Below are positions 1 to 53,150 of a stretch of DNA of 53,150 nucleotides, in pieces. The stretch is taken from positions 1 through 53,150 of the IMG/VR virus record IMGVR_UViG_3300025769_000161. One strand, given 5' to 3'. Positions within the stretch are counted from its first letter, which is position 1, and each line of letters opens with the position of its first letter. Below the pieces are notes generated by a model. The model ran no database searches. It was given only the letters and a program-made list of their open reading frames with translations, and was not told where the DNA came from. This DNA comes from a virus. The position numbers and the translations under genes were made by a program.

Positions 1-21
1 CGGGCGCAAGGACTATCTTGT

Positions 22-29
22 TATATTTG
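22..29 (+). promoter_or_regulatory. Late promoter -7 box (P1)
   Basis: The box reads TATATTTG and matches the Bacteroidetes -7 consensus TAnnTTTG. Only four bases (CGTC) separate it from the ATG at 34, so transcription would start at or next to the start codon. No clear -33 TTG lies about 20 bases upstream, although a TTG sits immediately before the box. The 18 bases at 15-32 are identical to 34632-34649. Confidence 0.75.
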
Positions 30-33
30 CGTC

Positions 34-666
34 ATGAGGCCAGTCAAAGATGGTAAGGTAGGGGATCTGCTCAGTAAGTTGGAGAAGATGCCGTCTAATC
101 AAGAGGTGGGGGACCGTCTTTTGAGTGAAGCCATGAGGAGGTTTCCTGCCCTGAGAAAACTTGGGGAGGTAAGTATCGTACCAGATAGGGAGTTTACCAG
201 AGAGGTGACTGGCATAGGGGATATCGAGTACTATGGCCCCGAACAAGGGGCTATTACGTACCCATCTGGTAACGTGGTGGACAGGCCGTCACCCAAGGGG
301 AGGCACACGGTGCTAGTTAACCCCGATACCAACGACTCTCAAGCTGTTGCTTTGGACTTGCTGCACGGTATGGCAGAGGCTGACCCTAAATTCAGGGATA
401 TGCTGGAGTATTTCGGTGACAGCTTAGACGAAGGGGAGATTAAATACTGGTACACCCAGGACAAGAAGGACGGGTACGCTGGCGACGGGTACGATCACTA
501 CCGACAGAATTACATAGACGGCAAGCTCAGAAACCTGTTGTTCGAAGGGAATGACGATGACTTCGCGAGAGCACGATACAACCCAAGAGAAAGACAAGAT
601 ATGCGAGGATACAACCCTAGAGCATACGAGATTTTTGAAATGATCAAATCATACTTAGAGAAATGA
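34..666 (+). CDS. Hypothetical phage protein, 210 aa
   Basis: I do not recognise a family. The protein is acidic and soluble, with no signal peptide or membrane segment. A central stretch (about residues 95-125) reads like a strand followed by a helix with LLHGM, which could be a remnant of a peptidase-like or virion-associated domain. The tail (about residues 140-185) is rich in Asp, Tyr and Arg. The start is fixed by the promoter box four bases upstream. The stop overlaps the next start by ATGA, so the two genes are probably translationally coupled. About 14 of 18 Arg codons are AGA or AGG, fitting the phage tRNA-Arg(TCT). Gene reality is likely; function is unknown. Confidence 0.75.
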   Translation: MRPVKDGKVGDLLSKLEKMPSNQEVGDRLLSEAMRRFPALRKLGEVSIVPDREFTREVTGIGDIEYYGPEQGAITYPSGNVVDRPSPKGRHTVLVNPDTNDSQAVALDLLHGMAEADPKFRDMLEYFGDSLDEGEIKYWYTQDKKDGYAGDGYDHYRQNYIDGKLRNLLFEGNDDDFARARYNPRERQDMRGYNPRAYEIFEMIKSYLEK

Positions 667-1154
667 GCAATTACGGACCACAGGTGAGCACTCTGCTAAA
701 GGTGCTGGAATCACCTACCGCCAAGGCGAGGGGGATCGAAACCCCTAGGAACACAACCTTCAGGGTATTGAAGGAGGTGTTGGAGAACGACCTCACTCAC
801 AAGCAAGACAAGCATGGGGAGCCTGAATATCAAGCGAGGCAAATCATGGGGGAGCCCAGGTCCCCAGAAAGGCTCAGGGCTGGACTGGGCGGCATCAGAC
901 TCCCTACCGAAGAGATCGTCAACGCTGTTCGCTTTCTGCTGGGCAAGCACAAGGGGAACTTCTTTAGGTTGGATGAGCATTCTCATGGATACTATGAAGA
1001 CGCTGCAGGAAACAGGGTAGACCCCGATAAGAAGGAGAAAGAAAGAAAACAGTCTGAGTACATAATTCCTCAACCAAGGGAAGAGGGTGGACCTAAAACC
1101 AGCAAGCAGCAGGAGGCTGTTGTGAACATGCTACTTAACGGACTTCGTCAGTGA
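663..1154 (+). CDS. Hypothetical phage protein, 163 aa
   Basis: No recognised domain. The protein is hydrophilic and highly charged, with a helical N-terminus, a middle segment (about residues 60-110) and a Lys/Glu-rich stretch near residues 122-135. It overlaps the previous gene by four bases and its TGA overlaps the GTGATG start of the next gene, so it sits inside a tightly packed three-gene unit transcribed from the box at 22-29. It is probably co-expressed with virion genes, but nothing in the sequence shows its role. Confidence 0.7.
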   Translation: MSNYGPQVSTLLKVLESPTAKARGIETPRNTTFRVLKEVLENDLTHKQDKHGEPEYQARQIMGEPRSPERLRAGLGGIRLPTEEIVNAVRFLLGKHKGNFFRLDEHSHGYYEDAAGNRVDPDKKEKERKQSEYIIPQPREEGGPKTSKQQEAVVNMLLNGLRQ

Positions 1155-1732
1155 TGCTAGGACTAGGAACATCAATAAATACGAGCACAGGGAAAACTGG
1201 ATCTGCTGCAAGTCAGCCTGCTGCAGTAATGAGTTATTACTCAGACTTTACTTCTGATGCTGACGGGTTTGATTCGGATGGTAGTACTGGGAGTACAGAC
1301 CCTACAATTAACTTCAATGTAGACAATATTGGAGGAAGGGATGACTGCTTAAGCATGACACTGACGGACGCCCCCACTGGTACGTTTTATTTAGAAAGGG
1401 ACGCCACCGCCGATGCAGAGGGGTGGAAGATTGGCGACTCTGTTTCTGTAGAGTTTGAGGTCAGGTTTGCAGACGTGGCGCCTGTTAATTCAACCGACTT
1501 CGCGTTTCAGATCAGGCTTGGAGGTTTTCACTCTTCCAGAAAGCAAAATATTAACGGGACGGCAGACGACACATGGAGAACCATTACCCACACGTTCGAT
1601 AATATAACCCAAAACAGCGGGACGTCAAATGCAAATCGTGCGTTCTCTCTTGCATTTAACAACTCTGGAAGTAGACCAGCAAACGGAGACATCATTTACA
1701 TAAGAAACGTATCTGTAATACAAACTCGATAA
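1154..1732 (+). CDS. Probable beta-sandwich structural protein
   Basis: This 192-residue protein is rich in Ser, Thr, Asp, Asn and Gly, with alternating hydrophobic residues. It looks like an all-beta, carbohydrate-binding-module-like or adhesin fold (about residues 30-190), with phrases such as SVEFEVRFADV and DIIYIRNVSV typical of jelly-roll strands. There is no signal peptide. The ATG at 1154 follows the GTG at 1151, and the previous gene ends at 1154, so either start is possible. Together with the late promoter context this suggests a decoration, fibre or receptor-binding accessory protein. That is inference from composition only. Confidence 0.6.
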   Translation: MLGLGTSINTSTGKTGSAASQPAAVMSYYSDFTSDADGFDSDGSTGSTDPTINFNVDNIGGRDDCLSMTLTDAPTGTFYLERDATADAEGWKIGDSVSVEFEVRFADVAPVNSTDFAFQIRLGGFHSSRKQNINGTADDTWRTITHTFDNITQNSGTSNANRAFSLAFNNSGSRPANGDIIYIRNVSVIQTR

Positions 1733-1736
1733 TAGC

Positions 1737-1744
1737 TATATTTG
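1737..1744 (+). promoter_or_regulatory. Late promoter -7 box (P2)
   Basis: TATATTTG, four bases (CTTC) before the ATG at 1749. It lies in the 16-base gap after the previous stop, so it is not inside a coding region. It would produce a leaderless transcript for the small membrane protein and the basic proteins that follow. Confidence 0.75.
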
Positions 1745-1748
1745 CTTC

Positions 1749-2015
1749 ATGGATACTACCCTTATTGATACCATCCCCGCTGTGATCGATACCGTCACCG
1801 CCGTGGTGGCAGACCCAGAAGTGGTCATGGACGCTGTCGAGGAAGGCAGTGCAGTCTGGAACTTCATCGTCACGAACATTGGTGAGCTCGCTATCGGAAT
1901 GCTTGCTTTCATCAAAATCCTCGTGAACCTCACTCCGACCGAAAAAGACAACCAGGTCTTTGGCTGGCTTGATAACCTCATTAACATGATCATCGCTGAT
2001 CGCAAAAAGGCCTAA
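1749..2015 (+). CDS. Small membrane protein, holin-like candidate
   Basis: An 88-residue protein with a mainly acidic N-terminal half and one clear hydrophobic segment at about residues 37-60, followed by LTPTEKDNQVFGW and a second amphipathic or hydrophobic stretch (about 70-83) ending in a Lys/Arg tail. I recall small proteins with this TM plus LTPTEKD arrangement in many phage genomes, where the role is unassigned or guessed as a holin. Its own promoter and its position two kilobases before the M15 endolysin are compatible with a lysis role. The 3TM-type holin at 44196 and the TM/coiled-coil protein at 21413 are competing candidates. Confidence 0.6.
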   Translation: MDTTLIDTIPAVIDTVTAVVADPEVVMDAVEEGSAVWNFIVTNIGELAIGMLAFIKILVNLTPTEKDNQVFGWLDNLINMIIADRKKA

Positions 2016-2017
2016 GA

Positions 2018-2635
2018 ATGGCAGACGACAAAAATAAAGTGCCTGTCAGGGCCAGAAGATCTAGCCCTCTTTCTGCAAGGAATAAGACCAAGGACGCTGG
2101 AGGTAAGACAAAGACTGGGGGTATTCTCGGTCAAGACAAGGAAAAGAGAAAAGTCTCAAATCCGTTCGGTCAAGATAAGGACGCAACCACCAAGTCCAAG
2201 AGGAGGGCTGGACAAAGAGTTCAGGTCACCCGCACCGCTTCTGGAAAGGAAAAGATTGTTTACGGAAAAGATGGGGGAATCAAGAAGATTAAGCGTAAAG
2301 GAGCCGCAGCTGAAGGCGGAAAAAAAGAGAAGCTGAGGTTCAGCAACGGCGGAGGTATCAAAGCTGTCAAGAAGTACACAGCTGGCGGAAAGGTCGTTGC
2401 TCAGGGCGCTGACAAGGACGACAAGAAGGCCGACAAGAAAGCCGCTCGTCAAGAAAAGAGAAAAGACAATAAGCAGGCTCGTGCTAAAAAGCGCGGAGAC
2501 CGCAGGCTGAAGAGGGACATCAGGAAGGGTAGGATTAATCCAGTCCCTGGAATGGCTGCTGGAGCCGCAGCCGCATCTGGAGCAGCGTCCAAGGCCGCTA
2601 AAGCCGCTAAAGAAATAACCAGAAAGAATGGCTAA
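2018..2635 (+). CDS. Highly basic Lys/Arg-rich protein
   Basis: 205 residues, extremely rich in Lys, Arg, Gly and Ala and low in hydrophobics. It begins two bases after the previous stop. Residues 125-165 are nearly a run of charged Lys/Arg/Asp, and the C-terminus (about 172-200) is an Ala-rich histone-H1-like tail with repeated AAK. This composition suggests a nucleic-acid-binding, DNA-condensing or internal virion protein, but no fold is recognised. It overlaps the next gene, also basic, by eight bases. Confidence 0.65.
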   Translation: MADDKNKVPVRARRSSPLSARNKTKDAGGKTKTGGILGQDKEKRKVSNPFGQDKDATTKSKRRAGQRVQVTRTASGKEKIVYGKDGGIKKIKRKGAAAEGGKKEKLRFSNGGGIKAVKKYTAGGKVVAQGADKDDKKADKKAARQEKRKDNKQARAKKRGDRRLKRDIRKGRINPVPGMAAGAAAASGAASKAAKAAKEITRKNG

Positions 2636-3011
2636 GGCAGTAAAGAACAGGTTCGGTAGAAAGGTTACAAAAGAAGTGACCGAGGATGGCGTGAAAACCA
2701 AAGTGATAACCGACCGTAAGGGTCGCGTTAGAAAAGTAAAGACCGAAAAGGACGGGGAGAAGACTGTCATAAAAAACACCAGAAGGGGGCAGAAGACTAA
2801 GCAGAAGAACAAGTCTGAAGACGGGGTCAGAAGTAAGTTCAAAGAGGTTTACAGGGGTGACGGCGGAAGAATGGTCACCAAGAGAAAGCAAACCACCAAT
2901 CGGAAAGGAAAGGAGGCTGGAATGATCAGCATGAAAGACAAGATCGTGGATCGCAAAAACTTCAGCGTGAGGCGTAAAACCAAGGGTGTTGACCCCAAAG
3001 GAGGAGCATAA
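2628..3011 (+). CDS. Highly basic Lys/Arg-rich protein
   Basis: 127 residues dominated by Lys, Arg, Thr and Val in short alternating strands (KVTKEVTEDGVKTKVITD and similar), suggesting charged beta hairpins rather than a globular enzyme. No Cys and almost no aromatic residues. It overlaps the preceding basic gene by eight bases and shares one base with the next gene (TAATG). It may be packaged with DNA or be a head-associated protein; this is inference from charge and neighbours. Confidence 0.6.
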   Translation: MAKAVKNRFGRKVTKEVTEDGVKTKVITDRKGRVRKVKTEKDGEKTVIKNTRRGQKTKQKNKSEDGVRSKFKEVYRGDGGRMVTKRKQTTNRKGKEAGMISMKDKIVDRKNFSVRRKTKGVDPKGGA

Positions 3012-3580
3012 TGATGAATAACAGCAACATGTCTGACATGATCAGACAAATGATGGAACAGAAGCAAGGTGCTCAGCGCGGACAGCGCGTTCGCCGAGAC
3101 AAAGACATGCCCGAAAAAACCATCATGGGTCAAGACACCTCCACTGTTCGTAGAGAGCAAATGGAGAACGGAGAGACCAAGGAGTATGTCTGGGTTGACA
3201 TGAACGGAGACGGCGCTATGTATGACGCCCCGAACGAAGAATGGGAGTCTATGGGCGCTGTTAAAGTTTATGGGAACTGGAACGAGTACGCCCAGGGCCA
3301 GCTTGACGATGGAAGCATGTTTCTGATGGACGAAGAGTTCCCGATCAGACAAGACGAAGAAGGTAGATTCGTTCTCGACGAAGCCGTGAAAGAAGGGTCT
3401 ATGCAGAGCCCTCAATACGAGGAGACCATGCGCGGAAGAGAAGAGGCGGAAGAAATGGGTCGTCAGTCTACTGGTGGCCCTGGCGCTTCCAAGATGCAGG
3501 ACCTGCTTGAGAGACTCTCTGATAAGGGTCGCCAGAAACCCAGCATGTACAGCGGTGGTCGAGTTGTCGGGTTTAGATAA
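3011..3580 (+). CDS. Met/Gln/Glu-rich hypothetical virion-region protein
   Basis: 189 residues. The N-terminus (1-35) is Met, Gln and Arg rich. Residues about 60-125 look like a small beta domain with tyrosines and tryptophans (EYVWVDMNGDG). The last third is Glu/Arg/Ser-rich and ends YSGGRVVGFR. No known domain. ATGATG at 3011 gives two possible starts; the first shares a base with the previous stop. Its stop overlaps the ATG of a 59-codon ORF at 3580. Confidence 0.65.
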   Translation: MMNNSNMSDMIRQMMEQKQGAQRGQRVRRDKDMPEKTIMGQDTSTVRREQMENGETKEYVWVDMNGDGAMYDAPNEEWESMGAVKVYGNWNEYAQGQLDDGSMFLMDEEFPIRQDEEGRFVLDEAVKEGSMQSPQYEETMRGREEAEEMGRQSTGGPGASKMQDLLERLSDKGRQKPSMYSGGRVVGFR

Positions 3581-3759
3581 TGGGCAGTAAGGGATACTTC
3601 AACCCTAGGCTCAAGACTAAAGATTTCAATAAAAAACTAAATGCAACTTTCCAAAAACCTGTCCCTCAAGGAGGTGACAAAAAGTATCACGGCTTCAAGG
3701 CTTGGTTTGAAAAACGAGCCAAGCGAAAAGCAGATAGCGAATCTGAAGGGCATAGCTGA
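3580..3759 (+). CDS. Small overlapping ORF, 59 aa
   Basis: The ATG overlaps the preceding stop (TAATG). The ORF reads MGSKGYFNPRLKTK through KAWFEKRAKR to a TGA at 3757-3759. Its first 61 bases fill the gap before the M15 endolysin, and the remaining 119 bases overlap that gene in another frame. It is basic, like the three proteins before it. If it is not translated, the endolysin simply has a 60-base leader. Gene reality is uncertain because of the long overlap. Confidence 0.35.
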   Translation: MGSKGYFNPRLKTKDFNKKLNATFQKPVPQGGDKKYHGFKAWFEKRAKRKADSESEGHS

Positions 3760-4105
3760 GAACGTGTTCCAGCCTGTCCGAGATCACTTCGGCGTTCCTA
3801 TATACGTGTCCTCTGGATATAGGTCCCCTAGGTTGAACAGCGCCATCGGAGGTAGCCCCTCATCTCAGCATTGTCAGGGTAGGGCCTTGGACTTGGATGC
3901 AGACGTGTACGGAAGGATTAGCAATGCCGATATATTTAGGTACATCAAAGAGAACCTGGACTTCGACCAGTTGATCTGGGAGATGGGTAGTGAGCTGTCT
4001 CCAGCTTGGGTCCACGTCTCATATGTATCAGACAGGGAAAACAGGAAAAAGGTTATGAAGGGTACGCGGTCGCCGAGCGGGGTCATGATGTACTCTCCAT
4101 GGTGA
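3641..4105 (+). CDS. M15 peptidase, probable endolysin
   Basis: A 154-residue zinc D-Ala-D-Ala carboxypeptidase / L-Ala-D-Glu endopeptidase-like protein that should cleave peptidoglycan cross-links during lysis. Family features: SSGYRSPRLNSAIGG at about residues 57-71; the zinc motif SQHxxGxALDLD with H77 and D84; and the second histidine in WVHVSY at H125. The length is typical for a single-domain phage M15 enzyme. No signal peptide, so it needs a holin. The N-terminal MQLSKNLSLKEVTKS is a common start for this family, which supports ATG 3641 despite the overlapping ORF. It converges with the minus-strand gene at 4083, with a 23-base overlap. Confidence 0.9.
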   Translation: MQLSKNLSLKEVTKSITASRLGLKNEPSEKQIANLKGIAENVFQPVRDHFGVPIYVSSGYRSPRLNSAIGGSPSSQHCQGRALDLDADVYGRISNADIFRYIKENLDFDQLIWEMGSELSPAWVHVSYVSDRENRKKVMKGTRSPSGVMMYSPW

Positions 4106-4517
4106 GCTCCTTGTAAAATCTCTGTATCAGAAGCCTGGCCTTTTGGGTTATGGCGTATCGAACCCTATAGTTGTATTTCGTCTCCTCCCTGAAGAGGTGG
4201 TCGTCCATTTCTTGAGATGGGGTAAGCTTATCGAAGTGCTTGTATATGTACTCCTGATTTAGAAGCGGGTATATCACCCTATTGGCCAGGTTGTCATGGT
4301 TCATACCATAGTCCTCGGAGGCGTACTTTATTGTAAAGAACTCCAGGTCGTAACACCAAAGAAGGAACTCAAGGTGGCTAAACGAAATGCTGTTTTTGTC
4401 GCAAAACTCAATCCTAACCTGGTGCAACCTCTTCAGGTCATTCCTAGATACATACCTGGGTTTCATCAGGGAGAAATCCCTAAACATCCTTTTTCTAGCT
4501 ACTTTGGACTTTGGCAT
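4083..4517 (-). CDS. Winged-helix-like (MarR-type?) DNA-binding protein
   Basis: 144 residues and the only minus-strand gene among the late genes. The N-terminus is strongly basic. The core (about residues 30-135) has a helix, LEFLLWCYDLEFFTIKYAS, a second helical segment with N-LANRVIYPLLNQEYI, a charged turn, and a final strand/helix YRVRYAITQKARLLIQRFYKEL. This order resembles MarR-type winged-helix regulators, where the lT-kG-ll pattern closes the wing. Its start lies 19 bases from a divergent plus-strand start whose promoter box fills that gap, so it could act on that promoter. The DNA-binding assignment is inference. Confidence 0.6.
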   Translation of the reverse strand: MPKSKVARKRMFRDFSLMKPRYVSRNDLKRLHQVRIEFCDKNSISFSHLEFLLWCYDLEFFTIKYASEDYGMNHDNLANRVIYPLLNQEYIYKHFDKLTPSQEMDDHLFREETKYNYRVRYAITQKARLLIQRFYKELTMESTS

Positions 4518-4524
4518 GATTACC

Positions 4525-4532
4525 TATCTTTG
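4525..4532 (+). promoter_or_regulatory. Late promoter -7 box (P3)
   Basis: TATCTTTG, four bases (ATAC) before the ATG at 4537, in the short divergent gap with the gene at 4083-4517. A TTTGG at 4503-4507 lies about 18 bases upstream and may serve as the -33 element. TATC-TTT-GATA forms a small inverted repeat over the box, a possible operator. Confidence 0.65.
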
Positions 4533-4536
4533 ATAC

Positions 4537-4842
4537 ATGAATACAAAAGACAAGGAGTTTATCGCAGAGGTCTACTCCCTGATCATTCAAATTGAAGATC
4601 TCATTAAGAACTTCGGTTACGAAGATAGGGTCATGTCAGCCATGATGCTAGGGGTTCTGGACGTAGATATGACCAAAGAGCCCAAGGAGGGTGACGAGAT
4701 TCAACTGAAGAGCGTGTTCAGTTACAACCTAGATAGCAAGCTGGAATTAGAGATGGTCAAAGAGATCATGGACCAGCAATTCGAAGACCCAGACGAAGAC
4801 CTCAGCGACCTGCTGGGCGACATGGGTATATCCCTGAACTAA
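4537..4842 (+). CDS. Hypothetical acidic protein, 101 aa
   Basis: A small, acidic, mostly helical protein. N-terminal helices (about residues 1-30) are followed by an acidic C-terminus with DPDEDLSDLLGDMG. No domain recognised. The start is supported by the box at 4525-4532. It opens a compact unit (4537-5938) containing the GroES-like gene, with TAATG overlap to the next gene. Confidence 0.7.
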   Translation: MNTKDKEFIAEVYSLIIQIEDLIKNFGYEDRVMSAMMLGVLDVDMTKEPKEGDEIQLKSVFSYNLDSKLELEMVKEIMDQQFEDPDEDLSDLLGDMGISLN

Positions 4843-5078
4843 TGGACGGACTTATCAGAAAAATTATAATCGGGCAAGACCCGAAAAATGGAATGGCGTA
4901 CTTCGTAGGTATGCGTGCTGGAGACGGAAATATATCCGCAATCATCCAAGATGACAGCTACCTGCACAAGTTTGGCAAGTGCAGATACCTAGTGTACACA
5001 GAAAGCAGCAAGGGCACGGACCTTTGGAAAGCGATTGACGATATGCCATGTTTGCTAGAATTTGATTTAGACTTCTAA
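4842..5078 (+). CDS. Conserved hypothetical phage protein, 78 aa
   Basis: A small mixed alpha/beta protein. Phrases IIIGQDPKNGMAYFVG and LWKAIDDMPCLLEFDLDF resemble short proteins often seen near terminase genes in Bacteroidetes phages, which have no assigned role. No metal motif or membrane segment. It overlaps the preceding gene by one base and ends four bases before the GroES-like gene. Confidence 0.7.
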   Translation: MDGLIRKIIIGQDPKNGMAYFVGMRAGDGNISAIIQDDSYLHKFGKCRYLVYTESSKGTDLWKAIDDMPCLLEFDLDF

Positions 5079-5082
5079 TATA

Positions 5083-5667
5083 ATGAAATCACTCGAACAC
5101 TTTATTGTAGAAATAGAAAAAGAACTTCAAGACACCATCAAAACCGAATCGGGGCTAGAGCTCTACATAGACACTCAGTACAATGAGTTCGAACACAGAA
5201 CCACAGAAGGAACGGTACTCGCACCGCCCGCCAAGTATAACACGGGTGCGAAGGCTGGAGATACTATTTACTTCCATCATCATGTGGTCATCAATGGTGG
5301 TAGTCCACTTTGCAAAGAAGACAATCAGTATATCGTCAACTATAGTCACGACCATGCGGCTGCGAATCAGGCGATCGCTTACAAAGACAAGGACACTGGC
5401 AAGATCCATCCGATCAAGGGTTGGAGTTTGCTTGAGCCTGTTGATGAAGGTGGTGAAGGATCTGACGAATCTGAACTGAAAATAGTTAAGCTGGAAGAAG
5501 ACCCAGTCACAGAAGGTGTGGTATCCTTTTCATCCCAAGAGCTTGATGAACTCGGCGTATCCAATGGAGACGTGGTTGGCTTCAAAAAGAACAGAGACTA
5601 CAGAATTAAAATCGATGGCAAGGAATACTACAGGGTCGCGGTCACGGAGCTCCTCTACAAAGTTTAA
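5083..5667 (+). CDS. GroES-like (Cpn10) cochaperonin, double length
   Basis: A 194-residue protein whose C-terminal part (about residues 130-194) follows the Cpn10 pattern: a first strand, EGVVSFSSQE, GVSNGDVVGFKKN and IKIDGKEYYRVAVTELLYKV, the typical GroES ending. The N-terminal part (about 20-118) has a second Cpn10-like outline: EGTVLAPPAKYN, AKAGDTIYFHHHVV, a long insert, and GWSLLEPV. A tandem pair of Cpn10 folds would explain a length twice that of GroES (about 97 residues). Phage cochaperonins such as T4 gp31 replace GroES in capping host GroEL to fold the capsid protein. No GroEL is present here. Confidence 0.8.
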   Translation: MKSLEHFIVEIEKELQDTIKTESGLELYIDTQYNEFEHRTTEGTVLAPPAKYNTGAKAGDTIYFHHHVVINGGSPLCKEDNQYIVNYSHDHAAANQAIAYKDKDTGKIHPIKGWSLLEPVDEGGEGSDESELKIVKLEEDPVTEGVVSFSSQELDELGVSNGDVVGFKKNRDYRIKIDGKEYYRVAVTELLYKV

Positions 5668-5938
5668 TACCCTCTCGGCTGCTGTTAAGCTAATGGACGC
5701 CATGGCGATAGCTATTGACAACATGATCGAAGAGGTGAAAAAACCAGTAGACCAGGATGTAAACGGATCCGCAAGAAAGGCCGAACTTCAAGCTGTAAAA
5801 CAAACCGCTGTCGACTGCAAGGAGCTAATACGCGAACGGCAGTCTCTAGAGCAGATGGTAAAAGAGCTACAAGAAAATGGAGAAGTCCAAGAAGACAAAG
5901 ACTATTCAGGAGGGTTCGCTGAAAAGTTCAGCAAGTAA
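5615..5938 (+). CDS. Small helical protein upstream of terminase module
   Basis: About 107 residues from the ATG at 5615; that start overlaps the GroES-like gene by 53 bases. An ATG at 5693 is an alternative, but FNTLSAAVKLMDAMAIAIDNMIEEV reads as one continuous helix and favours the earlier start. The protein is helical and charged with a coiled-coil tract (about residues 45-85) and ends YSGGFAEKFSK, a phrase I associate with small proteins near terminases. It could be a small terminase subunit or packaging accessory, but I see no clear DNA-binding motif. Confidence 0.6.
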   Translation: MARNTTGSRSRSSSTKFNTLSAAVKLMDAMAIAIDNMIEEVKKPVDQDVNGSARKAELQAVKQTAVDCKELIRERQSLEQMVKELQENGEVQEDKDYSGGFAEKFSK

Positions 5939-5945
5939 TCACACC

Positions 5946-5986
5946 TTGACGACGAAGTCGTTTAATTGGGTATCTTCGTCTACGAC
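5946..5986 (+). promoter_or_regulatory. Possible promoter with overlapping inverted repeats
   Basis: This lies in the 80-base gap 5939-6018. TTG at 5946-5948 and TATCTTCG at 5971-5978 resemble a -33/-7 pair spaced by 22 bases. ACGAC-GAA-GTCGT (5949-5961) forms one hairpin. GACGAAG (5951-5957) can instead pair with CTTCGTC (5974-5980), giving two mutually exclusive structures. It would drive the next small gene and possibly the tRNAs. Confidence 0.35.
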
Positions 5987-6018
5987 AGATCACATATACT
6001 TTAACGACGAATGGAACG

Positions 6019-6252
6019 GTGAGTACGAAAACTAGAAGAAATTACAAAGAAGAGTACAGAAAGTATGGATCAAGCGAAGAAGCCAAAGCGTACCGTGCCG
6101 AACTCAACGCGCACAACCGAAAAAAGGGGACGTATGGTAACGGTGATGGCTTGGACGCCTCTCACTCAGGTGGTCGCATACGTGGCTGGCTCAGAGAGAA
6201 ACTAAACAGAGCGAACAACAGGCCTAAGAGAAGGGCCAGTAAGGGTAAGTAA
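6019..6252 (+). CDS. Conserved small basic phage protein, 77 aa
   Basis: A basic protein with the core YRAELNAHNRKKGTYGNGDGLDASH followed by GG and a basic tail. This AELN-NRKxGTYGNGDGxDxSH-xGG pattern recurs in many phage genomes, usually beside structural or packaging genes, without known function. GTG 6019 is the only reasonable start in frame; an ATG at 6011 is in a different frame and closes after three codons. The weak start and the upstream hairpins may make its translation conditional. Confidence 0.7.
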   Translation: MSTKTRRNYKEEYRKYGSSEEAKAYRAELNAHNRKKGTYGNGDGLDASHSGGRIRGWLREKLNRANNRPKRRASKGK

Positions 6253-6265
6253 TCGACACGACGGC

Positions 6266-6282
6266 CCCCTACGTAAAAGGGG
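6266..6282 (+). other. Hairpin between small gene and tRNAs
   Basis: CCCCT and AGGGG form a five-base-pair stem with a seven-base loop in the 40-base gap before the tRNA pair. There is no T-tract, so this is more likely an RNA-processing or spacer structure than a terminator. The call is weak. Confidence 0.25.
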
Positions 6283-6292
6283 TTGATCAAAC

Positions 6293-6369
6293 TGGGGCGT
6301 AGTTCAGTTGGTTAGAGCGTCTGTCTTATACACAGGATGTCGCGGGTTCGAACCCCGCCGCCCCAACCA
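6293..6369 (+). tRNA. tRNA-Ile(TAT), CCA encoded
   Basis: A full cloverleaf. Acceptor TGGGGCG pairs with CGCCCCA (6359-6365). The D arm is GTTC/GAGC. The anticodon stem TCTGT/ACAGG has loop CTTATAC, giving anticodon TAT, which reads ATA. The T arm is GCGGG-TTCGAAC-CCCGC. ACCA (6366-6369) is encoded. It should help decode ATA, a common codon in most genes here but nearly absent from the capsid gene. Confidence 0.95.
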
Positions 6370-6443
6370 GCCCTTGTAGCTCAGTTGGATAGAGCAACAG
6401 CCTTCTAAGCTGTCGGTCCCAGGTTCGAGTCCTGGCAAGGGTA
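6370..6443 (+). tRNA. tRNA-Arg(TCT), no encoded CCA
   Basis: A cloverleaf beginning at the base after the previous tRNA. Acceptor GCCCTTG pairs with CAAGGGT (6436-6442), with a G-T closing pair. The D arm is GCTC/GAGC. The anticodon stem ACAGC/GCTGT has loop CTTCTAA, giving anticodon TCT, which reads AGA. The T arm is CCAGG-TTCGAGT-CCTGG. The discriminator is A at 6443, followed by CAT rather than CCA, so CCA must be added enzymatically. It matches the strong AGA/AGG preference of the phage. Confidence 0.95.
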
Positions 6444-6459
6444 CATAATTAAATAGAAT

Positions 6460-7575
6460 ATGAAGTTTACTTTTCACGCATTAGGATTGCCGCACACAAG
6501 GACTACCGAGGAGTTCAGTGCCTGCGCTTACACACAGAAGGTCTTGAAGTTCTGCAAGATGATGACAGAACGAGGGCATACGGTAATACACTACGGAACA
6601 GAAGGCAGTGATCCGATCTGCACTGAGCACGTCGACGTACTGACCAAAGAGACTTGGGATAAGGTTTACGGGGATCACGACTTTAAGAGCAAGTTCTTTA
6701 CGTTCGCTACCGACGACGATGCGTATCAAGAGTTCTATAAGACAGCTATTGAGGAGGTAGAGAAAAGAAAAAAGAAGCACGACTTCATCCTCGCTTTTTG
6801 GGGTCATGGTGTTAGAGCTATCTGCGACGCTCACCAGGACCTGATTGTAGTAGAGCCAGGAATCGGGTACTCTTCAGGTCACTGGGCAAGATGGAAGGTC
6901 TTTGAATCCCATGCTTTGCTCCATGCATACAGGGGTGTCGGTAGCGTGTCTCGTGCAATTATGGATTGGTATGAGACTGTGATCCCCAACTACTTTGACC
7001 TAAAGGACTTTGAAAGAGGTCCAGATGATCGGGATGATTATATGCTTTTTGTTGGAAGGGTGTATGACGGAAAGGGTGTCAACATTGCTATTCAGGTTAC
7101 AGAACACCTTGGGATTAAGCTGAAGATCGCGGGACAGCTGGGTGACGAGTATAGCTGCGTGGAGTGCCTTCCAGATCACGTTGAGTATGTCGGATATGTT
7201 GGCCTTGAGGAGAGAAAAGAACTCATGATGAATGCTATTGGCAGCTACGTTCCATCAATGTACATAGAGCCTTTCGGGGGCGTTCAGGTAGAGAACCTTT
7301 TGTGCGGCACACCAACGATTACTACTGACTGGGGCGCTTTCTCAGAAAACAACATTCACGGAGTGACAGGGTATAGGTGCAGAACCTTTAATGACTTTGT
7401 GGAAGCTACTCAAAAGCTGATCAATAAGGAAATTGATTATGATGACTGCAGAAAGAAAGGAGAAGAGTTCTCTCTAGAGAATATCGCGCCTAAGTACGAA
7501 AAGTACTTTGAGGACGTAATGAACGTATACACCAACAAGGGCTGGTATCAATTAAAAGAAGATGTCGAAGTATAA
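6460..7575 (+). CDS. GT4-like glycosyltransferase
   Basis: 371 residues with a GT-B layout. The C-terminal Rossmann domain contains LFVGRVYDGKGV (R200 and K205, the donor-phosphate binding pair) and the EX7E motif in IEPFGGVQVE (E270 and E278), then GTPTITTDWGAF and a GVTGY loop. The N-terminal half has FWGHGVRAI and VEPGIGY where the acceptor site usually lies. It should transfer a sugar from a nucleotide donor; the acceptor (capsid or fibre protein, modified DNA, or host envelope) is not evident. It starts 16 bases after the tRNA pair behind an AT-rich leader and overlaps the zinc-ribbon gene by 14 bases. Confidence 0.85.
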   Translation: MKFTFHALGLPHTRTTEEFSACAYTQKVLKFCKMMTERGHTVIHYGTEGSDPICTEHVDVLTKETWDKVYGDHDFKSKFFTFATDDDAYQEFYKTAIEEVEKRKKKHDFILAFWGHGVRAICDAHQDLIVVEPGIGYSSGHWARWKVFESHALLHAYRGVGSVSRAIMDWYETVIPNYFDLKDFERGPDDRDDYMLFVGRVYDGKGVNIAIQVTEHLGIKLKIAGQLGDEYSCVECLPDHVEYVGYVGLEERKELMMNAIGSYVPSMYIEPFGGVQVENLLCGTPTITTDWGAFSENNIHGVTGYRCRTFNDFVEATQKLINKEIDYDDCRKKGEEFSLENIAPKYEKYFEDVMNVYTNKGWYQLKEDVEV

Positions 7576-7744
7576 GTGCGAGTGCGGCAAAACCGTAGAC
7601 CATAGCGGAAGCGTATCGATCAAAGTCATTGACGGCCAGGTTCGTCACGATGTAAAGTGCGAATGCGGGAAGTACATGGAGCTGGCTGAAAAGAAGGTTG
7701 GCATGCCCTCATTCAAAAGCAATCGCTATGGACAAGTCCGATGA
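7562..7744 (+). CDS. Small zinc-ribbon protein
   Basis: 60 residues with two CxC knuckles, C6-E-C8 and C33-E-C35, each followed by Gly-Lys. This should bind one zinc. Similar small proteins sit immediately before the large terminase in many Bacteroidetes phages, so a packaging-related role is plausible, but none is established that I know of. It is sandwiched by overlaps: 14 bases with the glycosyltransferase and 17 bases with the terminase start at 7728. Confidence 0.8.
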   Translation: MSKYKCECGKTVDHSGSVSIKVIDGQVRHDVKCECGKYMELAEKKVGMPSFKSNRYGQVR

Positions 7745-9839
7745 CGTTATTCGGCTGGACAGTTCAGGTGAGCAAGGAGAAGTTATTTCGCTCCACGGTC
7801 TTGACATTGCTCTTCCGAAAGTTCCAAAGAGACCAGACATTCTATTCCACGACTTACCTAAAAGAATGCAGATGTGGCGCCGCACCGATGTGCCACAGGA
7901 ACTGTCGAGGATTAGAAGTATGGATGAGTGGTTCGAGAAACCAGCCGAGTTTCGACGTGCCTTTTCTCCTTTCATCGAGCAGGAGTTTGAGCGCAGGCGT
8001 AACGGTGTTTGGTTTTACAACAATGGTGTGCCTACGTACATTACGGGGCGACACTATATGTTCCTCCAGTGGAGCAAAATCGATATCGGATATCCTTCGT
8101 ATCTTGCGTTCCAACGTGAGATCTTTCTTCACATGGCTGCGTGCGAAGCTGATCCCCGTTGTATCGGTCAGCTATATACTAAGTGTCGCCGTTCTGGCTA
8201 TACTAATATCTGTGCCGCTGTACTTGTTGACGAAGCTACGCAAGTAAAAGACAAGCTCCTAGGAATCCAGTCCAAGACTGGTAAAGACTCCCAGGAGAAC
8301 ATATTCATGAAGAAGGTAATACCGATGTTTCGGAGCTACCCATTCTTCTTTAAACCTATACAGGATGGAACGACGAACCCACGTATGGAACTCGCTTTTC
8401 GGGAACCATCGAAACGAATCACCAAGAAAAATAAGACGTCACAGAAGGGTGACGCCCTCAACACCATCATCAACTGGAAAAACACCACCAACAACGCCTA
8501 TGACGGAGAAAAGCTACACATGCTCTACCTCGACGAGGCGGGTAAGTGGGAGAAGCCAGTCGACATCAGGGAAGCCTGGAGGATTGAGCGAACTTGTCTC
8601 ATCGTTGGTAAGAAAGTAATCGGTAAGGCCCTGGTGGGCTCCACCGTAAACCCAATGGACAAAGGCGGTGAAGAGTACAAGAACCTCTGGGAAGATTCAG
8701 ACCCTGCTGAAAGGAATGCCAACGGAAGGACCAGGAGCGGCCTTTACCGTATTTTTATACCTGCTGATCACGCTCTTGAAGGTTTTTTTGATCTGTACGG
8801 CAACCCTGTTGTGGATGATCCTGATGCTGAGATAGAAGGCGTAGACGGGGAGATGATCGATCAGGGCAGTAAGACCTACCTAAAAAACGAGAGAGACAGC
8901 CTCAAGCACGACCCTTCTGAACTAAACGAGATCATACGTCAATTCCCTCTAACTGAAGACGAGGCATTTCGTGACAGCATCGAAGGCAGCATATTTAACA
9001 TCGGAAAGATTTATCAGCAGATAGACTGGAACAGCAACATGTTCCCCGACCCTGTCGTGACGGGTAATTTTATCTGGAAAGTAAAAGACAAGGAAGTTGT
9101 ATTTTCTCCAGACCCAAAGGGTAGGTTCAAGGTGTCTTGGATGCCGCCGAAAGACAGGAGGAATATATCCAGGAACGAAAGAGGGAAGAGAGTTGCTCCG
9201 TTTTCAAACTTCGGATGTGGTGGGGTTGACTCCTACGATCTTGACGAGACTGTTGATGGCAGGGGTTCTAAGGGGGCTCTGCATCTATACAATAAGTTTA
9301 ATATGAACGACGACATACCCAGCAACATGTTTGTATTGGAGTATGCGTCACGTCCAGATCTAGCCAGCATATTTTACGAGGATGTCTTGATGGCAGCCTT
9401 TTACTACGGCTACCCGCTCTTGATCGAGAATAACAAGTACGGTATTGTAAGGTACTTTGAGAAGAGGGGTTATGACGGATACGTGCTAGATAGGCCCAAG
9501 CATCTCACGCCGCCTGGGGCGAGGGTGAACGTCAAGACAAAGGGGATACCATCTACGTCCCAAGACGTCATACAGGCTCACGCTCACGCGATTGAAGCGT
9601 ACATCCACAACCATGTTGGAATAAAGCCAGATACCGCTGACTTCGGTAACATGTATTTTAACAGGACTCTAGAGGACTGGATAGGGTACAAGATCACGAA
9701 TAGGACAAAATATGACTTGACTATTAGTTCTGGCCTTGCCCTTCTCGCAGCTCAAAAAGTAAAGCAAGAAAGAAAAGAGTCAAACTTCGAGGGCAAGAGG
9801 TTCTTCAGGAAGACAAAGCCAAAAGAATGGCACCGTTAA
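7728..9839 (+). CDS. terL: Terminase large subunit
   Basis: 703 residues; the ATPase and nuclease motor that packages DNA through the portal. The Walker-A-like element is KCRRSGYT at residues 152-159, a deviant P-loop of the terminase type. Walker B is LHMLYLDE (263-270, D269/E270). The C-terminal RNase-H-like nuclease begins at FGCGGVD with D501 as the first acidic ligand; ENNKYGIVRYFEKRGYDG and SGLALLAAQK follow as expected. I chose ATG 7728 rather than an in-frame TTG at 7698, which would enlarge the overlap with the zinc-ribbon gene. It ends 21 bases before the portal start and its promoter. Confidence 0.92.
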   Translation: MDKSDDVIRLDSSGEQGEVISLHGLDIALPKVPKRPDILFHDLPKRMQMWRRTDVPQELSRIRSMDEWFEKPAEFRRAFSPFIEQEFERRRNGVWFYNNGVPTYITGRHYMFLQWSKIDIGYPSYLAFQREIFLHMAACEADPRCIGQLYTKCRRSGYTNICAAVLVDEATQVKDKLLGIQSKTGKDSQENIFMKKVIPMFRSYPFFFKPIQDGTTNPRMELAFREPSKRITKKNKTSQKGDALNTIINWKNTTNNAYDGEKLHMLYLDEAGKWEKPVDIREAWRIERTCLIVGKKVIGKALVGSTVNPMDKGGEEYKNLWEDSDPAERNANGRTRSGLYRIFIPADHALEGFFDLYGNPVVDDPDAEIEGVDGEMIDQGSKTYLKNERDSLKHDPSELNEIIRQFPLTEDEAFRDSIEGSIFNIGKIYQQIDWNSNMFPDPVVTGNFIWKVKDKEVVFSPDPKGRFKVSWMPPKDRRNISRNERGKRVAPFSNFGCGGVDSYDLDETVDGRGSKGALHLYNKFNMNDDIPSNMFVLEYASRPDLASIFYEDVLMAAFYYGYPLLIENNKYGIVRYFEKRGYDGYVLDRPKHLTPPGARVNVKTKGIPSTSQDVIQAHAHAIEAYIHNHVGIKPDTADFGNMYFNRTLEDWIGYKITNRTKYDLTISSGLALLAAQKVKQERKESNFEGKRFFRKTKPKEWHR

Positions 9840-9845
9840 GTTTGT

Positions 9846-9853
9846 TATATTTG
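9846..9853 (+). promoter_or_regulatory. Late promoter -7 box (P4)
   Basis: TATATTTG, seven bases before the portal ATG at 9861, in the 21-base gap after the terminase stop. The run TTGTTATATTTGCG (9842-9855) is shared with the boxes at 22 and 34639, defining a stronger subclass of this promoter. Confidence 0.75.
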
Positions 9854-9860
9854 CGGTTAG

Positions 9861-12350
9861 ATGTACGGCAAGCAAGGCAAGAACAGTATTGGCTTTCCAG
9901 ACCCTCTGGCTTCAAGGGAGCAGAAAGAAAGTGAGAAGTACGGCCTTTCGTATGCAAAGGCAATTTCATCTCAGTGGGGAGCTATCGAGCGAGATAATTC
10001 GCTTTACAAGAAAAGGGCCACTACGTTTGAGAGAAACAGGGCATACGCAAACGGAACCCAGGATACCAGCATTTACAGGCAGTTGCTGAACAGCCTCGAC
10101 CCTAGTAACGCTGACGGAAGCTTCTTGAACCTGGACTTCACCCCCGTGCCTATCCTTCCTAAGTTCGTTAGGATTGTGGTGAACAAGATACTATCAAGTG
10201 ATCCGTACCCAAACCTTGAGGCAGTCGATCCAATATCCTCTAGCGAAAAAGATGCGGAGAGGAGGAAGGTTAAGATGATGGTCCAGAACAAGGACAAGAT
10301 CGCTAAGGTTCAAGAGAAAATTGGTCGTGATATATCTGGAGGCAAGGAGATACCAGAGACTCTTGAGGAGGCAGAAATTTTCTTAGAGACCAACATCAAG
10401 ACAGCTGGCGAGGTCGCGGCTCAGGTTGCAACCAACATGACACTGAAGTGGAATGACTTCAATGATTCCATATACAGGAGGTGTGTCAATGACGTGACCA
10501 CGCTTGGTATGGCTGTGACAAAAAGAACAAACGACCCCAACTACGGAATCAAGATTGAGTACGTAGATCCGAAGAACTTTGTTCATAGCTACACCGAAGA
10601 CCCAAACTTTGGGGACATTGTGTATGCTGGTCATGTGAAAAGAATTTCTCTTCAGGAACTAAAGAGGATTGCTGGGGACCAGTTCACTGACGACGAGTAC
10701 GAGAAGATTGCAAACCAGGTCGCAAAGAGATACTCTTACGACATGTCGACTCCAAGGTCTTACGCAAACGACAATTCTTTTGGGAACAACCGTGGTGCAT
10801 ACGATCAGTACATGGTGGACGTCATGGATTTCGAGTTCTTGAGTCTTGATTGCATGACTTTCGAGCAGAAGGACAATAAGTACGGGAACACTGGCTTTTA
10901 TTACAAGGGCGAGAACTATAAGGCTCCGACCAACTCTGTATATAACAGGAGTGTCACCAAGATGCACAACGTTACGGTGTACGGTGGGTGTTACGTAATG
11001 GGGTGTGACAAGATATTCAACTATGGTATAAAGAAGAATCTTCCGAAGAACATGCATGACCTGACTAGGACCACGATGTCCTACTCGGTTGTTGCAACAA
11101 ACCTTCAAGGAAACATACCTAAGTCTATGGTTGACAGCTGCATAGGTTTCGCAGACCAGTTGCAGCTTACACACCTGAAGATACAGCAGGCAATCGCAAA
11201 AGCAAAGCCAGATGGTATCATCATTGATATCGAGGGCTTGGAAAATGTTCAGCTCGGCAAAGGCGGCGAACTCCAACCTCTCGATCTCCACGACATCTAC
11301 GAACAGACAGGTGTCTTCTACTACCGTAGCAAGAATCCCGAAGGCGGTTTCCAAAACCCTCCCATCAGGGAAATCGGTAACAACATACGGAACATCAATG
11401 AGTTCATCAACCTTTACAACCACTACCTGAGGCTGATTAGAGATGCCACGGGAATCAACGAGGCTATGGACGCCTCTACACCGAAGGGTGATCAACTGGT
11501 TGGAGTTAGACAACAAGCTATTGCTGCTGGCAACAACGCCATCTACGACATCACGAACTCCTCGATGGTTCTGTTCAAAAAGGTGTGCGCTGACATCGTT
11601 AAATGCATTCAGGTAATCCCGAAGAACAGCATCCTGTACAGGGCCTATGAGAACGCTATTGGAAAAGAGAACTCCGACATCATAACCACCTTTCACGACC
11701 TGCCTCTTTACAATTTCGGGGTGCATGTGGTAAAGGAAATGGAAGAGATAGAGAAACAGTATCTGGAGCAAAACATTCAGGCCTCTATCGCGCAAAAGGA
11801 ACTAGACATTGAGGATGCTATTGCAATCAGGCAGCTGAAGGACGTGAATCAAGCCGAGAGGCTTTTGATCGTCAGGCGGAAGAAGCGTATGGCTAGAAAC
11901 CAGCAGATGGCCCAGCAAGGTGCCCAAGCCCAGGCTCAAGCTCAAGCTCAGTCCGCTCAGGCGGCGTCTCAGGCTAGACAGCAGGAGATGCAGATGCAGG
12001 CTCAGATTGACGCCCAAACCATGCAGATGAAGGTTCAGCTTGAGATGGAGATGGAGAAGCTCAAGCACGAGCACAAAAAGGAGATCGAAACCATCAAGGC
12101 TGAGGCAGTTCTCGGTATCAAGACGGACGACAGGGAGTACAGAGAAAAGCTTGAAGTCTTTAAGGAAGACAGAAAAGACGAGAGGGTTAAGAAGCAAACC
12201 TCTGATCAGAGTAAGTTGATCTCACAGAGGCAGGGTCAAAGAGACGAAATCTCTGAACCTGAAACCACTGCCCAACCCCCTATGTCTCAAGGGCAGATGG
12301 CTCAACAAAAAACTATACAAGAAAAATTTGGAATAAATGGGCAGCAGTAA
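9861..12350 (+). CDS. Portal protein
   Basis: 829 residues; the dodecameric head-vertex ring through which DNA enters and leaves. N-terminal helices with ERNRAYANGTQDTSIYRQ and FVRIVVNKILSSDPYP, a central domain, and DATGINEAMDAS with QLVGVRQQAIAAGN are typical of portals in this phage group. The last about 170 residues are a Gln/Ala-rich coiled coil (QAQAQAQAQSAQAA near residue 695) and then a charged tail, longer than a usual portal barrel. The position after the terminase supports the call. The C-terminus overlaps the next gene by 14 bases. A long antisense ORF opposite residues 265-645 is not considered real. Confidence 0.88.
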   Translation: MYGKQGKNSIGFPDPLASREQKESEKYGLSYAKAISSQWGAIERDNSLYKKRATTFERNRAYANGTQDTSIYRQLLNSLDPSNADGSFLNLDFTPVPILPKFVRIVVNKILSSDPYPNLEAVDPISSSEKDAERRKVKMMVQNKDKIAKVQEKIGRDISGGKEIPETLEEAEIFLETNIKTAGEVAAQVATNMTLKWNDFNDSIYRRCVNDVTTLGMAVTKRTNDPNYGIKIEYVDPKNFVHSYTEDPNFGDIVYAGHVKRISLQELKRIAGDQFTDDEYEKIANQVAKRYSYDMSTPRSYANDNSFGNNRGAYDQYMVDVMDFEFLSLDCMTFEQKDNKYGNTGFYYKGENYKAPTNSVYNRSVTKMHNVTVYGGCYVMGCDKIFNYGIKKNLPKNMHDLTRTTMSYSVVATNLQGNIPKSMVDSCIGFADQLQLTHLKIQQAIAKAKPDGIIIDIEGLENVQLGKGGELQPLDLHDIYEQTGVFYYRSKNPEGGFQNPPIREIGNNIRNINEFINLYNHYLRLIRDATGINEAMDASTPKGDQLVGVRQQAIAAGNNAIYDITNSSMVLFKKVCADIVKCIQVIPKNSILYRAYENAIGKENSDIITTFHDLPLYNFGVHVVKEMEEIEKQYLEQNIQASIAQKELDIEDAIAIRQLKDVNQAERLLIVRRKKRMARNQQMAQQGAQAQAQAQAQSAQAASQARQQEMQMQAQIDAQTMQMKVQLEMEMEKLKHEHKKEIETIKAEAVLGIKTDDREYREKLEVFKEDRKDERVKKQTSDQSKLISQRQGQRDEISEPETTAQPPMSQGQMAQQKTIQEKFGINGQQ

Positions 12351-12726
12351 GACAACGGTAAATCTAGACACCGCAGCCAGACTGGACATCATTTGCAGGA
12401 AGGGGGACACCTTTTCCCTGGCCTTGGATTTTGAGAAAGAAGATGGAGCGGGGGGGACGGCTGGCGCCGCCACCGAGTGGGACATGGACGTGAGGGAAAC
12501 AGATACTTCTGATACCGCCATAATTGAAGACACGTCTTTTACTTACACGGTTTCTAACGGAAAAAAGACCAACTCCAAGCTTACCATAGTGGCAAGTGCG
12601 GCTACAATGGCTGCAATATCCTCTGGGCTGTACGTTTACGACCTTCAAAGAACAACGACAGGAAGTGTAGTGAAGACCCATCTTTACGGGACCTTCAAGG
12701 TAAATGAAGACGTAACTCTGGTTTGA
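12337..12726 (+). CDS. Baseplate/fibre-anchor-like small structural protein
   Basis: 129 residues, all-beta in appearance. The start RLDIICRKGDTFSLALDFEKEDG followed by WDMDVRETD and later SGLYVYDLQRT-KTHLYGTFKVNEDVT resembles a recurrent phage domain that begins with RGDTF and precedes fibre genes, similar in outline to BppU-type N-terminal domains. It lies between portal and giant fibre 1, overlapping the portal by 14 bases and ending three bases before fibre 1. It may anchor the fibres to the capsid or tail. Confidence 0.65.
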   Translation: MGSSKTTVNLDTAARLDIICRKGDTFSLALDFEKEDGAGGTAGAATEWDMDVRETDTSDTAIIEDTSFTYTVSNGKKTNSKLTIVASAATMAAISSGLYVYDLQRTTTGSVVKTHLYGTFKVNEDVTLV

Positions 12727-12729
12727 TAT

Positions 12730-20971
<8,242 letters not shown>

Positions 20972-20972
<1 letters not shown>

Positions 20973-21097
20973 TGAAACCACCTGAAACACCTATAACTCA
21001 GCTTGACTCAAGAGCAACGACTGAGGATATCATCAATAAGATAAACGAGATAATCAATAACATCAACGAGATGTGGACTCAAAATGAACCTGCTTAA
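20972..21097 (+). CDS. Small coiled-coil ORF, 41 aa
   Basis: The ATG overlaps the fibre 2 stop (TAATG), and the ORF ends at TAA 21095-21097. It begins MKPPETPITQLDSRATTEDI and continues with a short Ile/Asn heptad-like helix (INKINEIINNINEMW). It fills the gap to the next promoter exactly, and the coupling suggests it is translated with the fibre. Similar very short helical ORFs follow fibre genes in other phages, with unknown role; chaperone or trimer-cap function is speculation. Confidence 0.55.
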
Positions 21098-21104
21098 TTG
21101 TAAC

Positions 21105-21112
21105 TATATTTG
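21105..21112 (+). promoter_or_regulatory. Late promoter -7 box (P5)
   Basis: TATATTTG, four bases (CTAA) before ATG 21117, in the 19-base gap after the small ORF. It begins a run of five small genes that ends just before the scaffold promoter. Confidence 0.75.
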
Positions 21113-21116
21113 CTAA

Positions 21117-21419
21117 ATGTCAGAAACATTGACTAATAGGATTAGGAGACTTCTGAAAAAGCACGGTCTATCTGGGGTTAACAAGCCTAAGAGGACTCCT
21201 TCGCACCCTAGAAAGTCTCACATAGTTCTGGCAAAAGAAGGGAACAAAGTAAAACTCATCAGGTTTGGGGAGCAAGGGGCCAAAACGGCTGGAGCTCCAA
21301 AAGCTGGGGAGAGTAACGCGATGAAAAAGAAGAGGGCGAAGTTTAAGAGTCGTCACGCTAGAAACATAAAGAGGGGCAAGATGAGTGCCGCTTACTGGGC
21401 AGATAAAGCAAAATGGTAA
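21117..21419 (+). CDS. Conserved basic phage protein, 100 aa
   Basis: Basic, with SHPRKSHIVLAKEGNKVKLIRFGEQGAKTAG (about residues 28-60) and KKRAKFKSRHARNIKRGKMSAAYWADK-KW at the C-terminus. This pattern is widely conserved in marine and gut phages, but I know no assigned function. Small beta-strand core plus basic helix; possibly virion or nucleic-acid associated. The start is fixed by the promoter four bases upstream. It overlaps the next gene by seven bases. Confidence 0.75.
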   Translation: MSETLTNRIRRLLKKHGLSGVNKPKRTPSHPRKSHIVLAKEGNKVKLIRFGEQGAKTAGAPKAGESNAMKKKRAKFKSRHARNIKRGKMSAAYWADKAKW

Positions 21420-21643
21420 ACGCAATAGTTACATCGGTAGACGCCTTAACTCAGTTCGAGTTGTTGGCGATAGTGGGGTCCCTGATAGGGATGTGGATTA
21501 AGTTTCAGACGGACTATACGACCCTGAAGGCCAGGGTACACGCCCTAGAAAATGACAACGGAGAATTGAAGCAAAACATAAAACAGCTTCTTGAAGATAT
21601 ACAGGAGATCAAACTCCTTCTCGCTAAAAACAAAGTAGTATGA
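21413..21643 (+). CDS. TM plus coiled-coil protein, lysis accessory candidate
   Basis: 76 residues: one membrane segment at about 14-30 (FELLAIVGSLIGMWIKF), then a continuous coiled coil at about 31-72 with heptad Leu/Ile. An N-terminal anchor with a soluble coiled coil is the layout of inner-membrane spanins (Rz-type) and some XhlA-like holin partners. There is no embedded lipoprotein partner that I can see, so a spanin role is unproven. It sits among small structural genes. Confidence 0.6.
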   Translation: MVNAIVTSVDALTQFELLAIVGSLIGMWIKFQTDYTTLKARVHALENDNGELKQNIKQLLEDIQEIKLLLAKNKVV

Positions 21644-21897
21644 ACAACACTAGCCAAGTCGCATTCGGTCAGATCGGAAGTGCGCTCACAACAACATCCG
21701 CCGTGGCCGCTCCTTCTGGTAAGTCCATTGTGGCAATCACGGTTCTCGCGGATTCTCAGACTGTAACCGCTTCGTCAGAAGACACAGAACTGTGTCCTGA
21801 TCTTGCCATCGCAATACCTTCGGGTGTTACGGTTTACGGCAGGTACTCTGATATAAAGACCACCAGCGCCAACGGGGCTATCTACTACTTCGGCTGA
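21640..21897 (+). CDS. Small conserved structural protein, 85 aa
   Basis: Small all-beta protein: NTSQVAFGQIGSALTT, APSGKSIVAITVLAD, then IPSGVTVYGRYSDIKT and a terminal GAIYYFG. This FGQ-GSAL...VAI-VL...G-T-YGRY pattern is a recurrent small phage protein usually found near capsid genes; a decoration or head-fibre component is likely. It overlaps both neighbours (four bases and one base). Confidence 0.65.
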   Translation: MNNTSQVAFGQIGSALTTTSAVAAPSGKSIVAITVLADSQTVTASSEDTELCPDLAIAIPSGVTVYGRYSDIKTTSANGAIYYFG

Positions 21898-22082
21898 TGA
21901 AAGCCGTAAAGAATAAGAAGGAGTCAAAGCTAAAGGTGCTCAACAAAAAGGTGAGCATTGAGCCACCTAAGGGGTATCACTGGATGGAAGAATCTGGTCG
22001 TTACTACCTTATGGAGGGGGATTACAAGCCTCACCCTGGGGCCGTAGCTAAGGCGTCATTTAAAACGGTCTCACATGGCTAA
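21897..22082 (+). CDS. Small conserved phage protein, 61 aa
   Basis: A basic N-terminus, then PPKGYHWMEESGRYYLMEGDYKPH and ASFKTVSHG. The KGYHWM-...-LM-...-FK-SHG pattern is recurrent in phage genomes without known function. It overlaps the previous gene by one base (TGATGA) and the next by eight bases, so it is translated within the same small-gene unit. Confidence 0.65.
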   Translation: MKAVKNKKESKLKVLNKKVSIEPPKGYHWMEESGRYYLMEGDYKPHPGAVAKASFKTVSHG

Positions 22083-22467
22083 GACGGCAAAGAAGTCAAA
22101 TCCCGCCCTTTGGAAGCGGATTGTGGCTGCCGTAAAAGCTGGTAGCCAGGGTGGACGACCTGGGCAGTGGTCTGCGCGTAAAGCTCAGATCGCTACAGCT
22201 AGATACAAGAAGTCTGGAGGTAGGTACAAAGGAAAGAAGTCTAAGAGTAACAGCCTCTCCAAGTGGAGTAAGCAGAAGTGGCGTACCTCAGACGGAAGCA
22301 AGTCTGGAGGCAAAAAAAGATACTTGCCAGACAAGGCATGGAAAAGCCTGTCTAAATCGGAGAAGGCAGCTACGAATAGAGCCAAGGCTAGAGGCAACGC
22401 CAAAGGCAAGCAATTTGTTAAACAGCCAAAGAGAATCGCAAAGAAGGTGGCCAAATACCGTAAGTAA
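22075..22467 (+). CDS. Basic DUF5872-like protein
   Basis: 130 residues, strongly basic. NPALWKRIVAAVKAGSQGG, RPGQWSARKAQIA, YKKSGGRYKGKKS, SLSKWSKQKWRTSDG and KRYLPDKAWKSLSKSEKAAT match the outline I recall for the DUF5872 family, found in phages and large DNA viruses with unknown function. A nucleic-acid-associated or virion role is suggested by charge. It ends just upstream of the scaffold promoter. The family name is from memory and unverified. Confidence 0.7.
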   Translation: MAKTAKKSNPALWKRIVAAVKAGSQGGRPGQWSARKAQIATARYKKSGGRYKGKKSKSNSLSKWSKQKWRTSDGSKSGGKKRYLPDKAWKSLSKSEKAATNRAKARGNAKGKQFVKQPKRIAKKVAKYRK

Positions 22468-22475
22468 TTTGTGTT

Positions 22476-22483
22476 TACATTTG
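22476..22483 (+). promoter_or_regulatory. Capsid-operon promoter -7 box (P6)
   Basis: TACATTTG, 15 bases before the scaffold ATG at 22499. This is the only box in the set with a real leader, which is AT-rich (GGAAAATTTAATTT). The difference suggests that the most heavily translated operon uses a leadered mRNA rather than a leaderless one. Confidence 0.7.
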
Positions 22484-22498
22484 TGGAAAATTTAATTT

Positions 22499-23557
22499 AT
22501 GGAAGAGAATACTAATCCAGAAGTGCAGGAAAATCAGGACACGAGCTGGTCTTTCGTAGAAGAAAGCGAGGTCTTGGCCGCACAACAGGAAGAGCAACCA
22601 CAGGGGGACGTCAGGGTCGAAATGACTGAAGAGGTTCCAACTGAGGAAGGCCACTCAACGGAGGAGGTCTATACAGAAGATAACGAAGATTACGAGCAAG
22701 GGGACGTAGAGGGGGCTGTGTTTGAATACCTGAGCGAAAGGCTGGGTTACAACGTAGAGTCTATCGACGACCTCATGCAAGTAGAGCAACAGCAGCAGCA
22801 AACAGAGCTTGACGAAAGGATTGAGGTAATTATGGACTTTGTCGAAGAGACGGGTCGAGATCCTCAAGACTGGTTCATCTATCAGCAGCTTAACCCCTCC
22901 GAAATGGATGACGTTACTGCGATTCAGGTTCAACTGTCTAGTGATTATCCCAACCTTTCTCAGGAAGAGGTCATCACATTGATGAACAACAAGTACAAGC
23001 TCGATCCCGATCTGCACTCAGAAGAGGAGGTGAAAGTTTCGCAGCTGCAACTCAAGATCGACGCTCAAAACGCCAGAGGCAGCATTGACGAATTGCGACA
23101 GCGGTTCGCAGCACCCGAAGCGGTTGAGAGCGAAGGTTACGAGACCCCTTTCGACGACGAATGGTACAATGCCATGGAGTACGAGACGGGATCTCTCGAC
23201 GGCGTCCAGTTCGATCTGGGCAACGGACAGAGCTTCACGTTTGGGCTTAATGACAGGTACAGAAGTGAGCTCGTTGAAAAGAATTCTCGCCTTGACGAGT
23301 TCTTTGATCCCTACGTCCAACGGGATGGTAGCTGGGACTACGACAAGCTGAATGTTCACAGGGCTGTAATTGACAATATGGAACAGATTGTTCAGGCTGT
23401 ATATAAGCAGGGCATGAGTGACGGTCAAAGAGGCATTGTGAATCAAGCGGCTAACGTCGGTGTCCCGACTCCGAATCAAGGTGGACAAACCCAGGAAGAC
23501 AACCTGACAGCACAACTAAGACAAGCGCTGGGAGGGGACTCAACTTGGTCTTTTTAA
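22499..23557 (+). CDS. Probable capsid scaffolding protein
   Basis: 352 residues, strongly acidic and Gln/Glu-rich (residues 1-75 mostly Glu, Thr and Gln; QQQQQ near residue 100), with helical stretches (about 100-200) and a C-terminal helix (SDGQRGIVNQAAN and DNLTAQLRQALGG). Position immediately before the major capsid protein, acidic composition and low complexity are the usual marks of a scaffold. No protease motif seen, so scaffold release rather than a protease fusion is likely. The AT-rich leader implies strong translation. Confidence 0.75.
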   Translation: MEENTNPEVQENQDTSWSFVEESEVLAAQQEEQPQGDVRVEMTEEVPTEEGHSTEEVYTEDNEDYEQGDVEGAVFEYLSERLGYNVESIDDLMQVEQQQQQTELDERIEVIMDFVEETGRDPQDWFIYQQLNPSEMDDVTAIQVQLSSDYPNLSQEEVITLMNNKYKLDPDLHSEEEVKVSQLQLKIDAQNARGSIDELRQRFAAPEAVESEGYETPFDDEWYNAMEYETGSLDGVQFDLGNGQSFTFGLNDRYRSELVEKNSRLDEFFDPYVQRDGSWDYDKLNVHRAVIDNMEQIVQAVYKQGMSDGQRGIVNQAANVGVPTPNQGGQTQEDNLTAQLRQALGGDSTWSF

Positions 23558-23587
23558 CACAACAAAAAACCTTTTAGATAAAAAACT

Positions 23588-24985
23588 ATGGCGGCTATAG
23601 ACCCCACCCAAAATGCGTCAGACGTCAACTCTTTGTTGAAGACGTCTGCCGATAAGTATGTCTCCCTTGGGGAGCTTCTCGACTACAACAAGCCCGATAA
23701 CAGGGACTTGTTGGTTAAAACCTACGGTGATCAGGGCATCACTGGCTTTCTCCAGCTGACGGGTGCTACCCGTAGCGGCGGTACGAACGATGAAGTTCAG
23801 TACTGGGAGGAGGGCAGACTGCACAAGACTGTCGCGGTGACCAACATCGCAGCAGCCGATGCAGAATCCGATGTCTCCCTCACCGTGGCTTCTTACACGA
23901 ACGGTACCGACAACCCTGTCAGACTGAACGACATCCTCCTCACCCCTGGTGGTGACAGGCTGGTCGTTACTGGTTTGGCTGACGGATCTACCGTTACTTG
24001 CCGTTCTATGGACGGTAGCGCAGTCACTGTTGATGATACGGATCATAACCTTCCGATCATCGGTAACATCTACGCTCAGGGAACGGGACAGCCGTCTCAG
24101 TTCTTCCAGACGGATGTGACCAAGCGCACCAACCCGTACTTCATCACGAAGGAGACCTACCACGTTAATGGTTCTCAAGCCACTAACATCGGCTGGATCA
24201 ACATCGGCAACGGTGACTACAGATGGTACGTGAAGGGCGAGATGGACACGCGGAAGCGTTTCATGAACCAGCGTGAGATGATGATGCTGTTGAGCCAGAA
24301 GTGGGGTGAAGACCTCGGCAACGACAGCAATGACTCCATCGCTTTGGCTGGCGGAGAAAAGTCCGCTGGTTCTGAAGGTTACTTCGACGCTATCGAGCAC
24401 AGAGGTATCACGACGACTGGCACCTTCGGTGACGGCGCTGGTTTCGCTGACATTGACGAGATCATCTTCGAGCTCGACAAGCAAGGCGCACCTGCTGAGT
24501 ACGCCATGTACGTTGACACGGCTACGTCCTTGAAGATCGACGACATGCTTGCTGCTGGTATCGCTACCCAGACCACTGCTGGTCTGCCTGGTCAGTTCGG
24601 AGCCTTCCAGAACAGTGCCGACATGGCAGTTCAGCTTGGCTTCAAGAGCTTCTCCAGAGGTAGCTACACCTTCCACAAGCACGGTTGGAAGCTCCTGAGC
24701 GACCCGACTCTCCTCAACTCCTTCAACGCTGGTGAAAAGCCCTACCTCGGTGCTATGATCCCGATGACGCAGGTTACTGACGCCAAGACTGGCACGAAGG
24801 CCCCTGCCCTGGAGATGAACTTCAAGGAGACCAACGGTTACAGCAGAGAGCTGGAGCACTGGGTTGAAGGCGGTGGCGTTCTCGGATTCAAGACGAATGA
24901 CGAGGACTTGGCTAAGTTCCACTACCGTTCTGAGTGCAACTTGATCACTCGCGCTGCTAACCAGCACGTCCTGCTCAAGGCCTAA
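23588..24985 (+). CDS. Major capsid protein
   Basis: 465 residues, the likely HK97-fold shell subunit. Evidence is position after the scaffold, high-expression codon use, and phrases typical of capsid proteins in Bacteroidetes phages (YWEEGRLHKTV, KRFMNQREMMMLLSQKWG, ending SECNLITRAANQHVLLKA). Residues 85-165 look like an inserted beta domain. Only one Ile codon is ATA (near the start) and about half of Arg codons are CGN, unlike the rest of the plus strand. An A-rich leader (23558-23587) precedes the ATG. A hairpin follows the stop. Folding may depend on the GroES-like gene at 5083. Confidence 0.88.
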   Translation: MAAIDPTQNASDVNSLLKTSADKYVSLGELLDYNKPDNRDLLVKTYGDQGITGFLQLTGATRSGGTNDEVQYWEEGRLHKTVAVTNIAAADAESDVSLTVASYTNGTDNPVRLNDILLTPGGDRLVVTGLADGSTVTCRSMDGSAVTVDDTDHNLPIIGNIYAQGTGQPSQFFQTDVTKRTNPYFITKETYHVNGSQATNIGWINIGNGDYRWYVKGEMDTRKRFMNQREMMMLLSQKWGEDLGNDSNDSIALAGGEKSAGSEGYFDAIEHRGITTTGTFGDGAGFADIDEIIFELDKQGAPAEYAMYVDTATSLKIDDMLAAGIATQTTAGLPGQFGAFQNSADMAVQLGFKSFSRGSYTFHKHGWKLLSDPTLLNSFNAGEKPYLGAMIPMTQVTDAKTGTKAPALEMNFKETNGYSRELEHWVEGGGVLGFKTNDEDLAKFHYRSECNLITRAANQHVLLKA

Positions 24986-25000
24986 TTAATCTGAAGTGAG

Positions 25001-25024
25001 GGGAGGGGGTTTCGGCCCTCTCCC
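25001..25024 (+). terminator. Hairpin after major capsid gene
   Basis: GGGAGGGGG pairs with CCCTCTCCC (9 bp with one G-T) around a six-base TTTCGG-type loop. No T-tract follows, so it is probably a weak terminator, an mRNA 3'-end stabiliser or a processing site that keeps capsid mRNA abundant relative to downstream genes. Confidence 0.6.
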
Positions 25025-25047
25025 TAATCTTCGCAACACAACTAGAT

Positions 25048-25434
25048 ATGGCTGATAACCTGATCCCACTCATACCGCAGACTGCAAGCGCCACCATGAC
25101 GCTCACAATCGATGCGGCTGAAACCGCAAAAACGGTTGATGCTTTCGATATTGTCTCTGCAAAGCTTTTGATCGACGCTAACGGTGCTGATGCCGAACCG
25201 ACTTACACCGTTCCCGTGAACGCCGCTGTTGGTCAGATCGTCCACATCGACGTCACTAGCTTGAACACTGACACTGAGGCTGCTGCCGCTGTGGTTAAGC
25301 TGACCTACAAGGACGCGACCCTGACGTTTGACGCCGCTGGAGAAGAAGCTACGGTTATGTTTACCGAGCTCGGCGTGGTTGACGTTAGTGACCTCTTTAA
25401 CGGAACTGCTACCTCCGCTGGAGTTATTGCATAA
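25048..25434 (+). CDS. Probable capsid decoration protein
   Basis: 128 residues, Ala/Thr/Val/Asp-rich with beta alternation throughout (TMTLTIDAAETAKTVDAF, KLLIDANGADAEPTYTVPV, VKLTYKDATLTFDAAGEEATVMFTEL), giving an Ig-like or beta-sandwich impression. It uses capsid-like codons (GCT, GTT and ATC rich) and sits between two hairpins in the capsid operon, implying high expression. A decoration or cement protein fits best; a neck protein is the alternative. Confidence 0.65.
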   Translation: MADNLIPLIPQTASATMTLTIDAAETAKTVDAFDIVSAKLLIDANGADAEPTYTVPVNAAVGQIVHIDVTSLNTDTEAAAAVVKLTYKDATLTFDAAGEEATVMFTELGVVDVSDLFNGTATSAGVIA

Positions 25435-25448
25435 AACAACAGGTAACT

Positions 25449-25477
25449 GAGGGGGAGGAATCGCCTCCCTCTCTTTT
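25449..25477 (+). terminator. Rho-independent-like terminator
   Basis: GAGGGGGAGG pairs with CCTCCCTCTC (10 bp with one G-T) around a five-base AATCG loop, followed by TTTT. It is similar in sequence style to the hairpin at 25001. It likely ends most capsid/decoration transcripts, with readthrough to the AT-hook gene. Confidence 0.75.
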
Positions 25478-25503
25478 ACCACTCACTTTTAAATTTTAAT
25501 TCA

Positions 25504-26316
25504 ATGCCTACTACAACCGCAAAGCGGGGACCTGGTCGTCCCCCTGCAAAAAAGACCGAACCAAAAAAGGAATCCCCAAAGAACATCATCAAGAGGGAGG
25601 TAAACCCAGTAAAGGCTTACGAGTACAAAACCATAAAGCCGATGGGTGCAACGTACATGATGCAGCAGAAAGGCATCACTGTGTATGACCCTGAGACCGA
25701 GATGGTCAGGGAGATTAGATACTGTCCAAACGAGAACAGCATTTGGAGGGATGATCAGTCCCCTGCCGCCAGAAGAGAAAGCATTGTCTTCCTTGAAGGT
25801 CGACACTTTGTCCCGTCAAACAAACCGAACCTCAAAGCCTTCTTGGATGCCCACCCAGGAAACAAGAAGAACGGAGGTAAGATCTTTGAAATGGTAGACA
25901 AGGAGAAGAAGGCAGAGATTAAGGTCGACACTGAGTTCTTGGTTGCTGATGCTGTCATGATGGTTAGGGATAAAGATCTCAACGACCTGCTTGCTGTGGC
26001 TGTCGCTCAAGGCATGAATGTCGACAGGCCAGTGAACGAGATTAAGCACGACCTACTCGTGTTTGCCAAGAAGAACCCAAAGAGGTTCATTGAGTCCTTC
26101 GACAACCCTGTCGTGGAAATGAAAGCCAAGATGAGGCAGGCAGAGAAGTTCCAGATCCTGAAGCTCGACCCAGACGGTGTTCGTTGGTTCGATACTGGGA
26201 AGCTGATTGTGTCTGTGCCAGCAGGAAAGAAGCCCCTTGACATACTCGTGAGGTATTGTCTTACTGAGGCCGCAGTTCCTGTTGTCGAAGAAATAGAAAA
26301 GCAACTGAATCGCTGA
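25504..26316 (+). CDS. AT-hook-bearing structural-region protein
   Basis: 270 residues. The N-terminus has a canonical AT-hook core, RGPGRPPAKK (residues 8-17), followed by a Lys/Pro-rich linker to about residue 35. The remainder is a mixed alpha/beta domain with MVREIRYCPNENSIWRDDQ, VFLEGRHFVPSNKPNLKAFLDAHP, and helical sections up to EEIEKQLNR. The C-terminal body is similar in feel to unassigned proteins after the capsid gene in related phages. It may contact packaged DNA in the head. The AT-rich leader TTTTAAATTTTAATTCA precedes ATG, and a terminator/promoter pair follows. Confidence 0.65.
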   Translation: MPTTTAKRGPGRPPAKKTEPKKESPKNIIKREVNPVKAYEYKTIKPMGATYMMQQKGITVYDPETEMVREIRYCPNENSIWRDDQSPAARRESIVFLEGRHFVPSNKPNLKAFLDAHPGNKKNGGKIFEMVDKEKKAEIKVDTEFLVADAVMMVRDKDLNDLLAVAVAQGMNVDRPVNEIKHDLLVFAKKNPKRFIESFDNPVVEMKAKMRQAEKFQILKLDPDGVRWFDTGKLIVSVPAGKKPLDILVRYCLTEAAVPVVEEIEKQLNR

Positions 26317-26338
26317 TCAAAGCGCATACCACGGAAAG

Positions 26339-26365
26339 AGCCGCCTAGAGCGGCTTTTTCTTTTT
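26339..26365 (+). terminator. Rho-independent terminator
   Basis: AGCCGC-CTAGA-GCGGCT (6 bp stem, 5-base loop) followed by TTTTTCTTTTT. The T-tract runs directly into the next promoter box at 26367, so termination of the capsid operon and initiation of the tail operon share about 35 bases. Confidence 0.88.
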
Positions 26366-26366
26366 G

Positions 26367-26374
26367 TATATTTG
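26367..26374 (+). promoter_or_regulatory. Late promoter -7 box (P7)
   Basis: TATATTTG, four bases (CTGT) before ATG 26379. It lies immediately after the terminator T-tract. Its position fixes the start of the next gene at 26379, not at the upstream in-frame TTG at 26364. Confidence 0.78.
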
Positions 26375-26378
26375 CTGT

Positions 26379-27143
26379 ATGGCAAGCGTTCAAGCCGTAT
26401 ACAACACACTAAAGGATGCAGTGAATAAAGAGCAGCGTGGCTTCGTCACGCCCGCTATATTCAACAACTTCGCTCAGGTAGCCCAGCTCAACATCTACAA
26501 CAGGCTCTTTAACGAGATGAAGGATGCCAGCAGGAAGAACAGGGCGCAGTTCAACCCTAAAGAGGACAAGTCGTACTACAAGAAGATAGAGGAGGACCTT
26601 TCGTATTTCTCTAGATCTCAGAACATAACAAAGGCTGACGGGGTGTTTGACAAGCCCGCAGACCTTTCCAGGATTATTTCGGCTACTACGTTTGGTACTG
26701 TCATTATGGGGACGTCTACTCGCGTTCCGATCGAGCTATGCTACGACGAAGGCAAGATCGACAGAATCCTGATCAGCGACCTGTCTGCCCCCAGTGAGTC
26801 CTATCCAGTGGCTTTGGTCGGAGACGATATCGAGGTGTTCCCTTCCAGCATACAGAGGATAAGCCTTAGGTACTACAAGTACCCTCAAGGCAGGACCATA
26901 GTGGCTAACGGAATTGGTGAGCGGAGCGCATCGCTTCCTACATACACGACACTGACAACAGCTGTAAACGGAGTGGATACGTTTGATCCCGTGAACAGCA
27001 TAGACTTTGAGCTCCCAGATCATTACCTCTCGGAACTGGTTCATGAAATAGCTCAGCTTGCAGGTCTTTCGATAAGAGATAAAGATGTAATTAGTTTAAT
27101 GCAAACAGAAGAGGCTGAGAATCAAAAAGATAGAAACTTCTGA
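26379..27143 (+). CDS. Probable neck / head-tail connector protein
   Basis: 254 residues. N-terminal helices (VQAVYNTLKDAVNKEQRGFVTPAIFNNF, then AQLNIYNRLF) are followed by a beta-rich centre with ISLRYYKYPQGR and ending in DHYLSELVHEIAQLAG and a short charged tail. The helix, beta sheet, helix plan and the place after the capsid genes resemble first ring or adaptor proteins of podoviruses. No sequence-only proof. It overlaps the next gene by one base (TGATGG). Confidence 0.65.
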   Translation: MASVQAVYNTLKDAVNKEQRGFVTPAIFNNFAQVAQLNIYNRLFNEMKDASRKNRAQFNPKEDKSYYKKIEEDLSYFSRSQNITKADGVFDKPADLSRIISATTFGTVIMGTSTRVPIELCYDEGKIDRILISDLSAPSESYPVALVGDDIEVFPSSIQRISLRYYKYPQGRTIVANGIGERSASLPTYTTLTTAVNGVDTFDPVNSIDFELPDHYLSELVHEIAQLAGLSIRDKDVISLMQTEEAENQKDRNF

Positions 27144-27943
27144 TGGCAAAGAACTACGTATACATATCTCAAGTAGTAAACGACTTCATACTGACGAGAG
27201 ACCACGATGACTACGCTGGACACGTGCCAGACACTACGGTCAGGTCTCACGCACTCAGAGGTGTAAGGGAGTTTGGGTTTGACATGTCTCAGGTCGTGCG
27301 ATCTCTCAAGATTAGCGTAAACTCTACGACTGATACTGTTGAGTTGCCCTGCGACTATGTGGACTGGACCAAGGTCGGTGTCGTGGGGACTGATGGACTC
27401 GTGTACGTTTTGGGACACAACAAAAACATCAACTACTCTCAGAAGATGAAAGAGTGCGGTGAGTGCGAAGACAGGGAGGACTCAAAGACGGCTACCGCTG
27501 GGTTTTCTACTGCTGGTGGGGACGGCATAAAAGACGGTTTTGACTCTCATATATTCAGGAACTTTGTGTACCAGAATAACGAGGGCAGGCTGTACGGTGT
27601 TGGCGGTGGTCAATACTACGGGGAGTTCAGGGTAAACCTGGATCAGAACAGAATCGAGATCGAAGCAGACTCAGGAATCAGCGAGATTGTACTTGAGTAC
27701 ATAGCTGACGAAGCTAGGTCTGAGAACCCTAGGATCCACGTGTATGCAGAAGAAGCCCTGAGGAGCTACATATACTACAGAATCATAGAGAGAAAGGCTT
27801 CTGTTCCTGCTAACGAAAAGGCTCGTGCAAGGCAGGAGTATTACAACGAAAGGAGAAAGGCCAATGCTAGGATAAAGTCCTTCACTAAGGAGGAGCTGCT
27901 CAAGACGATCAGAAAGAACTCTAAGCAATCGCCTAAGCTCTAA
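27143..27943 (+). CDS. Probable tail-tube/ring protein
   Basis: 266 residues. The opening YVYISQVVNDFILTRDHDDY, then TTVRSHALRGVREFGFDM and LPCDYVDWTKVGVVG is the pattern of T7 gp11 / crAss-like ring proteins: helices, then a beta sandwich with LPxDYvdW. The C-terminus is helical and basic (ARARQEYYNERRKANARIKSF). It most likely forms the second ring between portal and nozzle. It overlaps the preceding gene by one base, and the hub gene starts at its stop (TAATGAAT). Confidence 0.7.
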   Translation: MAKNYVYISQVVNDFILTRDHDDYAGHVPDTTVRSHALRGVREFGFDMSQVVRSLKISVNSTTDTVELPCDYVDWTKVGVVGTDGLVYVLGHNKNINYSQKMKECGECEDREDSKTATAGFSTAGGDGIKDGFDSHIFRNFVYQNNEGRLYGVGGGQYYGEFRVNLDQNRIEIEADSGISEIVLEYIADEARSENPRIHVYAEEALRSYIYYRIIERKASVPANEKARARQEYYNERRKANARIKSFTKEELLKTIRKNSKQSPKL

Positions 27944-30900
27944 TGAATATAGATAAGTTCATACCTAGACAGCTGAACACAGATTCGGATGAGCGCCTCC
28001 TGAAGGAAGGTGAGATGCTCGACGCAATCAACGTTACACTGGACCCAGATGGAGACAGCACTGTAGGTGTCTTGAAGAACGTTAGGGGCACAAGAGCGTT
28101 GGACTGGGAGACTGTAAATGACGCCGTCCCTACTGACGAGCTGACGGTCATTGGCTCGGTTTCTGACCCGCAGAGAAACAGAATATACTTCTTTGCGGCG
28201 AACAACGACAACACGGGCGCTGACTACATCTACTATGTAGACACAGAGAACACAGACACCGCTACGTATCAGGTTGTTTTTCAGAGACCTGCTAACGGGT
28301 ACTTGAACTTCGACCCGAACTCATTTATAAAGGCAGACGTTGTCAACAGGGATTTTGACGCGGACGGCACCCTGGAGACCATTCTGTACTTTACAGATAA
28401 TATAAACCCTCCCAGAGCCATTAATGTAGATAGAGCTCTTGCGGGGGAGTATGACGGTTTCAACAATGTGGAGCTTGACTACGTCATAAACACCATCAAG
28501 GCAGCCCCCAAAAGGGAGCCCACCTTTAATTTTGACACCGACACCAACTTTAGTCAGAACAACTTTAAGGAGAGGTGCTTTCAATTCGCCACTCAGTTTG
28601 TCTACGAGGACAATCAAGAGTCAGCCCTGTCGCCTTACTCAAGGCTTGCGTTTATAGACTCTGCAAGAGAGACGTCTGTGGATACAGAATACGCGGATGA
28701 AATCTTTGCTTCTCTGGTGTTTGAAAATAACGTGATCGAAATCGACACGATGTTCAGGGGATATGTGGGTAACAACCTGTCTCCTGCTGCTGAAGTACCT
28801 ACTGTAGATACGATTAGGATCCTTGCAAGAGAAGATAATGATGGGGCGTGGTTTGTGATCGATGAGGTTGATGCTAACGAAAACGACGTTAGAAACATAA
28901 ACGGAACAGACACAACTGTATACAACTCTAATAGCGGCATATACAGGTGGTATAACAACGGAGGGTACAGGACGTCTAGTACTCTTGCTACAGACAAGCT
29001 GTATGATAACGTACCGCTTCTGGCTAGAGGTCAGACCTTTGCAGGGAACAGAATCGTGTACTCGAACTACGAGGAGGGGTACAATAACGATGTTACCCCT
29101 GAGGTAGACATTACAGTCGTGTATAACGATGGGGGTGCGTTTACTGCAGATCAATCAGGAACGACTACTGATGTAGTTGATTTTATCGTTGACGAGGTAA
29201 CTGGTGTTCCAGACGCTCTTAACGATGATGGATCTATAGTGGTTGACTTTGACACTGCGTTTTCTTCTCTGGGTCCTGCCGATCAGCTGAACGCTGGATC
29301 TGTAACTACGATTCAGTTTACTTGGGAGCCTCAGGGTCACGTGGACATCGCTGGTCCTAACTCTCCCGTCATGTTTCAGGGTGTTGACTCGGCTGGAGAT
29401 ACCGTAGCAGGATTGATTCAAGGTGCGACTAACGCCCCATACAACGTGTCGGGCTCTGCAGCCCAGAAATGGAACGTAAGCTTTAGCTATACCGCATCTG
29501 AGGGTGACACCGTTACCACTCTTGCTAATGCGTTTTCCGATTATATAACAGCACAAACGTGGTCATACACGATAACCCCCACCTCCACCACCATATCGGA
29601 GGATGCCGCTCAAAACGTCTCTGATATTGCGACTTTTCCGCTTGGGTTGATTGGTGCTAATCACACTATCGGGTGGCAGTTTGTGACGGTATCAGGCAAT
29701 GGTGTAGTGTATATACAGCCATATATCTATGTATACACTGTTAACCACGATTCACTCTATGCTCTTCGAGATGCATCAAATGATCAGGACTTCGACCCAG
29801 GTGGAATGCAGGGAGAATCTTGGTGGAGGATAGAGACTCAGTCTGACGACTTTATATCCGCTGGGTCTCAAACAAGAACCAATCACACCTACAACTTTAG
29901 CAACTCCTCAGACGACTACGGTATAGACGACGTTATTTTCAGGTCTAACTCTGTCAATACCACCCCTTCGTTTAAGGCTGGCGCCATGCATGAGTTTGCT
30001 ATGATGTACTATGATGAGTACAACAGAAATGGACCTCTCTTGAGGATCGGAAGCACTTATGTAGAGCATACATCTGAGAGAGATGTAGACGGAGGCGATG
30101 GATTGGGTCCAGTCGAGATCCAGTTTGATATTAATCACGATCCGCCAGACTGGGCGACCAGCTACAAGATACTGTACCCTGGAAACTCATCATTCCAAAG
30201 TATTTGGACAGGATCAGTACAGAACTCGTTTGTGGAGTACAGGGATGATGGCAATAACGGCCTTGAGATAAACCCAAACAAGAGGCACCTGTATCTTTCT
30301 ATCGAGGGCAACGAAGAGCTCAAAAGGGAGCACGGTATAAACACATCTTATGCGTTCAATGAGGGTGACATACTCCGCGTGATCTCGTATAATAACGACG
30401 GAACAGAGGGTGTTAGGGCTCAGTCTAGCCAGCCAGCAAACGCTCCTCTTATTGAGTTTAATGTGGTCCGAACAGTAACCCTGGACGACGGGGCTGACAA
30501 TCCTCTTAAATCTAGCGACGACGAGGACCTTGTGGCCTCTGGTAAGACAGGGAGGTTTATCGTTGTAGAGGCCCCTCAAGTGGACGCGGGTATACCAGCT
30601 CCAGTTACAGGGGGTTTGATTCAATATCAGGGGTGGGACTGGTGGTCAAGAACAAACACGGACTACCCGTATGTGGTAGACGGGAACCAGGTCTCTAGCA
30701 ATGGAGAAAACAGGTGGAAGAAAGAGGCTATTGTTGAGATTTTGACTCCGCTCGGAATACAAGATAGGTCCGTCTTCTACGAAATATCAGACTACCGTGG
30801 AATCGGAGTCCCAAGAAACTCTCTTGAAGATAACGAGCACGGTCCCCCGTTTAGCCTCAACAACGGGGACATCTACTATAGACCAGTAATCTGCTCTATA

Positions 30901-32400
30901 AACAACTACTCCAGCAATAATTGGACGGAGGACCCGTCAGACAGGAGAATACGCTCCATAATCATGGAGTCAGACAGGTTCTCGGACAGGAGACAAAGAA
31001 TCGACTGGGGCAAGGGTCGAGCCCACTTTGCGCTTACCGAAGGGGAAAACAGAAGAAGATTCAACGCCGTCACTTACAGCGATAAGTTGATTGATGACCT
31101 GAATAACAACTACCTCCACTCTTTTGACAAGAACAGCATTAATTACATCGATCTAAACCCATCATACGGGGCGGTGAATTACATCGATCGAATGGGCGAA
31201 AGGATGGTGGTGGCTCAGGAAAACAGGATCGGAAGGATGTCTGTTGGAGAAAGGCTTCTCAGGAACGCAGACGGAACCGCAAACTCGCTTGCCCTGACGG
31301 ACGCTCCGTTTAATCTAGATCTCTACTATTCTGGGGATTACGGTATTGGCGACAACCCAGAATCCGCTCTTGTTCATGACGGTCAGTTCTTCTTTGCTGA
31401 CGTGTCCAGAAACAGCATCGTTAGACTGTCCTCTGAACAGCTTTACCCGATATCAGAAAAAAGGTGTAGGTCCCTGTTCAACGAATTGTTTGAAGAGTAC
31501 AGAGACTACAACGGTGCTGACGGACGAATTGTGTCTGGATACGACCCTGATGTAGATATGTACTACGTCACGTTCATCATGGGTGCTGACAGTGACACAG
31601 TGGGGTACTCTGTGTACGGCGGGTCGGGCGGCAATGGGGCATGGATTAGTCGATACACGTTCCTCCCGACCAACTACGCCAACCAAAATAACCTGATGTA
31701 CTCCACTCTGTGGAATGATCCCAACACTGTAGATAACGACTTTGATCAGCAGCTGTTTTGGGTTCACGATGCAGACGCATACAACACTTTTCACGGAAAT
31801 GCTGCCGCCGCTTCTGACATAACCTTTGTGTCCAAGAAGGTTCCTAGTCAGGTCAAGGTGTTTGATGCCATATCCTACGAAGGGAGTTCGGCCAACTGGA
31901 ATATACAGGACATTACCACAAACCTAGGTAGCGATGGAGATGCTTTGGCATGGACAGAGCGGGAGGGCAGCTACTATGCTTACATAACAAGGGATGTAGA
32001 TGGATCTAAGCACATAACTGTACTTGGGTCTGTCGACACATCAGACACTGACGAAATTGTGTTCCAGCAAGCCATAAACAACATACCTGTTCCGTCTGGG
32101 GCAGAGTTGTTTGCTGTAAACGGGGCAAACCTAGACAGCCTGACTAACGGGGCTGCTGAAGCCAGAGTAAATGCAGTGACAGGCATCAACTCCATATCTA
32201 CTAATGGAGGCGCTATAAACACAGATAACACAGCTCAGAACACCGTTATTGTTGCTCAGACTGACGCGGCACTGAACAGCGACCCCATTAGAGGTCACTG
32301 GGCACAGATAAGAATGACAAACGCACAAGCGACTCAGCACGAGTTGTACTGCGTAAACCTAGTAATAACACCATCCCTGATACACCATCCAAAGGGATAA
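27943..32400 (+). CDS. Large tail hub/nozzle-like protein
   Basis: 1485 residues, beta-rich throughout. The N-terminus (FIPRQLNTDSDERLLKEGEMLDAINVTLD, then VLKNVRGTR and LYFTDNINPPRAINVDR near residue 147) matches the start of the tail-stabilising or nozzle proteins of crAss-like and related podoviruses (functional analogues of T7 gp12). Internal domains look Ig- or jelly-roll-like (about residues 400-600), followed by a beta-propeller-like region with YYDEYNRNGPL, FALTEGENRRRFNAVTYS and YDPDVDMYYVTFI. It should form the distal tail tip. The 5' neighbours are the two ring proteins. Confidence 0.72.
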   Translation: MNIDKFIPRQLNTDSDERLLKEGEMLDAINVTLDPDGDSTVGVLKNVRGTRALDWETVNDAVPTDELTVIGSVSDPQRNRIYFFAANNDNTGADYIYYVDTENTDTATYQVVFQRPANGYLNFDPNSFIKADVVNRDFDADGTLETILYFTDNINPPRAINVDRALAGEYDGFNNVELDYVINTIKAAPKREPTFNFDTDTNFSQNNFKERCFQFATQFVYEDNQESALSPYSRLAFIDSARETSVDTEYADEIFASLVFENNVIEIDTMFRGYVGNNLSPAAEVPTVDTIRILAREDNDGAWFVIDEVDANENDVRNINGTDTTVYNSNSGIYRWYNNGGYRTSSTLATDKLYDNVPLLARGQTFAGNRIVYSNYEEGYNNDVTPEVDITVVYNDGGAFTADQSGTTTDVVDFIVDEVTGVPDALNDDGSIVVDFDTAFSSLGPADQLNAGSVTTIQFTWEPQGHVDIAGPNSPVMFQGVDSAGDTVAGLIQGATNAPYNVSGSAAQKWNVSFSYTASEGDTVTTLANAFSDYITAQTWSYTITPTSTTISEDAAQNVSDIATFPLGLIGANHTIGWQFVTVSGNGVVYIQPYIYVYTVNHDSLYALRDASNDQDFDPGGMQGESWWRIETQSDDFISAGSQTRTNHTYNFSNSSDDYGIDDVIFRSNSVNTTPSFKAGAMHEFAMMYYDEYNRNGPLLRIGSTYVEHTSERDVDGGDGLGPVEIQFDINHDPPDWATSYKILYPGNSSFQSIWTGSVQNSFVEYRDDGNNGLEINPNKRHLYLSIEGNEELKREHGINTSYAFNEGDILRVISYNNDGTEGVRAQSSQPANAPLIEFNVVRTVTLDDGADNPLKSSDDEDLVASGKTGRFIVVEAPQVDAGIPAPVTGGLIQYQGWDWWSRTNTDYPYVVDGNQVSSNGENRWKKEAIVEILTPLGIQDRSVFYEISDYRGIGVPRNSLEDNEHGPPFSLNNGDIYYRPVICSINNYSSNNWTEDPSDRRIRSIIMESDRFSDRRQRIDWGKGRAHFALTEGENRRRFNAVTYSDKLIDDLNNNYLHSFDKNSINYIDLNPSYGAVNYIDRMGERMVVAQENRIGRMSVGERLLRNADGTANSLALTDAPFNLDLYYSGDYGIGDNPESALVHDGQFFFADVSRNSIVRLSSEQLYPISEKRCRSLFNELFEEYRDYNGADGRIVSGYDPDVDMYYVTFIMGADSDTVGYSVYGGSGGNGAWISRYTFLPTNYANQNNLMYSTLWNDPNTVDNDFDQQLFWVHDADAYNTFHGNAAAASDITFVSKKVPSQVKVFDAISYEGSSANWNIQDITTNLGSDGDALAWTEREGSYYAYITRDVDGSKHITVLGSVDTSDTDEIVFQQAINNIPVPSGAELFAVNGANLDSLTNGAAEARVNAVTGINSISTNGGAINTDNTAQNTVIVAQTDAALNSDPIRGHWAQIRMTNAQATQHELYCVNLVITPSLIHHPKG

Positions 32401-32404
32401 CAAC

Positions 32405-32412
32405 TATATTTG
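32405..32412 (+). promoter_or_regulatory. Late promoter -7 box (P8)
   Basis: TATATTTG, four bases (CAAC) before ATG 32417, directly after the hub stop at 32400. It begins the ejection-protein unit. Confidence 0.77.
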
Positions 32413-32416
32413 CAAC

Positions 32417-33208
32417 ATGTTAGGAATATTGGCAGCAGCAGCATTGGGGGGAGGGCTCCTTATGAATAAGGCTGAAAAGGATCAAAACCTCAGAGACAGG
32501 AATAGAAACTTCAGGGCTGTAAGTGACGCAACAAAAGAGACGAACTTCAGGCAGGGGAGGATTGAAGACTCTTTTGGTATGAACCCCTATATAAGGGAGT
32601 CACTTGAGCTTGCTAGAAGCGGGAATCTCGTAAAGTCACAGACTGACGCCGCAAACCTTAGCAGCGCCAATCAGCTTGAATTGGCAGCAAGACAAGGAAA
32701 CAGAGGGGGTACGAACGCTGCACAAATAGAGCGTATCAACCAGCAAAATCTGGTGAAGGCTCAGGATATGCAGCAGCAAAACCTGAACACTGCACTTACG
32801 GCTGCCAGCGCAAACAAAGACAGCCTGACGAGGGCAAAGAGACAGTTTGATGAAAACAGACTCAACCTTGCAGACACTAAGCTGGCTTCAGCTCAAGAGA
32901 ATTACGCTACGGCCATCGACAACGAAGCATCAAGACCATACAGGTTTGGAGCAGAAATGCTCGGTACTTTTGGGGATATATTTGGCGGGGGAGCTGGAAT
33001 TGCTACTGGAGCGAAGGGAATGAGGCTTCCTGGGGAGTTCTCACACAAAACCAATCCAATCGACATTTATCGAAACGGAAAAAGAATTGCACAGGCAACG
33101 GGGGAAGAGACCATGTACGTCATTAACGACAAACAGAAGGCTAAAGCAATGGCTCAAGGTGGGTATATCGCCTCGCTCCTTAGAAACCTTGACAAAAACT
33201 CAGCATGA
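32417..33208 (+). CDS. Internal virion / ejection protein candidate
   Basis: 263 residues. A hydrophobic Gly/Ala N-terminus (LGILAAAALGGGLLM) is followed by a long helical, Gln/Ala/Asn-rich body (about 20-175) with coiled-coil character, then Gly-rich FGDIFGGGAGIATGAKG and a small domain ending MAQGGYIASLLRNLD. This outline resembles T7 gp14-type ejection proteins, which pass into the outer membrane. It is the first of three genes transcribed from P8 and overlaps the next start by ATGA. Confidence 0.65.
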   Translation: MLGILAAAALGGGLLMNKAEKDQNLRDRNRNFRAVSDATKETNFRQGRIEDSFGMNPYIRESLELARSGNLVKSQTDAANLSSANQLELAARQGNRGGTNAAQIERINQQNLVKAQDMQQQNLNTALTAASANKDSLTRAKRQFDENRLNLADTKLASAQENYATAIDNEASRPYRFGAEMLGTFGDIFGGGAGIATGAKGMRLPGEFSHKTNPIDIYRNGKRIAQATGEETMYVINDKQKAKAMAQGGYIASLLRNLDKNSA

Positions 33209-34632
33209 AGACAGGGGCAAAAACACAATACCCAGTAGAAAGAAGAGGGTTCAGCTCTGAGTCTTTTCTACAAAGGCAGTCACCTAAACTTCAGGCGGCC
33301 TCTGCTAACGCTGCCGCTAAAAGGGCTGCTGAGAGAGACTTGGCTAAGCAGCAAGCGGCCTCAGCGCGAGAATCATACGACAAGCAAGTTGAAGCCCAGC
33401 GAAAAAAGTACATGGACATGGCCGCTCAGGTCGATGCTCCAGGAACGGAGAACATGTACGATGGTCACTTCAGGATGCTTGATGAGCTGGCCCAACACCT
33501 TGCTGATCCAGAAAACATTAAGCGGTTTGCCTCTACCCCTGAGGGCGAGATGGAATTCACCTCTTTGCTTGACCAGCTGGATACAATGACTGGCACGTTT
33601 GAGAGCTACTACAAGTCTACTTACGGGACCCCTGAGGACGAGAAGGACGGAAACACGTTCCAAGCGTCTCTAAACAGGAGTATTACTGGTGTGGACGGGG
33701 ACATTGACTTCATGACTCCGCACGAAGAGATGATCTCCAGGGCTAACGCTCTCGATGAGGTCAGCGGGCCGATGTTCGAAAGGATGGAGATTGTTGGAGG
33801 CAGGCCAGTATTTTACTCCCCTGACGGCACTGAGATAAACTTTGATCAGAAGTTCCTTGATCCCAACGTATTTAGGTCCGAACAACAGCTTAGACCCCCT
33901 GTGCGTGGCGCTGATCTGCTTGGTAGATCATACGACCCCATGGCTTTCGAGACAGAAGAGGACGTCGAGGACTTTATGCTTGAGTCTTTGAACAGGCAGG
34001 ACATCATGAATGATGCTCTTAGGTCCTACATAACCGACATGAAGGAGACCAATCCTGATTTTGACGCAACAATAGAGGATGTAAATACAAACGGAACTTT
34101 GCGCTTGAGAGTGCAGAAAGCCTACGTTGAAGACGCAATTAACGAATGGAATAAAAGAAGGGGAGCCGAAGGGACAGAGAGCGCACCTGTTTCAGAAACA
34201 GATCCTGCTGACTCAGTATCAGGAGATATGGGTGAGTTTACAGACGCAGACTTTGACTTAGATAACCCTGAGGACCAGTTTGGGGATTCTGCTGGAGTTG
34301 CTGTAGGGACTTCTGCTTTTGCTTTCGATGTAAGAACCCCTGCCGTAGACATCGGGGGGATAGACAGGAAGATGGAGAGAATGACGTTCGATACAGACAG
34401 CCTAAGTTGGAAAATCAAAATGGACTTTGCAGAAAAAGAAGACGGAAAGTCCTACCCAGAATTTACGCTTACCATACCCACTGATGCAGATGGAAAGCCA
34501 AAGATTACAAAATCGCTTAGGAATATACAGGACGCTTTTGACGATGAGTATGGGACGGCGCAGTTTGAAAAGCTGATGACTGAGATAAAAGACAGAGCCA
34601 TAGGCTCTTGGTGGGACCAGAGTAACGAGTAA
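33205..34632 (+). CDS. Internal virion / core protein candidate
   Basis: 475 residues: a basic, helical Ala/Lys/Gln-rich N-terminal coiled coil (about 25-75), a mixed middle region, a helical section near 250-315, an acidic linker (about 320-370) and a C-terminal beta/alpha domain ending WWDQSNE. No catalytic motif recognised. Placement between the gp14-like protein and the giant protein suggests a T7-gp15-like core role by synteny only. Confidence 0.6.
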   Translation: MKTGAKTQYPVERRGFSSESFLQRQSPKLQAASANAAAKRAAERDLAKQQAASARESYDKQVEAQRKKYMDMAAQVDAPGTENMYDGHFRMLDELAQHLADPENIKRFASTPEGEMEFTSLLDQLDTMTGTFESYYKSTYGTPEDEKDGNTFQASLNRSITGVDGDIDFMTPHEEMISRANALDEVSGPMFERMEIVGGRPVFYSPDGTEINFDQKFLDPNVFRSEQQLRPPVRGADLLGRSYDPMAFETEEDVEDFMLESLNRQDIMNDALRSYITDMKETNPDFDATIEDVNTNGTLRLRVQKAYVEDAINEWNKRRGAEGTESAPVSETDPADSVSGDMGEFTDADFDLDNPEDQFGDSAGVAVGTSAFAFDVRTPAVDIGGIDRKMERMTFDTDSLSWKIKMDFAEKEDGKSYPEFTLTIPTDADGKPKITKSLRNIQDAFDDEYGTAQFEKLMTEIKDRAIGSWWDQSNE

Positions 34633-34638
34633 TCTTGT

Positions 34639-34646
34639 TATATTTG
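34639..34646 (+). promoter_or_regulatory. Late promoter -7 box (P9)
   Basis: TATATTTG, five bases (CGTAG) before ATG 34652. Together with the box at 22-29 it forms an 18-base perfect repeat (34632-34649), the longest exact match among the promoters. Confidence 0.78.
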
Positions 34647-34651
34647 CGTAG

Positions 34652-37600
34652 ATGAATGTCGCGCAACAGGATATGGTTAAAGCCCTGCTTAATCAGGGTA
34701 AAACGCAAGAAGAGATAAAGAAGTTCTTGCTGGTTTCTAATCCAACCCAGCAAATCTCTGACGAAGAAATTGCCGAGATAAGCAACCCTGATCAAAAAAA
34801 AAAAGAGCAGGGAGCTTTAAAAGAGGAAGAACCAGGGGATACGCCATCCGAGCCTTCGGAAAAGAGTTCGGAGTCTACTCCAGAGACCTCTGAAGAGCCA
34901 AGCAAGAAACAGCCACTAGTGACGTTCTCTCCTCAGCTGGAGGACGATCCTGAACCACTGGTTAATCAGTTTAGGAACTATCTGCTCGATGTTCATGGCA
35001 CTGATAAAAACGAGAAAGGAGAACCCATAATCGGTGCCTACACGCTTAGCGATAACGCTAGACTTGCGGGTGGTTTTGGGTTGATGGCGTTTGAGTGGGC
35101 GAAGGAATCTGGTCTCACTCAGGAAGGTGAGAACGCCTTCGAGGACTTCCCTAAGTACGAAGGTCAGTTTGTGGAGTTCTTGGAGAAAGAGTACGGGGAC
35201 TATGAGAGATCAGAGGAGGACAACAAAAACTACCTCGCTGGCAGTATATACATGGATATCTCTAATGGGCATCGGGATATCATCGTAAACAATCGAGACG
35301 CGCTTCCGTCAGAGATAAACGACAAAATAAGAAAGTTTGACGACGACTATGTCAATGAGATAATACCCATTCTTGGGTTTGAAACCGAAGATCAGCTTGA
35401 AGAACTGTCTGAGCTGATGTATGAAAATTACAATTTCAGGCTAAATTTTGATGGGGATAGCGTGTACAATGAAGACGTCAGTGGTTTGCTGGCGCCTTTT
35501 GCTGCGGTTGGAGCGGGAGCCGTAGACATGGTTTCTGGACCCGCGTCACTGATTGCTGGTCCTTTTGCATGGCTTGCAAACAAGCTTGATGGGGATTCGT
35601 CCAACGACAAGACGTATGCCGAGTCTGTTGCCGACATAGACCAACTCTTTGCTAATGTTACTGACAACATTAGGAAGAAGGGGATGAAAGACTACCAGGA
35701 CTACGGGTTCGAGGAGATGTCCGAGAATCCACTACATGGGATTGGATGGGCAATTCAGGGTATTGCGGAAAGTGCGCCTCTTATGGCGGCGTCTATCGGA
35801 GCTGGAATTGCTACTGGAGGGACAAGCGTAATGGCTCAAGCTGTAGCTGGTGGAGCGGCTATCGCGGGTAGCGTTGCAACTAACACGTTTGTAGACAGTT
35901 ACAGGGAGGACCTTAACGCGACAAGAGAGGGAATGACCCCTATTTTTGACATGACGGCGTCAGGTAACGGGAAAAGGTTCTTGATGGCCCTTGGAAGTGG
36001 CGTCATTGAGGGTGGATCAGGTGTTATCCTGAGGGGGGCTCTGGGCAGGGTTACTGGAAAGGGGGGTACTCACGATATTTTTAGAAAGATCTTTCTTGGC
36101 ACCAAAAATCCCCGTACTCGACTTGAACAGCTTTTGATTTATGGAGGTCCTGCGTTTGCAGAAGTGCCTGCCGAAACAATGGTGGAGGTCAGCGCCCAGA
36201 TGTACAGAGACTGGACGGAGTACACTCTTGGAAACAAAGACTACGACCCTGATCAAATCTGGGAAAACGCACTTAAAACAGCAGAGGCGTCTGTTGTGAC
36301 TACAGCTGGACTTTCTACTGCTGGAACGGGTGTAGCCATGGTTAGAGAAAGGAACAACCTTTCTCAGGGTTCCAGGATTGACACCAACGACCCTTACAGG
36401 GAGCTTGAAATAGAAAACATGTCTAACTCTCCAGCCGACGAGGGGAACTACATGAGGTTGTGGTACAGATTTGAAGGCGAGGGTGTTGATTTTAGGAGTC
36501 AAGCGGAGGCCAATATTGCCATGGCGGATTCATCGCCATTTGATCTTGATGAAAATAGCACTAGTCAGGACTACATAAACGCTTATGAAAAGCACAGAAA
36601 GACCAATCGGGATAAATACAGGGCCATTAGGCTCAGGGATCCTAAGCGATTCTATAGGTTGCTTGCCATCGACAAGAAGCTTGCAGGGATTGTTCAAACG
36701 GGCAGGCTTGCAGAGGCTAACATGTCGTCCGAAACCCTAAATGATAGGGCGATAGAGAGAAATAAGAACAAGAGAAACCAGAAGAGAAAGGAGTTTATAG
36801 ACCTCATGGACGAGCGCCGCAGGCTCTACATGGAGTTTGAGTTTAACAACGACTTCTCAAAAGGAGAACAGATTCAGATCGACGACCAGCAGACGGCGTC
36901 TCGCGTAAACCAGCTGGACGGACAGGTTGCTGACGCTGAAACCGCTTTGGCCGCCGCAGAAAGGTCGCAAGGCGGAGAGGCTGGAAACCCGCTTATCGTA
37001 AAGCAGAAAGAAGAGGACCTTCAGTCTGCTAGAGACAGAAGAGACAGGGCCAATGAGCTCGTCACAGAGGTCAACAATACGAGGGACGAGATAGAAAGGA
37101 TGCAGCAAAGAGGGGCTCCTATTGAGACCCTAAAGAAGTACGTTGGAACGCTCATCGATACAGAACAGGAGTTGGCCGACTTGCTGGAGGTAAACAATAG
37201 AGCTACAGGAAACAAGAGAAAGAGAAACGACATGGAGGTCCTGGCTCCTGTTGAGCGTCCTGTGACCTGGTCTGCTGCTGATCAAGCTCGAAACCATTTT
37301 GCTGACGAAGGCAGTATGGGTAGCACGTTCACGTTAGACGGGACGGACCATGCTGGAAAGCCGATGGCTAGTGTAAGCATCTTCCCAGAAAGAAGTATTG
37401 TCGTTGACGGACAGATGTCCGAAGCGGACTTGATCGCGAAGCTGGACGAGTTCAAAGAAACGAACAAAGACATACTGGAAGGGAACGAAGATGTGATCGC
37501 TATCGGTACGTTCTACAGCCCAGAAAGCGAAAAGACGTTTATCGATCTGTCCGCCGTGGTGGACAAAGAGACTGCGGTCGAGCTTGGTAAGCAGTACAAC

Positions 37601-40600
37601 CAGGAGTCTGTCTGGGATCTTGAGAACATGGAGTCCATCGATACTGGTGGTGATGGTTCTCCCATTGAGGGCCTCAAGCCTGAGGCTGACAGGGTGGGTG
37701 ATATCAGGGACATCCAGGGCCCACCAGCAGTAAACGTCGAGCAGGCAAAAGCCCAAAGGGGTATTGACGGCAAGTACAAGGACTACCAGATGAACAATGG
37801 TCAGTTTGCCATTGGAACAGACACAAAGCTGTCGCAAGAAGATATCGACTTCATAAACAAGAAGATCGCGCCCACTCTGTCCAGAAACCTCGACAACGTC
37901 ACGATAAGGGTTCACACCGACAAGGAGTCTGGAAAATATGTTGCTGGGAATAATTCAGACGGATCGCTGTACAACGGATACGCGGTAACGTATGAGGACG
38001 GTAGCGCTGTCATTCACATCGTCCCTGATGCAATCGCTGGTCAGACAAGAAAGAGCACTAGGTCGGTCCTCATGGAGGAGGCCATGCACGTTATAATGGG
38101 TCCAGCTCTGGTAGACTATTTCAAGTCAAACGAGAAGGGCGCTCAAAAACTTCTGACGGATCTTGCTGGAGTCACACGGTCACTTGCTAGGGAGTTCCCA
38201 GAACTGGTTGATCTTAACGAGCAGACCGCGCTCAAGATGATGACTTACGCGGACGGGAAGGACTTTAGTGAATTGAGTCAGGACCAGCAGGCTGCTATCT
38301 ACGAAGAAGCTGTATTTGAACAACTCTCAGAGCTTGCCCCGTACATGGACAAGAACACCTTGTCCAAGCAGCAAAAGAGCAAGTTCATGGATGTCGTCAA
38401 CAGATTGGCGAAGCACCTTGGCTTCCCGTTTGTCACGACCCCAGACGAAGCACTAGACCTTTTGAAGAGGGCTGGACAGATGTATAACGAGGGAAAGGCC
38501 CTTGAAGCTGATGTATCTTCTCAGGACAGAGAGTCGGCGTCTCGCAGTAACGCTAGGAAAAAGCACGTCCAGTCTCTTCCTGCCGACGATCAGTTCGTAA
38601 TGCGGTATGCGCAAAAGGTCGTTGCGAGAGGCGGGTATGCTGCTGGAATAGGCGTTGGAAGCAAGTCCAATGAGCAGACATTTAACGGCAAGGGCCACTT
38701 CATTAATTGGTGGAAAAGAGCCACTCTGAACGGAAAGCACTACGATCACTACAGCGGTTTTGAGGTCAGCACAGACGGGGGAAAAACATTCGAACCCGTG
38801 GATGTGGAAGCCATGAGAAACTGGAACTTCAAGCCACTCAAGAGGAGGGAGACGGAGTTCGAGAAAAAGAGGAGGCTTTGGGAGGAAGAGCAGGCTCTCA
38901 ATAGAAAGGTCATGGACCTTTTTAGAGACGAGTACGGTACGGAATGGGGCCTTTATACAAAGAAGCAAGAGGTGCAGGCGGAAATCTTCAAGACGTTTAT
39001 GACGGAAGAGGAGATTGAAGCTCACCTTGATAGCACCCCTTACGGAAGAGGAAAGGATAAAGGCGACTACGACTGGCACTCTCTGTCTACGGAAAAGAAA
39101 GAGGAGTTCCTTGCGGCGGCTGAGGTGTACACGGGAAGGCGGAATGATGATAGTGGATCGGACGTTTTGACCGAGAGGGCCAACAAGGAGCTCATGGACA
39201 TCAATAAGATCATGAGCATCGAAGACCTGAACGAAAGGGTTGAGAAGATGAAAAAGATGCTCAGCAGATACAAGTGCGGTGGTGACACCAACGCTTGTGA
39301 AATCAGAGGCGACAAAGCTTACTTGGCTGTGTATCTGGATATGGTGAAGGCGGCCATGGATCAGAGCGGATACTCTGTTAACGCTGCAGCTGATTTGCTG
39401 TCTGGTATGCTTAGGTTCCACAACGACTTGAGAATGTCGAGGGGGCAAAGACCGATTACTGAGATCCACAAAGAAAACAGAGAACTTGCGGAAATGGCGG
39501 CAGACATGATCGCCGAAAAATACGCGGGCACTACAGACATCATACCTAGAAACTACAGGGATTTCAACGATCTGTTCCTGACCACTATGGCGATTACGTC
39601 GAACGGCAACAGGTCATACGCTAACACTAGGCTGGCGTTGCGGTTGCATGATGCATTCTTGAAGAGGCTTAACGGAGGGGCTCAGTCTCTTAGTGAAGCC
39701 ATGGGTGACGTGATACTTGAGGGAATCAGGGAATACAACCCAGAGATAACTGGAGGCGATGTAAGGGCTACACGGGGCAATGCTGTGGCTGATGAACTCA
39801 AGGCGCTTATGGAGTTTGCTGACGCATACTACGACCCTGAGACCATGGCCTTTGATTCCGATGCCTTTGCCGCCGATCTGGGGAAAAAGAGAATTGGCAA
39901 GGATGGCCCTGCAGCCAGAGATATAATATCCAAGGAAGGTGGGGACGCACAGAAAATTGGTGAGTTTGTACCTGCCATCCTCGGACAGGATCAGAACTCC
40001 ACCTTGGCAAACGAGCTGTGGGTGATGAGGCTTATGTCTGCTCTTCAAGGTAATTTTAACTTGAAGCTCGACATGGAGGGCGAGCAGATGCTCCTCGACT
40101 ACAGCCTAATTCCGAACGTTCAGGAGTTTAACAGAAACAACAAGATTACCGACGACATGGCTAGACAGGGTCTGGCTAGTGTCGGAAGAGAGAACGCAAG
40201 TGAAATCACCGACCCAGTAGAGCTTGCTATTGGTGGACTGATTTACCAGAAGGCAAGAAAGGATATCACTCAAGCCCAGAGAAACTCTGCCATAAACTTG
40301 TTCAGAAAGGTCATAGGAAGGGATCAGCTGTTTAATCCGAAGACCAACCCGATGGAGACCAAGGCTATTCTGAAAAAGACGGCCCAACTCCTTAACGAAA
40401 TGTACGGTCTTGCAGAGGGGGACCAGCAATGGAACGCTTTCATCGTACAGCAAGCCCTTTGGGAATCTGCCCAGGAAAGCATGGGTTACTTCCAGGACGG
40501 ACAGTACAGCGCAGTAGACTACAAGACTCAGCTGGAGAGAATCAAGGAGGCTGATGACTGGTCTACCATGGACGACTATTACGTCGACACACATAACGTT

Positions 40601-43600
40601 AGTCACGTACTCGACAGTCACTCTAACGGAAAAAACGTATCCTCAGAGAGAGCGTCTATGCAGCTTGACCTGTTTGGTGATACAGAATCTGACCTTGAAA
40701 TACAGGCTGATCAGTCGCCACTCTGGAGAGCTAGGACCATTGAGAATGTACCCCTTGTGAACACCAAGACTGGAAAACAGGCTATGTCCGATGACCTTGT
40801 CTCCGATGCCCTGCAAACAGATAAAACTTCTGTCAGGATTATGGGGGAGAATAACGAGGTCAATGAAGGGGACATAGTGGCTGTCAGGCTTAACCTTAAT
40901 GTCAAGAAGAACACGGGGGTGCCAGTACAAACCATACACGAAAGAACGGCAAGCGGAAAGGCTCTGCAGTATGGAGGGGCGGTGACACTTAGGAACGTTA
41001 CTCTGGACGTAAATCAAAACGCCAGAGAAAAGATCGTTACGTTCAGGGAAAACAAGTTCCCCATGGCTGCTGTAAGGGGAGAGTTTGTTTCCTCTGGAGT
41101 GGAAGGTGCAAATCTAAATGGGGTTGTTGCTACGTTCAACCCGTTCAAGCAACACCTGTTTGTGGATGCTGCTGGTAGACCAATCAAGTCTGCCGAGGAA
41201 GCCACAGTGATCGGGAACACCGTTATCCTGAGGGGAGAGATTGAGTACTACGATCCTTCTGATCCTGTAGCACAAAGAGGATTCCAGGAAACTGACGCCA
41301 ATAAGGCGGCTAGACTGGACAAGGGGAGTGATAAGTATGAGGGTAATCTCAGGAGGTTTGAAGCATTTATGGAGCGTGCGATGGGTATTACCCATGAGAC
41401 CAGAGAGCAACTAGAGGCCGCTTACGAAGACCTATCTGTTAGCTCCAAGGTTGCGCTTTCTGAATCCGAGATAGCCGAAGGAATGGCTACGGCACACGAA
41501 CGTGCCAGCGTATCCGAGTATACGGATGGAAAGAGAATGAGGGGAACAGCGAGGAAGCAAGCCCCACTCTTTGGTACGGACACTAGATCCCAGATCATAA
41601 ACAATCCTGAGAACTTCATTAAGCCTCAGAAAATCAAGGAGATAAGGGAAGACCTTACGGCCTATACTGATGGAGAGCTCGTCAGCTTTATGACAGACGA
41701 CTCTATTGGAAGACTCTCTCAGAGAAATGACGACATTGGGGTGTTGGCAGGAGCTGAACTGCTGTCCAGAGCCATTGCAAGGGGAGAGACAGACAGAATC
41801 CCTGGGCTCATTGCTGAGCTGGCCTCTATCGGTACTTCAGCTGGTAGAATTCTTAGACACTTCAGAGAGCTGAAAAGCTCCAACCCATACAGCCTTGCAA
41901 AGATAATTGAGTCCGCTGTGATTCAGGGCGGAAACAAGTTGTCAGAAGAACAGACTCAGAGGCTGAATGATATCTGCACCAAGCTTTATGATCAGCAGGC
42001 TAGGGTCGAAGACCTTATGAAGAAGGGGATTGCGGGCGAGGATGTTGACGCTGAATTTGAAGCAGCATTGAAAGAGATGCAGGCTACTGAGCGTCAGCTC
42101 GATACGTTTGCCAACGCAATGGTCGAGAAAGGTTGGGGAACAATCTTCAAGCAGCTGGTTCAGGGTAACCTTCTCACCCCGTTCTCTCAGATAGTTAACG
42201 TGGGTGCAAACACCGTGAACCTGTTTGGGCAAGCCATTGTCGACTCTGGATCTTTGCCTGTGGAGGAGGCCATGGTTAGGGCTGGAAACCTGATCGGAAA
42301 GAATCTTGAGCGGAAGCGCAGGCCCAGCCTGATGGCTTACTTCTACGCTATGAAGAGGTTTGGTGCTGGTTTCGTGGAGGCTGCCGATCAAATCTTAACG
42401 GGACAAGACAAGGATAGGTCTGAGTGGAGAATGGCTAGAGGCTTTGCTCCGTTTAGATCTCTCATGGCTGTTTGGGGAAATGATCTACCGCTTGGTGTTG
42501 ACGGAAAGGGGAGCCCAAGTCAGAAGGCTAAGCTTATCGTTCAGGGAACTCTCGGTATACCAGCAGAGACAATGTTTAGGTTCCTGTCTTTGGGTGACAT
42601 CCCGTTTAGGAGGTGGGCTGAAGCTAAACACCTGTATCAGCTTGGCGTGTCCAGAGGATTAGAGGGAGAGGCGCTAAACAGATTCCTGAAGTTCCCGAAC
42701 AAGAAGGACCTTGAGGTTGCTCAGAGGTCTGGAAGGAAGCTCACCTTCCAAGAAGAAGGGTTTGTAAGTGGGGTTGTAAACCAGACCGTGGGCACAATGG
42801 AAAGCGCCCTGGCAAAAGGATTTGAGATGATTCCTGGAGTCAAGAACGGTCGGAACTTTGCTACTGCCATCATGGGTGTTGTCCTCCCATACAGGAGTAC
42901 CCCAGCCAACATCTTGCAAGAGACCTTTACTTGGACCAACCCCTATGTAGGCCTCACTAGAATGGCAAACGAGTTGTCTAAGGGAGAAACCGAAGAGGCT
43001 TCCAAGACCATGACTAAGATGATGCTGGGGGCTACCACTCTGGAAGCGGCCATGATGATGATATCAGAAGGCATTATATCTGGACCTGTAGACTGGCAAG
43101 ACGACGAAAAGCGGAACATGGCTTATGACTTGTTCCCCCCTAACTCCATAAACGTCTCCGCCCTTGAGAGACTGATAAACGGAGAAGACCCGTCTCACAG
43201 CGTGGACGACACATTTTTGAGGTACGACAAGATGGGTATGTTCGGGGCGATTATGGCTACGGCTGTACAATCCATAGACTCTGATGACCTTGCTGACATA
43301 AAGGGCAGGGAGTATGGGGGTCCAGTTGAGTTTACGTCTCACCTTCTGTCCGACTACTTCGGAGCCTCGTCTGTCTCTGCGGCATCCGCTATGATGGAGC
43401 AGAGTTTTGTTCAGGGCCTGAATCAGTTCTTGCAAATTCTTATCGGAGATAACGTTGAACGTGATATGGAAAGGTTCGTCACTACCGCCTTCCGAGCAGG
43501 AAGTGCAGCTGTATTGCCCAACACTCTCACGTCACTGTACAAGTCTGAAAGAGTCTTCTTGCCTGACGCAAGGACTACAAAGGACATGACTACAGCCGAA

Positions 43601-44212
43601 AGGATCCTCAAGAAGTTTGAGTACACGCTCAAGGAGAGAACCTTTGGCATGTCTGATGTCCCTATCAGAGTTGACTGGAAAGGACAGGACATTACTCAGA
43701 CTCCAAGAGGTGCTAACGGGTACTTCTATGAGATGTTCGATCTTACCAGAGCCAGACAAGGATCGGCTGACCCGCTGTCAAATGAGATTTGGAGACTGTA
43801 CGAACAGACTGAAGAGTTGGCTGACGTTTGCTCGACCCCTGGATACGCAGAGAAGAGAGCTGTTGCTGTGCCAAACATAACTTCCAAGAGAGACCTTCGC
43901 TTGAAAGCCGCGCTTCCCAAGCAATACTCATGGATGGAAGATGAAGAGTTCATGGCAGAGAGCGTTTACCTCAACACAGAGCAGATAAACAGGCTCATGA
44001 AGATATCTGGACAAAACAGATATAACGCTGCGATGGCTGTTGTTGAGTCCCCAGAGTACAAGAATGCAAACGATCAAGACAGGATCGAAATGCTGAAGGA
44101 TGTCAATGATGAGTACAATGGGGCGAAGGAGTACAATGATGAAGGATTTGAGGATCACACAATAGAGTTATTCAATATCATTCAGGACATATACGATGGC
44201 AGATCAGAATAA
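34652..44212 (+). CDS. Giant 3186-aa ejection-type virion protein
   Basis: The largest gene here, 18 percent of the window. In order: a charged Glu/Ser/Pro N-terminus; hydrophobic Gly/Ala segments at about residues 279-312, 375-413 and 443-466 (candidate membrane insertion regions); a coiled coil (about 690-840); a zincin-like LMEEAMH (1141-1146); unassigned domains (about 1280-2100); a beta-rich section; a TSAGRILRHFRELKS helix region near 2395; and a C-terminal helical module (about 2494-2810). That module has LLTPFSQIVNVGANTVNLFGQA, LGDIPFRRWAEAKHLYQLG and VVLPYRSTPANILQETF. It matches the style of large phage internal polyvalent proteins. It probably forms part of the DNA-ejection channel. 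Confidence 0.75.
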   Translation: MNVAQQDMVKALLNQGKTQEEIKKFLLVSNPTQQISDEEIAEISNPDQKKKEQGALKEEEPGDTPSEPSEKSSESTPETSEEPSKKQPLVTFSPQLEDDPEPLVNQFRNYLLDVHGTDKNEKGEPIIGAYTLSDNARLAGGFGLMAFEWAKESGLTQEGENAFEDFPKYEGQFVEFLEKEYGDYERSEEDNKNYLAGSIYMDISNGHRDIIVNNRDALPSEINDKIRKFDDDYVNEIIPILGFETEDQLEELSELMYENYNFRLNFDGDSVYNEDVSGLLAPFAAVGAGAVDMVSGPASLIAGPFAWLANKLDGDSSNDKTYAESVADIDQLFANVTDNIRKKGMKDYQDYGFEEMSENPLHGIGWAIQGIAESAPLMAASIGAGIATGGTSVMAQAVAGGAAIAGSVATNTFVDSYREDLNATREGMTPIFDMTASGNGKRFLMALGSGVIEGGSGVILRGALGRVTGKGGTHDIFRKIFLGTKNPRTRLEQLLIYGGPAFAEVPAETMVEVSAQMYRDWTEYTLGNKDYDPDQIWENALKTAEASVVTTAGLSTAGTGVAMVRERNNLSQGSRIDTNDPYRELEIENMSNSPADEGNYMRLWYRFEGEGVDFRSQAEANIAMADSSPFDLDENSTSQDYINAYEKHRKTNRDKYRAIRLRDPKRFYRLLAIDKKLAGIVQTGRLAEANMSSETLNDRAIERNKNKRNQKRKEFIDLMDERRRLYMEFEFNNDFSKGEQIQIDDQQTASRVNQLDGQVADAETALAAAERSQGGEAGNPLIVKQKEEDLQSARDRRDRANELVTEVNNTRDEIERMQQRGAPIETLKKYVGTLIDTEQELADLLEVNNRATGNKRKRNDMEVLAPVERPVTWSAADQARNHFADEGSMGSTFTLDGTDHAGKPMASVSIFPERSIVVDGQMSEADLIAKLDEFKETNKDILEGNEDVIAIGTFYSPESEKTFIDLSAVVDKETAVELGKQYNQESVWDLENMESIDTGGDGSPIEGLKPEADRVGDIRDIQGPPAVNVEQAKAQRGIDGKYKDYQMNNGQFAIGTDTKLSQEDIDFINKKIAPTLSRNLDNVTIRVHTDKESGKYVAGNNSDGSLYNGYAVTYEDGSAVIHIVPDAIAGQTRKSTRSVLMEEAMHVIMGPALVDYFKSNEKGAQKLLTDLAGVTRSLAREFPELVDLNEQTALKMMTYADGKDFSELSQDQQAAIYEEAVFEQLSELAPYMDKNTLSKQQKSKFMDVVNRLAKHLGFPFVTTPDEALDLLKRAGQMYNEGKALEADVSSQDRESASRSNARKKHVQSLPADDQFVMRYAQKVVARGGYAAGIGVGSKSNEQTFNGKGHFINWWKRATLNGKHYDHYSGFEVSTDGGKTFEPVDVEAMRNWNFKPLKRRETEFEKKRRLWEEEQALNRKVMDLFRDEYGTEWGLYTKKQEVQAEIFKTFMTEEEIEAHLDSTPYGRGKDKGDYDWHSLSTEKKEEFLAAAEVYTGRRNDDSGSDVLTERANKELMDINKIMSIEDLNERVEKMKKMLSRYKCGGDTNACEIRGDKAYLAVYLDMVKAAMDQSGYSVNAAADLLSGMLRFHNDLRMSRGQRPITEIHKENRELAEMAADMIAEKYAGTTDIIPRNYRDFNDLFLTTMAITSNGNRSYANTRLALRLHDAFLKRLNGGAQSLSEAMGDVILEGIREYNPEITGGDVRATRGNAVADELKALMEFADAYYDPETMAFDSDAFAADLGKKRIGKDGPAARDIISKEGGDAQKIGEFVPAILGQDQNSTLANELWVMRLMSALQGNFNLKLDMEGEQMLLDYSLIPNVQEFNRNNKITDDMARQGLASVGRENASEITDPVELAIGGLIYQKARKDITQAQRNSAINLFRKVIGRDQLFNPKTNPMETKAILKKTAQLLNEMYGLAEGDQQWNAFIVQQALWESAQESMGYFQDGQYSAVDYKTQLERIKEADDWSTMDDYYVDTHNVSHVLDSHSNGKNVSSERASMQLDLFGDTESDLEIQADQSPLWRARTIENVPLVNTKTGKQAMSDDLVSDALQTDKTSVRIMGENNEVNEGDIVAVRLNLNVKKNTGVPVQTIHERTASGKALQYGGAVTLRNVTLDVNQNAREKIVTFRENKFPMAAVRGEFVSSGVEGANLNGVVATFNPFKQHLFVDAAGRPIKSAEEATVIGNTVILRGEIEYYDPSDPVAQRGFQETDANKAARLDKGSDKYEGNLRRFEAFMERAMGITHETREQLEAAYEDLSVSSKVALSESEIAEGMATAHERASVSEYTDGKRMRGTARKQAPLFGTDTRSQIINNPENFIKPQKIKEIREDLTAYTDGELVSFMTDDSIGRLSQRNDDIGVLAGAELLSRAIARGETDRIPGLIAELASIGTSAGRILRHFRELKSSNPYSLAKIIESAVIQGGNKLSEEQTQRLNDICTKLYDQQARVEDLMKKGIAGEDVDAEFEAALKEMQATERQLDTFANAMVEKGWGTIFKQLVQGNLLTPFSQIVNVGANTVNLFGQAIVDSGSLPVEEAMVRAGNLIGKNLERKRRPSLMAYFYAMKRFGAGFVEAADQILTGQDKDRSEWRMARGFAPFRSLMAVWGNDLPLGVDGKGSPSQKAKLIVQGTLGIPAETMFRFLSLGDIPFRRWAEAKHLYQLGVSRGLEGEALNRFLKFPNKKDLEVAQRSGRKLTFQEEGFVSGVVNQTVGTMESALAKGFEMIPGVKNGRNFATAIMGVVLPYRSTPANILQETFTWTNPYVGLTRMANELSKGETEEASKTMTKMMLGATTLEAAMMMISEGIISGPVDWQDDEKRNMAYDLFPPNSINVSALERLINGEDPSHSVDDTFLRYDKMGMFGAIMATAVQSIDSDDLADIKGREYGGPVEFTSHLLSDYFGASSVSAASAMMEQSFVQGLNQFLQILIGDNVERDMERFVTTAFRAGSAAVLPNTLTSLYKSERVFLPDARTTKDMTTAERILKKFEYTLKERTFGMSDVPIRVDWKGQDITQTPRGANGYFYEMFDLTRARQGSADPLSNEIWRLYEQTEELADVCSTPGYAEKRAVAVPNITSKRDLRLKAALPKQYSWMEDEEFMAESVYLNTEQINRLMKISGQNRYNAAMAVVESPEYKNANDQDRIEMLKDVNDEYNGAKEYNDEGFEDHTIELFNIIQDIYDGRSE

Positions 44213-44645
44213 GAAGTTTAAGGACACCAAGGTCGGGAGGTGGGTTGCTGAGAAACTGCCTGATGTGGCAGATACGCTCGGCGGGGTGCTCCCTGATCAA
44301 GGTGTCTTAGGCGTGGTCAAGCGCGTTGTTGCAGGAGATCCTGAGTTGTCAGCAGAAGATAAGCTTGAGTTTGAAAGACTGGCCGCCGAACAAGAAATGA
44401 ATGCTCAGGAGCAAGTTACAAGGAGGTGGGAGGCTGACGCCAAGTCTGATGTCAAGCTTGCCAAGTATATCAGGCCCATGACCCTGATCGTACTGATCGT
44501 ATTCTTTATGGTCCTGACTGTATGGGATGGTATGGACATGAGCTTTATGCCCCCAGAAAACTACATCGACCTCCTCGAAGTCCTGATGCTTGCTGTGTTC
44601 AGCGCGTACTTTGCAGGAAGAACGATAGAAAAGGTCAGAAAGTAA
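44196..44645 (+). CDS. Holin of the 3TM / GTA-holin type
   Basis: 149 residues. The N-terminal soluble part holds GGVLPDQGVLGVVKRVV and AEDKLEFERLAAEQE. It is followed by the KYIRP motif (about 90-94), then two obvious membrane helices at about 95-112 and 124-141, ending with a basic ERTIEKVRK-like tail. This matches the Pfam family I know as holin of 3TMs (GTA_holin_3TM): polar N-terminus, iRP motif, membrane segments near the C-terminus. It would permit M15 endolysin access at lysis. It overlaps the giant protein by 17 bases and is the last plus-strand gene before the converging hairpin. Confidence 0.8.
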   Translation: MADQNKKFKDTKVGRWVAEKLPDVADTLGGVLPDQGVLGVVKRVVAGDPELSAEDKLEFERLAAEQEMNAQEQVTRRWEADAKSDVKLAKYIRPMTLIVLIVFFMVLTVWDGMDMSFMPPENYIDLLEVLMLAVFSAYFAGRTIEKVRK

Positions 44646-44670
44646 GAGAGGCCCCGAAGGGCCCCTCTCT
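44645..44670. terminator. Bidirectional hairpin between arms
   Basis: AGAGAGG pairs with CCTCTCT, with an inner CCC/GGG pairing, at the convergence of the late plus-strand and early minus-strand units. No T-tract follows on the plus strand, so the strength is uncertain. The rest of the 101-base gap holds only a weak stem at 44726-44740. Confidence 0.6.
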
Positions 44671-44725
44671 AAGGTTAGCGAAATTACCCCGCACTAAGTC
44701 GGTGTAACGGTGCTAAGATAGTACA

Positions 44726-44740
44726 GCTGGCTTACCCAGC
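44726..44740 (-). terminator. Weak hairpin after ribonucleotide reductase
   Basis: GCTGG-CTTAC-CCAGC, a five-base-pair stem just downstream of the minus-strand TAA at 44747-44749. There is no T-tract on either side, so it is a tentative 3'-end structure. Confidence 0.3.
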
Positions 44741-44746
44741 ATTCGC

Positions 44747-46639
44747 TTATCGGACGGGACATGCTCCAGTATCGCAGTTGTCGATTTCAATCTCGTCAAG
44801 CGAGAGCTTGTCCAGAGACGTAATCGGGGTGACACCAGCTTTCATCTCCTCGTACTGCTCCTTTGTAATCTCTTCCAGCGGGGCCTGATCAAAACCATGG
44901 TCGCTGTGGAGGAGGAAAGAAACAGACTTGGTATCGATATAGTGGTCGTGTAACCACCAGCGGATAGCCTCCAGCTCTTCCTTGCGGTAGTAGATGGTAA
45001 CGCTGACGCTGTTGTCTGACCACTCGGCTTGCAACCTGCGGATAACGTCCAGCTGATCACATGCGCTCATGTCGTCAGCGAACTGCGTGCCCTCAGGGAA
45101 CGAGCAAGGGAAGCTAACAACCACCGTGCTGTGGTCTTCAGTCCCGTCGAAGTTGCGGACGTACTCTACGTGGTACCCGTTGCTCCGAGCAACTCGTGCA
45201 AGCTCGCTATCTGTAGCCATTCGGATTCTCCTAATGTAATATTGGGAGTATCCAGGGTGAGCCCCTGGTGTAACACCAGCAAGTAGAGACAGCGTTCCAG
45301 AGGGTTTAACTGTAGTAAGCTTAATGGAAGGAGGGAAGCCATGTATCTCGGAGTACTCTTTGTCGTATGCGCGAAGATACGTATAAGCTTTGTCCAACCA
45401 AGACTTTTGTTCTTCGGAAGCTTGCAGGTAACCAGTAACACCGATGCCCATTCGCATGTTTTTGTGTACGATGTCCTCGGTCTCCTTCAGTGAGCAGGGG
45501 ATCGAAAGGCTGTGCTTGTTCACTCTGTAGAGGTAACGGAGAACCTTCCTCAACTCATCGTAAGTCTCAATGTTCGGGAGGTACACCTCGGCCAGACAGC
45601 AGGTCTCAAAGTTCTCAAGGCTTTGCTCAGCACAGGGGTTGTACCCCATTACATTTGGATCAGGGTACTGAGTGTCTCCAGTCCTGCCCATCCTGCGAGA
45701 AGCTTTCAGGTTGATCAGCCCGTAGGGCTCACCATTACCCTTGTACCCTTCCCAGAACTCCTCAGGGAGCTTAGAGATGTCGTCGCACACAACAGAGTTG
45801 TTGGACATAGCCCTCCAGTTAGGGATGTTGCCGAGGTCCCAACGCTTGGCACGCAGGAACTCAATGTCGTCATGGTCACCAAGAGCGATCTGAGCAGACC
45901 TCCTGACGTTACCAGCCACCACGATTTTGCCAATGATGTTCATGATGTCGAGGCAGTCCACGCTAGACAGACGTCGACCAGCCTTGGCGTTCAGGATCTT
46001 GTTGATCTCCATCATACCCCAGACCAGGTCCTCGCTACCGCTGGCGGTACCGCCAAACCCCTTAATCTTGGCACCCTTTGGGCGGATTAGATGAGTGGCG
46101 AACGTGAATCCTTCTCCAGTCTCGAAGCTTGCACGAAGGACTTTGTCCAACAGCTTCACCCACCCCTCACGTGAGTCGGGAACGATAAAGTCTGCATCGT
46201 TGACGTTGTCCCTCTCGATAGCAACCTTTGCCTTAACCTTAGGTAGTTGGTAGATGTGTTCGCGCTGGATGTTGAATCCCACTCCGCTCCCAAGCATGAG
46301 CATCTCAAAGGCCCACGTGAACGGGCGGATAGGCTCGTCGATGACAACGAAAGAACAGTTTTGCAAGGACGGAAGTCCAAGATTGTCTACGGTCTTGGTT
46401 CCGAGTTGCCACAGAAAGCGGCCAGCTACAGTTCCCTTCAGGTCCAGCATGATGTTTCTCAGCTCCTCCTGATCGACCTCGTTGAAGTTGCATCCGAGCT
46501 GTTCGTTGCACGCTTTGACTACGCGCTCAACAGTGTCGGGCCACTCCTCGGTCTTTCCGTCTTCGGTAGGCCTAGAGTACGTTCGTTTGAACGTGGGGTA
46601 TCCTACCTCACCCCATGGGATAAGTTTTTCTGTGCTCAT
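44747..46639 (-). CDS. nrdJ: Adenosylcobalamin-dependent ribonucleotide reductase (class II)
   Basis: 630 residues; reduces ribonucleoside triphosphates to deoxynucleotides using a B12-generated thiyl radical. All key residues of the monomeric RTPR type are present: C95 in LQNCSFVV and C347 in ETCCL form the redox pair; C336 and E338 in NPCAEQ are the radical site and base, with the same 11-residue spacing as C408/C419 of Lactobacillus leichmannii RTPR; and C622/C627 in NCDTGACPVR form the C-terminal relay. It is shorter than the about 739-residue Lactobacillus enzyme. The A-rich leader CCAAAAAAAATT precedes ATG. The host or environment must supply adenosylcobalamin. It is the terminal gene of the early unit. 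Confidence 0.92.
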   Translation of the reverse strand: MSTEKLIPWGEVGYPTFKRTYSRPTEDGKTEEWPDTVERVVKACNEQLGCNFNEVDQEELRNIMLDLKGTVAGRFLWQLGTKTVDNLGLPSLQNCSFVVIDEPIRPFTWAFEMLMLGSGVGFNIQREHIYQLPKVKAKVAIERDNVNDADFIVPDSREGWVKLLDKVLRASFETGEGFTFATHLIRPKGAKIKGFGGTASGSEDLVWGMMEINKILNAKAGRRLSSVDCLDIMNIIGKIVVAGNVRRSAQIALGDHDDIEFLRAKRWDLGNIPNWRAMSNNSVVCDDISKLPEEFWEGYKGNGEPYGLINLKASRRMGRTGDTQYPDPNVMGYNPCAEQSLENFETCCLAEVYLPNIETYDELRKVLRYLYRVNKHSLSIPCSLKETEDIVHKNMRMGIGVTGYLQASEEQKSWLDKAYTYLRAYDKEYSEIHGFPPSIKLTTVKPSGTLSLLAGVTPGAHPGYSQYYIRRIRMATDSELARVARSNGYHVEYVRNFDGTEDHSTVVVSFPCSFPEGTQFADDMSACDQLDVIRRLQAEWSDNSVSVTIYYRKEELEAIRWWLHDHYIDTKSVSFLLHSDHGFDQAPLEEITKEQYEEMKAGVTPITSLDKLSLDEIEIDNCDTGACPVR

Positions 46640-46668
46640 AATTTTTTTTGGAAAGGCTTACAAGATAG

Positions 46669-47169
46669 TCAGAATTCTCTTGAGTACCGCCATACTCGGT
46701 AGGTACTTAAGGTCCTGATGTCGTGCAAGTTAAGTTTTGTAATTAGATCCTGGCGGTCCTTTCTGCGATACTTCTGTTTGTAGGCATCTCTCTTGTTGGC
46801 GACGATCGTTGCGTCCTTGAGTTCGTCCTCAGTGTAATGCAGGAGTTCCACCCGATCTACGATTGAGAATCCTCCTTCCTCTGGCATATCGAAGGCGATG
46901 ATCTTTGCACCGCCATACAGCCAGCCAGGATTCCCTCTTACGTTCATCAACTCTACCCAAATCTCATCAGGCAGGTTGTTACCTTTCACGTCAACCCCCC
47001 ACTTACCCGTGTTGTTATGGGCAAGCCAGTAGTCCACATGCTCATGTATGTCCTCCGTATGCGAGGACTTCTTTACGTCCAGTCCTAACTCCTCAGCCGC
47101 TCTCACAAACCGAACCTCAGCTACCCTTCCCGTCGAGCCCGAATAGGCCCTCCGTTTTTGGCTCACCAT
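46669..47169 (-). CDS. PD-(D/E)XK-like nuclease
   Basis: 166 residues. GRVAEVRFVRAAEELGLDV (E18), then EHVDYWL (D46) and WGVDVKG (D60-V-K62) form the E...D...DxK pattern of restriction-like nucleases. The following WVELMNVRGNPGWLYGGAKIIAF is a pattern I recall from small phage nucleases of this group. Substrate unknown; it may trim branched DNA or degrade host DNA. It overlaps the upstream small gene by 53 bases and ends 29 bases before the reductase start. Confidence 0.7.
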   Translation of the reverse strand: MVSQKRRAYSGSTGRVAEVRFVRAAEELGLDVKKSSHTEDIHEHVDYWLAHNNTGKWGVDVKGNNLPDEIWVELMNVRGNPGWLYGGAKIIAFDMPEEGGFSIVDRVELLHYTEDELKDATIVANKRDAYKQKYRRKDRQDLITKLNLHDIRTLSTYRVWRYSREF

Positions 47170-47380
47170 GAGCTTCGTAAAATTGGTTAGAGGCTTCTCT
47201 TACGAGGTCGAGCTCGTAGTTAATCTGCTGTCTCACTTTCTGAGTCAGCTCCACTACGTACCCTGGGTGTCTCTTCGGGTCCCCCTCCCTGTTGAATAGG
47301 TCCTCGTAGAAGTTCGCTATCAGGCGGTGCATCCTTTCGGTTGCTACGCCGTAGCTTCTTCCCACGTCTTCTTTTGTCAT
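47117..47380 (-). CDS. Hypothetical small helical protein, 87 aa
   Basis: Helical and charged; MTKEDVGRSYGVATERMHRLIANFYEDLF may be a short helix-turn-helix-like start, followed by QINYELDLVREASNQFYEAHGE. No family recognised. It lies in a dense stack: its first 161 bases overlap, in another frame, the end of the endonuclease gene, and its last 53 overlap the next nuclease gene. Confidence 0.55.
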   Translation of the reverse strand: MTKEDVGRSYGVATERMHRLIANFYEDLFNREGDPKRHPGYVVELTQKVRQQINYELDLVREASNQFYEAHGEPKTEGLFGLDGKGS

Positions 47381-47831
47381 CTGGTATGTTGTCTTTGATT
47401 ATACTTATCGCTTGTTCGACCTGCTGTCGATTTTTACAAATGAACAGCATAGGTAGCGGTTTTCCAAGTTCGGTTAAGTATTTCATAAACAACTTCCAAC
47501 GCATCGGGAAGTCGTGGTGAGAATGAAGGAATCCCTTCGTCTCTATGATCCAGCTCTCGTCCTTCGCAACGAAGTCGGGCTTGTAACGTATCGGGAGTGC
47601 GACACTGTCGCTCCGATCGGTCATGTCTTTCTTCTTCGAGGTCATCTTCCAGTACACGCCCTCGTATCGGAACTTGTCCATGAGCGTATACTCGTGCTCC
47701 TCATAGGAGAAAGGTATCCCAGATTCAGCAAGAAGGTCAGCGCAAGTCTTTTCAAGACCGCTCTTATACCTTCCCAACTCCCTCTTCTTGGCAGACTTTC
47801 TCTTGGTAGTCTGTCCTCTTCTTCGCTTCAC
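47220..47831 (-). CDS. T7 endonuclease I-like Holliday-junction resolvase
   Basis: 203 residues. After a basic N-terminus, SGLEKTCADLLAESGIPFSYEEHEY (E27), IRYKPDFVAK (P85-D86), WIIETKG (E97 and K99) and RWKLFMKYLTEL reproduce the E...D...ExK catalytic order of T7 gp3 (E20, D55, E65, K67). It should resolve branched replication and recombination intermediates before packaging. The C-terminal roughly 50 residues after IIKDNIPDD are low-complexity, basic then polar, and encoded in the region shared with the neighbouring gene. Confidence 0.85.
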   Translation of the reverse strand: MKRRRGQTTKRKSAKKRELGRYKSGLEKTCADLLAESGIPFSYEEHEYTLMDKFRYEGVYWKMTSKKKDMTDRSDSVALPIRYKPDFVAKDESWIIETKGFLHSHHDFPMRWKLFMKYLTELGKPLPMLFICKNRQQVEQAISIIKDNIPDDKRRRGKKLRRSNRKDAPPDSELLRGPIQQGGGPEETPRVRSGADSESETAD

Positions 47832-47847
47832 ATGGGAAAGTTACAGC

Positions 47848-49653
47848 TTAAATCGATGCGAAGGTCTCATTTGGGGACATCTTAAAAGTTTTGTAGTTCT
47901 TGAACTCAGAACCAATAGGTTGAAACAGTTTCTCCTGTGTGTAATTCGACCTGAAGGCCGTCATAGAGCTGTCCATCGTAAAGGTTAGGGGCTCGTCAAT
48001 CGACGTTGGGATACCTCCCGTCTCTACATCTCGAACCTTCCTGACATGAAGTTCGGTAGTTTTCTTGATGTTGTGGTCGGGAGCCTGGACCTTGCGGTGG
48101 ATGGTCAGGAAGCAGTCAGCTCGGTTGACGAACTTACCGCCACCCTCGGTATCCTCAGCATACGGAGCCACAGGCAAACCATCGTCACCCTTCCGACGTT
48201 GCGCTTCGGTCACGGCGTGCATGTTGAGCCAGACGGCTACATCATTGGCGTTGGAGAACGTAAGGAACTCTGAAGCCGCTTGGTAGTGGTAGTCATGGCT
48301 GTTGCCTTGCCCGCTCAACTCCAGCTTGAGGCTGTTGTATGGGTCGACTAGAACTGCGTCGAACTTCTCCTGACGGTAAATCTTCTCAAGGAAGATGATG
48401 ATGTCGCTGTAGCTGTACACCTGCTTATTGCTGATGACCGTGAAGTGCTCGTTCACCCACTTGTACGCCTCCTTCCTCTGGTCGTAGGTCATGTCCCCGA
48501 TCTTACGGTTGGTAGCGAACTGCATGAGCGTCATCTTCAGGGAGGCTGTGCGGTTCTCTGAAGAGTACACCACCCACTTCCAGTTGTGTCGGCGGGCGGC
48601 GTTCACCATCAGGTAGAGCATCATAGTCGTCTTGCCCACGTTGCTGTGGCCGTTGATGATGACGAATTCACGCTTGTACCTGAAGTGCTCGTCCAGCTTC
48701 TCGTCACCCGTATCGAGTCCGACTTGGATGCGACCATTGGCGTAGTCGTCAATCCACCTGAAGTCTTCGTCGTCAGAGGAGATGAAAGACATGTCTCCGT
48801 CACTGATGAGAAGCTCACGCTGGGCGTTCTGCTCTGCACCGATGACATCCACCAGAGGGTCTTGCTTGCCTCGCTCCAACCCTTCTCGGATGGTTTTCTT
48901 AGCGTGGTCCTCAGAGTCGATGTCCCGCTTGGAAATCTCCCTGAACAAGATGCGTGCCGCCTCTTCTTCCTCAATCCTGCCAGCGGATACAAACCCACCC
49001 AGCAGTCGGGCGGCGTTCCTGAGTGCGGCGTGCTTCTCCCCGTCTTCCGCCTGACGAATCATGCGGCATGCGAGGTTAAGCTTCATGTAGTCCGTGAACT
49101 CACCAGCCTTAGCCTCTTGAACCTGTTCGCTACGCTCGGATGCAAACGCCCCGAACTTCTGCGCCCCAGGGTTGAGGATGAGGTCAGGATCGTAGGACTC
49201 GAAGCAAGCGCGAGACTCATTGACACCAGACTCGTCAACCTCAAGGTCGTACTGCTTGTGAAAGTAGTTCTTGAGTGCGCGGAAGTGATCGCGGTGGCGC
49301 TCAGGATTGGTTACCCGAACCAGCGCCTTGAGCCCGTCACCCGATGGAGAAACCCAACAGGAGTAGACGTGAGAGTCAGTAGCCAGGACCGCTTTGGATT
49401 TCTCAACGTCAATGTGATCGAAGTCCAGTACAATGAGGCCGCTGTGATCGAACAGACCCTCGTCACTGCGATCCGAGAACTCCCCGCTAAAGCAGACAAT
49501 CGGGAGCTTCTTCTTTGCGTCTTTGTCGCCATCACGAACAGCCTCAATCGTGGTTTTCGACTGGCCCTCGCGAATCCTCCCAAGGGCAGTATGGATATCG
49601 ACATGGTGTGGGCTGTCCTTGTCGTATAGATTCTTGAAGAAGGTTACTTTCAT
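47848..49653 (-). CDS. Primase-helicase (BT4734/VirE-N plus DnaB-like)
   Basis: 601 residues. The N-terminal domain (about 20-165) has SGLIVLDFDHID (LDFD at 76-79) and VSPSGDGLKALVRV, the BT4734-like/VirE-N primase-type signature of Bacteroidetes elements. The C-terminal RecA/DnaB-type domain (about 300-560) has Walker A GHSNVGKT (335-342), Walker B DAVLVDPY (D437) and WLNMHAVTEAQRRKGD. It should prime and unwind at the phage fork. Its first 110 bases overlap the DUF3310-like gene in another frame. No polymerase accompanies it in the window. Confidence 0.87.
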   Translation of the reverse strand: MKVTFFKNLYDKDSPHHVDIHTALGRIREGQSKTTIEAVRDGDKDAKKKLPIVCFSGEFSDRSDEGLFDHSGLIVLDFDHIDVEKSKAVLATDSHVYSCWVSPSGDGLKALVRVTNPERHRDHFRALKNYFHKQYDLEVDESGVNESRACFESYDPDLILNPGAQKFGAFASERSEQVQEAKAGEFTDYMKLNLACRMIRQAEDGEKHAALRNAARLLGGFVSAGRIEEEEAARILFREISKRDIDSEDHAKKTIREGLERGKQDPLVDVIGAEQNAQRELLISDGDMSFISSDDEDFRWIDDYANGRIQVGLDTGDEKLDEHFRYKREFVIINGHSNVGKTTMMLYLMVNAARRHNWKWVVYSSENRTASLKMTLMQFATNRKIGDMTYDQRKEAYKWVNEHFTVISNKQVYSYSDIIIFLEKIYRQEKFDAVLVDPYNSLKLELSGQGNSHDYHYQAASEFLTFSNANDVAVWLNMHAVTEAQRRKGDDGLPVAPYAEDTEGGGKFVNRADCFLTIHRKVQAPDHNIKKTTELHVRKVRDVETGGIPTSIDEPLTFTMDSSMTAFRSNYTQEKLFQPIGSEFKNYKTFKMSPNETFASI

Positions 49654-49828
49654 TGTATTCGTTTTCTAAGATGAGTTCGAGGTAATGGATGGCTTTCTTG
49701 ATGTCGTCTGCCCCACCCTTTCTGGCATGACGACTAACGTATTTGACAACGTTACCCTCCATAAAGGATAGTCCGTTGCGGTTGATGTATTCGATGGGTT
49801 CAATCTCCATCTTGTAATGCTTGCTCAT
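49544..49828 (-). CDS. DUF3310-like protein
   Basis: 94 residues. HYKMEIEPIEYINRNGLSF, EGNVVKYVSRHARKGG and DDIKKAIHYLELILENEY match the DUF3310 pattern, widespread in phage genomes near nucleotide-metabolism genes and without a firm function. The family core ends near residue 57; the rest is Pro/Glu-rich and lies in the 110-base overlap with the primase-helicase start. One-codon-scale overlap with the upstream gene indicates coupling. Confidence 0.75.
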   Translation of the reverse strand: MSKHYKMEIEPIEYINRNGLSFMEGNVVKYVSRHARKGGADDIKKAIHYLELILENEYNESNLLQESIRQGQPTPCRYPYCPWEDSRGPVENHD

Positions 49829-50052
49829 ACTGCGTTGCTGTTTACGTATCCGTGTGTTTTGATGTCGCTAACCTCCCTGATGATGACGCGCTTGTCACCC
49901 TTAAAGGTCTTGCCGTAGCATTCACGCTTTAGTCTCTCCATCGTGCGGGGGCAGTGCTTCATAAGGTCGCTTGGAGTGCAGTATCTCGACACGGCCCATG
50001 ACCTTTTATTGATCGTGCTCTTGTTCTTTTTGTACGCTATGTCCAGCGTCAT
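49825..50052 (-). CDS. Hypothetical basic protein, 75 aa
   Basis: Lys/Arg-rich with two Cys; TLDIAYKKNKSTINKRSWAVS, then CTPSDLMKHCPRTMERLKRECYGKTFKG. No domain recognised. I start it at ATG 50052; ATG 50082 is in frame but increases overlap with the gene that ends at 50006. It could bind nucleic acid, judged only from charge. Confidence 0.5.
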   Translation of the reverse strand: MTLDIAYKKNKSTINKRSWAVSRYCTPSDLMKHCPRTMERLKRECYGKTFKGDKRVIIREVSDIKTHGYVNSNAV

Positions 50053-50395
50053 TGAGTATATCTGGGGCCTTGAGGTTTGCATTCCACTTTCGCTTTAGTT
50101 TCTTAGATATCCATACCATGTCTACTCTGTTGGCTCTCTTCTCCCACGTGTCGGCTCTGGTCAAGATGACGCAGTTGTCGCCTTCCTTGTTGGGTATGAA
50201 GAGAAGCAGAAAGTCGGTGTCGAATTTAGGTATGGATACCGTGAAGTCTTTGTCGTAGTTCTCCGCATGGACATGGAAAGACATTCGTCTCGTTCCTTTA
50301 CAGGCAGAGAAAGTTTGGGGGCTGAGAAACTCGATGTCCCTCAACCCCCATTCGATCATGGCGTATAGCCCAAACCCCTTAGAAAGGAAGGTCAT
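50006..50395 (-). CDS. Hypothetical protein after the SSB-like gene, 129 aa
   Basis: Starting at ATG 50395, MTFLSKGFGLYAMIEWGLRDIEF leads into a beta-rich middle (SFHVHAENYDKDFTVSIPKFDTDFLLLFIP) and TRADTWEKRANRVDMVWISKKLKRKWN. The start overlaps the SSB-like stop by 17 bases. An upstream frame to 50470 has no coding character and was not used. It may be a single-domain replication or recombination accessory. No family recognised. Confidence 0.55.
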   Translation of the reverse strand: MTFLSKGFGLYAMIEWGLRDIEFLSPQTFSACKGTRRMSFHVHAENYDKDFTVSIPKFDTDFLLLFIPNKEGDNCVILTRADTWEKRANRVDMVWISKKLKRKWNANLKAPDILNDAGHSVQKEQEHDQ

Positions 50396-50684
50396 CCTGG
50401 GCCACTTGCTGGCTTGCGGCCTTCGCCTCTCGCTTCTCCTTAGCGGCTTCGCTGTTAGGGTTAAAGACACGAGCGCAGGCCTTGCCGTTCTTGCTCATGA
50501 ACAACGTCACGTAGACATTGCCACCACGACCTTGCTCATCACGGCGTGTGACGTATTGGTCGAGCATGTCTTTCAGCTCGTTGTCTTTGAGACGAACAGA
50601 CCAGCTCATCAGCTCGTTGTTGTCATTGTACTTGGGGTCGTCGGCCCATCCGACGAGAACGGAGTCATACTTCGTATCGCTCAT
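50379..50684 (-). CDS. SSB-like single-stranded DNA-binding protein
   Basis: 101 residues from ATG 50684. The N-terminal about 75 residues are beta-rich (DSVLVGWADDP, SWSVRLKDNEL, NVYVTLFMSKNGKACARVF), compatible with an OB fold. The last residues, AQDDLPF, match the acidic tip of bacterial SSBs (DDDIPF) that recruits partner proteins, preceded by an Ala/Lys/Glu linker. The AT-rich leader AATTTAAT favours this start over a GTG 54 bases upstream. It belongs to the same unit as the exonuclease and annealing candidate. The tip is clear; the OB fold is inferred. Confidence 0.65.
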   Translation of the reverse strand: MSDTKYDSVLVGWADDPKYNDNNELMSWSVRLKDNELKDMLDQYVTRRDEQGRGGNVYVTLFMSKNGKACARVFNPNSEAAKEKREAKAASQQVAQDDLPF

Positions 50685-50740
50685 ATTAAATTGATTAGTG
50701 TAATTAAAAGTGTAAGGGTTGTTATGTATATCGCCCACAT
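50681..50740 (-). CDS. Possible 19-residue membrane microprotein
   Basis: ATG 50738-50740 opens MWAIYITTLTLLITLINLI and stops at TGA overlapping the SSB-like ATG by four bases. It lies in the 87-base gap after the exonuclease. Length fits one membrane helix, and coupling by ATGA is suggestive, but such a short AT-rich ORF may occur by chance in a leader. I list it as tentative. Confidence 0.2.
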   Translation of the reverse strand: MWAIYITTLTLLITLINLI

Positions 50741-50771
50741 GCTGATTGCAATAGTTAGGCTTCGCTTGTAG

Positions 50772-51560
50772 TTATACTCGGAACTTGACGTAGTCCGACT
50801 TGGGGGGCTTGTTCCCAGAAAGGAACGCAGTAATCCTGTCAACGGCTTCATTGAATTTCATTTCACCAGCGAAGAGAGTCTCCTCCGAGCACTCAACGAG
50901 AGCAGGAAGATAAGGCGAAGTCTTCTCCTGAACAAGCCAGTAGAACTCATCCACCCCAAAAACCTTTGTGTAGATGTACGCCTGGATGTCATAGCAGAAA
51001 TCCCTTACGCTGTATTTGAACTTGGAGACGGACTTGGTGGATTTTGAGTCGACGATGAATCCATCGCCCAGACAATCAAGGAACCCCTTGACCCTAACTG
51101 GACCAAGCATCTCATTAAACTCAACCTGATACTGGTTGCTTGACAGATACGTGTCTGTGAGTCCGCAGTCTTGGAGACGGCCAATCATGTCGTTTGCCAT
51201 CTTCCAGTCTTCCGCCGAACAAACGGTTTTGCCAAGGGTCTCTTTCTCTGCAAGGATCTCCTCCTTTACTTTCTTGTACTCAGAAGTCATGTATGGTTTC
51301 TTAGACCCTACGGTCTTAGACCCACACAGAGATAAGATGGCATCCTCACCCAGAACAAAGTAGGTGTCCATCGCTTTCTCACGCTCAAACAAGAGCATAT
51401 CGTACAACGTGCCAAAGGCGAGCGCAGGAGACTCAAACTTGAGTTCTCGTTTCATGTAAAGGTCGAACTGAGCCATGTCGGTCAGCGCAACCTTCAGAGA
51501 GGAGTACGACAAGTGTGACTTGCCGTACCTCTCTTCGAGGGCTTTAGGGATATCAATCAT
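50772..51560 (-). CDS. PD-(D/E)XK exonuclease (RecE/Cas4-like)
   Basis: 262 residues. N-terminal LSYSSLKVALTDMAQFDLYMKRELK, ALAFGTLYDMLLFE, and the catalytic part KGFLDCLGDGFIVDSKSTKS (D162, D171-S-K173) with Q193 (YDIQAYIYTK) follow the RecE/Cas4-like exonuclease layout. The early His in FGxxxH is Tyr here, so the metal site may differ. It should resect double-stranded DNA for annealing. The start overlaps the annealing gene's stop by ATGA, linking the two proteins as in other phage recombination pairs. Confidence 0.75.
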   Translation of the reverse strand: MIDIPKALEERYGKSHLSYSSLKVALTDMAQFDLYMKRELKFESPALAFGTLYDMLLFEREKAMDTYFVLGEDAILSLCGSKTVGSKKPYMTSEYKKVKEEILAEKETLGKTVCSAEDWKMANDMIGRLQDCGLTDTYLSSNQYQVEFNEMLGPVRVKGFLDCLGDGFIVDSKSTKSVSKFKYSVRDFCYDIQAYIYTKVFGVDEFYWLVQEKTSPYLPALVECSEETLFAGEMKFNEAVDRITAFLSGNKPPKSDYVKFRV

Positions 51561-52102
51561 CGTACAAACTTCTTGAGTCCTTTCTTCTGTGCGTCAGACA
51601 GGTCGTCACCGTACTTGCCGATGATGCTGTCGTATGCCTTCTGTTTGTCGGTCTGACCCTTGATGTAGTTCACGGCCTTGTCCATGATCGAGGTCTCGGA
51701 CTTAGGTTCACGCTTCGGGGCTGACTTGGCGTCAGACTTGTCGTCTTGCTTAGCAATCGCATCTTGGACCTCATTCGCAGAAGCGATAGACACGTCAATA
51801 CCGATACCAAGCATAGCCAGAGCACGCCCTACGGCTGACGTCTCGCAGTTCTCGACGTAGCTCGTCTTGTTGATGTTGCTGGCTGTCTTCACCTCGTGGG
51901 CATGTCCCACTGCAACAATGTGCCCGTCTGCGTCGACGATGGAAGCGCGGCAAAGACACTCGGCCTCGGTGAGCATGGGAAACTCAGTATGGATGCCCCA
52001 GTTCTTGTACTGGTCTTCTTGACGAAAAAACTTGATACGCTCGTTGACTTCGACGTACTGCTTGCCACGGATGTTAGTGGTCTTGAACTTGTAGTTACTC
52101 AT
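51557..52102 (-). CDS. Phage recombination protein, ERF/Sak-like candidate
   Basis: 181 residues. FKTTNIRGKQYVEVNERIKFFR at the start; WGIHTEFPML; ASIVDADGHIVAVGHAHE; NKTSYVENCETSAVGRALAMLGIG (about 93-116) is the ENxETSAxGRAL motif of phage ERF/Sak-like proteins acting on ssDNA. The last part (about 125-181) is a charged linker and helices ending KKGLKKFVR. Encoded between the DnaA-like protein and the exonuclease, it likely anneals strands with that nuclease. I am unsure of the exact family name. Confidence 0.68.
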   Translation of the reverse strand: MSNYKFKTTNIRGKQYVEVNERIKFFRQEDQYKNWGIHTEFPMLTEAECLCRASIVDADGHIVAVGHAHEVKTASNINKTSYVENCETSAVGRALAMLGIGIDVSIASANEVQDAIAKQDDKSDAKSAPKREPKSETSIMDKAVNYIKGQTDKQKAYDSIIGKYGDDLSDAQKKGLKKFVR

Positions 52103-52521
52103 TTGTTTTCAGTTTGCGGGATTGGTATTGAGTCGAGTTCGTTGCGGAGGATAGCACACTCCTGTTCTAAAATGAAGATTTGATTTGTAAGATTTGCAAG
52201 GCGGTCGGCCTTGCTGGTTGCGGAAAGTCGATTGTCTACAATGAGCTTCGCTTTCTCATATAGGTCCTTATAGCCTTTCCAAAACGAAAGGTTGTCTTCA
52301 TGATTGATGGTCATGTGAGCTACAGTCGATCGGTCTCTCTTGAGTACCTCTGCGACCTCCTGTTGATTGTCTGCCCATTGAGATAGGGCTACGCCAATGG
52401 CGTTCCTTGCCTTTACTTGGTCGGCACGTCGACTATCGTCGGGTACCATACCTATGGCAGAGTAGTAGGTCTCTACTGCGGAGTGCATTAGCAACCTACG
52501 ATTATGTGGATTGAATTTCAT
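52099..52521 (-). CDS. DnaA domain IV-like DNA-binding protein
   Basis: 140 residues from ATG 52521. ARNAIGVALSQWADNQQEVAEVLKRDRSTVAHM (about 38-70) resembles the DnaA C-terminal helix-turn-helix, with D63-R64-S65-T66-V67-x-H69 in place of RDHSTV-H; the His is changed to Arg. The C-terminal half is a coiled coil (about 85-130), giving a likely dimer. No AAA+ domain, so it cannot replace DnaA but could bind a related site at an origin or repress. I chose 52521 because a -33/-7 pair overlaps the longer frame to 52605. It overlaps the next gene by four bases. Confidence 0.65.
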   Translation of the reverse strand: MKFNPHNRRLLMHSAVETYYSAIGMVPDDSRRADQVKARNAIGVALSQWADNQQEVAEVLKRDRSTVAHMTINHEDNLSFWKGYKDLYEKAKLIVDNRLSATSKADRLANLTNQIFILEQECAILRNELDSIPIPQTENK

Positions 52522-52529
52522 TTGGGATG

Positions 52530-52560
52530 TGAATTTAGTGTGTTCTTGTTTAATCCGCAA
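52530..52560 (-). promoter_or_regulatory. Early promoter with -33 and -7 elements
   Basis: On the minus strand, TTG (52558-52560) is followed after exactly 20 bases by TAAATTCA (52530-52537), a two-base deviation from TAnnTTTG. Eight bases (CATCCCAA) lie before ATG 52521. Spacing fits the Bacteroidetes -33/-7 layout and differs from the late boxes, which lack a visible -33. Confidence 0.5.
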
Positions 52561-52639
52561 GGAAAAAGCGGACTTTGTTTCTTCGGGCCACTCACGGCCT
52601 GTCACGGGCTCTCCCCGCGCACCATACGTCCGCCCTGGG

Positions 52640-52981
52640 TCAGCGTTCTGACTCCGATTCCTTGGTGATTGCCTCGTGAATAGCGGCGTACTTAATCATG
52701 GAGAGCATAACAGACTCCATCTTATCGCGCAGGTTGTGCATCTCGATCTTCACGCCACTGTCGTATCCGAAGATGTCGCAACGCTCGTCGATAAACTTCG
52801 ATGCAATTTGATTGTTGTGCTCGATAAACTGGTAGAGGTGAGCCGCCGTAGGCACAGAGGCCCACAGCAACACGTCATCTTCCAAGATGTCCTCGCAAGC
52901 GAAGACTTTAGCTACGACATCCTCCTTGGTGTTTTCGGATGTCATCTCCGCTACGATTCGGATGGCTCGTTCATTGGTCAT
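52640..52981 (-). CDS. Hypothetical helical protein, 113 aa
   Basis: Acidic, helical: RAIRIVAEMTSENTKEDVVAKVFACEDI, then VPTAAHLYQFIEHNNQIASKFIDERC and LRDKMESVMLSMIKYAAIHEAITK. No domain recognised. The start overlaps the upstream small gene's stop by 11 bases. It ends 119 bases before the DnaA-like start; this gap holds the early promoter. Confidence 0.6.
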   Translation of the reverse strand: MTNERAIRIVAEMTSENTKEDVVAKVFACEDILEDDVLLWASVPTAAHLYQFIEHNNQIASKFIDERCDIFGYDSGVKIEMHNLRDKMESVMLSMIKYAAIHEAITKESESER

Positions 52982-53117
52982 GTGGTCGGTGGTGGATTAA
53001 GACTGGGTCGCCAGTACCGCGCTGGTCGGCAAAGTCCCAGTCGGGGGTTACACAAATTTCTCCAGTGCTGAGCTTGTATGCCCAGATGCACTCGTCTTGG
53101 GGGTCAATCACTATCAT
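52971..53117 (-). CDS. Hypothetical small protein, 48 aa, possibly partial
   Basis: From ATG 53117: IVIDPQDECIWAYKLSTG, then VTPDWDFADQRGTGD, stopping at TGA 52971-52973. The frame remains open to the window edge without another start, so the gene may begin outside. Its TGA overlaps the next gene's ATG region by 11 bases. Trp- and Asp-rich, no domain recognised. Confidence 0.45.
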   Translation of the reverse strand: MIVIDPQDECIWAYKLSTGEICVTPDWDFADQRGTGDPVLIHHRPHDQ

Positions 53118-53150
53118 CAGTTCTTGTTTTCGATTTTGTAGTATCTGTCT

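Follow-up and report, generated by a model that had tools for sequence, protein, structure and literature searches.

The giant gene and its surroundings

The window analysed here is a whole IMG/VR virus record (IMGVR_UViG_3300025769_000161), a linear fragment of 53,150 bp from a marine phage. Pfam and PHROG matches place the genes for TerL, portal, fibres, MCP, ring-type proteins and muzzle in succession at 7698-32400; the muzzle gene is followed by those for a 263-aa protein, a 475-aa protein and a giant protein, with which a crass-like tail/ejection cassette ends. The features of this part of the window are the following:

27943..32400, + strand: muzzle protein (phrog_14478, E 4e-87; Pfam crAss_MUZ_C, E 1e-7)
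32417..33208, + strand: 263-aa protein, first of a putative ejection trio (homologous to phi18:3 gp120, E 1.6e-9 and MS/MS-detected, to phi38:1 gp99 and to elemo gp20)
33205..34632, + strand: 475-aa protein, placed second in the putative ejection trio on account of its position
34635..34648, + strand: promoter-like element TTGTTATATTTGCG, which contains TAnnTTTG, the -7 form of Bacteroidota, and lies 4 bases ahead of the ATG of the giant gene
34652..44212 (stop included), + strand: giant ORF of 3186 aa, starting with ATG and without internal stop (translation and relatives)
44196..44645, + strand: holin, overlapping the end of the giant gene (phrog_3427, E 9e-18)

The phage can be called crass-like in its tail only, since the muzzle carries crAss_MUZ_C but the true crassvirus phi14:2 is matched by none of the virion-protein profiles of the group; membership of the Crassvirales is not claimed, that Pfam domain being the sole link. 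The MCP has matches in 85 phage records, almost all of them from flavophages (Cellulophaga, Flavobacterium, Maribacter), and the virion-protein profiles find matches in phi38:1 and, for most of them, in the elemo phages (E 1e-9 to 1e-136). The muzzle, the ring proteins, the MCP and the 263-aa protein are homologous and syntenic in phi38:1, phi18:3 and the elemo phages; the portal and 475-aa profiles gave no match in this set. Three exact copies of TTGTTATATTTGCG are present on the + strand of the window (18-31, 9842-9855 and 34635-34648), with 0.23 expected when up to 2 mismatches are allowed. The copy at 9842-9855, identical to that of the giant gene, directly precedes the portal gene, and TAnnTTTG is found upstream of about 20 genes of relatives. 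These elements are candidates for late promoters of Bacteroidota type and point to Bacteroidota-type bacteria as hosts. The terminase gene is preceded, at 6293-6444, by a pair of neighbouring tRNA genes for Ile(tat) and Arg(tct). Directly downstream of the features listed above, the opposite strand encodes a B12-dependent (class II) ribonucleotide reductase (44747-46639, -).

The giant ORF is real: homologous ORFs, or parts of them, occur in 34 non-redundant viral contigs, and dN/dS is 0.02-0.19 in every segment, as calculated on the one pair of relatives with measurable synonymous divergence, confirming that coding is not due to chance and that the protein is under purifying selection among relatives. 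The relatives were reached only via the portal and the MCP, followed by a family alignment; no match came from a single-sequence scan of viral contigs with the giant, from a PDB sequence search or from tblastn against 50,697 phage records, for which the giant was divided into three pieces. Residues 2300-3186 are found in every aligned relative (n=31), with a mean identity to the protein of the window of ~50%; outside this region identity is 10-30% and sequence is often missing, except for residues 2050-2200 (~60%). Natural short forms of 1583 aa (L238; 7949-12697) and 2130 aa (L246; 6284-12673) keep both ends and have lost large parts of the middle; assembly, or other genes, may be their source.

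Domain composition of the giant protein

The following features were recognised along the chain:

35249..35911, + strand: N-terminal module, residues 200-420, with a [DN]-x-DGD-VYNE motif and Gly/Ala hydrophobic segments (from the sequence)
36839..37261, + strand: charged, coiled-coil-like helical stretch, residues 730-870 (by eye from the translation)
37289..37786, + strand: exchange slot, residues 880-1045, occupied in the window by a 'VSIFPER...YNQESVWDL...TGGDG' domain (comparison of relatives; beta-alpha model)
37763..38485, + strand: zincin-type domain, residues 1038-1278 (VIA match to N4 vRNAP; hhalign to elemo gp18)
38075..38089, + strand: EEAMH, residues 1142-1146, zincin motif with Glu for the first His (invariant EExxH)
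38579..38821, + strand: conserved FNGKxHFINWWKxxT domain, residues 1310-1390 (invariant F1344, F1350, N1352, W1353 and W1354)
39275..39298, + strand: cysteine pair C-GGDTNA-C, residues 1542-1549 (alignment)
39395..40576, + strand: helical domain, possibly PUGT/HhH-glycosylase-like, residues 1582-1975 (VIA match to 8z2m)
40865..41224, + strand: Phage_L5_gp82 domain (PF25735), residues 2072-2191 (E 4e-11; phrog_586)
41549..44209, + strand: obligatory C-terminal helical module, residues 2300-3186 (occupied in all aligned members; model match)

A preliminary description, made from the letters of the window alone, had noticed hydrophobic Gly/Ala segments, a coiled coil and a stretch with paired cysteines, and all three were recovered. 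The hydrophobic segments lie at residues 276-301 (Kyte-Doolittle 19-mer up to 1.63) and 361-400, the latter an uncharged G/A-rich 40-mer; the N-terminal module that contains them was detected as well in the giants of L195, Panino and the L197-L204 group. The FDGDSVYNED sequence at residues 265-274 (35444-35473), which adjoins the Gly/Ala hydrophobic segment, is EF-hand-loop-like and reads DLDGDxVYNE in relatives. The coiled coil corresponds to the charged, coiled-coil-like stretch seen by eye at about 730-870. Four cysteines are found in the whole protein, and the 'CGGDTNACEIRG' stretch carries Cys 1542 and Cys 1549; this C-x6-C pair (CGG-x4-C region) is specific to a clade, with 11 of the 31 family members having it.

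Residues 1280-2100 had been said to match nothing, and this holds for part of the region, which contains the FNGKxHFINWWK element at residues 1344-1355; no single known fold spans it. The first exception is the Phage_L5_gp82 domain at 2072-2191, which scores 43.3 bits against a gathering score of 27 and is present in all 14 members scanned. The second is suggested by residues 1582-1975 in the model of 880-2075, whose top VIA match is 8z2m, the phage DNA-hypermodification transferase PUGT (Z 6.5, 230 of 287 residues, rmsd 5.1); a profile search of PDB sequences did not find PUGT. Since a Z-score under 8 can be due to chance for a helical domain and there is no sequence match, the likeness is a lead to a possible helical domain of glycosylase fold. 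Relatives have TxDxHV ('VTIDTHV'-like) motifs within this domain, where the window has 'LANELWV'; we take these motifs to recall the active-site strand of HhH-GPD proteins. Matches to PF09802 Sec66 (20.6 bits, cut-off 22.1) and SseC were dismissed as chance; the weak match of residues 1312-1379 to CapRel (Z 3.1-3.3) was rejected.

The zincin-like region of the preliminary description was found in its fold and in profile comparison, with a different motif. In a model of residues 880-2075, of moderate confidence (pLDDT 71), residues 1038-1278 align with residues 2127-2363 of the N4 vRNAP (VIA, Z 5.7, 198 residues), and metallopeptidases, including collagenase G, IRAP, aminopeptidase N and Ste24p, match with Z 4.2-4.7. 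The N4 match falls in the right place, since residues 2130-2448 of that protein were assigned to the zincin superfamily by Iyer et al. (PMC5512222). The family profile also aligns with residues 1476-1663 of elemo gp18 (hhalign, 96%, E 2e-9), with EEAMH opposite HEIFH. E-E-x-x-H is found in 26/26 aligned members of the clade of the window and HExxH in none; among the other giants encoded at this locus, by contrast, the majority contain between one and three HExxH motifs. The giants of L195 (3223 aa) and of MW202828 (L210) contain two or three HExxH zincin motifs per chain. The domain is likely inactive, although a Glu ligand is chemically possible.

The missing first zinc ligand speaks against autoproteolysis in this protein, and so against a self-processing polyprotein from which the zincin would release separate enzymes, a scheme put forward for P1 DdrB. 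This explanation would agree with the finding that zincins belong to the most frequent partner domains of polyvalent proteins, for which processing has been proposed (PMC5512222), and with the presence of HExxH in most other giants at this locus; however, EExxH is without exception in the clade, and the N4 vRNAP, whose HExxH is intact, is packaged unprocessed (PMC5512222), which makes a self-processing giant improbable. The N4 match could also suggest that the giant is itself a virion RNA polymerase, taking the place of the crassvirus vRNAP trio or of N4 gp50 with a diverged polymerase. In phi14:2 the genes after muzzle and cargo include gp77, an RNAP of 2180 aa with a DFDID motif, and a search of 15 records for a vRNAP homologue elsewhere, which had no positive control, gave none. 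However, neither Pfam, PHROG nor PDB sequences gave a match to any RNAP, no polymerase domain was among the matches listed by fold searches with models of residues 880-3186, and the [DN]-x-DGD motif at residues 265-269 adjoins a Gly/Ala segment and is lost in many relatives; a polymerase is considered highly improbable.

The C-terminal helical module that the preliminary description had likened to those of large phage internal proteins is confirmed at the level of fold. A search of BFVD (Foldseek) with the AlphaFold model of residues 2000-3186, of moderate confidence (pLDDT 69), gave 52 matches at E<=0.001, the best at 1e-18. The best matches are to phage proteins whose annotations include MuF C-terminal, PolyVal ADP-ribosyltransferase and large polyvalent protein-associated domains, and two entries, from Pelagibacter phage EXVC018P and Synechococcus phage S-CBP3, bear the name internal virion protein. 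The best alignments span about 870-1150 columns with low TM-scores (0.24-0.32), as expected if the domains are arranged differently. Vinculin/catenin-type helical bundles, matched by the C-terminal model in VIA with Z up to 7.2, were dismissed as common helix packing. Placement of the giant with the polyvalent/internal virion class is thus strongly supported by its modelled C-terminal fold. The giant resembles phage polyvalent proteins (Iyer et al. 2017, PMC5512222) in being a very large chain with several unrelated domains, in the position of its gene among late/virion genes, in its PolyVal/LPD-type C-terminal fold and in its zincin-like MPTase fold, a common and not obligatory component. It differs from them in its EExxH, HExxH being a property of the MPTase domain and not of the polyvalent class, and in the DUF3293/SAM-lyase-like slots of its relatives, the term 'SAM lyase' being absent from that study (PMC5512222). 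No recognisable match to ART, PBECR, ParB, MTase-helicase or LPD models was found in the giant.

Exchange of one domain between related phages

The most telling region of the giant is at residues 880-1045, rather than at 1280-2100. Outside this slot, the relatives L165 and L191 share about 95% identity over 3.2 kaa; inside it, protein identity drops to 18% and DNA identity changes from 0.98 to 0.2-0.45 and back to 0.98; the same replacement, with the same boundaries, separates L168 from L221 and L230. Slot states were assigned by hand to 31 sequences: ten, the window and nine others, have the 'VSIF...NQESVWDL' domain, seven a DUF3293 domain, four a third domain, five a linker and five other contents. 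On the tree of residues 2300-3186 from these sequences the slot changed state at least nine times. Thus, the slot is exchanged between related phages and has at least three different contents in relatives; such recent, repeated and in-frame domain replacement is what selection for changing payloads would give. The third domain ('DAYATKLEEIYVDAGFKPVARV...PDVVFF'), present in L191, L193, L221 and L230, has phrog_2563 as its only match; by eye we take it to be GNAT-like, a label for which neither Pfam nor the PDB gave a match.

The DUF3293 domains of L226 and L240 also match Pfam S-AdoMet_lyase (PF23780), that of L226 with 28.7 bits against a cut-off of 28. SAM lyases, such as T3 SAMase and Svi3-3, are characterised by conserved Gly56, Tyr58, Glu69 and Gln104, with Glu69 critical (PMC7877911). 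G-x-Y, E and Q are kept in 8/8 DUF3293-type domains (L185, L186, L187, L190, L192, L226, L240 and elemo gp18), and DUF3293 may more widely be a SAM lyase family. DUF3293 with the S-AdoMet lyase signature lies inside giant phage proteins at L226:9470-9960, L240:7898-8400 and L211:3929-4468. Gp18 of the Flavobacterium elemo phage (3694 aa), encoded at the same locus and in the same cassette, shares with the giant a zincin domain and carries a DUF3293 slot-type domain, and differs in its HExxH. Differently from the known SAM lyases, which turn SAM into MTA and homoserine lactone and are early, free enzymes, the domain of the relatives sits in a giant structural-type protein; we infer from the retained residues that a SAM lyase is carried in an ejection protein in DUF3293-type relatives. 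Restriction and BREX are both countered by SAM lyases (PMC12255297).

The slot domain of the window keeps G-T-[FWY] and the Gln, but the Glu position is variable, so that the signature of SAM-lyase catalytic residues is incomplete; its common descent with DUF3293 is not claimed, hhalign giving 37% over a motif of 19 columns only. The central model has matches of 113-158 aligned columns in BFVD, several being free phage proteins of 120-140 aa; these are tentatively attributed to the slot domain on account of their size and of a matching PHROG of 433 residues. Against the PDB, Foldseek with this model returned nothing at E<=0.001. The suggestion that the giant is a multi-enzyme stands in part: at least three separable folds are indicated (slot domain, zincin and L5_gp82-like), with a possible PUGT-like one, but the zincin and slot domains of the window are without a key catalytic residue.

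Proposed virion location and role

Evidence for a virion location comes from Cellulophaga phage phi18:3, which has the same locus and cassette, in the order muzzle gp114 (with gp115 as its C-terminal piece), gp120, gp121 and, as last gene, gp123 (1935 aa). The annotations of gp114, gp115, gp120, gp121 and gp123 are based on experimental MS/MS. Since gp123 has no detectable sequence similarity to the giant and shares only its position, the virion detection is evidence by position; the C-terminal module of the window family was detected neither in gp123 nor in elemo gp18. Genes for a small, a medium and a giant ejection protein stand in a row also in T7 (gp14/15/16) and DEV (gp73/72/71) (PMC10925440), and in phi-crAss001 the cargo and vRNAP genes come after the muzzle gene (PMC10172136). 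With N4 gp50 and DEV gp71 the giant shares a size of ~3,200-3,500 aa, a zincin-type domain, the position of largest member of the trio by gene order and, putatively, a C-terminal region implicated in packaging, and differs in that no polymerase domain was detected by sequence or, for residues 880-3186, by fold. Crassvirus cargo and vRNAP genes (phi-crAss001 gp45-gp50; phi14:2 gp76-gp79) similarly lie directly after the muzzle and encode cargo proven by MS in crassvirus virions, but as several chains rather than one and with no detected sequence similarity to the giant. Overall, the giant is most likely a component of the virus particle that is injected together with the DNA. The description of the product as an ejection-type giant is thus upheld by the order of the genes, by the MS/MS detection of its positional equivalent in phi18:3 and by the match of the C-terminal fold to internal virion/polyvalent proteins, and the first reading was largely right, corrections being the missing first His of the zincin and the location of the most telling region.

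The giant is therefore best interpreted as an internal virion (ejection) protein of polyvalent type, and we assign a probability of about 0.7 to this reading with the following mechanism. The protein would be made late, from a promoter-like element that the portal gene also has, and its obligatory C-terminal ~890 residues would mediate its packing in the head. Together with the 263-aa and 475-aa proteins it would exit the head before the DNA, like T7 gp14/15/16, DEV gp73/72/71 and crass gp45/46 plus vRNAP, with the N-terminal Gly/Ala hydrophobic segments helping it to cross or line the envelope channel. The middle of the chain would then refold in the cytoplasm; ahead of phage gene expression, nucleic-acid defence or host DNA may be the target of the slot domain (880-1045) and of the helical domain (1582-1975). 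In relatives, an S-AdoMet-lyase-like slot would starve SAM-dependent restriction and BREX systems; the slot of the window would hold a different small domain. The zincin-type domain, without its first zinc ligand, would be a structural or binding module and not a self-processing protease, and the chain is probably unprocessed.

A purely mechanical protein like T7 gp16, whose chain builds a channel or pulls DNA and whose variable middle is filler or envelope adaptation, would fit the location of the gene behind two smaller ones, as in the T7 and DEV trios, the C-terminal match to entries named internal virion protein, the mostly helical structure and the zincin and slot domains of the window lacking key catalytic residues. 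However, the clean, fixed-site swap of one internal domain for unrelated ones in near-identical genes is unexpected of filler, and so is an enzyme signature conserved in one slot content; a mechanical role of this kind is accordingly considered unlikely.

For the reading as an ejection protein of polyvalent type, the putative delivery of anti-defence domains, already suggested in the preliminary description, is strengthened by the exchange slot and by its S-AdoMet_lyase-like content in relatives. The closest functional analogy is with T4 Ip2/Ip3, injected and variable anti-restriction cargo (PMC12373910), which are small separate proteins; no shared sequence is claimed. More tentatively, and at somewhat less than even odds, the locus could be a virion-borne cassette holder, in which the C-terminal packaging/ejection module is fixed and each phage loads it with a single interchangeable anti-defence domain; these would include injected SAM lyases, disarming SAM-dependent restriction and BREX before phage gene expression, and the domain of the window would be a new anti-defence domain in the same slot.

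The giant stands for a new family among the phage polyvalent/internal virion proteins, marked by its domain-exchange slot and its degenerate zincin motif. Should the slot domains be effectors that are injected, pairs of the L165/L191 type, close relatives with a difference in the slot alone, would be a natural experiment, in which the cargo can be read from the slot. An injected SAM lyase, if true, would close the time gap of T3-type enzymes, which need expression first. These findings suggest a function for DUF3293 and show how giant ejection proteins gain and lose cargo.
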